IMG/VR virus record: IMGVR_UViG_3300025101_000128
Coordinates: 1 to 28,496 of that record
Length of the DNA stretch: 28,496 nt
Source of the DNA: a virus
Reading direction: 5' to 3' (one strand)
The notes beneath the pieces are model-generated. The model saw only the letters and a program-made list of their open reading frames with translations, was not told the origin of the DNA and searched no databases. Positions within the stretch are counted from its first letter, which is position 1. Each line of letters starts with the position of its first letter. Positions 1 through 28,496 of this stretch are shown one piece after another. Position numbers and translations under genes: made by a program.

Positions 1-1
1 T

Positions 2-241
2 ATAAGTAATTCTGGTGGATGGCTGTGCTTGTATGCTGGAGAAAATCCATATCAAAATGCAACATACATAGATACAAATGCTACAGGATGTCCATTAGAT
101 GCTGCTATAGAAATGCAAAAAAATTACGATAGGACAATTATTTTTTGGAATAAATATTACGATTATCCAGAAGAAAAAAGAGATACAAGTAATTTACTAA
201 TACCTTTTGAGATTATTATAAGCTGTGAAATTAAGGATTAA
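2..241 (+). CDS. C-terminal part of an unknown protein (5' end outside window)
   Basis: The frame is open from the first bases of the window to a TAA at 239-241, so this is the last ~79 residues of a longer protein. A TTG at 29 could start a 70-residue form, but no good ribosome site precedes it, so truncation by the window edge is more likely. The visible part is rich in Tyr, Asn and Ile, has no membrane segment, and contains no motif I recognise. Two bases separate it from the next start, so it belongs to the same + strand late transcription unit. Its position beside tail and lysis genes makes a virion role possible, but nothing in the sequence shows it. Confidence 0.6.
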   Translation: MSNSGGWLCLYAGENPYQNATYIDTNATGCPLDAAIEMQKNYDRTIIFWNKYYDYPEEKRDTSNLLIPFEIIISCEIKD

Positions 242-243
242 TT

Positions 244-384
244 ATGTCTGAAGATCTTAAAGAAGAAATCCATCTTATTAATAGAAGGATAGAAGAAACT
301 CTTTCTATATTAATAGAACATTTTAAAGAGATGGAAGAAAGAATGGATAAGTTAGAAGAAAAAGTAGGTTGCAATGACGATTGA
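244..384 (+). CDS. Tiny coiled-coil protein (46 aa)
   Basis: A 46-residue frame runs from ATG 244 to TGA 382-384. Leu/Ile residues fall at heptad spacing among Glu, Lys and Arg through almost its whole length, which predicts a single amphipathic helix or coiled coil. The C-terminus carries one Cys (VGCNDD). It begins two bases after the previous stop and overlaps the next gene by 11 bases, as a coupled late gene would. The function is unknown; oligomerising accessory virion proteins often look like this. It is below the usual gene-calling length, but the packing and composition favour a real gene. Confidence 0.5.
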   Translation: MSEDLKEEIHLINRRIEETLSILIEHFKEMEERMDKLEEKVGCNDD

Positions 385-1273
385 GACATTAGCTTTTAAC
401 GATGTTCTTAACAATGAAATAGCACACTTTTTTAAATCTGGGAATATTCGTAGGTCAAAAGAAAATAATAAGTTAGATAAGATACATTATCTATTACCAA
501 AAAAAGGTAATTACGGTACTAATTTAGAGTACGATATCTGGTACGACTTTGGGACCGAAAATAAAATAAGAGGTTATTTATATACAGATGTTATGACTAA
601 GTTTGTATATCTAAAGCCTGCTTCAACTTTATACTGTAAGAAAGTAATAAGGGATGCTTTAAACGATGACATTACAGAAGAAGGCGAAAAGATATTTCAA
701 GATATATCTAGAAATAACACAGACAAGTATGCGTTGAGACAAACAAAAAAAGAATACCCGTATGTTATTTTTTTAGCTGGAAGTAACATAATAAAAGAAA
801 TAACAGATGACATTAAAGTGAAAAGAGCTATTGATACAGAAGGAGCTGTGTTAAAACCACACCCTTTAACTTCTCCATTTGTTATGGCTTATTTAAGAAA
901 CCGTTATGGTAAACAAAACTTGTTAGACAGAAAACTGTCAGGGCATAACATTTTAAATAGAACAAGAAAAATTGGATGTACTTCTAACTCTGAAATGGGA
1001 CTTATTGGTTTATCTCAAGGTAAACGCATAGAACTATTTGATCGTAAAAAAATTGCAACCAAAACCTACACTCCGATATACGCTGTCCTTTTTGAAAAAG
1101 GATATCCTGTTATTGATGATTTTAAAAGAATACTGTCGTCAAAATACTCAGGCTTAATTTACTATGATTCTGAAAATCCAAAACAAAATATAAAAAACTT
1201 TTTTAAGTATTTTAAAGATATACCTCATGTTAAACCTAAAAACCCTAAAAGTCTTAATACTGGAAGAAAATAA
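374..1273 (+). CDS. Possible GT-B/capsule-synthesis-like glycosyltransferase
   Basis: This is a 299-residue soluble protein starting at ATG 374 inside the end of the previous gene. Residues around 150-235 hold the features that suggest a role: a hydrophobic strand (YVIFLAGSN), a K-P-H-P-L-T segment, and then C-T-S-N-S-E-M-G-L-I-G-L-S-Q-G-K. The order 'HP ... S-N-S-E-x-G-L ... GK' resembles the nucleotide-sugar side of GT-B enzymes such as capsule polysaccharide synthesis and Kdo-transferase-like families. The N-terminal third is unlike anything I know. If the call is right, it could glycosylate a virion or host-surface component. An unrelated tail protein with chance similarity remains possible. 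The assignment is an inference from short motifs, without an alignment. Confidence 0.4.
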   Translation: MTIETLAFNDVLNNEIAHFFKSGNIRRSKENNKLDKIHYLLPKKGNYGTNLEYDIWYDFGTENKIRGYLYTDVMTKFVYLKPASTLYCKKVIRDALNDDITEEGEKIFQDISRNNTDKYALRQTKKEYPYVIFLAGSNIIKEITDDIKVKRAIDTEGAVLKPHPLTSPFVMAYLRNRYGKQNLLDRKLSGHNILNRTRKIGCTSNSEMGLIGLSQGKRIELFDRKKIATKTYTPIYAVLFEKGYPVIDDFKRILSSKYSGLIYYDSENPKQNIKNFFKYFKDIPHVKPKNPKSLNTGRK

Positions 1274-1961
1274 TCTACTGAAACTTACAACAAATTCATT
1301 AGATACTAATAATCCAGAAATAACTTATAAAGTTATTACTAAAGACAAAATGTTAAAAAGTAGAATTGCTACTGCTTTAAGTAATACTAATGAAATAGCA
1401 TTAGTTATAAAAAGCGGGCTAGTTGTTAATTTAAAGAATAAAGACCTCCCTACTAAATCTAAATTAAAAAAATACCATATGGCTGTTAGCCGATATGGTG
1501 TGTTTACTGACCATGAAAGGGTTAAAGAACATTATCAATATAGTTCTGAAAAACTTAACAAAAAAGTTTTAGATTTATCTATATTTATAATAAACCCTAA
1601 GAAGTGGAAAACAGTACCAGAAAAAGACTCGGGAGCAGTTAGAGATAAAAAACTGTTGTATATGCCTAGATACATGAACCATAAAGATGATATTTTGTTT
1701 GAAGAAGAGTCTACTGCTGCGATAGACGCCTTTAATTATGGAGTTTTAGGAGAACAAGCGTTAATACATAATTATCTTGGACCTATAAACCGAAAAAATA
1801 TTAACGTATTAGAGATTTATGCGTACTGTTTTGATAAATTATTGCCCTATCTAAAAGGAGTTCCTAAAAAAGAAACAACTCGTATTACCTCGTTAGCAAA
1901 CAAAACCCTTACTAAAATTAAAAACACAAGAGAGAAAATGCACTATGTCCACCACAAATAA
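1227..1961 (+). CDS. Unknown protein, partner of the preceding gene
   Basis: A 244-residue soluble protein is read from ATG 1227. The 47-base overlap with the gene before it is long, but the N-terminus (V-L-I-L-E-E-N-N) looks like a genuine first beta strand, and the next in-frame ATG is near 1351. Features include a basic, Lys-rich composition, a segment FIINPKKWK, and a helix ending in Y-N-Y-L-G-P-like residues near 185. I recognise no catalytic motif. The overlap and shared direction suggest it is co-expressed with the putative glycosyltransferase and may work with it. It ends 17 bases inside the SecB gene. Confidence 0.6.
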   Translation: MLNLKTLKVLILEENNLLKLTTNSLDTNNPEITYKVITKDKMLKSRIATALSNTNEIALVIKSGLVVNLKNKDLPTKSKLKKYHMAVSRYGVFTDHERVKEHYQYSSEKLNKKVLDLSIFIINPKKWKTVPEKDSGAVRDKKLLYMPRYMNHKDDILFEEESTAAIDAFNYGVLGEQALIHNYLGPINRKNINVLEIYAYCFDKLLPYLKGVPKKETTRITSLANKTLTKIKNTREKMHYVHHK

Positions 1962-2394
1962 ACACATACGAATATCTGCTGTATACACAAAAGAATCTAG
2001 TATAGAAGTACCTGACGCTGTTCGTTATTTACAAGAACAACCGCCTCAAGTAGAAACAGACCTAGCTTGTCAGTCTGGTTTTTCTTCTATATCTTTTAAC
2101 AAAGAAAAAGCATTTGAAGTAGATCTTTCGTTTCAAATAACATCTAAATATCAAGATAGCTATTTATACATACTTAATTTTATTCAAAGTGGTATATTTA
2201 CTTTGTGTAATTACAAAGACGAAAGTGAGATTGAAGAAGCCTTAGCGGTAGATTGCCCTAATATTATATTTCCTTACGCTAGACTTCACGCTCATCACAT
2301 AACAAACCAAACAGGATTTTCTCCTATACTAATACAAGAGATAAATTTTAAAGAGTTGTATTACAACGAGATAGGTAAAAAATACATTCAATGA
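1945..2394 (+). CDS. secB: SecB-family protein-export chaperone
   Basis: This 149-residue protein matches SecB over its length. Near the N-terminus, R-I-S-A-V-Y-T-K-E-S-S-I-E-V-P-D-A corresponds to the E. coli SecB segment around YTKDISFEAPNAP. The signature V-D-C-P-N-I-I-F-P-Y-A-R lies near residues 109-120, followed by T-G-F-S-P-I-L-I-Q-E-I-N-F-K-E-L-Y, equivalent to the FPxLxLxPVNFDALF region. SecB is a cytoplasmic tetramer that keeps outer-membrane and periplasmic precursors unfolded and hands them to SecA. The protein stops soon after the core and lacks the long acidic tail of E. coli SecB. The lysis genes follow directly, and the curli-type secretion genes lie 5 kb downstream on the same strand. 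An antitoxin-type SecB-like chaperone is less likely because no toxin-antitoxin pair adjoins it. Confidence 0.93.
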   Translation: MSTTNKHIRISAVYTKESSIEVPDAVRYLQEQPPQVETDLACQSGFSSISFNKEKAFEVDLSFQITSKYQDSYLYILNFIQSGIFTLCNYKDESEIEEALAVDCPNIIFPYARLHAHHITNQTGFSPILIQEINFKELYYNEIGKKYIQ

Positions 2395-2396
2395 GT

Positions 2397-2426
2397 TTGA
2401 TAAAAAGTAGCGATTCAAGTTAAAAT
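2397..2426 (+). promoter_or_regulatory. Candidate sigma70-like promoter before lysis genes
   Basis: TTGATA (2397-2402) and TAAAAT (2421-2426) each match the sigma70 consensus at five of six bases, with an 18-base spacer. They lie in the only clear gap (56 bases) in this part of the late block, 25 bases before the holin start, which has its own AAGGAG. A promoter here would allow separate timing of holin and lysozyme expression. In AT-rich DNA such hexamers also occur by chance. Confidence 0.4.
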
Positions 2427-2450
2427 GAATAAAGCGTATAAGGAGTAACA

Positions 2451-2939
2451 ATGGCAAAATTAGCATTTTTAAAAAACATAGTGGGTGCAGTTGCACCAAC
2501 TTTAGGGTCTGCACTAGCAGGACCAATGGGCGGTATGGCAGGAGACGTTGTTGCTAAAGTGCTTGGTTGCGAAAACAATCCAAAATCAATAGAAAAAGCA
2601 GTACAAAATGCCACTCCAGAACAAATGTTAGAGCTTAAAAAAGCAGAACAGCAGTTTGAAGTGCAAATGGCAGAGTTAGAAGTTGACGTTTTTGCCTTAG
2701 AAACTAAAGATATTCAAGACGCAAGATCGAAGTTTTCTAAAGATTGGACGTCTAGAATTATGGGATTAACTGTAGTTGGTGGATTTATGGGGTATATCTT
2801 TCTAATCACGCTCCAGCCTCCAGAGCAGAACAGCGAAGCATTGATCAACTTAGTCCTCGGCTATCTTGGAGGTCTTGCAAGTGCTATTATATCATTTTAC
2901 TTTGGTGCCTCTAATTCTAGTAAGGATAAAGACGAATGA
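2451..2939 (+). CDS. 3-TM holin of the gene-transfer-agent type
   Basis: This 162-residue protein has an Ala/Gly-rich hydrophobic N-terminus (roughly residues 8-40). A charged amphipathic helix rich in Glu and Gln follows (about 55-95), containing the E-L-E-V-D-V-F-A-L-E-T-K-D-x-x-D-A-R pattern. Two strong membrane segments lie near 105-122 and 132-152, with a charged Lys/Asp tail. This layout is that of the 'holin of 3TMs for gene-transfer release' family. Such holins permeabilise the inner membrane so that the endolysin reaches peptidoglycan. The lysozyme gene overlaps its end as ATGA, and a likely promoter and a good AAGGAG site precede it, so it starts the lysis cassette. Confidence 0.8.
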   Translation: MAKLAFLKNIVGAVAPTLGSALAGPMGGMAGDVVAKVLGCENNPKSIEKAVQNATPEQMLELKKAEQQFEVQMAELEVDVFALETKDIQDARSKFSKDWTSRIMGLTVVGGFMGYIFLITLQPPEQNSEALINLVLGYLGGLASAIISFYFGASNSSKDKDE

Positions 2940-3346
2940 ATAGAGAAAAACTTATAGAAGAACTGAAACGAGACGAGGGAGAAGTTCTTACTCTTTATAA
3001 ATGTTCTGCAGGAAAAAATACAATCGGAGTAGGCAGAAATGTTGATGACCGAGGGATTACAGTAGAAGAATCTGATTTTCTACTAAACAATGACATAGAC
3101 CTTTGCGTAAAAGAATTACAGACTACTTTTTCTTGGTTTAATAATTTAACAAACACAAGAAAGCGCGTGTTAGTAAATATGTGTTTTAATCTAGGTTTAT
3201 CTAGATTACTAGGATTCAAAAAGTTTTTAGCTGCTATAGAAAAAGGAGATTGGGAAGAAGCTGGTGTGCAAATGCTTGACTCTAAATGGAGTAGACAAGT
3301 AGGGGCTAGAAGTCACCGCTTAAAAGATTTATTGCTGGAAGGCTAA
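2936..3346 (+). CDS. T4-type lysozyme endolysin (GH24) with E-C-T triad
   Basis: This 136-residue muramidase of the T4 lysozyme fold hydrolyses the N-acetylmuramic acid to N-acetylglucosamine beta-1,4 bond. The catalytic region reads D-E-G at 13-15, Y-K-C-S-A-G at 21-26 and N-T-I-G-V-G-R-N after it. It aligns with T4 E11, D20 and T26 at the same spacing and gives E14, Cys23 and T29. Cys in place of Asp occurs in P1/P21-type endolysins, and a T4 D20C mutant is reported active, so the enzyme is expected to work. Further GH24 landmarks are R-V-L-V-N-M-C-F-N-L-G near 77-88 and S-x-W near the C-terminus. There is no signal or SAR anchor, so it depends on the overlapping holin gene for export. Confidence 0.92.
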   Translation: MNREKLIEELKRDEGEVLTLYKCSAGKNTIGVGRNVDDRGITVEESDFLLNNDIDLCVKELQTTFSWFNNLTNTRKRVLVNMCFNLGLSRLLGFKKFLAAIEKGDWEEAGVQMLDSKWSRQVGARSHRLKDLLLEG

Positions 3347-5094
3347 TGTACTATAAATTAATAACATTTAAAGGGATTGCACCTCAGATATCTCCTAGGT
3401 TGTTAGCAGACACAGTAGCTCAAACTGCTGAAAATGTATCTCTTGATAGTGGGCGTTTAGTTCCTATAACCGATAACAGCACTACCGCTACTTTAAACGC
3501 TTCAGGTAAAACTTCTATATACAAGTATGAGTTTGGCGGTGTAGATTACTGGCTAGAGTGGGCTAGTGATGTAAATGTACAACCTGCACCTATACCTGAT
3601 GACGCTAACGCACGTTTATATTGGACGGGAGATACGTTTCCTAGGATGGCTAGTTCCACAGAGTTGATAGCTTCTGGTTCGGGATCATACCCTAGAAGTT
3701 TTTTCCGTTTAGGTATACCTGCCCCTGAAAATACTCCTACTGCAAGTATAGCTTCTGGGTCAGACGATGGAACTCAGACTCAATTTAGCACATCATATGT
3801 GTACACTTTTGTGTCTGGTTTTGGTGAAGAAGGACCGCCGTCCGCGGCTTCTACTGTGCTTACTAAAGTAGACGCTCAAACTGTAACTGTAGCTAACATG
3901 AGTACAAGTGCAGGCAGTGGTACAAGCAGAAGTAATACAAACATAACTAAAAAAAGAATTTATAGATCTAATACAGGGTCAAACACTACTGCGTTTCAGT
4001 TTGTTGGTGAAGTTAATTTAAGTGCGACTACTTTTACTGATTCTACTACTAATGCTAATTTAGGAGAACTTATACCTTCTACTTTCTGGATTGCTCCGCC
4101 TGATGAAGACACTTCTTTGTATCCTAATGGGCAAATGCGTGGTCTAACTTCTATGCCAAATGGTATATTTGCAGGATTTTCAGGTAAACGTTTGTGTTTT
4201 TCTGAACCGTTTCTACCACACGCCTGGCCTGTAGCGTATCGTATAACTCTAGATGAAGAAATAGTATCTATTGCTATGGCAGGAAATGGCTTATTTGTTG
4301 GTACAAAAGGCACACCTTATTTAGTAATTGGTACAGATCCACAATCTATGAGTGCAGTTCGTATAGAAGCAGCACAAGCGTGTTTGAATAAACGTTCAAT
4401 GGTAGATATGGGACCATATGTATTGTATGCAGGAGCAGACGGGTTGGTTGCTGCGACAGGTACTGACGTACAAGTTATTACTGAAGGGCTTATTTCCCCT
4501 GCTCAATGGCGAAGTGAATATTTTCCTACTGCCTTACAAGGATTTTTATGGGAAGGACGCTATGTAGGATTCTATACAAGTGGTAGTAACTACGGCGGAT
4601 TTATATTTGATAACCGTTTTGGTGAACGTAATGTAACTAGTTTGACACAAACAGCTACTACTGATGTTTCAGGTGGTTTTACAGACCCTGACGATAATTC
4701 TTTATACGTAATTATTGATCCTGCAAGTGGTAATGGAGTAGTTAAAGAGTTTCAAGGCGGTACTACAAATCAAACGTTTACTTGGAGAAGTAAAACATTT
4801 GTACCTGAACGCCCTGGTAGAATGGGGTTTGTAAAAGTAGATGCTGAAGACTGGCCAGTTGTAATAAAAGTGTATGGGGATGGCTCTGTTATTTACCATG
4901 CAACTATAGCTGCGTCTGGTAGTGTTTACACAGTTACAGGCACTACTCCTAGTTTTAGTGCTGTAACAATACTTGAACCTGTAGTTAGATTACCGAGTGG
5001 TGTACACAAAACTTACTCTGTAGAAGTACAATCTACTAAAATTGTAAACGAAGTGTGTATTGCAGAGTCTATTCAAGAGATACGTGCTTTATAA
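3346..5094 (+). CDS. Tail protein, propeller-like (nozzle/hub type)
   Basis: This 582-residue protein begins at a TAATG junction with the lysozyme. It is rich in Gly, Ser, Thr and aromatic beta-type sequence, with no membrane segment. The N-terminus (I-T-F-K-G-I-A-P-Q-I-S-P, then A-Q-T-A-E-N-V-S-L-D-S-G) is typical of a widespread phage tail family whose members start by listing 'sources' along the genome. The centre (about 260-430) has repeated blades of the form 'G-L-x-x-M-P-N-G-I-F-A-G-F-S-G', 'I-A-M-A-G-N-G-L-F-V-G-T' and 'Y-V-L-Y-A-G-A-D-G-L-V-A'. I read this as a beta-propeller like the nozzle (T7 gp12-like) proteins. The fibre gene follows with no gap. The exact role, nozzle or distal hub, is inferred. 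Confidence 0.6.
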   Translation: MYYKLITFKGIAPQISPRLLADTVAQTAENVSLDSGRLVPITDNSTTATLNASGKTSIYKYEFGGVDYWLEWASDVNVQPAPIPDDANARLYWTGDTFPRMASSTELIASGSGSYPRSFFRLGIPAPENTPTASIASGSDDGTQTQFSTSYVYTFVSGFGEEGPPSAASTVLTKVDAQTVTVANMSTSAGSGTSRSNTNITKKRIYRSNTGSNTTAFQFVGEVNLSATTFTDSTTNANLGELIPSTFWIAPPDEDTSLYPNGQMRGLTSMPNGIFAGFSGKRLCFSEPFLPHAWPVAYRITLDEEIVSIAMAGNGLFVGTKGTPYLVIGTDPQSMSAVRIEAAQACLNKRSMVDMGPYVLYAGADGLVAATGTDVQVITEGLISPAQWRSEYFPTALQGFLWEGRYVGFYTSGSNYGGFIFDNRFGERNVTSLTQTATTDVSGGFTDPDDNSLYVIIDPASGNGVVKEFQGGTTNQTFTWRSKTFVPERPGRMGFVKVDAEDWPVVIKVYGDGSVIYHATIAASGSVYTVTGTTPSFSAVTILEPVVRLPSGVHKTYSVEVQSTKIVNEVCIAESIQEIRAL

Positions 5095-6657
5095 ATGGCT
5101 ACTACTAAGACACAAGTACCTTCAATACCAGCGATTCCGAGAAATGAACGTGAGGCTGAAGCTTTTAATAATTCTATAAAAGAAATTTTAGAAGTACGGC
5201 TTGGTCGTAGAGGTGACCCAAAAGATAGAGCTGTTACTCTTAGAGAGCTAATTGATAGCGGTCTAGCTAAAGAACTACTTGATAACCCTTTTGATCCAAA
5301 TGCAGGTATAGGCGTAACTGATTTTGCTTCTAGTTCAACTTTTGTAGATGGTAAACTGGATAACACTACCGACTTAACAGCTCCTCCAACTCCTACAGGT
5401 CTATCTGCAGCTGCAGGCACAACTAAAATTATTCTTAGTTGGAATAAAGCACAAATATCTAATTTAGCGCACACAGAAGTATGGCGTTCTAGTGATAATA
5501 ATTTAGGTAATGCGGTGCGACATGATACTACTGAGGCTTTTGTTTGGGTAGACAGCGTAGACCCTGGGGACGAGTTCTATTATTGGATTAGACATGTAAC
5601 AACTGCAAATATATTTAGTCCGTTTGTAGGTTCGGTAAATGCTACTGGGGTTTTAATTGCAGGATCAAAAATTGCAGATAACGCTATTACTTCAGTAAAA
5701 ATTGTTGCTGATGCTATTACTACAACAAAGATAGATGATGATGCTATTACAACACCCAAAATTGCTACTAACGCAGTTACAGCAGACTCTATTGCTGCTA
5801 ATACTATTACTTCAGGTAATATAGCAAGTAATACTATTACTTCAGGTAATATAGCAAGTAACACTATTACTTCAGGCAATATAGCAAGTAACACTATTCA
5901 AGCTGGTGATATTGCATCAAATACTTTAACTTCAGCTTCAGGTGTATTTGGAGCTATAAGCGCAGCAGATATAACAACGGGCACACTAAATGGAAATAAT
6001 GTAAGTGTAACTAATTTAAGTGCTAGTAATATAACTGGTGGGAATTTAAATGCGGATAGAATAGTAGCAGGTTCACTTAATCTTGCAGGAAAGGCAGTAT
6101 CAGGTTCAGTAGGAACTGTAGTTGCATCTGCTAGTATTACTGATAGTGCAATTCCAGATGATACAAATGTACATAATTATTTAAGCACTTATTGGGCAAG
6201 TAGTCCGTTTCATGCTTCTGGTAGCAGTTATGTGCATATACCAACTGACTCAAGTGGTAATAAAGCTCAAGTAGCATGGACAACACCCAATTGGACTGCT
6301 TCATCAGGTTCTAGTTCAACAAAAAAATTTATTGTAACTGGTTCTTTGAATGCAACAGGACAACTGGTTGGAGACGGTCGTGCAGAAAATTTAACTGCTA
6401 TAGCGGTTAGACAAACATCAAGTGCTACTGGATATCAATCTAGCTCGATGAGTAATTTCCTATTATCAACATCAATAGTACAAGCAGCTGGTGATCATGT
6501 TCTTGGTAGCATTATAATAACTGGTGTAGTAGATCTTCTTCCGAATACAACATATTACGCTTGGTTGTTTCATGGTATTAGTGATTACGGTCCAACAGGA
6601 AGTAGTAATGGCGGAGCAGGAAACGCAATAATAAGAGTACAAGGGTTAGGAATATAA
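5095..6657 (+). CDS. Tail fibre / receptor-binding protein with Fn3 domain and decapeptide repeats
   Basis: This is a 520-residue protein. Residues 1-70 form a charged helical region likely to attach to the tail. Residues ~95-185 look like a fibronectin type III domain (P-P-T-P-T-G-L-S-A, then I-I-L-S-W-N, then Y-Y-W-I-R-H-V). Residues ~190-290 are a run of decapeptide repeats of the type 'x-A-I-T-x-x-K-I-x-x' and then three exact N-T-I-T-S-G-N-I-A-S units, a pattern seen in trimeric fibre shafts. The C-terminal ~200 residues are Ser/Thr/Gly-rich and end in a hydrophobic motif, as a receptor-binding tip would. The tail assembly chaperone gene follows by one base. Which receptor it binds cannot be read from the sequence. 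Confidence 0.75.
   Translation: MATTKTQVPSIPAIPRNEREAEAFNNSIKEILEVRLGRRGDPKDRAVTLRELIDSGLAKELLDNPFDPNAGIGVTDFASSSTFVDGKLDNTTDLTAPPTPTGLSAAAGTTKIILSWNKAQISNLAHTEVWRSSDNNLGNAVRHDTTEAFVWVDSVDPGDEFYYWIRHVTTANIFSPFVGSVNATGVLIAGSKIADNAITSVKIVADAITTTKIDDDAITTPKIATNAVTADSIAANTITSGNIASNTITSGNIASNTITSGNIASNTIQAGDIASNTLTSASGVFGAISAADITTGTLNGNNVSVTNLSASNITGGNLNADRIVAGSLNLAGKAVSGSVGTVVASASITDSAIPDDTNVHNYLSTYWASSPFHASGSSYVHIPTDSSGNKAQVAWTTPNWTASSGSSSTKKFIVTGSLNATGQLVGDGRAENLTAIAVRQTSSATGYQSSSMSNFLLSTSIVQAAGDHVLGSIIITGVVDLLPNTTYYAWLFHGISDYGPTGSSNGGAGNAIIRVQGLGI
5800..5899 (+). repeat. 30-bp tandem repeat in fibre shaft
   Basis: Three nearly perfect 30-bp units start at 5800, 5830 and 5860, and a partial fourth starts at 5890. 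They encode the decapeptide N-T-I-T-S-G-N-I-A-S. Differences between units are silent T/C changes, so copy number could vary by slippage or recombination without breaking the reading frame. Confidence 0.9.
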
Positions 6658-6658
6658 T

Positions 6659-6892
6659 ATGGTACAACGAACATCAGACGAAATACCTAATATGACTATA
6701 TGGACAGTTGTAAAAGATAGACGATATGGTTTATTAAAAGCTACTGATTGGACACAGGCAGCTGACTCTCCGTTAAGTGACTCAAAAAAAGCAGAATGGG
6801 CTACATATAGACAAAAATTAAGAGATTTACCAGAAACATATAGTGGCGAAACAGACTTATTAAAAATTGTTTTTCCCACACCGCCAGAATAA
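6659..6892 (+). CDS. Phage tail assembly chaperone (APC type)
   Basis: This 77-residue soluble protein contains R-R-Y-G-L-L-K-A-T-D-W-T-Q, then P-L-S-D-S-K-K-A-E-W-A-T-Y-R and L-R-D-L-P. This is the characteristic 'R-x-x-L-L-x-x-T-D-W ... P-L-S-x-x-x-x-x-x-W-x-x-Y-R-Q-x-L-R-D' pattern of the phage tail assembly chaperone family normally found directly after a tail-fibre gene, as here. It probably helps the fibre fold or trimerise and is not expected in the virion. It starts one base after the fibre stop codon. Confidence 0.8.
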   Translation: MVQRTSDEIPNMTIWTVVKDRRYGLLKATDWTQAADSPLSDSKKAEWATYRQKLRDLPETYSGETDLLKIVFPTPPE

Positions 6893-6908
6893 AAGGTACA
6901 ATAAAGCT

Positions 6909-7073
6909 ATGAAAAGACCAAGTATGAAAATACAGAAACGTAAAGTTTCTAAAAGACAACAGAAGGCTATAAATAAACTGCCTACTGATAAAAGATCTTA
7001 TGTAAAAAGGCGAGTTTTATTTGGTGATACGCTTAGACAAGCAAAGAAAAAGTCTAAATCACTAAATATGTAG
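6909..7073 (+). CDS. Small highly basic protein (54 aa)
   Basis: I place the start at ATG 6909 because AAAGG lies about 12 bases upstream; the longer frame from 6867 would begin inside the previous gene without a ribosome site. The product is dominated by Lys and Arg (K-R-P-S-M-K-I-Q-K-R-K at the start, K-K-K-S-K-S near the end) with very few acidic residues. It is probably helical and could bind nucleic acid or neutralise packaged DNA. Another small basic Lys-rich protein is encoded on the opposite strand at 11613-11795, but the two share no obvious alignment. Function unknown. Confidence 0.6.
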   Translation: MKRPSMKIQKRKVSKRQQKAINKLPTDKRSYVKRRVLFGDTLRQAKKKSKSLNM

Positions 7074-7076
7074 GTC

Positions 7077-7373
7077 ATGCAAGATGTTGCACAACTAGTA
7101 AGTGAGCTTGGGCTTCCTATAGCTAGTGGTTTGGTAATGGCTTACTTTATTTTCCTTGTTATGAAACAGTTAATGGATGGCCTTGTTTCAGAGATACAAA
7201 CAGTCCAGGCTATATCTAAAATGCTTATTACCCGAGCTGCTACTATGAATAATGATATGATACGCATTGATACTAGCGTGAGTAGTGCTTTGGGTTTGTC
7301 ACCTGATTTAGATCGTATAGCTAGAAGTGAAAACTTTGTTGAGGATGGAAAGATAGATGCTAGGAGAGATTAA
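7077..7373 (+). CDS. Small membrane protein, holin-like (BhlA/UviB-like layout), copy A
   Basis: This is a 98-residue protein with a short N-terminal helix (V-A-Q-L-V-S-E-L-G-L-P), one membrane segment (about 15-33) and a long charged amphipathic helix. The layout matches small BhlA/UviB-type holin-like proteins: an outside N-terminus, a single TM and a coiled-coil tail. It resembles the gene at 7540 in its first 20 residues (D-[V/I]-x-x-L-V-S-E-[L/F]-G) and in the tail motif D-M-I-R-[I/L], so the two are probable paralogues. It overlaps the next start as TAATG. It could be a second holin, an antiholin or a spanin-like factor; the sequence alone does not decide. Confidence 0.6.
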   Translation: MQDVAQLVSELGLPIASGLVMAYFIFLVMKQLMDGLVSEIQTVQAISKMLITRAATMNNDMIRIDTSVSSALGLSPDLDRIARSENFVEDGKIDARRD

Positions 7374-7540
7374 TGGACGCACCAGTAGGTGATGCAGAAG
7401 CAGTTGTAGATGGGTTATTTGGTTTAATTTATTTATACCCGTCTGATTATTTAATTGTATTTGGTTCTTTAACTTTGTTTGCAGTGTACGGCTTATCAAT
7501 CTATGCGGGTATTAAGTACATACAAAAGAAGTTTAAATAA
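7373..7540 (+). CDS. Small single-TM protein between the two holin-like paralogues (55 aa)
   Basis: ATG 7373 shares its A with the TAA of the preceding gene, and its own TAA (7538-7540) overlaps the next ATG in the same way, so both junctions are TAATG. The 55-residue product has an acidic N-terminus (M-D-A-P-V-G-D-A-E-A), a likely membrane segment around 27-48 (Y-L-I-V-F-G-S-L-T-L-F-A-V-Y-G) and a basic end (Y-I-Q-K-K-F-K). The overlaps at both ends and the membrane topology argue strongly for a real gene despite its size. It may assemble with its two neighbours. Confidence 0.72.
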   Translation: MDAPVGDAEAVVDGLFGLIYLYPSDYLIVFGSLTLFAVYGLSIYAGIKYIQKKFK

Positions 7541-7797
7541 TGGACATTGTTGCTTTAGTATCTGAATTTGGCTTTAGTGCAGTTATGGTAGGGGGTTTAG
7601 GGTATTTCGTTTATTTTGTTTGGCAAACAATTAATAATAAAATAGATCCAGCTGTGCAAGAAATGAAAGTAACTATTATACGACTTACAGACCAACTGCG
7701 TTTGTTAGACCAAGATATGATACGATTACAGCAAAAAGTGAATACAGTATTAGAACTAAAAGAAGAAAATAAATTAAAAGATGAGAATGAAAATTAA
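7540..7797 (+). CDS. Small membrane protein, holin-like, copy B
   Basis: This 85-residue protein has an N-terminal helix (I-V-A-L-V-S-E-F-G-F), one membrane segment (about 11-31, ending F-V-Y-F-V-W-Q) and a long charged coiled-coil tail containing D-Q-D-M-I-R-L-Q-Q-K-V. It shares the layout and key positions of the gene at 7077 and is probably a diverged duplicate. It is coupled to the 55-residue gene by TAATG and overlaps the start of the CsgF-like gene by 17 bases, so the small membrane genes and the curli-type genes are translated from one message. A holin/antiholin or membrane-anchoring role is inferred. Confidence 0.6.
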   Translation: MDIVALVSEFGFSAVMVGGLGYFVYFVWQTINNKIDPAVQEMKVTIIRLTDQLRLLDQDMIRLQQKVNTVLELKEENKLKDENEN

Positions 7798-8257
7798 TTG
7801 GCATTGGTTTTTTGGTATATACGTTTATGCAGCTTTATTTTTGTTGCTGCTTAATGTTTACAGTAATGCAGATGAAATACTATTTAAGTTTAAAAGTCCT
7901 AGCTTTTCAGGTCTTAACAGTTCTTCACATTACTTAACAATAGAAAACCAAGAATCTACAAGACGTCAGACCAAAATTGAGGAGGCGAAGTCATTAATTG
8001 AAGAAGCTGAACGAGAAGAATCTAATTCTACTTTAAGTCGTTTTATTAGAAACTTTGAATCAAGAGTGTATGCACAATTGTCACGGCAGCTAGTTGAACA
8101 ATTGTTTGGAGAAAATCCAAGCACCGAGGGTAAACTTGAGCTAGAGGGAAACATTTTAGAGTACACAGTAGAAGCTGAAATAATTACTTTGACTATAACG
8201 GATGAAAACGGAGATATTACAACGATTTCTGTACCCACTGCTAGTTTTACTTTCTAG
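7781..8257 (+). CDS. csgF: CsgF-like curli assembly factor
   Basis: This 158-residue secreted protein has a signal peptide over residues 1-30 (hydrophobic A-A-L-F-L-L-L-L-N-V, cleavage expected at S-N-A|D-E). The mature start I-L-F-K-F-K-S-P-S-F-S-G matches the E. coli CsgF start 'M-T-F-Q-F-R-N-P-N-F-G-G', the segment that inserts into the CsgG pore. The C-terminal half keeps the family order: F-x-x-x-x-x-S-x-x-x-x-x-L, then Y-T-V-E-A-E-I-I-T-L-T-I-T-D, then G-D-I-T-T-I-S-V. CsgF caps the outer-membrane CsgG channel and couples export to curli nucleation. It overlaps csgG by 56 bases. An in-frame ATG at 7787 is an alternative start; neither has a strong ribosome site. Confidence 0.88.
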   Translation: MRMKINWHWFFGIYVYAALFLLLLNVYSNADEILFKFKSPSFSGLNSSSHYLTIENQESTRRQTKIEEAKSLIEEAEREESNSTLSRFIRNFESRVYAQLSRQLVEQLFGENPSTEGKLELEGNILEYTVEAEIITLTITDENGDITTISVPTASFTF

Positions 8258-9008
8258 TTGTGCATCGAAAAATATGCTAGAAGGCGGTGGCATACCCAAT
8301 GTGGTAATTAAAAGTTCCTCTATACTAGAATTACAATTAGAAGAATTACAGAATTTACCTCCAGCAAAACAACAACCTGTAATTGCAGTTTATAATAATA
8401 GTTTGCAAGATTTAACAGGACAAAGGAAAAGTAATGGGCAGTTTGCTTTGTTTTCTACTGCTATTACGCAAGCACCTGAAGCATTCTTGATTCGCGCTTT
8501 AAAACACACATCTAGCGGAAATTTTTTTAAAGTTGTAGAACGCGTTGGTTTAGACTCTTTAACTAAAGAAAGACAATTAATTCGCAGCACACGTGAGACT
8601 TTTGATGAAGAAAGTCGTGTAAAGCCTTTATTACTAGCAGGTTTATTAATGCAAGGTGGAGTTCTTTCTTATGATGTTAATACAAGGTCTGGAGGATCTG
8701 GAGCTCGTTACCTCGGTATAGGAAGTAGCAAACAGTATAGAGAAGACTCTGTTAGTGTATCATTAAGGGTGGTTTCAGTATCTACAGGAGAGATACTAAT
8801 AGAGGTGCTTACTTCTAAAACAGTTTTATCAGTAGGTCTTTCTCAAGATGTTTTTAGATTTATTGATGAAGGAAGTCGTTTAATAGAAGTAGAAGGAGGA
8901 GTAAGTGAAAACGAAAGCACTTCTATAGTAATACAAAAGGCCATTGAAAGAGGCGTTTTGGAGATTGTAAAAATAGGTATTGAGAGAGGATATTGGGAAT
9001 ATGAATGA
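8202..9008 (+). CDS. csgG: CsgG-like outer-membrane curli secretion channel (lipoprotein)
   Basis: The product is 268 residues; E. coli CsgG has 277. The start at 8202 is fixed by a lipoprotein signal ending L-L-S-S-C, with lipidated Cys20. Conserved CsgG blocks follow: P-V-I-A-V-Y-N, D-L-T-G-Q, F-S-T-A-I-T-Q (keeping the Phe of the channel constriction), V-E-R-V-G-L-D-S-L, E-R-Q-L-I-R, S-G-G-S-G-A-R-Y-L-G-I-G, L-R-V-V-S-V-S-T-G-E-I-L, S-K-T-V-L-S, V-F-R-F-I-D and I-E-R-G-Y-W. In bacteria CsgG forms a nonameric outer-membrane channel that exports curlin subunits with CsgF and CsgE. No csgE gene is present here. The residues matching the constriction Tyr and Asn appear changed, so pore selectivity may differ. 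An alternative role is envelope damage at lysis. Confidence 0.95.
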   Translation: MKTEILQRFLYPLLVLLSSCASKNMLEGGGIPNVVIKSSSILELQLEELQNLPPAKQQPVIAVYNNSLQDLTGQRKSNGQFALFSTAITQAPEAFLIRALKHTSSGNFFKVVERVGLDSLTKERQLIRSTRETFDEESRVKPLLLAGLLMQGGVLSYDVNTRSGGSGARYLGIGSSKQYREDSVSVSLRVVSVSTGEILIEVLTSKTVLSVGLSQDVFRFIDEGSRLIEVEGGVSENESTSIVIQKAIERGVLEIVKIGIERGYWEYE

Positions 9009-9732
9009 TAATTTTAATAAAATTACAGCTCTTGTATTTTTGGCTTTGTTAGTTTTTGCAGTAGGTACTAATGCAGATGATAACGAAATATACGTAGATC
9101 AAATAGGCGCAACCGCTAGTATAGACCTTGAGCAGCTAGGTTCTGGCAACATCATAGGTGGCTTAAACTCTGCACATGGTTCTATGACCGCGTTCGATCT
9201 TGACGGTGCAACTATGACCTTAGACGTAAATCAAATAGGTAATAATAACAAGATGTTAGGCGATATTAATGCAGCTACATTTACAGGTATATTTGATTTT
9301 GATGGTGATACAAACTCGTATACTATTCAAGTAGATCCTGGTAATGCGAATAGTGCAGATTCATCAAACGTAAATGTGGACGTGGACGGGTCGACTAACA
9401 CCTTTACATTAGACTTAGCTACTAATGCTTTAGCTAGTAGTGCAGATGTAGATACAATAGTGCAAGGTTCTAGTAATACTGTTCATATTGATCTAGATGT
9501 TGACTCAGGTACAAACTACATAGATGTTGATGGCGATTCAAATACAGTAGATGTTGTACAATCAGGCTACGCTGGCGGCTACTTTAAATTAGAACATGAT
9601 GGTAATACAAGGAGCTTTGACATTGACCAAACATCTACTCAAGACAATGATTGGTTGCGTATTACTTCTTCTGGAAACGCTGGATCCGTATGCGTACAGC
9701 AAAATGACCAAGGCAACGCAGTTGGATGTTGA
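9001..9732 (+). CDS. Secreted curlin-repeat protein (CsgA/CsgB-like)
   Basis: I choose ATG 9001, preceded by GAGAGGA; an upstream TTG at 8980 lies inside csgG. The 243-residue product has a signal peptide (L-V-F-L-A-L-L-V-F-A-V-G-T-N-A|D). The mature part is Asp-, Asn-, Ser- and Gly-rich with curlin-like repeats such as V-D-Q-I-G-A-T-A-S-I-D-L-E-Q-L-G-S-G-N, V-N-Q-I-G-N-N-N-K, V-Q-G-S-S-N-T-V, V-Q-S-G-Y-A and V-Q-Q-N-D-Q-G-N-A, following the Q-x-G-x-x-N spacing of CsgA/CsgB. It is more acidic than classical curlins and ends in a Cys. Position after csgG makes it the likely export substrate and possible amyloid fibre subunit. A non-amyloid beta-helical adhesin is the alternative. Confidence 0.75.
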   Translation: MNDNFNKITALVFLALLVFAVGTNADDNEIYVDQIGATASIDLEQLGSGNIIGGLNSAHGSMTAFDLDGATMTLDVNQIGNNNKMLGDINAATFTGIFDFDGDTNSYTIQVDPGNANSADSSNVNVDVDGSTNTFTLDLATNALASSADVDTIVQGSSNTVHIDLDVDSGTNYIDVDGDSNTVDVVQSGYAGGYFKLEHDGNTRSFDIDQTSTQDNDWLRITSSGNAGSVCVQQNDQGNAVGC

Positions 9733-10753
9733 TATAGGAAGTATCACAGAGTTAAGAGGGAACACCAGGGTAGTAAGAGACAAGCCATATGAGAGTGAAA
9801 TTAACTTTTCACTAAACTCTATGGACAAACTAGAAACCGCAGCGGGGCGTATGGGTGTAACGTTTAGAGATGAAACAACTATACGTTTGACTGAACACAG
9901 CAACGTTGTAATAGACGAGTTTGTGTTTGACCCTGACCCTGCTAAATCAACTATGGCTTTAAATTTTATTAAAGGAACGGGACGTTTTATATCTAGCAAA
10001 AAGCCACGTATACCAAAAGATAATATTAAAATTCGTACGCACGCAGCAGTAGTAGGTATAAGAGGGACAGACTTTACAATTACTGTAAAAGAGACGGGAG
10101 AAGCACTTGTTATTTTACTTCCTGATGAATTTGGTAATGCTAGTGGAGAGATAACTGTAGATACAGCTCTTGGACAAGTTATACTAAATAGGCCATACGA
10201 AAGTACAACAGTGTACAACTTTGAAACAGCCCCTACACCTGCTGTTATTCTTGACCTTGATGTTTCTATGATTGACAACATGTTGATTGTAAACCCACCG
10301 TCTGCAGCTGAAGACAGCACAGGTGAAGAAACTAGTGCAAATAATAGTGGTATTTTAGATATTGATTTTCTTGAGTTTGACGAACTTGATACAGATGAGT
10401 TAGAACAAGACAGTTTAGAATATACAGAGCTTGATATAGATTACCTTGCTGCTAATTTTCTCGAAGATTTGTTAGATATCATACAAGAAGTAGATGAACT
10501 TTCTAAAGCAAGTAGTACTTTAAGCGAACAAGGTGTAAAAGGTACAGCTGTAGGATTTGATAGCGACACTCAGATAAGCACATTTGTTAACGAAAGTGAG
10601 GTAAAATTTATTAGACAAGTAGAAAATAATTTACAACTACAAGTTTCTAAAGAAGGAAGTTATGATATTAGAATAGAACAAGGAGGTAAAACAAACCAGG
10701 TAAGTACAAATGGTGGAACTGCCTCTTCAATTACAATTAAGCAGGGGAGTTAG
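9596..10753 (+). CDS. FecR-domain protein with C-terminal curlin-like repeats
   Basis: The frame gives up to 385 residues. The start is unresolved among ATGs at 9596, 9647 and 9704, all inside the curlin gene; the hydrophobic stretch after 9647 (M-I-G-C-V-L-L-L-L) might serve for export. A FecR domain begins about residue 45 (I-T-E-L-R-G-N-T-R-V, then M-G-V-T-F-R-D-E-T-T-I-R-L, I-K-G-T-G-R-F-I-S and R-T-H-A-A-V-V-G-I-R-G-T-D-F-T). A very acidic linker around 245-285 separates it from a C-terminal ~40 residues of curlin type (I-R-I-E-Q-G-G-K-T-N-Q and S-I-T-I-K-Q-G). FecR domains act in the periplasm or bind polymers. Here it may anchor or nucleate the curlin partner. Confidence 0.7.
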   Translation: MMVIQGALTLTKHLLKTMIGCVLLLLETLDPYAYSKMTKATQLDVDIGSITELRGNTRVVRDKPYESEINFSLNSMDKLETAAGRMGVTFRDETTIRLTEHSNVVIDEFVFDPDPAKSTMALNFIKGTGRFISSKKPRIPKDNIKIRTHAAVVGIRGTDFTITVKETGEALVILLPDEFGNASGEITVDTALGQVILNRPYESTTVYNFETAPTPAVILDLDVSMIDNMLIVNPPSAAEDSTGEETSANNSGILDIDFLEFDELDTDELEQDSLEYTELDIDYLAANFLEDLLDIIQEVDELSKASSTLSEQGVKGTAVGFDSDTQISTFVNESEVKFIRQVENNLQLQVSKEGSYDIRIEQGGKTNQVSTNGGTASSITIKQGS

Positions 10754-11176
10754 ATGTACGAATATAAATGTGAAATAGATAGAGTAGTGGATGGAGATAC
10801 AGTAGATGTAGTTTTAGATTTAGGTTTTTCTATACTGCATAAGGCCAGGGTAAGATTGTATGCAATAGATACACCTGAGTGCAGAACTAGAAATAAAGAT
10901 GAAAAAGTTAGAGGTTTATTAGCTAAGAATTTTATCTTACAAGCTGTTAAGGCTGGGAAAAACTTTGTAATCCAAACACATTTAAAAGATTCAAAAGGTA
11001 AGTTTGGTCGTATACTAGGGACTTTACTAATAGATGACTTAAATATTAACGAAGCTTTGGTAGATAATTATTTAGCAGTAGCTTATTACGGTCAAAATAA
11101 AAATGATGTAGAAGTGTCGCATCAACTTAATAGAGATAAATTGATAGAAACTGGGTTGTTTACGCCTGTAACTTAA
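10754..11176 (+). CDS. Staphylococcal-nuclease-like (thermonuclease) protein
   Basis: This is a 140-residue Ca-dependent-type nuclease of the SNase fold. V-D-G-D-T-V-D (Asp15), R-L-Y-A-I-D-T-P-E (Arg34, Asp39, Thr40, Glu42) and K-F-G-R-I-L-G (Arg86) align with the metal-binding and catalytic residues Asp21, Arg35, Asp40, Thr41, Glu43 and Arg87 of the family, so it should be active. It lacks a signal peptide, so it would act in the cytoplasm, for example on host DNA or RNA, unless released at lysis. GGGGAG precedes the ATG, which directly follows the TAG of the FecR gene. It is the last late gene and overlaps the converging - strand operon by four bases. Confidence 0.9.
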   Translation: MYEYKCEIDRVVDGDTVDVVLDLGFSILHKARVRLYAIDTPECRTRNKDEKVRGLLAKNFILQAVKAGKNFVIQTHLKDSKGKFGRILGTLLIDDLNINEALVDNYLAVAYYGQNKNDVEVSHQLNRDKLIETGLFTPVT

Positions 11177-11358
11177 TCTAAAAATTTTGATAAAACTATA
11201 GAGCCTAGTATAAATGGGTATACAGCCCATATCATGTTTTCTAGTTTTTTAAATTTAGCAGACCCTTCATCGAGTCGCTTCTCTATGTATTCGTACCTAA
11301 TGGCACACTCTCTTTCGTGAGCTTCTATTTTTGCAAAGGATTCTTTTGCTGTTGCCAT
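11173..11358 (-). CDS. Small coiled-coil membrane protein (61 aa)
   Basis: The product is 61 residues. The N-terminal two-thirds is a charged helix (A-K-I-E-A-H-E-R-E-C-A-I-R-Y-E-Y-I-E-K-R-L-D) and the C-terminus is a single membrane segment (M-I-W-A-V-Y-P-F-I-L-G-S-I-V-L). Such tail-anchored small proteins are common in phages beside lysis or replication genes, and their function is usually unknown. It is the last gene of the replication operon and overlaps the stop of the nuclease on the other strand. Confidence 0.6.
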   Translation of the reverse strand: MATAKESFAKIEAHERECAIRYEYIEKRLDEGSAKFKKLENMIWAVYPFILGSIVLSKFLD

Positions 11359-11367
11359 AGTGGTTAC

Positions 11368-11613
11368 CTAAGCTTTCCCAGCGTTTCTGTTTCGTGGGAA
11401 AGATCTATTTTTGCTTTTGTTAACAACACGTAAGTTATATGGACTATTGTTCATTGGATTGCCATCTACATGGTGTATATCATTGTTGTCGCCTTTACGT
11501 ACTTGACCGTTACGAAGCGCGGCACGTCTGACTTTGTTACGCATTGCTCTTCTTTTCTTTTGTTCAGGTGTACCTTGGTACTTTCTGTATTCGTCTCTGT
11601 AGTTTCGTCCCAT
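11368..11613 (-). CDS. HNH-type endonuclease-like small protein
   Basis: The product is 81 residues, very basic, with the HNH core N-D-I-H-H-V-D-G-N-P-M-N-N-S-P-Y-N-L-R-V-V near residues 44-64 (His47/His48, Asn55/Asn56, Asn60). The Arg/Lys-rich N-terminal half probably binds DNA. HNH proteins nick or cleave DNA; in phages they range from homing enzymes to packaging cofactors. There is no Cys4 zinc site and the protein is short, so it may be a minimal single-domain enzyme. It starts at a TAATG overlap with the preceding small basic gene. Confidence 0.75.
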   Translation of the reverse strand: MGRNYRDEYRKYQGTPEQKKRRAMRNKVRRAALRNGQVRKGDNNDIHHVDGNPMNNSPYNLRVVNKSKNRSFPRNRNAGKA

Positions 11614-11795
11614 TATTTACCTACTTTTTTCATAGCTTTTTTATGAGATTCAGTAAATGTGGAACCGCGATTCATCATAGCAACCATGCTTTTTATATGT
11701 TTAGCAGTATGATGCTTTGCATGTTTTTTCATTGCAGTTTGTTGGCGTTTGTTTAGAGATGAAACACTAACGCCTTTTACTTTTACCATAGCCAT
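11613..11795 (-). CDS. Small basic His/Lys/Met-rich protein (60 aa)
   Basis: The product is 60 residues, rich in Lys, His and Met, with a central K-K-H-A-K-H-H-T-A-K-H-I-K segment. It has no membrane helix and no recognised motif. Both ends are TAATG overlaps (with DUF3310 upstream and HNH downstream), which supports a real, co-translated gene. It might bind nucleic acid through its charge. Function unknown. Confidence 0.6.
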   Translation of the reverse strand: MAMVKVKGVSVSSLNKRQQTAMKKHAKHHTAKHIKSMVAMMNRGSTFTESHKKAMKKVGK

Positions 11796-12052
11796 TACTT
11801 TTTACCTCTTTGTTTAAAATCATGTTTAGAGTCATACTCTATCTTAACAGATTTCAGTTTGTCTAGGTAAAATAACGCTTTCTCTAAATCTTCTATTTTA
11901 TTTTTACTTGGGTATCTCCATAAATATTTCAGTACATTCCCACGCAGCCAGCCTTCAAATTGTTCTGCAGACATAGCAGATTGAATTGCGTCTATACATT
12001 CAATGGGCCCCTGGTCGGTGTAATGTGGAGGTTTGTTTACAAAGTCAGTCAT
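11795..12052 (-). CDS. DUF3310 protein (phage nucleotide-kinase-like)
   Basis: This 85-residue protein has the full DUF3310 pattern: V-N-K-P-P-H-Y-T near the start, then I-E-C-I-D-A-I-Q, F-E-G-W-L-R-G-N-V-L-K-Y-L-W-R-Y and E-D-L-E-K-A-L-F-Y-L-D-K-L. These proteins are widespread in phages and often labelled nucleotide kinase because of fusion partners, but their biochemical role is not established. The location among replication genes fits nucleotide or DNA metabolism. It overlaps the upstream nuclease gene by eight bases. Confidence 0.85.
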   Translation of the reverse strand: MTDFVNKPPHYTDQGPIECIDAIQSAMSAEQFEGWLRGNVLKYLWRYPSKNKIEDLEKALFYLDKLKSVKIEYDSKHDFKQRGKK

Positions 12053-12461
12053 TTCTTTTTCCGTTTGTATGCAAGCAATGTTCTTGCAGTGTGTTTACCC
12101 ATTCATCTAAATCTATACAATTTTTAAGGAAATCTTTTTTGGTGTACGTATTTATAGATTCAAAATCAGCAGTTAGTTGTATTACTCTGTTCTCACATCC
12201 TGCAATAACGTACACAGGGACCTGGTGATTTACCTGGGTTGTAAGCCAAAGTTCTTGTTGTTTAGATAAACCGAAGTTTATTTTAGAAGTATCTTTTACA
12301 GGTAGTATGGGTTTGTATTTATATTCTACAAACGCTGAAGCGGCTGGACCACTGTAGTAAGCATCAGCTACTCCTCCGTGATAAGGATCGTTTATTTTCC
12401 AACGATAGACTTGGTTAGAAAGTTTTTTGTGTATTTTATTTATAAACTGACTTTCGTTCAC
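12045..12461 (-). CDS. PD-(D/E)XK nuclease (resolvase/VRR-NUC-like), GTG start
   Basis: I start this gene at GTG 12461, giving 138 residues. The in-frame ATG at 12545 would place the first 28 codons across a terminator hairpin, and the family normally opens with a short 'x-E-x-x-F-x-x-x-I-x-x-x-L' helix, here V-N-E-S-Q-F-I-N-K-I-H-K-K-L. The nuclease core is G-G-V-A-D-A-Y (Asp33) and A-F-V-E-Y-K-Y-K (Glu46, Lys48), the D...E-x-K metal site of phage VRR-NUC or Holliday-junction-type enzymes. A strand V-Y-V-I-A-G follows. It probably cleaves branched or damaged DNA during replication. No strong ribosome site precedes the GTG, so its translation may be weak. Confidence 0.7.
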   Translation of the reverse strand: MNESQFINKIHKKLSNQVYRWKINDPYHGGVADAYYSGPAASAFVEYKYKPILPVKDTSKINFGLSKQQELWLTTQVNHQVPVYVIAGCENRVIQLTADFESINTYTKKDFLKNCIDLDEWVNTLQEHCLHTNGKRND

Positions 12462-12477
12462 CGAGTAAGAATAACAT

Positions 12478-12551
12478 AAAAAAGGGGCTATGCACGAGTA
12501 ATTGTTGTTTTTATGATGTTTGCAATTACTTATCTCTCCGTGCACGGCCCC
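12478..12551 (-). terminator. Strong intrinsic terminator or attenuator inside the replication operon
   Basis: On the - strand, GGGGC, TGCACG and AGTAATTG pair with CAATTACT, CGTGCA and GCCCC around an 18-base loop, with an 8-base bulge, followed directly by six T. It starts 11 bases after the stop codon of the 12563-13252 gene and ends 17 bases before the GTG of the nuclease gene. It should reduce transcription of the last five genes. Confidence 0.85.
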
Positions 12552-12562
12552 TCTCGCAACTA

Positions 12563-13252
12563 CTATTTAGCAGCAGGTTGTTTAACCGCTTTGTAAACAG
12601 CTTTCGCTTTTTCATAGTCTTCGTCTACGACCCATCCTTGGCTTTCAACGGAGAGATTATGAAACTTTTGACCTGCACGGTTTTGTGTAGAAACAGAAGA
12701 TAACTTCCATAAGGAAGAAAATCTATCGCCACCTAACTGTGCAATTTGAGTGTTCCACTCTCGTGATACACGCAGTTTAGATGAAGAAAAGTCCATCTGA
12801 AAAGGAGTGTTTATAAGTTCTCCAGTTTCAGCGTCTTTCCTCATTAGTAAATGACTATGCGTCTGTATTACCTCAAAGTCATCTGGGCTGCCAGATTGTT
12901 GGGCTATAAGTGCATCTGCTTCACTTGATGAAGCACAGCTACCTACTAAACCTCCACCTTTGTCCCGTTTACGCCAAACAACAAATTCGTCATTGAAATT
13001 AATATTCAAGACATAAATCTCTTTGCCGTATAGCTCGTTAGTTACTGTATTTAACAACAACCCAGGCTCAGCTCCTTCAATGTACGCATCGTTGCTTTTA
13101 TCAACTTCGGCGTTCATTTGTTGAAGAAGTTTAACTCTGGGAGTTTGTAAATCAGCAGCTGTAACGTTCTCGTTACCTAAGCCTTGGGCTTCTGTAACAT
13201 GAGCTGGCACTGTACTAGATACCAGAGATACTGCTTTTTTATCTTTGTCCAT
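12563..13252 (-). CDS. Unknown replication-operon protein, possible ssDNA-binding role
   Basis: This 229-residue soluble protein has a Gln/Val/Thr-rich N-terminus followed by L-Q-T-P-R-V-K-L-L-Q-Q-M, A-E-P-G-L-L-L-N-T-V-T-N-E-L-Y-G and V-V-W-R-K-R. The C-terminal half contains W-K-L-S-S-V and N-L-S-V-E-S-Q-G-W-V. Proteins of this appearance sit beside helicases, nucleases and polymerases in many podo- and siphoviruses, where a single-stranded-DNA-binding function is often suspected; I know of no diagnostic motif to prove it. It is preceded by AAAGAAGGA-type purines and followed by a strong terminator, so it should be the last abundantly expressed gene of the operon, as expected for a stoichiometric DNA-binding protein. 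Confidence 0.6.
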   Translation of the reverse strand: MDKDKKAVSLVSSTVPAHVTEAQGLGNENVTAADLQTPRVKLLQQMNAEVDKSNDAYIEGAEPGLLLNTVTNELYGKEIYVLNINFNDEFVVWRKRDKGGGLVGSCASSSEADALIAQQSGSPDDFEVIQTHSHLLMRKDAETGELINTPFQMDFSSSKLRVSREWNTQIAQLGGDRFSSLWKLSSVSTQNRAGQKFHNLSVESQGWVVDEDYEKAKAVYKAVKQPAAK

Positions 13253-13281
13253 GTTTCATGGTCCTTCTTTCTTGGTTAATG

Positions 13282-13662
13282 TTACTTTGACCTGAAATTA
13301 ATTCTGGTCAACTCCGTTGGCTTCACACCAGGAACATCTAAGTTCATAGTGCGTAGCTCCCTATAAGCAGTAGCCGACATGCGTTTCTGTAACAACTCAA
13401 ACTGTCCAGTGTCTCGAACATGTTGTTGTACTTTGTCCCAGTCTTCTACTGTAGGTACAATTTCTTTTTTCAACGAAACTGTACATACCTCATTGCCGAC
13501 TCTGTCTATACCTTGTTGGTCTAGCCTAGTCATTAATGTTGCTTCTAGTTCTCTTTGACGTGACTTTAACTTTTTTTCTACTTCTTGCAGAGCTTTTATC
13601 TCTCCTCTAGTAGAAGTTAAAGTGTCTAATAAATTATCTATAGTTTGTTCTTCGATACTCAT
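13282..13662 (-). CDS. Coiled-coil protein of unknown function in replication operon
   Basis: The product is 126 residues. The first half is a continuous charged helix (I-D-N-L-L-D-T-L-T and E-I-K-A-L-Q-E-V-E-K-K-L-K-S-R-Q-R-E-L-E) predicted to form a coiled coil. The second half is mixed (V-P-T-V-E-D-W-D-K-V and L-Q-K-R-M-S-A-T-A-Y-R-E-L) and ends basic. The ATG overlaps the helicase stop codon as ATGA, so it is translationally coupled to that gene and may be its cofactor. It resembles short host-nuclease-inhibitor or Gp157-like phage proteins only in general layout. Function unknown. Confidence 0.6.
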   Translation of the reverse strand: MSIEEQTIDNLLDTLTSTRGEIKALQEVEKKLKSRQRELEATLMTRLDQQGIDRVGNEVCTVSLKKEIVPTVEDWDKVQQHVRDTGQFELLQKRMSATAYRELRTMNLDVPGVKPTELTRINFRSK

Positions 13663-15023
13663 GCCGCCTCCTGTGCATATAGTTTAGTAAGTACGTGTAG
13701 TAAGTTTTCCATCTTGCCCAACTTACCGTTAAGCTTTTTGTATACTTCTTTTTCCCAAGTATTACGTGCTGCAATAAGAATTGTTTCAGTCTTTTGCGTT
13801 TGACCAGCTCTGTGAATACGTCTATTGAACTGTTGAAAGTGCTCTGCATTGTATGTAGGACTACACCAAATACAGGTTGTTGCTTTAGTAAGCGTAAGTC
13901 CATGACTTGCAGATTGTGGATGAGCAAATAGAACTTGTATTTGACCTGCTTGAAACCGCTGGACTATACCTGTACGTTTACTAGCAGGTGTTTCACCGTC
14001 AATAACCGCGTATGAAATCTTTTTCTTTTCAGCTATTGTAACCAAAGCATCACGCTCATGTTTCCAGTTGAAAGCTACAATGCTGTGTTTACGAACTGAA
14101 ATTAGATCCATTACCATGTCGTGACGCTGCTCGTGAAAGTATTGTACGTTACCTTCTTCATCGTATACTCCGCCAGAAACAAGTTGTAATAGCTTTTTGA
14201 CTCTAGCTCCTGCGTGTACTGCATTAATAGTGCCCATTTTTGTGTACAACACAGAAGACTCTTGCAGCGTTTTGTACATTTTATACACTGCAGGGGACAA
14301 ATCTGTGTATAAAGTGCGTACAATATTTTTAGGAAGATCTATACAATCCTCCAGGGCATGTCGAATTGTAATGTCGCTTAGCATCTGTGCAACCGTCTCT
14401 TCTATACCTGGTTTGTCTATCCACTCATTAGCAAAACCATTAAAACGAGAAGTGCATACTTGATTCCTAAATGAGTAAAAACGATTACCTAAACGTTTGC
14501 CGTCATCAACGCAAAGTGCTGGGTGCCATAAGTCTAATATAGTATTGCTGTTAGGGGTACCAGACATAAATATTCTGCGATCAAAGTTATCGACTAGAGT
14601 TTTAAGATTTTTAGATCGCTTTGAATCTTTATTTTTAAACGCTGTAAACTCATCTACAACTAAGGTGTCAAACCTTTCAAGAACTTCAGGGTTTTTAACT
14701 AGGTAAGTAACAGCTTCAAAATTAGTTACAACCATGTCAAAAGTTTTGTCTTCAAATACTTTTTTACGGTTTTTAGCATAAGCAATACCGCAGTTTATAG
14801 TGGGTTGAAACTTTTTTATGTCATCTAACCAAGCTGCTTCTAGTATTGATAAAGGAGCCAGAACTAAAGTAGTGCAGTTTAGTAGAACATGGGCATCTAA
14901 TACAGAACGAGTTTTACCCGTGCCTGGATCAGATGTAATGAAACATCTAGGGTGATCGGTAATAAAAGTAGTGGTGTCAGTTTGGTGTGCGTAGGGAGGT
15001 GGAACGGAAGTATTTATACTCAT
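13659..15023 (-). CDS. SNF2-like superfamily 2 DNA helicase/translocase
   Basis: This 454-residue enzyme shows the SF2 motifs in order: Walker A S-D-P-G-T-G-K-T (31-38), motif II V-V-D-E-F (D124, E125; DEF instead of DEAH), motif III M-S-G-T-P (153-157), and in the second RecA lobe a motif VI Q-F-N-R-R-I-H-R-A-G-Q (from about 398). The start P-P-P-Y-A-H-Q is the usual Q-type motif of phage SNF2-like helicases. It hydrolyses ATP to move on duplex DNA and probably helps replication, recombination or repair with the Cas4-like nuclease encoded just upstream. The ATG is followed by an intact frame and no accessory domains are present. Confidence 0.88.
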   Translation of the reverse strand: MSINTSVPPPYAHQTDTTTFITDHPRCFITSDPGTGKTRSVLDAHVLLNCTTLVLAPLSILEAAWLDDIKKFQPTINCGIAYAKNRKKVFEDKTFDMVVTNFEAVTYLVKNPEVLERFDTLVVDEFTAFKNKDSKRSKNLKTLVDNFDRRIFMSGTPNSNTILDLWHPALCVDDGKRLGNRFYSFRNQVCTSRFNGFANEWIDKPGIEETVAQMLSDITIRHALEDCIDLPKNIVRTLYTDLSPAVYKMYKTLQESSVLYTKMGTINAVHAGARVKKLLQLVSGGVYDEEGNVQYFHEQRHDMVMDLISVRKHSIVAFNWKHERDALVTIAEKKKISYAVIDGETPASKRTGIVQRFQAGQIQVLFAHPQSASHGLTLTKATTCIWCSPTYNAEHFQQFNRRIHRAGQTQKTETILIAARNTWEKEVYKKLNGKLGKMENLLHVLTKLYAQEAA

Positions 15024-15082
15024 ATATTTGTATCCTGTATTTATTATTTGTAACTGTATTTGTATTTAGCATTCTATTATAA

Positions 15083-15838
15083 CTATTCTATACCGTGTTG
15101 GCAAACTGGATATTCTCCCTTACCATAAGAACACCATCTGCAATTTGTTTTAGATGGATTAGGTAGAAACTCAGTTGCTGTTGTCATAGTTACAGCTCGT
15201 TGGTGTAACGTAGGCATGAATATCATTGCTTCATCTCGAGTGTAAGCTTGCCTAGTAACTTCTCCATGATCTAGATACCATAGCTCTGTTTGAGCATGTT
15301 GTAGTTCAGGGAACTTAAAAAAACTACCAATGGCATAAGTCAGTGCTTGTTGTGAATGGCTTATCTCATTACCAAACATTTTACCTGTTTTGTAATCAAT
15401 AACACGAGCTGAAGTTTCTGTTTCATGTACAATTGCATCTAACTTTATACGACCCCAGGTTTCAGGTGTTAACCAACCACAAGGCTGCCAGTCAATTGTA
15501 AAACCCCATTCACCTTCAAGTTCTACAGTACCTGACTGGTATAGTTCTTTTAACTTTTCAAATTCAGATTTAAACTTATTAAGTTCAATAGGAAATTCAT
15601 CTAGTTTACCACTTACATAGTCTTCAGCTTTTTGATGTATTTCACTACCGCGTTTAGCAGCAGGACCATAATCTTCTTGTATACGTCTGACTTTAGCTAT
15701 GTAGCTACGATAAGCACAAGTTTCAAATGTTTTTAGGGTCGAGTGAGACCAAGCTGGGATAAGTCCTAGCTCCTCTGGAGTCTCAGGCTCGATTACACTA
15801 TCGAGATCTGGACGCTTGTCTTGTACAAGCTTTACCAT
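15083..15838 (-). CDS. Cas4/RecB-like PD-(D/E)XK exonuclease with Cys cluster
   Basis: This is a 251-residue protein. S-x-S-T-L-K-T-F-E-T-C (Cys41), K-R-G-S-E-I-H (His68), I-K-L-D-A-I-V (Asp134) and V-I-D-Y-K-T-G-K (Asp148, Lys150) give the RecB/Cas4 nuclease motifs H...D...D-x-K. The C-terminal C-x-x-C and a final Cys (233, 236, 246) with Cys41 form the four cysteines that bind a [4Fe-4S] cluster in AddB and Cas4 relatives. Such proteins resect DNA ends for recombination-dependent replication. The gene starts four bases after the primase-helicase stop codon. Confidence 0.87.
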   Translation of the reverse strand: MVKLVQDKRPDLDSVIEPETPEELGLIPAWSHSTLKTFETCAYRSYIAKVRRIQEDYGPAAKRGSEIHQKAEDYVSGKLDEFPIELNKFKSEFEKLKELYQSGTVELEGEWGFTIDWQPCGWLTPETWGRIKLDAIVHETETSARVIDYKTGKMFGNEISHSQQALTYAIGSFFKFPELQHAQTELWYLDHGEVTRQAYTRDEAMIFMPTLHQRAVTMTTATEFLPNPSKTNCRWCSYGKGEYPVCQHGIE

Positions 15839-15841
15839 AAT

Positions 15842-18328
15842 TTACTTATTAGCAGTATTCCTGTTTATAAGTTCCATATCTTTAGCATCAAAATGTTCTT
15901 CAGCTAATGACTCTTGTAGTTCTTTACTTAAAACCCAAGTTAGTAACACACCTCTAGGGGCCGATCTATGTTCACCTTCACCCATTCTTTTACGAGTAGT
16001 AGTTATACTTAGTCGACTCATGGCTTTAGTAAAATCTCTTACAGATAATGTTTTTCTGTTATCTGTAAGTACATCATACACTAATTTAAGATGCTGCATA
16101 GGGATAATAAGTTCTACGCCTATAGAAGCCACCCAGTTCTTTACATAACGCTGTGCTGTACTTATTCCCCCAGCATCAAAGGTGTTTGTAAGCGGTATAT
16201 CTAAAATCTCTACAAAATACTCTAAGTTGTTTTGTTTGATTGCATTAGCAAACTCTTCAAGGACTGACATACTAACAAGCTTCATGTCTTTCTTAGCATC
16301 ATTCTCTAACGCAGTGTGAGCCATACGTTCGTCTACTTTGAAGTTTCTGAGTAATCCTGAAAAAGCAAACAGTTCTAACTCCAGCTCAGGTAGCTTTGTA
16401 AGCAAATTAGGTAGTGCTTTCTCTAACTTACGTTCTTGTCGGGGAGCCACGTTGTAACGCCTATCGCCGTCTTCTATTTTAACTGCATCAGCTCGGTTAG
16501 TAAGAAATATAAAGTTACAATAACTAGGAAGTTCTACCTGGTTTGTGCGCATAGCACGGACCGTAAGTGTTGGTTCTGTAATCTGATGTTTAAGTTTGTC
16601 TGCCATACGACCTATGTTACCAGAGTCACCCATTCTAAATTCGTCTACAACTAAGAAGAGGGCCGTACGCATGTATAAGTTGTATTGTTCTTCTATATTT
16701 TCTAAAGAACGCATTGGAGCTTGGGCTTCTCCAAACAATTGTTTGAGTATTCTGTGTACAAACAAACCTTTACCAGTCCCAGGAACACCTGTAAAAATCC
16801 ATGCAGTCATAGTTTTACGTTTGTTTTGGTATATATAAGCAAGCCAATTAATAAAATGTTCTATTTCTGTTTGACCATTACCCAAAATATGTTTAATAAG
16901 ACTATAGGTATTTGGTATGTACTTAACAAAGTTAGCTGCTTCTCCGTATTCAGTTTCAGGCATCTTTAAATCAGGTTGTAAAAGATATTTAGTTTTCCTA
17001 AATAAGTTTACAAAATACGGCGACTGATCTAAATTGATACCCACACTTGAAGATGGGTCAAAGACTACCTGTGCATCAGGTACAAAGTCAGGCATAGGGC
17101 GGTTATGAGTACGCATAAACCCTTCTAAGGACCCTTTTTGTGTAGGTGTAAGTGGAAACTCGTCAGTAAACTGTTCTTTGTTTGTGTCAAATACACCGTT
17201 ATAGAAAGTATCTGTATAAAAGTCTCTTAGTACTATTGGTCTGACTTCTTTTCCGCCGTCCATTTGTTTTGCAAAGATCTCGAAGATGCTTTTGTAAAAG
17301 TCTGGATCTGCTTTTTGTATTTCAAATACAGGCTCACCTTTAAAATTGTACATATAGTGAGGGTTGGTAAGAATAAAATAGTAGGCACCGCTGTCTCCTC
17401 CGTTTATATTACAGTTAACATAAGGTTCACTCACCCTACAAATCTCTATAGTCATTCTGTCAGGGTTTTGCAAAACTTCTTGAGATTCGCCTCCGATGTT
17501 TACAGTAGTAACACGTTCGCGTTTCTTAGTAAGTCCTGCTTTTTTACGTAAACCATCTTTAATTTGTATTCCAACGCTATGAACTTTCTCTGGGTTAACA
17601 TCCTTTAACAAAGGATCTATATCCACGGTCGGTTCACCACGAGTAATACATACAAACCTTTCACCAGCTATAGGGTCTTGTGCACCATCTACAAATTTAG
17701 GTGGTGCAATATAAATAAGCTTTGAGTTATCCGCTAAGCTAACATCTAGTGGATAAGCTATACTTTGGCCATTAGCTGAAAGTTTAAGTTGGTTAGCTAA
17801 AAAATCTATTTCGTAATTTAAAACTTTAAACCACTCTTTTAGTACTTTTGGATGTACTGAATGTTTTAGTATAAAAAACAAGTGCATTGATACTTTGTTA
17901 CCTTTTAAGCCCAGGGACGCAGATGCTTGTGCAATGTAACTTACGTCCTGAAACTCTGGAGGCATATATGTAACAAACTGTTCAGCAATAGTTTGTATAT
18001 CAAAAGTATTTAGAGTTGATTTAGAAGATGCTATTGGAAACTCAACTCCGTCTAGATCTAGAACAAGTAAGTCTGTCTTAGCTACACGGTCCGTCATCAT
18101 AGCTCTAGATTCGTTTTTTAGTTTTTTCTTTAGTAATCCTTTATGTAAAGCTGCTCCTGACTTTGCATACTTAATTAAATAATCATAAAGTTTTGTAAAC
18201 CCTTCGTGGGTTTTATCTAGCTTGTGATGATGAGAAGTAAAATTCTTAGCTAGTGGATATGGTTTTTTTGAAGTTAACGATATCTCTTTGATAAGGTGTT
18301 GTTTTGCTTTAAGAAAGACAACTTCCAT
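15842..18328 (-). CDS. PrimPol (AEP primase) - SF3 helicase fusion
   Basis: The product is 828 residues. The N-terminal domain holds AEP primase motifs: L-L-V-L-D-L-D-G (Asp91, Asp93), V-S-M-H (His149) and Y-P-L-D (Asp195). The C-terminal domain is a superfamily 3 helicase with Walker A T-G-V-P-G-T-G-K-G (513-521), Walker B F-L-V-V-D-E-F (Asp562, Glu563), motif C F-I-F-L-T-N (Asn611) and a D-G-D-R-R arginine site. It should lay down primers and unwind DNA at the fork for the neighbouring family A polymerase, as primase-helicase fusions do in many podoviruses and P4-like elements. The middle (about 230-440) may contain a linker such as the PriCT region. It begins 12 bases after the CsrA stop codon. 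Confidence 0.88.
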   Translation of the reverse strand: MEVVFLKAKQHLIKEISLTSKKPYPLAKNFTSHHHKLDKTHEGFTKLYDYLIKYAKSGAALHKGLLKKKLKNESRAMMTDRVAKTDLLVLDLDGVEFPIASSKSTLNTFDIQTIAEQFVTYMPPEFQDVSYIAQASASLGLKGNKVSMHLFFILKHSVHPKVLKEWFKVLNYEIDFLANQLKLSANGQSIAYPLDVSLADNSKLIYIAPPKFVDGAQDPIAGERFVCITRGEPTVDIDPLLKDVNPEKVHSVGIQIKDGLRKKAGLTKKRERVTTVNIGGESQEVLQNPDRMTIEICRVSEPYVNCNINGGDSGAYYFILTNPHYMYNFKGEPVFEIQKADPDFYKSIFEIFAKQMDGGKEVRPIVLRDFYTDTFYNGVFDTNKEQFTDEFPLTPTQKGSLEGFMRTHNRPMPDFVPDAQVVFDPSSSVGINLDQSPYFVNLFRKTKYLLQPDLKMPETEYGEAANFVKYIPNTYSLIKHILGNGQTEIEHFINWLAYIYQNKRKTMTAWIFTGVPGTGKGLFVHRILKQLFGEAQAPMRSLENIEEQYNLYMRTALFLVVDEFRMGDSGNIGRMADKLKHQITEPTLTVRAMRTNQVELPSYCNFIFLTNRADAVKIEDGDRRYNVAPRQERKLEKALPNLLTKLPELELELFAFSGLLRNFKVDERMAHTALENDAKKDMKLVSMSVLEEFANAIKQNNLEYFVEILDIPLTNTFDAGGISTAQRYVKNWVASIGVELIIPMQHLKLVYDVLTDNRKTLSVRDFTKAMSRLSITTTRKRMGEGEHRSAPRGVLLTWVLSKELQESLAEEHFDAKDMELINRNTANK

Positions 18329-18340
18329 ACATATTCTCCT

Positions 18341-18526
18341 TTATTGTCTCTTGTCATATATTTCCTTACGGTCTATTTTTAAGTCGACATCAGCTTCAAA
18401 AGCGAGTCTGACTTGTTTGTTCCCTAGTGAAGTTACTATGAGTTTACACAAGACCTCATCTGGCTGGTCTTCTTTGTAAAGAACAATAGATTCACCCAAC
18501 CGTCTTGTTAGTATTAGGTTACTCAT
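18341..18526 (-). CDS. csrA: CsrA-family RNA-binding regulator
   Basis: This 61-residue protein is the same length as E. coli CsrA. The start N-L-I-L-T-R-R-L-G-E-S-I matches CsrA L-I-L-T-R-R-V-G-E, the middle G-N-K-Q-V-R-L-A-F matches G-N-Q-V-R-I-G-V, and the end I-D-R-K-E-I-Y-D matches V-H-R-E-E-I-Y-Q. The Leu4-Arg6/7 and HRE-equivalent Arg that contact GGA in RNA are kept. A short insertion (E-D-Q-P-D-E) lengthens the first loop. CsrA dimers bind GGA in hairpin loops at ribosome sites and repress or stabilise messages. It overlaps the polymerase stop codon as TAATG, so it is made early and could redirect host translation or tune phage genes. Confidence 0.93.
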   Translation of the reverse strand: MSNLILTRRLGESIVLYKEDQPDEVLCKLIVTSLGNKQVRLAFEADVDLKIDRKEIYDKRQ

Positions 18527-20346
18527 TATTTATCATATACTTTACTGTAACCGCCTTCAGCATCTAAGGGCAAATCCTTGCACCACGAAGGGGGTGTTTT
18601 CATTATAGCTATAATTTTATCCAATGTCTCGTTTGGATTTGTCATAGGACCTATACATATAATTTCATCGTGCACTGTAAGTACAACATCTACTTCAGGC
18701 ATTGTATTATTGATTGTAAGTAATTGATCTGTAATGACAATACGCGATAATGCTTGTATAACATTTTCACATACACGTGGTCCATGAGTCCGTATTGGCG
18801 GTCGATTTATCTTTTGAGTGTATAAGAAATCACCGTAACTGTATGTCAAATGAGGATATTTTAAGAACATACCATTCGGCAGCTCGAGGGCGTTGTTTGA
18901 AACTATAATGGGCCCAAATACATTACCGTGTTGTGCTCGATCCATCATTCCATACAAAAACTGTTTACACACATTCCATAGGCTGGGAATGTTTGGGTAC
19001 ATAGTACGATAAGCAGTTACAATAGAAAGTGCAGTTTCTTCTGTAACATCTACTGCAATAGCTCCATTCTGAAGTGTATCTTTGTAACGGTCTTTACCCA
19101 TACCGTAACCAAGCCCTAAGATAGCGGTTTTACCTACATATCTTTCAAGCTTGTCATTTTTAGTAATAGGACGATTGTATATCTCAGAAGCAAATTCAGA
19201 GTACACATCCCTACCAGCAGCAAACGACTTGAGCAGACTTTGTTCATTTGCAAGCCAAGCAAGCATACGAGCTTCTATGTTAGATAAGTCAGCTACATAA
19301 AGCAGTTTACCATCTGGAGCTTGTAGTGCAGTGCGAAGCTTTGAACCCCTGGGAAGGTTTTGTAAGTTAATCTTTTCTGAGCCACCAAATCTACCAGTAT
19401 GGGCCGCATAGTAACGTAACGGAACTGAAAAAGTACCGTCTTTGTTAACTGAAGTTAGAAAACGTTCAGCACGTGTTTCTTCTATGCGTGACTTTACAGC
19501 TTCCCTGGCAGCCCATACATGGTTGTACTGAGGGTACATGTCCATCATTTGTGTGTAACCTGCATCTGATTTACTGAATGCTGGAATCATTTCACCCGTG
19601 CGGGGGGACTTCTTTGTAGGTACAGTGATGCCAAGAGACTCAATATGTGCTGCAAACTTAGGTTGTGAAGCCAGTGTTTCTCTGTCTGTACCGCTGTCCG
19701 CAATCTTTTGTGCGGTTTCAGAAGCTATTTGTTCTTTGTGGTCTATCAAGAGTTGGCGGTTGAGTACTAGTTTAGGTTCTACAAACATGCGGACCGTTAG
19801 ATCAATAAGGTCAAGTTCGCTTTTAGGGAAATTCTGAATCATCTTGTGAAAGATTGCACAAGTCAGATCGACATCCTGTATACAATATCCAGCTATTACA
19901 CTCTCTAATTCAGGATCTAAGTCACGTACACCTTTAGCATTGACTAATTCATCACCTTTACGCATAGTTTTGTCGTCTGGATATAAACGTTCGCATACAC
20001 TTTTCAGTGCTGCAGATTGGTTTGGAAACAATCCACGGCTCATTGCAGCAGTGTCACAATAGTATTTAGGTTTTACACCATGAACTTGCGTCATAATATA
20101 AGCGTCAAATAAAGTGTTGTGACATACAAGTGTAGTCTCATCCCAGGGTATCTGTTCAAACATAGTAGGTATGTCTTCGCCTGAGATCCACTCTGTGGGT
20201 TCGTCATTCCACTTGACACCAACACCCCAGACGTGAAAGTCTTCGCTATTGACATATGCTGCAGTAGACATTTTAGTAAGAGAATAGCCCACATCGTAAA
20301 ATGTTTCGTAATCTAAAACTAAAGTATTTTTATGTAGCTTAGTCAT
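18526..20346 (-). CDS. Family A DNA polymerase with 3'-5' exonuclease
   Basis: This 606-residue replicative polymerase lacks a 5'-3' exonuclease. The proofreading domain has Exo I L-D-Y-E-T-F (Asp12, Glu14), Exo II C-H-N-x-x-F-D (75-81) and Exo III Y-C-I-Q-D (Tyr154, Asp158). The polymerase domain has motif A V-A-D-L-S-N-I-E-A-R (Asp353), motif B R-Y-V-G-K-T-A-I-L-G-L-G-Y-G (402-415) and motif C V-H-D-E (559-561). The motif B residue equivalent to E. coli Phe762 is Leu410. No DnaJ or other insert is present, unlike the polymerases of HMO-2011-type phages. It is coupled to the small upstream gene by ATGA and to csrA by TAATG. Confidence 0.96.
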   Translation of the reverse strand: MTKLHKNTLVLDYETFYDVGYSLTKMSTAAYVNSEDFHVWGVGVKWNDEPTEWISGEDIPTMFEQIPWDETTLVCHNTLFDAYIMTQVHGVKPKYYCDTAAMSRGLFPNQSAALKSVCERLYPDDKTMRKGDELVNAKGVRDLDPELESVIAGYCIQDVDLTCAIFHKMIQNFPKSELDLIDLTVRMFVEPKLVLNRQLLIDHKEQIASETAQKIADSGTDRETLASQPKFAAHIESLGITVPTKKSPRTGEMIPAFSKSDAGYTQMMDMYPQYNHVWAAREAVKSRIEETRAERFLTSVNKDGTFSVPLRYYAAHTGRFGGSEKINLQNLPRGSKLRTALQAPDGKLLYVADLSNIEARMLAWLANEQSLLKSFAAGRDVYSEFASEIYNRPITKNDKLERYVGKTAILGLGYGMGKDRYKDTLQNGAIAVDVTEETALSIVTAYRTMYPNIPSLWNVCKQFLYGMMDRAQHGNVFGPIIVSNNALELPNGMFLKYPHLTYSYGDFLYTQKINRPPIRTHGPRVCENVIQALSRIVITDQLLTINNTMPEVDVVLTVHDEIICIGPMTNPNETLDKIIAIMKTPPSWCKDLPLDAEGGYSKVYDK

Positions 20347-20540
20347 GGTTGTTCCTTTCTTAGTTTTACCCAGTGGGCATAGTCACCCTTCTTAGCTCGC
20401 TCCCAACCGATTTGCTTACTATGAATCATGTTGAAGGCAGTGGAAAGTGGCACGTATTTGAATTGTATATAATTTACATCTTCGTCTAGATACGAATATG
20501 GGCGTTTTGTGTTACGTTTAACGTAAACATATGTGGCCAT
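20343..20540 (-). CDS. Small protein at head of replication operon (65 aa)
   Basis: The product is 65 residues and starts at ATG 20540 behind AAGGAG. It is basic and aromatic (Y-V-Y-V-K-R-N-T-K-R-P-Y-S-Y near the start; I-G-W-E-R-A-K-K-G-D-Y-A-H-W near the end), with no membrane segment or familiar motif. It is the first gene of the - strand replication operon and overlaps the polymerase start as ATGA, so polymerase translation is coupled to it. It could be a polymerase accessory or a host-takeover peptide. Confidence 0.6.
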   Translation of the reverse strand: MATYVYVKRNTKRPYSYLDEDVNYIQFKYVPLSTAFNMIHSKQIGWERAKKGDYAHWVKLRKEQP

Positions 20541-20559
20541 AAATACTCCTTATTTAGGC

Positions 20560-20587
20560 TTGACATTTTCTGAAAACAGCTTATGTT
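20560..20587 (+). promoter_or_regulatory. Sigma70-like promoter for the isolated + strand gene
   Basis: A perfect -35 TTGACA (20560-20565) is followed after 16 bases by TATGTT (20582-20587, four of six matches to TATAAT). It lies in the 91-base divergent gap between the replication operon and the + strand gene, with AGAGG just before that gene's ATG. The arrangement allows recognition by host RNA polymerase without a phage polymerase. Confidence 0.6.
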
Positions 20588-20631
20588 GAAACTAGAGTAA
20601 CATAATTTTAATTAACAGAGGTAAATAAAAA

Positions 20632-21108
20632 ATGGCTACAATAGCAACTCTACACAAAAGTGGTAATGTTGATGGTAATTCAGCTTACAAACAGTTTCCT
20701 TCGGGTGGCTTATTCGTGCGTAAAGCAACAATCGCAACTAGTACATTGGCTCTTAATGATGTAATTCAAGCGTTAGATGTATTTGCAGGTGAAGAACTAC
20801 ATGCAGTAAGAATCAAATCTACTGATATTGATACAAACGGTTCTCCAGCGGTTGTACTTGACGTAGGTTATGGTAACAGTACTTCTGCTACGGCTGCTAC
20901 ATCAGACGATATCATTGATGGTTCAACTATTGGACAGGCTGGCGGCTCTTCAGTTGCTAGTGTTTGGAGCTCCGATGATGATGCTGGCACAGCATTCGCA
21001 GAAGGTCCTCTAGCGTTTTCAGCTGATGACACAATTGATATTCATGTACAAGTTGCTCCTGCTACAAGTGCAGCTGGAACAATAACAATATATGGATACT
21101 TCAGCTAA
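20632..21108 (+). CDS. Small virion-type protein (158 aa), own transcription unit
   Basis: The product is 158 residues, low in Lys/Arg and rich in Ala, Ser, Thr, Gly and Asp. It has beta-type stretches (F-V-R-K-A-T-I-A-T-S-T-L and D-T-I-D-I-H-V-Q-V-A) and ends in I-T-I-Y-G-Y-F-S. This composition and length are typical of phage capsid-decoration or capsid-associated structural proteins. It has no signal peptide or membrane helix. It is the only + strand gene in the right half, and sits between its own TTGACA promoter and a near-perfect terminator, so it is probably made in large amount. The gene's isolation from the late block suggests a separately acquired 'moron' or an early-made structural protein. 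The exact function is not determined. Confidence 0.65.
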   Translation: MATIATLHKSGNVDGNSAYKQFPSGGLFVRKATIATSTLALNDVIQALDVFAGEELHAVRIKSTDIDTNGSPAVVLDVGYGNSTSATAATSDDIIDGSTIGQAGGSSVASVWSSDDDAGTAFAEGPLAFSADDTIDIHVQVAPATSAAGTITIYGYFS

Positions 21109-21160
21109 AGGTGTTCCCCCCCAAAATTTAGTTTAATCTCCTTTACTAAACAATGGGATG

Positions 21161-21189
21161 AAAGGCGGCTGAGAAGTCGCCTTTTTTTA
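21161..21189 (+). terminator. Intrinsic terminator after the isolated + strand gene
   Basis: AAAGGCGGCT pairs with AGTCGCCTTT (with one G-U) around a GAGA tetraloop and is followed by a T run, 53 bases after the stop codon of the 158-residue gene. This is a textbook rho-independent terminator. Confidence 0.92.
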
Positions 21190-21197
21190 TACAAAGC

Positions 21198-21289
21198 TAA
21201 GACAGTCGTGTATCAGGAGGGCAGTAGGCTGCATGGTTCAAACTGCTTTTGAGAATCTCTAGCCTCTTCGGTCGTAACTGACTGTCTTA
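21198..21289. ncRNA. Candidate structured RNA closed by a 10-bp stem
   Basis: TAAGACAGTC (21198-21207) is exactly complementary to GACTGTCTTA (21280-21289), enclosing 72 bases. Inside are possible smaller stems: GCAG/CTGC with a TAGG loop (21221-21232), AGGCT/AGCCT, and GAGG/CCTC. The last two compete with each other. No open frame covers it. It does not fold as a tRNA, although GGTTCAAAC resembles a T loop. The strand is undetermined because the closing stem is perfect both ways. Function unknown; a small RNA or an excision or attachment site are alternatives. Confidence 0.45.
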
Positions 21290-21480
21290 ACGTAAAAAAC
21301 GGGGGAACTATGAACATCAACAGTTGCGATCTGTTCAGATTATTAGATTACACACGCTAACCTGTCATTGCTTCTGGTGTAACCCCCTATCCTGCAAGGA
21401 ATTCAGTAAAGTGCGTTTGGCCACACAAGTGCACTAAGCTTGCGGAAATACGGCATGAATAAACCGCGTGGCTTCTATGT
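21290..21480. other. Non-coding remainder of the 21109-21480 gap
   Basis: No gene is visible here. GGGGG at 21301 and CCCCC near 21384 could close a loose stem containing AACAG/CTGTT and ATCTG/CAGAT pairs, and GCGG/CCGC pair near 21443-21469. A 16-codon frame starts at ATG 21310 but is too short to support. Together with the inverted repeat before it, the gap looks like transcribed structured RNA or a control region rather than degraded coding sequence. Confidence 0.4.
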
Positions 21481-21768
21481 TTAGTCAATCCCATAAAATT
21501 TTCTTGGTCCATCTGGCACTAAGTCCCATTCACTTTTGGGTATTTTCCTACCATTATGGTAATAAATTATTTTAGGTTTGTACTTGATAAACTCATCTGT
21601 AGCTTGCTTGACTGTATTATCGTCATCTAGTAAAAATCTAATATAGTTTTGTACCATATCATCAAGTTGAATACGAGTAAGTAATTTTTTACTCTTAGTG
21701 TTAAGATATTTCTGACCTAAGTTAAGACGTTCTTCGTCAGTTAGTTCTATAGATATATTTGTTTTCAT
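21481..21768 (-). CDS. Small protein with RHH-like N-terminus, possible regulator
   Basis: This 95-residue protein starts behind AAAGGAG. The N-terminus (N-I-S-I-E-L-T-D-E-E-R-L-N-L) has the strand-then-helix form of ribbon-helix-helix DNA-binding proteins, followed by a helix with D-D-M-V-Q-N-Y-I-R-F-L-L. The C-terminal 30 residues (I-I-Y-Y-H-N-G-R-K-I-P-K-S-E-W) form a different, possibly zinc-free beta region. A structured inverted-repeat element lies just before it in the leader, so its expression may be controlled there. RHH membership is a guess from pattern only. It is the last gene of the right-hand - strand block. Confidence 0.5.
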   Translation of the reverse strand: MKTNISIELTDEERLNLGQKYLNTKSKKLLTRIQLDDMVQNYIRFLLDDDNTVKQATDEFIKYKPKIIYYHNGRKIPKSEWDLVPDGPRKFYGID

Positions 21769-21791
21769 TGTATCTCCTTTGCATTACGAAT

Positions 21792-21879
21792 CTTTGGCTA
21801 GCAGTTTTCCGAGCCCTGTGGGCGAGGGAAACGTAGATGGGTAATGTACGAAGTACATTACGCATCGGCGGGGCCAAAG
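21792..21879. ncRNA. Three-way-junction RNA-like element in leader of the 21481-21768 gene
   Basis: CTTTGGC (21792-21798) pairs perfectly with GCCAAAG (21873-21879). Inside are two hairpins. The first is GTTTTCC-GA-GCCC, loop TGT, GGGC-GA-GGGAAAC (21804-21832). The second is GATG-G-GTAATGTAC, loop GAA, GTACATTAC-G-CATC (21836-21866). The stems are long and nested, as in a folded RNA. On the + strand the first hairpin has a U-G pair and tandem GA/GA, both RNA-like; on the - strand these become C-A and UC/UC mismatches, so a + strand transcript is slightly favoured. As a - strand leader element it would end about 24 bases before the downstream start codon. Confidence 0.55.
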
Positions 21880-21896
21880 TTTGTAAAGCAAAATTA

Positions 21897-22100
21897 TTAT
21901 TGATAGTGTTTTTTAATACAAGCTCTAACTTGACTTGGGGTTTTGAATCTTTTTGTTTTCTCCAAATCAGTATAAGCTTTACCCTTTGGTCTAAAAAAAT
22001 AACCACTACGACATTTTTCTATGTAGCCAATGATTACAAGTCTAGACGAACCGTTGTTGGCTCTGACGATTTCTTTGTATTCAAAATCCAGAAAGACCAT
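21897..22100 (-). CDS. Small protein, unknown function (67 aa)
   Basis: I place the start at ATG 22100, one base after the TGA of the zinc-finger gene, giving 67 residues. The longer frame upstream would translate the other gene out of frame. The product starts M-V-F-L-D-F-E-Y-K-E-I-V, includes L-V-I-I-G-Y-I-E-K-C-R-S-G-Y-F-F-R-P and ends in a basic helix. The beta-rich first half followed by a helix could be a small nucleic-acid-binding fold, but no family is recognised. The structured element 21792-21879 follows its stop codon. Confidence 0.6.
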   Translation of the reverse strand: MVFLDFEYKEIVRANNGSSRLVIIGYIEKCRSGYFFRPKGKAYTDLEKTKRFKTPSQVRACIKKHYQ

Positions 22101-22101
22101 A

Positions 22102-22659
22102 TCAACGTACCTCAAAGCCGCCTGAAGCACGGCAAAATTTACCAAACTCACGCACGTTATCAGCATCAAAAGGATAATGCGAACCCATGTGGTCAGCCTT
22201 ACCTGAACCATCACAAGCGTTACATTTACCTTTCACATGTTCGTCATTTCGTTCACCTTTACCACCACAATGTTCACAAGTATGTTTAGGTAAAGATTTT
22301 CTAGCTTCCTCAAACTGCTCTGCATAAGAGTCTAGCTCTCCTGACTTATCAAGCTGTTGAATTCTATCTGCAATATAAATGGCTTTTACAGCATTTATCT
22401 TGTAACCATCATTGTAAGTGCCACCGTTTTTATCATCGTCAGACAGAATCTTAGGAGCTACAGCTTCGCATATGTAATGCCACAAAGGACGCCAGTACCA
22501 CACGTTGTTACGAAAATAGTAACCTGGGTGGTCTTGTTCAAATTGATCTGTAGCTTTGAAATACTTGTCCTTTTCTTCATCTGTTGGCTTTGAATCCCAA
22601 TCCATAGTAGGACGTTCGTATTTTAGGTATGGGTTAGATCCATAGATATCGAATCCCAT
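22102..22659 (-). CDS. Protein with DnaJ-type zinc finger (185 aa)
   Basis: I choose ATG 22659 (M-G-F-D-I-Y-G) because AAAGGAG lies six bases upstream; the ATG at 22665 is too close to it. The protein has a Trp/Tyr-rich N-terminal region (W-Y-W-R-P-L-W-H-Y) and a central helix. Near the C-terminus, two C-x-x-C-x-G-x-G motifs (C-E-H-C-G-G-K-G at 128-135 and C-N-A-C-D-G-S-G at 146-153) would bind one zinc, as in half of the DnaJ finger. It lacks a J domain. Such half-fingers occur in phage proteins that bind partners or unfolded chains. HMO-2011-type phages carry a DnaJ-like finger inside their polymerase; here it is in a separate gene. Confidence 0.7.
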   Translation of the reverse strand: MGFDIYGSNPYLKYERPTMDWDSKPTDEEKDKYFKATDQFEQDHPGYYFRNNVWYWRPLWHYICEAVAPKILSDDDKNGGTYNDGYKINAVKAIYIADRIQQLDKSGELDSYAEQFEEARKSLPKHTCEHCGGKGERNDEHVKGKCNACDGSGKADHMGSHYPFDADNVREFGKFCRASGGFEVR

Positions 22660-22849
22660 AATCATCTCCTTTAGTATTTTCCCAATGTTTAATTAATACT
22701 TGTAAAGTATGTGCTCTACTAACTTTTAAAGTAGTTCTACTTTGAAGTTCCCCTTGAGCGTTATCAAGTGCTTTTAGTGCTTCTTGTACAGCTGGTGAAT
22801 CTTTCCTCCCTAGATTTAATACAACATGTTGAGGTTGTTTTCCTTTCAT
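22634..22849 (-). CDS. Small helical protein, unknown function (71 aa)
   Basis: The product is 71 residues and starts behind GGAG at ATG 22849. It begins H-V-V-L-N-L-G-R-K-D-S-P (one strand), followed by two helices (A-V-Q-E-A-L-K-A-L-D-N-A-Q and R-A-H-T-L-Q-V-L-I-K-H-W). The layout could be a ribbon-helix-helix or other small DNA-binding form, but no signature is present. The 3' end overlaps the start of the zinc-finger gene by 26 bases and carries that gene's ribosome site, so the two are coupled. Confidence 0.6.
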   Translation of the reverse strand: MKGKQPQHVVLNLGRKDSPAVQEALKALDNAQGELQSRTTLKVSRAHTLQVLIKHWENTKGDDYGIRYLWI

Positions 22850-22852
22850 TTT

Positions 22853-23176
22853 TTACTCCTTTGTCCAATCAGGTTCATATTCTTCCCATTGCACAGTTGG
22901 TTTAGAAAAATTAAGTTTGTACATTTTGACTGGCTTAGATTTGATGGACATTTTCTCGTGTACCATTGTCTTTTTCATAACAAACAAAACAATAGAAGCA
23001 CACAAACCACCAACCATAGCAGCAGCCATACCGCTGAAAGTCCCATAGAATGAGACCATCAGGGTAAGAGTGATAAGAATGTCGACAAAGATATCGTGAC
23101 CAATAGCTTTACGACCGCCGATTTTAAGCGCAAGCAGCAGCAGACCGAACGCGCTGAATATTCCGATTAAGAGCAT
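22853..23176 (-). CDS. Multi-pass membrane protein with cytoplasmic tail (107 aa)
   Basis: The product is 107 residues. Hydrophobic segments lie near 2-18 (L-I-G-I-F-S-A-F-G-L-L-L-L-A), 28-45 (F-V-D-I-L-I-T-L-T-L-M-V-S-F) and 49-67 (G-M-A-A-A-M-V-G-G-L-C-A-S-I-V-L-F). They are followed by a charged 40-residue tail ending W-E-E-Y-E-P-D-W. GGAGG precedes the ATG. Its first 53 bases overlap the 49-residue gene before it. A small group of three membrane genes (22853-23452) is encoded here between the VWA gene and the small soluble genes. Function unknown; superinfection exclusion or holin-like action are possibilities. Confidence 0.6.
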   Translation of the reverse strand: MLLIGIFSAFGLLLLALKIGGRKAIGHDIFVDILITLTLMVSFYGTFSGMAAAMVGGLCASIVLFVMKKTMVHEKMSIKSKPVKMYKLNFSKPTVQWEEYEPDWTKE

Positions 23177-23273
23177 TGTTGCGATTCCTCCACATTAAGT
23201 AAGCCATATACCCAAACTGAATTGCTTCAATAAGGATCCATAAGATTGTTGTAACAGAACTAAGAATGTTCAT
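23124..23273 (-). CDS. Tiny membrane protein (49 aa), overlapping both neighbours
   Basis: The start ATG (23273-23271) overlaps the TGA of the preceding membrane gene as ATGA. The 49-residue product has a membrane segment at the start (I-L-W-I-L-I-E-A-I-Q-F-G-Y-M-A-Y-L) and a basic tail (W-R-N-R-N-N-A-L-N-R-N-I-Q-R), which gives a positive-inside orientation. It overlaps the next gene by 53 bases in another frame and contains that gene's ribosome site. The ATGA junction and clean topology support it, although its size makes it easy to miss. A spanin or antiholin-like role is possible but unproven. Confidence 0.5.
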   Translation of the reverse strand: MNILSSVTTILWILIEAIQFGYMAYLMWRNRNNALNRNIQRVRSAAACA

Positions 23274-23452
23274 TTTGAATTACTCCATAATACATAGAAA
23301 CAAACACCTACTAGACACACAATAGTAAACAAAGTAATAGCGTGATGTATAGTAGACACCAAAGCGAGAGCACCAAGTAAAGCGATGCTACCGCACAAAA
23401 TTGCATTTTTATACTCATGCAGGAGTTTCTTACATTTTGACAATTTCACCAT
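23270..23452 (-). CDS. Two-TM small membrane protein (60 aa)
   Basis: The product is 60 residues with a basic start (M-V-K-L-S-K-C-K-K-L-L-H-E-Y-K) and two membrane helices (I-L-C-G-S-I-A-L-L-G-A-L-A-L-V near 18-33 and L-F-T-I-V-C-L-V-G-V-C-F-Y-V-L-W near 41-57) joined by a short His-containing turn. This is a hairpin topology as in class II holins, but early operon location argues against a lysis role. It overlaps the end of the VWA gene by 23 bases and joins the next membrane gene as ATGA. Confidence 0.6.
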   Translation of the reverse strand: MVKLSKCKKLLHEYKNAILCGSIALLGALALVSTIHHAITLFTIVCLVGVCFYVLWSNSK

Positions 23453-24554
23453 AAGGCGCTTCCTCCAAATAAGTTGACACCCAAAGAACTGGATAGGGAG
23501 GCTCTGGACCGAACTCGTCTGATTCTAGATCAGTAAGATACACAGCTGCAGTGATTTGAGGGCAATGCTTTTTGATATAGTCAAACGCAGGCTTAAAAGC
23601 AGTACCACCACCACCGCTGTAAGTAATCTTAAGTGGTAGATCTTCGCGTGTGTATTGCTGATAATCCTGCACTTCATAATCACACTGTATAAAATGTATA
23701 CGTTCAGGGTTAAGGTCATGCAATACATGACATGTCTCAGCTACAAACTGTTCTTTGTGAGAGTCCGTTGAGCCAGATGTATCTGTAATAATTGCAATCT
23801 CAGACAAACAAGGATTGTGCAAAGAAGGCAGATACATACCTTGTGCAATAAATCTACGATTCGGTTTGATCCATGTAAAGTCTGATTTGTTGTTAGCACG
23901 CAAGAATCTAGCAAGTACCATAGCCCAATCTACTTTAGGAGCGAGCACTTTTTCAATAAGCTCTTGCATTTGACCAGGTAGTTTACCTGCACGCTTAGCT
24001 ACCTCAGCAGCTTGCTGGATAGCAATTTGTATGTCAGCCTCAAACTTACCTGAACCTTTGCCATCGGACACCGATCCGTGGTCGATTACTTCACCACAAC
24101 CACCAGGGTCAGAACCGTCAATTAGTAGTACACCGTTTATAGGATCTTGACCTATGTCTTCGGGAAGAAGATTGTATACTTGTTCGGTTTCCATACCGTG
24201 GTATTGTGGATCATCAAGCTCACCATGAGGCAAAACCATACCGCATTCTTTCAATGCTGGATTGATTACATAGTCAGCTGCGATGTTCCAACGCTTGTGA
24301 TCTCGTTCCTGCCTACGAAGCATATGCAATAAAGCCACGTGCATTACTTCGTGTGCAATAAGACCGATACGTTGTATAGAACTAAGTTTAAGAAACCACT
24401 TAGGGTTGAACATAATTACTTTGCCGTCTGTACAGGCAGTAGGCACATCTGGATTTTCTATGGGTGTTAGCCGTAGAGACAGAGTGCCAAAGAAAGGCTG
24501 ATCTAGTATAAGACCAGCCCGTGCTTTGGTATAAGCTTGCATTGCTTCAGACAT
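23430..24554 (-). CDS. VWA protein with HExxH metallopeptidase-like region (DUF2201 type)
   Basis: This is a 374-residue protein. The N-terminal half has a zinc-metallopeptidase-like helix L-I-A-H-E-V-M-H-V-A (His68, Glu69, His72), typical of the DUF2201 N-terminal domain. The C-terminal half is a VWA domain with the MIDAS motif I-I-T-D-T-S-G-S (D258, S260, S262) and a second D-L-E-S-D near 345. Such proteins work with MoxR-family AAA+ ATPases in metal insertion or remodelling of large complexes; the matching ATPase gene lies two genes upstream in the same operon. The ATG overlaps the preceding TGA as TGATG. Phages with CobS/CobT-like pairs offer a parallel, but the substrate here is unknown. 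Confidence 0.82.
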   Translation of the reverse strand: MSEAMQAYTKARAGLILDQPFFGTLSLRLTPIENPDVPTACTDGKVIMFNPKWFLKLSSIQRIGLIAHEVMHVALLHMLRRQERDHKRWNIAADYVINPALKECGMVLPHGELDDPQYHGMETEQVYNLLPEDIGQDPINGVLLIDGSDPGGCGEVIDHGSVSDGKGSGKFEADIQIAIQQAAEVAKRAGKLPGQMQELIEKVLAPKVDWAMVLARFLRANNKSDFTWIKPNRRFIAQGMYLPSLHNPCLSEIAIITDTSGSTDSHKEQFVAETCHVLHDLNPERIHFIQCDYEVQDYQQYTREDLPLKITYSGGGGTAFKPAFDYIKKHCPQITAAVYLTDLESDEFGPEPPYPVLWVSTYLEEAPYGEIVKM

Positions 24555-25369
24555 CAGTCGTCCTCCAGTAAAGAAGCAGTTAGAAGAGTGTCATTGATAC
24601 CAACGTCATCCATTGTAGTATCAACAGCTTGTTTTTGTTTTTGTTGTTTACGCTTGCGATACACTTTCTCATTGACTTTAGCAAGACGATCACTGTCGAC
24701 AAGATTACGTATGCCGTCCCAAGCTTTAAGTGCTTGATTTAGCGTAGTAAATTTCTCAAGTAAGATCGAAAGTTTTGATACTTCAAAAGCACGTAATACT
24801 TTTAGTTTAGAAAACTCAAGCATTGTTTCTTGTATTGCAGTCAAATTTGAACAATTTTGTACATCAGATTGTATAAATTGAAGCTGGTGTATCTCAGAAC
24901 CACCATAGCTTTGACCAGCTACAGCAAAAGGACGTTCTGAAGAAGTATAAAGCTTTACGCTTTTACTCTGAGGCTCTAGTACAATCTGTCGAACGTTTCT
25001 TTCAGGATCTTTAGACAAGTCCGCAGCTCGGTCTGTACCGCAATACTCAACAATGTCTTCGTTGTGATGTTGGCTATCAAAACCATAACTTACATCATAA
25101 AGAGGTAATGTAATGTAAAACTCATTACCATTCTTTATTTGATCAAAGTCCTTTACATTTGCAAACACAGGATTTTTGTAGAACTCGTGATACTTGTCGT
25201 ACAAAGGTTTGTAGTATTGAGTATACAAAGAGTCACTAATATTAGTGTCAATTTTAGGTTGTGATGAATAAGAACCTATTTGCAGCAACGGATGAACCTT
25301 GTTGAACGCTATTTTGTAATTGTTCCTAATATCATATTTTAGTTGATGAGACATTCTAACTGTAGCCAT
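24554..25369 (-). CDS. Unknown protein between MoxR ATPase and VWA protein
   Basis: The product is 271 residues and starts behind AAAGGAG. A helical start (S-H-Q-L-K-Y-D-I-R-N-N-Y-K-I-A-F) leads to a Tyr-rich middle (D-S-L-Y-T-Q-Y-Y-K-P-L-Y-D-K-Y), a beta region with repeated aromatic strands, a helical segment and a Gln/Lys-rich stretch (R-K-R-K-Q-Q-K-Q-K) before an acidic end. It recalls small nucleotide-modification-associated (Nmad5-like) phage proteins only weakly. Its position between a MoxR gene and its VWA partner, with TGATG coupling to the latter, makes it the likely substrate or adaptor of the pair. No catalytic motif is visible. Confidence 0.6.
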   Translation of the reverse strand: MATVRMSHQLKYDIRNNYKIAFNKVHPLLQIGSYSSQPKIDTNISDSLYTQYYKPLYDKYHEFYKNPVFANVKDFDQIKNGNEFYITLPLYDVSYGFDSQHHNEDIVEYCGTDRAADLSKDPERNVRQIVLEPQSKSVKLYTSSERPFAVAGQSYGGSEIHQLQFIQSDVQNCSNLTAIQETMLEFSKLKVLRAFEVSKLSILLEKFTTLNQALKAWDGIRNLVDSDRLAKVNEKVYRKRKQQKQKQAVDTTMDDVGINDTLLTASLLEDD

Positions 25370-25380
25370 ATTCCACTCCT

Positions 25381-26397
25381 TTATAAAAGTACATTAGAAT
25401 TAGTAGTAATCCACGATTTCATCGCGGGGTCAGAGATGAGTGTTTTATCCGTAGATAAACAACTCTTTACAGCAACCACCTGAAACTCAGTAGGTAGCTT
25501 AGTTACAACTCGCATGATGTTTTTGATCTTTTTCACACAAGCTTGGGCTGCCAGAGCACCTGTAAGAGCATACAAGACGGCTGGATTGTCATCCTTCTTG
25601 TACGTTGCAGGATTAGCGATCAGTGCATCTATGTCAGGCAATGAACTATAGATCTGTCTGAAAGCCATGTATTCGCCTGCAGGACCGTCACCGACTAGTG
25701 AAGAGACTCCATAAAACAAAGTATCTTCATTGACATGAGGGCTTTTGAGCCTACGGTCAACGTAAGACCAACTACGAGGAGTAGGAAAAGCATAGTTCTC
25801 TGCATTGAAGTCATACAACAACCCTGGTCGATATCGTAAGAACGAAATCAATGTAGGGTCAACGTCATTAACACCAGCCCAATCACACCAATCATCAATG
25901 TGTGGTTCGAGTTCAAAGTGTGAAAGACGGTTTCTTACAGGTGATGGCATTTGATAGACAGCTGCGGCATCAGTTAGTCTGTTACCAGCAGCAACGATGG
26001 ACCACCCTTGTGGTAACTTGTAGTCACCAACTTGACGGGTAATCAATAATTGAAGAAACGCATTCTGAGTAGCAGGCGGGGCCGTAGGTAATTCGTCAAG
26101 CAAGAATATACCTTTGTCGCCATCTCGTTCAGCGATAGGAAAGACGTCAGGCACAGCCCAACGTGTAAACCGTTTCTTAGTAGACGATTGCTGTGCCACG
26201 TACGGAACACCACGCACATCGACTGGGTCGAATAGGTTTGTTCGGAAATCGAGTAAAGTTCGATTTGTTTGTTTAGCGATTTGATCTTGAATCTCAGATT
26301 TACCAATGCCTGGACCACCCCAGATCATAGTATTAAGACCACAAAACATGTTCTCAATAATCTCTTCGATAAGATGCTTTGGACGTATAGTGTGCAT
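25381..26397 (-). CDS. MoxR/CobS-like AAA+ ATPase
   Basis: This 338-residue ATPase has Walker A W-G-G-P-G-I-G-K-S (K33), a pre-sensor region F-D-P-V-D-V-R-G-V-P typical of the MoxR group, Walker B G-I-F-L-L-D-E-L-P (Asp101, Glu102), the P-T-A-P-P-A-T-Q-N-A-F-L-Q-L-L-I segment, sensor 1 V-A-A-G-N-R and arginine finger region S-P-V-R-N-R. MoxR ATPases remodel or metallate partner complexes and usually act with a VWA protein, which is encoded downstream in the same operon. In cyanophages related ATPases are named CobS. A start with GAGGAG seven bases upstream and a gap of 250 bases upstream mark it as the first gene of this operon. Confidence 0.9.
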   Translation of the reverse strand: MHTIRPKHLIEEIIENMFCGLNTMIWGGPGIGKSEIQDQIAKQTNRTLLDFRTNLFDPVDVRGVPYVAQQSSTKKRFTRWAVPDVFPIAERDGDKGIFLLDELPTAPPATQNAFLQLLITRQVGDYKLPQGWSIVAAGNRLTDAAAVYQMPSPVRNRLSHFELEPHIDDWCDWAGVNDVDPTLISFLRYRPGLLYDFNAENYAFPTPRSWSYVDRRLKSPHVNEDTLFYGVSSLVGDGPAGEYMAFRQIYSSLPDIDALIANPATYKKDDNPAVLYALTGALAAQACVKKIKNIMRVVTKLPTEFQVVAVKSCLSTDKTLISDPAMKSWITTNSNVLL

Positions 26398-26480
26398 ATT
26401 TTACTCCTCTATGCTTTTGATTAATAAATAATAAAACACAAAATTAACTGGATACAAACGATTAAGTATAACTAAGTGTT

Positions 26481-26517
26481 TAACTGGCACATGTACACAA
26501 GCGGCACATGTTAACTG
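26481..26517. repeat. Paired GGCACATGT/TAACTG sites upstream of the MoxR operon
   Basis: GGCACATGT occurs at 26486-26494 and 26503-26511. TAACTG stands before the first copy (26481-26486) and after the second (26512-26517). The pair lies about 85-115 bases before the MoxR start on its upstream side. On the - strand a TATACT hexamer follows nearer to the gene. An operator or activator site of that operon is a reasonable guess. Confidence 0.4.
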
Positions 26518-26524
26518 CCAACAT

Positions 26525-26567
26525 AAAAAAACCCTGTACCCGACTTTTTAAGGTCAGATACAGGGTT
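26525..26567 (-). terminator. Intrinsic terminator between the acidic-protein gene and the MoxR operon
   Basis: On the - strand, a 15-bp stem (AACCCTGTATCTGAC with GTCGGGTACAGGGTT, including G-U pairs) with an eight-base loop is followed by a T run of seven. It ends transcription from the 26652-27407 gene before the MoxR operon. Confidence 0.9.
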
Positions 26568-26582
26568 AGTGAGCAGTTTTTG

Positions 26583-26633
26583 TGACGTAGAGGAATTAAC
26601 GAGATCACATTTAGGAGAAACCTCTACGCGTCA
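26583..26633. other. Second inverted repeat in the 3' region of the acidic-protein gene
   Basis: TGACGTAGAGG (26583-26593) is complementary to CCTCTA-CG-CGTCA (26621-26633) with a two-base bulge and a 27-base loop. It lies between the stop of the acidic-protein gene and the terminator. No T run follows it on either strand, so it is more likely an RNA-stability or protein-binding hairpin than a terminator. Confidence 0.5.
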
Positions 26634-26651
26634 TGCTCAGGACTTTTCAAA

Positions 26652-27407
26652 TTAGGCAGATTGAGCCATCTTCTTGCAATGCTCAGCAGTAGCCTTGTTC
26701 ATGCTGTTGTTTGTTTTTCCAGAAGTGTCAGCATGTTGATTGAAGTTCCACTCTGCCAAACGTTGCATACGTCTCTCGACTTCTGCTTGGACTCGTTCAC
26801 GTTTTAGTGAGGTGTCTTTCAAGCCGAATTTGTCATCGAGAGATATGATGGCGTCTCTGCATAATCTGAACTTACGACCGAGATCGAACATCTTCTCTTC
26901 GCGTTCAGTCAGCCAAGTTGGAATGTCGTCAGTCATTGTAAGTGCCGATATAGAATCGGAATACTCATAGTTGACAGAGATGAACTCTGCAAATGTACGA
27001 GTCAAATGTTGCAAGACTGAGATACCAGTTGTCTGAGGATCAACTTCTAGAAGAGGTAGCAAACCATCAGCATAAGCTTTGACTTGATCTGCATAGTAAG
27101 CCTCTTCTTTAGTAATGTCTTCTCCAGAGAACATCATTTCTGTATCAACTTTCTCGTCATAGACTTTCATAACGCCTTCGATGAGAGATTGTGTGAAAGT
27201 TGGGTTACCGTTGGCATCCAACATGTACTTCTTGAAGAAGAAGTCAGGTAGAGCGACATCGGGTTTTGCTTCACGAGCCTCAGCACCCTCTGGATCAGCA
27301 TTCGTATCTGGTACGTGTGCAGACTCAGGTGTGTCTTGGGTTGGGACTAGTTCTGGACCAATTTCCTGATCCGCTGGGTCAAATATATCTACGTTAGCCA
27401 TAGACAT
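26652..27407 (-). CDS. Acidic protein of unknown function (251 aa)
   Basis: The product is 251 residues. The first 50 residues are disordered and acidic (Asp, Glu, Pro-rich). Then follows a helical domain with A-L-P-D-F-F-F-K-K-Y-M, D-I-T-K-E-E-A-Y-Y-A-D-Q-V-K-A-Y-A-D-G-L-L and W-L-T-E-R-E-E-K-M-F-D-L-G. The last 50 residues are basic. AAGGAG precedes two possible starts, 27407 and 27401. It is preceded by a palindrome-TATAT module and followed by a strong terminator, so it is a single-gene transcription unit. It appears well translated (few rare-looking codons, GC higher than its neighbours). Role unknown; it may be a substrate or partner of the MoxR-VWA pair downstream. Confidence 0.65.
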   Translation of the reverse strand: MSMANVDIFDPADQEIGPELVPTQDTPESAHVPDTNADPEGAEAREAKPDVALPDFFFKKYMLDANGNPTFTQSLIEGVMKVYDEKVDTEMMFSGEDITKEEAYYADQVKAYADGLLPLLEVDPQTTGISVLQHLTRTFAEFISVNYEYSDSISALTMTDDIPTWLTEREEKMFDLGRKFRLCRDAIISLDDKFGLKDTSLKRERVQAEVERRMQRLAEWNFNQHADTSGKTNNSMNKATAEHCKKMAQSA

Positions 27408-27451
27408 TTACTCCTTATAGTTAAGATTAAAAGAAAAATTACACTAAAACT

Positions 27452-27476
27452 CATATACGCGGGCTCCCAGCCCGCG
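27452..27476 (-). promoter_or_regulatory. Palindrome + TATAT module, copy 1
   Basis: A 19-base palindrome (CGCGGGCT, spacer CCC, AGCCCGCG at 27458-27476) directly abuts a - strand TATATG hexamer (27452-27457), about 45 bases before the 27407 start codon. A second copy lies at 27919-27943. It may be a dimer-binding operator within a promoter or, as RNA, a hairpin displaying UGGGA in its loop. Confidence 0.6.
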
Positions 27477-27487
27477 CAAAGAACCCA

Positions 27488-27670
27488 CTAATCGTAGGTA
27501 GTGTATGGTTGAGACATAGCTTCTTGGTACTCTTCTTCAAAACGTTTAACGTCTTTTTTAAGAGCTTTGAAGTCTGATACAGACATGTTATCTATGTCAT
27601 CGAGGGTTGAACAAAGGCAGTAGAACCATGTGATTCCACCGCCTAGTAAAAAGGCAAACAATTCACTCAT
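27488..27670 (-). CDS. Small membrane-anchored coiled-coil protein (60 aa)
   Basis: ATG 27670 is chosen because GGAG lies eight bases upstream; the two extra codons before it begin with TTG. The 60-residue product has one membrane segment at the start (L-F-A-F-L-L-G-G-G-I-T-W-F-Y-C-L-C) and a charged helix (D-F-K-A-L-K-K-D-V-K-R-F-E-E-E-Y-Q-E-A-M). The fold is N-out, tail-in, like many early phage membrane peptides of unknown role. It lies 11 bases after the preceding small gene in the first - strand operon. Confidence 0.6.
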   Translation of the reverse strand: MSELFAFLLGGGITWFYCLCSTLDDIDNMSVSDFKALKKDVKRFEEEYQEAMSQPYTTYD

Positions 27671-27681
27671 AATCAATTCTC

Positions 27682-27879
27682 CTAATTGCTATATGATTTG
27701 AACTCTAAAATTACACCATCTTCATCTTGCAATGAAAGATTTGTAATACGAATGGTTGGTTGAACCGAATGAAAGACTTCGGAAGACTTCCAATAGTAGT
27801 CAGTGGCTAAAGACGAAGATACTTTCTTATCGTTATAGTCATTGAAGTCCAACGGTTGACGTTTCTGTTGTATACTCAT
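27682..27879 (-). CDS. Small soluble protein, first gene of the right block (65 aa)
   Basis: The product is 65 residues and starts behind AAGGAG at ATG 27879. Gln/Lys/Asn-rich start (S-I-Q-Q-K-R-Q-P-L-D-F-N-D-Y-N), then F-H-S-V-Q-P-T-I-R-I-T-N-L-S-L-Q-D-E-D-G-V-I-L-E-F, which reads as two beta strands. No motif is recognised. It is the first gene after the non-coding control region, and a palindrome-TATAT module lies 40-64 bases upstream, so it is a candidate immediate-early gene, possibly host-takeover. Confidence 0.6.
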   Translation of the reverse strand: MSIQQKRQPLDFNDYNDKKVSSSLATDYYWKSSEVFHSVQPTIRITNLSLQDEDGVILEFKSYSN

Positions 27880-27918
27880 TTCTACTCCTTAGTTTATAAG
27901 ATTAATAACACTCAATCC

Positions 27919-27943
27919 AATATACTCGGGCTCCCAGCCCGAG
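27919..27943 (-). promoter_or_regulatory. Palindrome + TATAT module, copy 2
   Basis: CTCGGGCT, spacer CCC, AGCCCGAG (27925-27943) abuts the - strand hexamer TATATT (27919-27924). The core CGGGCTCCCAGCCCG is identical to copy 1 at 27458-27476, while the outer pair of the stem has co-changed (CG/CG versus CT/AG). It stands 40 bases before the first gene of the right-hand block. Confidence 0.6.
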
Positions 27944-27949
27944 CTTTGC

Positions 27950-28452
27950 TGTACCACAACTAGCGAACAAGTGGTACAGTCGTAAGTCGCTGATATACAT
28001 AGAGAAACAGAAAAACTGTACCAGCACCGAAAAAGTAGCGGTACAGGCTGAATGCCTCTCTGGGAGGGACATAGACATGAATCTGTACCAGATGTACCAC
28101 TAATATATGAAATTGGAACAAAAAAAACGAACCACGGTCCGCGGTTGGTAAATATATGCTGTCAGATTTTAGCGGTACAGTTGGTACAAATCGGGAGAAA
28201 GGTTTCTCGTTGCACGAGCGGCGGGCGGTCTAGCTGTACCATTACGGTGTAAAACAAGTGGTACACACGTGGTACAGTCGGTACAGTAGAGCCGACCTAT
28301 TCTCGTTGACAACTCGAAACTTTCAAGAAAGTTCATCAGACAAGCTGATGATAGTAATGATAGTAGGCGGCACACGTGGGTCAACGGGGGTCCAGGGGGC
28401 GAAGCCCCTTGGTCGGCGTGGATTAAGGGCGCGAAGCGGGCTTAGCGGTACA
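27950..28452. repeat. Cluster of 13 GGTACA/TGTACC sites in the GC-rich non-coding end
   Basis: GGTACA occurs at 27973, 28040, 28174, 28183, 28260, 28271, 28280 and 28447; its complement TGTACC occurs at 27950, 28017, 28084, 28093 and 28235. Several copies read GTGGTACA or GCGGTACAG. About 0.25 copies would be expected by chance in 500 bases. No supportable gene lies in 27880-28496: short frames exist on both strands but lack ribosome sites and protein-like composition. The last 150 bases add GC hairpins (GGGGC-GAA-GCCCC and CGC-GAA-GCG). An origin, a control region or a packaging site are possible. Confidence 0.75.
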
Positions 28453-28453
28453 C

Positions 28454-28487
28454 AAAAAAACCTCGATACCCTAATGGATACCGAGGT
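28454..28487 (-). terminator. Intrinsic terminator for - strand genes beyond the right edge
   Basis: On the - strand, ACCTCGGTATC pairs with GGTATCGAGGT (with G-U pairs) around a short loop, followed by seven T. It would stop transcription entering from the right side of the window, so further - strand genes probably lie outside, and the 600-base non-coding region is insulated. Confidence 0.85.
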
Positions 28488-28496
28488 AAAAGGAAA

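Follow-up and report, generated by a model that had tools for sequence, protein, structure and literature searches.

The window, 28,496 nucleotides of the IMG/VR virus record IMGVR_UViG_3300025101_000128, is a podophage fragment in which four overlapping genes, csgF-csgG-csgA-fecR, form a cassette at positions 7781-10753. The first gene (csgF, 7781..8257, plus strand) encodes a predicted signal peptide followed by CsgF, the pore-associated curli assembly factor (PF10614, E 3.4e-20); a phmmer comparison of this protein with PDB returned no match. The second gene (csgG, 8202..9008, plus strand) encodes a putative outer-membrane lipoprotein pore (PF03783, E 7.9e-49; lipobox LSSC), which matches the CsgG chains of PDB at E ~2e-44. 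By these profile searches the identities of CsgF and CsgG, proposed in a first-pass annotation from the sequence alone, are unambiguous.

The third gene (csgA-like, 9001..9732, plus strand) encodes a curlin-type beta protein of 243 aa, predicted to be secreted. On its own the window protein has no Pfam match, and its assignment comes from its relatives (family alignment A1). Curlin_rpt (PF07012) is matched by 7 of 15 family members (best E 1.1e-4), and the family profile matches PDB 8c50, 'Curlin associated repeat-containing protein' (E 1.2e-4). The protein contains four curlin-type motifs versus a mean of 0.2 in shuffled sequences, and a C-terminal tail with a cysteine is conserved in alignment A1. 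The AF2 model is all-beta beyond the signal (pLDDT 82); Foldseek found no significant match for it. The secreted curlin-repeat protein expected from the first reading is thereby supported, and this protein is the likely export substrate. At the level of sequence, the cassette comprises three elements of type VIII (curli) secretion: a CsgG pore, a CsgF factor and a curlin-repeat substrate, the last in divergent form.

The fourth gene (fecR, 9596..10753, plus strand) encodes a FecR-domain protein (PF04773, E 1.7e-10; matched in 14 of 14 relatives) with a dN/dS of about 0.06. Its layout, according to AF2 and Foldseek, includes a predicted signal peptide, the FecR domain (residues ~45-215), a disordered acidic linker (residues ~228-311) and a C-terminal beta region. 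The signal peptide is encoded within csgA, in the fecR frame of the csgA/fecR overlap (9596..9732, plus strand). Each of the 12 lineages tested keeps this frame open and hydrophobic, and the probability of both properties under csgA-synonymous recoding is <=0.04 in every one. The FecR domain had been recognized correctly in the first-pass annotation; the curlin-like repeats also attributed to this protein are reduced to one motif (IRIEQGGKTN) and a terminal half motif, and profile comparison of the FecR and CsgA families gives a probability of only 3.4%.

Foldseek relates the FecR model to the periplasmic FecR domains 4m0h and 6ovk, a fold shared with the anti-sigma regulators FecR, PupR and FpvR. 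A weak match to 5ix9, 'cell surface anchoring domain' (E 0.016), is not significant. Unlike these regulators, the phage protein has no cytoplasmic anti-sigma domain: none of the 14 relatives carries an anti-sigma N-domain before a single TM segment, and the predicted signal peptide, the linker and the beta region are found instead. Since that domain is lacking, a signal peptide is encoded out of frame, and a disordered linker and one curlin-like motif are present, the FecR protein is probably an exported anchor or nucleator and not an iron regulator. Among bacterial relatives, RTX and other long proteins, which are probably surface-located, have their FecR domain close to the N-terminus; no bacterial relative was found adjoining csgG apart from phage-like contigs in MAGs. 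PMC9599517 and PMC7029224 propose that nutrients or siderophores could enter through a CsgG channel, with FecR as an iron-sensing regulator. The presence of a FecR domain agrees with such an uptake pore; however, the predicted export of an anti-sigma-less FecR protein does not, and the conserved CsgF and curlin substrate would be left unexplained, which makes this a very improbable function.

Three small membrane proteins are encoded immediately upstream. TMa (7077..7373, plus strand) is a holin-like protein of 98 aa with a single TM segment and a coiled coil (phrog_18771, E 1.5e-23), and TMb (7540..7797, plus strand) is its 85-aa paralogue (phrog_18771, E 8.8e-24). Between them, TM2 (7373..7540, plus strand), a membrane protein of 55 aa present in only some relatives, has no significant family match. 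Of all proteins in the region, TMb is the most conserved (60-86% identity among diverse phages; dN/dS 0.02-0.06). The match of TMa to a PHROG holin is weak (E 0.011), and the layout of the TM pair and its lysis-region context fit a holin function, which the pair may perform. TMa accompanies csgG and is rarely found in lysis regions devoid of csg genes. A strict link of the pair to curli, which fitted the cultured phages, was overturned by loci where the pair occurs with spanins or endolysin and no csg genes. Judging by gene order, this pair is probably the published 'histidine kinase'. A kinase assignment was rejected, as proteins of 85-98 aa with one TM segment each contain neither dimerisation nor ATPase domains and have no Pfam kinase match up to E 10.

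Directly 3' of fecR lies a gene for an SNase-like nuclease (10754..11176, plus strand; PF00565, E 1.6e-10), followed on the opposite strand by m61 (11173..11358, minus strand), encoding a 61-aa protein with a coiled coil and a C-terminal TM segment. The layout of m61 is XhlA-like, and family searches gave no match for it. Both genes recur in the gene orders of relatives, where SNase lies next to the lysis region. The overlap of the cassette genes is as originally described, and all genes from the tail fibre through SNase are encoded on one strand. Because promoter and terminator scans gave no signal beyond chance level, we infer the single message proposed for these genes from their arrangement. 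The locus is neither a host genomic island nor an assembly chimera, because it belongs to a virus record, phage genes flank the cassette on both sides, and csgG occurs in the same setting at 288 viral loci; the phage origin initially assumed is therefore upheld. Pfam and PHROG searches of the cassette genes and their neighbours named no csgD, csgE or csgC. According to PMC9599517, CsgE, CsgC and CsgD are absent beyond some bacterial classes.

The cassette recurs in the same gene order behind the conserved small-membrane-protein pair in about 290 viral loci, often near spanins and endolysin, in agreement with the membrane and lysis gene context first noted. The recurrent order is m61-SNase-p10198-TM-TM-csgF-csgG-csgA-fecR-iSpanin-oSpanin-endolysin. 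csgF is present in 64/64 assessable viral csgG loci, and CsgA and FecR in 53/53 assessable CsgG-anchored viral loci. The related phages L313 and L303 differ by 2.94 kb, exactly from the csgF start to the fecR stop, a segment flanked by TMb and the i-spanin; the csg-less L303 retains spanins, SNase and endolysin in place. Values of dN/dS from 0.02 to 0.19 are taken as purifying selection. The window backbone belongs to a podophage lineage with KPP25/RHph_TM-like replication genes, and its PolA is 26% identical over 142 aa to that of the HTVC023P type. A cassette 71-80% identical to that of the window is found in an unrelated backbone with an HTVC023P-like terminase (G004). These features are consistent with a compact, transferable four-gene module residing in a region of late lysis and membrane genes.

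The same gene order has already been published for HTVC023P-type podophages and pelagimyophages (PMC9599517, PMC7029224, PMC9004378). PMC9599517 (2022) describes the order CsgF-CsgG-CsgA/B-FecR for podophages as well as myophages, and the GenBank record of Melnitz annotates CsgF, CsgG, curlin, FecR, curlin and cyclase; the idea, raised in the first reading, that such a complete, substrate-containing cassette might be undescribed is wrong. The HTVC023P-type type VIII module, as given there, shares with the window the order of small 'HK' proteins, CsgF, CsgG, CsgA/B and FecR. It differs in that fecR of the window is followed by neither a second CsgA/B nor a cyclase, the window 'HK' has no kinase domain, and the backbone is not HTVC023P-type. 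The myophage clusters of HTVC008M and Melnitz (PMC7029224, PMC9004378) share the TM pair, CsgF, CsgG, curlin and FecR in this order, with CsgG 43-45% identical to that of the window, but have in addition a second curlin plus an adenylate cyclase, and they occupy another genomic region. Module boundaries and the lysis-region context are not described in the available part of PMC9599517; these, the different backbone, the exported-FecR reading and the non-kinase 'HK' are added here.

Bacterial curli operons (csgBAC/csgDEFG of E. coli; csgF-csgG-curlin of Alphaproteobacteria) have CsgF, CsgG and a curlin-type substrate in common with the window, and the E. coli system additionally has CsgE, CsgC and CsgD. 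In the three alphaproteobacterial csg loci examined, curlin-repeat genes adjoin csgF and csgG, with no FecR or TM pair. The surroundings of the csg module, with the TM pair, SNase, m61, spanins and endolysin, resemble phage lysis cassettes (holin, endolysin, Rz/Rz1 spanins); the csg genes do not count as lysis genes.

This setting raises the possibility of a lysis aid: a CsgG/CsgF pore that makes the outer membrane permeable at lysis, whether or not curlin assembles, and replaces or supplements spanins. In its favour, holin-like proteins, spanins and endolysin are encoded around the cassette in the lysis region, and a pinholin or secretin role was proposed in PMC9004378. In the window's lineage, a scan of the 57-kb sister genome found no recognisable spanin, with CsgG as the sole late-strand lipoprotein detected (divergent spanins would escape the G297 spanin search). 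However, an Rz/Rz1-like pair of i- and o-spanins is also present in 38/85 cassette carriers with enough downstream sequence, the csg-less L303 keeps spanins, SNase and endolysin, and a lysis pore would have no need of the curlin and FecR proteins that purifying selection conserves here. A pore acting in place of spanins, as envisaged in the first reading, fails as a general rule because many carriers have spanins alongside the cassette, but may apply in the window's lineage; as a lysis aid overall, the cassette is an unlikely fit.

The best reading is a lysis-timed export of amyloid-like protein to the cell surface. Late in infection, as the position of the cassette suggests, CsgG assisted by CsgF would open a pore through the outer membrane for export of the curlin-type protein, which could assemble into amyloid-like material on the cell surface shortly before lysis or in its course. 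The protein with the FecR domain would be exported to the periplasm and could anchor or nucleate the fibre at the CsgG pore; the folded domain at its N-terminus, the disordered linker and the beta region at its C-terminus suggest such a role. The most likely benefit would be the holding together of neighbouring cells, debris or progeny at lysis. Taken jointly with the transferable module, this explanation has about even chances. Counted against it are the lack of a detected csgE gate, the weak curlin similarity of FecR and the non-significant 5ix9 match. Also counted against it, the cassettes of HTVC008M and Melnitz lie outside the annotated lysis genes, and infections with Melnitz, which carries curlin-repeat genes, showed no clumping by cytograms or TEM (PMC9004378).

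A less likely benefit of surface export, with which it would be consistent, is superinfection exclusion, in which surface fibres stop competing phages from adsorbing (proposed in PMC9599517, and in the first reading along with host aggregation). Exclusion genes usually act early, whereas the lysis-region position suggests late expression, and this role is quite unlikely. That curlin-type fibres are part of the virion or attached to it, another early suggestion, finds its only support in the tail-fibre and tail-fibre chaperone genes closely upstream of the cassette in the window's lineage; other backbones place the cassette among lysis rather than tail genes, and its products bear predicted export signals and are accompanied by an outer-membrane pore, so that virion decoration is scarcely credible.

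Beside the preferred lysis-timed export, a more radical version could apply to the window's lineage, in which no spanins are recognisable, although it is decidedly unlikely: the csg module may be a lysis-coupled outer-membrane device, in which FecR-plugged CsgG pores export curlin during lysis, weakening the outer membrane and leaving behind an amyloid net to which debris and nearby cells are tethered. If true, this would be a lysis-timed amyloid system without known counterpart.

Curli genes are a peculiar possession of abundant ocean phages, and the presence or absence of the four genes among related phages provides a natural comparison. The module definition puts the probable timing at lysis and rules out a general spanin-replacing role. 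A supposed iron regulator is recast as a testable exported component, and the published regulatory reading of FecR and the histidine kinase deserves revisiting.

The csg module of the window lies within a run of rightward genes, which encode a phage lysozyme (2936–3346, PF00959), an internal virion protein (3346–5094), a tail fibre (5095–6657), a tail-fibre chaperone (6659–6892), the small membrane proteins TMa (7077–7373) and TMb (7540–7797), separated by the gene of a 55-aa membrane protein, and then CsgF, CsgG, a CsgA-like protein and FecR (7781–10753), followed by a nuclease (SNase). Leftward genes, including those of replication (helicase, exonuclease, primase, DNA polymerase A), extend from 11173. 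In the replication half (23430–26397, minus strand), a DUF2201 metallopeptidase/VWA protein is encoded near a MoxR-like AAA ATPase; relatives are also present in contig G005. The 28,496-base IMG/VR record is classed as linear and could be a fragment. The curli cassette recognized in the first-pass annotation is confirmed: the identities of CsgF and CsgG are beyond doubt, as is the FecR domain, and for the curlin-type gene the support comes from its family, not from the window protein itself.

The accompanying suggestion that the cassette might be undescribed is refuted by the literature. CsgF and CsgG were reported in pelagimyophages in 2020 (PMC7029224) and, with a proposed lysis role, in OM43 phage Melnitz in 2022 (PMC9004378). 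CsgF-CsgG-CsgA/B-FecR was described in nine HTVC023P-type podophages and pelagimyophages in 2022, with one or two "histidine kinases" on its 5' side and often a further curlin gene plus a cyclase on its 3' side (PMC9599517). Curlin and FecR genes are annotated in the Melnitz GenBank record too, and proteins of both Melnitz and HTVC008M match the curlin family by profile. Contrary to the statement that Melnitz lacks csgA and csgB (PMC9004378), two curlin-associated repeat proteins and one FecR protein are encoded there (L029:5716–8510). The "hypothetical protein" after fecR in HTVC008M (L028:7561–8886) has Curlin_rpt repeats (E 5.2e-8) as well as a PA14 domain (E 2.7e-6), and is a curlin-type protein whose PA14 domain may bind carbohydrate.

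Among CsgG-anchored viral loci (the best 80 out of 597 or more matches, a sample skewed towards kin of the queries), all 64 with enough upstream sequence encode CsgF and one or more TM proteins, and all 53 with enough sequence downstream encode CsgA and FecR. Different scans have loci in common, and 288 loci yielded 229 distinct csgG sequences. The flanks in many loci are lysis genes, as in the 58-kb contig G004 (overlapping ends), where an endolysin (phrog_7, E 4.8e-63) accompanies an i-spanin (phrog_739, E 2.1e-8) overlapping an o-spanin (phrog_812, E 3.8e-14). A frequent order, with variants, is m61 (a 61-aa coiled-coil protein with a C-terminal TM)-SNase-p10198-TM-TM-csgF-csgG-csgA-fecR-iSpanin-oSpanin-endolysin. 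One or two histidine kinases were placed directly upstream of csgF (PMC9599517); in the window, HTVC008M and Melnitz this place is held by the small TM pair, in which no kinase match was found, and the published label is doubtful. Position, size and lysis neighbours suggest that the pair is holin-like.

Twelve loci (8 contigs) lack csg genes but have the TM pair together with its neighbours in the lysis region. L313, with csg, and L303, without, align at ~87% identity across 1.5 kb on the upstream side and at 85% across 0.75 kb on the downstream side. L313 is longer by a 2.94-kb segment that runs from the csgF start codon to the fecR stop codon and is flanked by TMb with its leader on one side and by the i-spanin on the other. 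As judged by alignment of this pair, the four genes are a movable or losable unit.

The window PolA is closest to Rhizobium RHph_TM phages and Pseudomonas KPP25 (about 33%), whereas it matches HTVC023P at 26% over 142 aa only; its internal virion protein is closest to BcepIL02- and Vibrio-type phages. The G004 terminase is 52–57% identical to those of HTVC023P-type phages. Similarity between G004 and the window is essentially confined to the cassette (TMa 89%, TMb 93%, CsgF 73%, CsgG 71%, CsgA 80%, FecR 71%), SNase and two small genes, hence the cassette, on sequence comparison, is mobile between unrelated phage backbones. Transfer between phage families was argued earlier (PMC9599517), and the window adds one more lineage. 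A whole or partial phage cassette is also present in L030–L035 and L070, binned as Neomarinimicrobiota, Maricaulis, Pelagibacter and Flavobacteriaceae MAGs, which are probably misbinned phage contigs. In the unannotated record OR851715.1 (Salmonella phage S.Kent 1-2-1, 1,499 bp), a CsgG-like sequence was matched at 43% to the window; the record may be a piece of host csgG submitted as phage. The 57-kb contig G297 belongs to the window's lineage (PolA 85%); at 856–8499 in window orientation (L452–L454) it encodes a protein of 2,547 aa, part of which is lysozyme-like.

Replacement of spanins by the CsgG pore plus curlin assembly, proposed in the first-pass annotation, does not hold as a general rule, since both spanins accompany the cassette in 38 of the 85 carriers in which 3 kb or more follow fecR. 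In G297 no spanin was found by profile, which divergent spanins would escape, and no late-strand lipoprotein besides CsgG by a simple scan; a stand-in role may apply within the window's lineage.

The FecR domain was found in 14 of 14 relatives and an anti-sigma N-domain in none of these. fecR starts inside csgA, and the out-of-frame stretch encodes a hydrophobic predicted signal peptide in every podophage-type lineage; synonymous csgA recoding gave an equally open and hydrophobic stretch at P <= 0.04 in each of 12 loci, which are kin, so that the P values are not independent. The fecR gene of HTVC008M begins just 3' of the curlin gene and has a signal peptide prediction of its own. In the AlphaFold model a confidently predicted FecR domain is joined by a disordered, acidic linker to a C-terminal beta region, whose similarity to curlin is weak. 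Foldseek matched the model to the periplasmic FecR domains from PupR and BDI_1681 (E about 1e-4); the "Cell surface anchoring domain" 5ix9 (E 0.016, target TM-score 0.69), a retention domain of an RTX adhesin, fell short of significance. In bacteria, related FecR domains are found close to the N-terminal end of long proteins, those with RTX repeats among them. The protein is better read as an exported anchor or nucleator than as the iron-dependent regulator of the literature. SAR11 single-cell genomes and MAGs (L057–L067, L076) encode a short FecR-domain protein of about 190 aa in a neighbourhood free of csg genes.

All six genes are under purifying selection (dN/dS 0.02–0.19), thus the substrate and FecR matter, besides the pore. 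In the best reading, the curlin-type protein would leave through CsgG late in infection and be anchored or nucleated by FecR; judging by genomic position, its export would coincide with lysis. The main observation against aggregation is that Melnitz infections proceeded without clumping under one set of culture conditions (PMC9004378). To the published cassette are thus added another backbone, exact module boundaries, a lysis-region context, a FecR that would be exported, and doubt about the kinase label.
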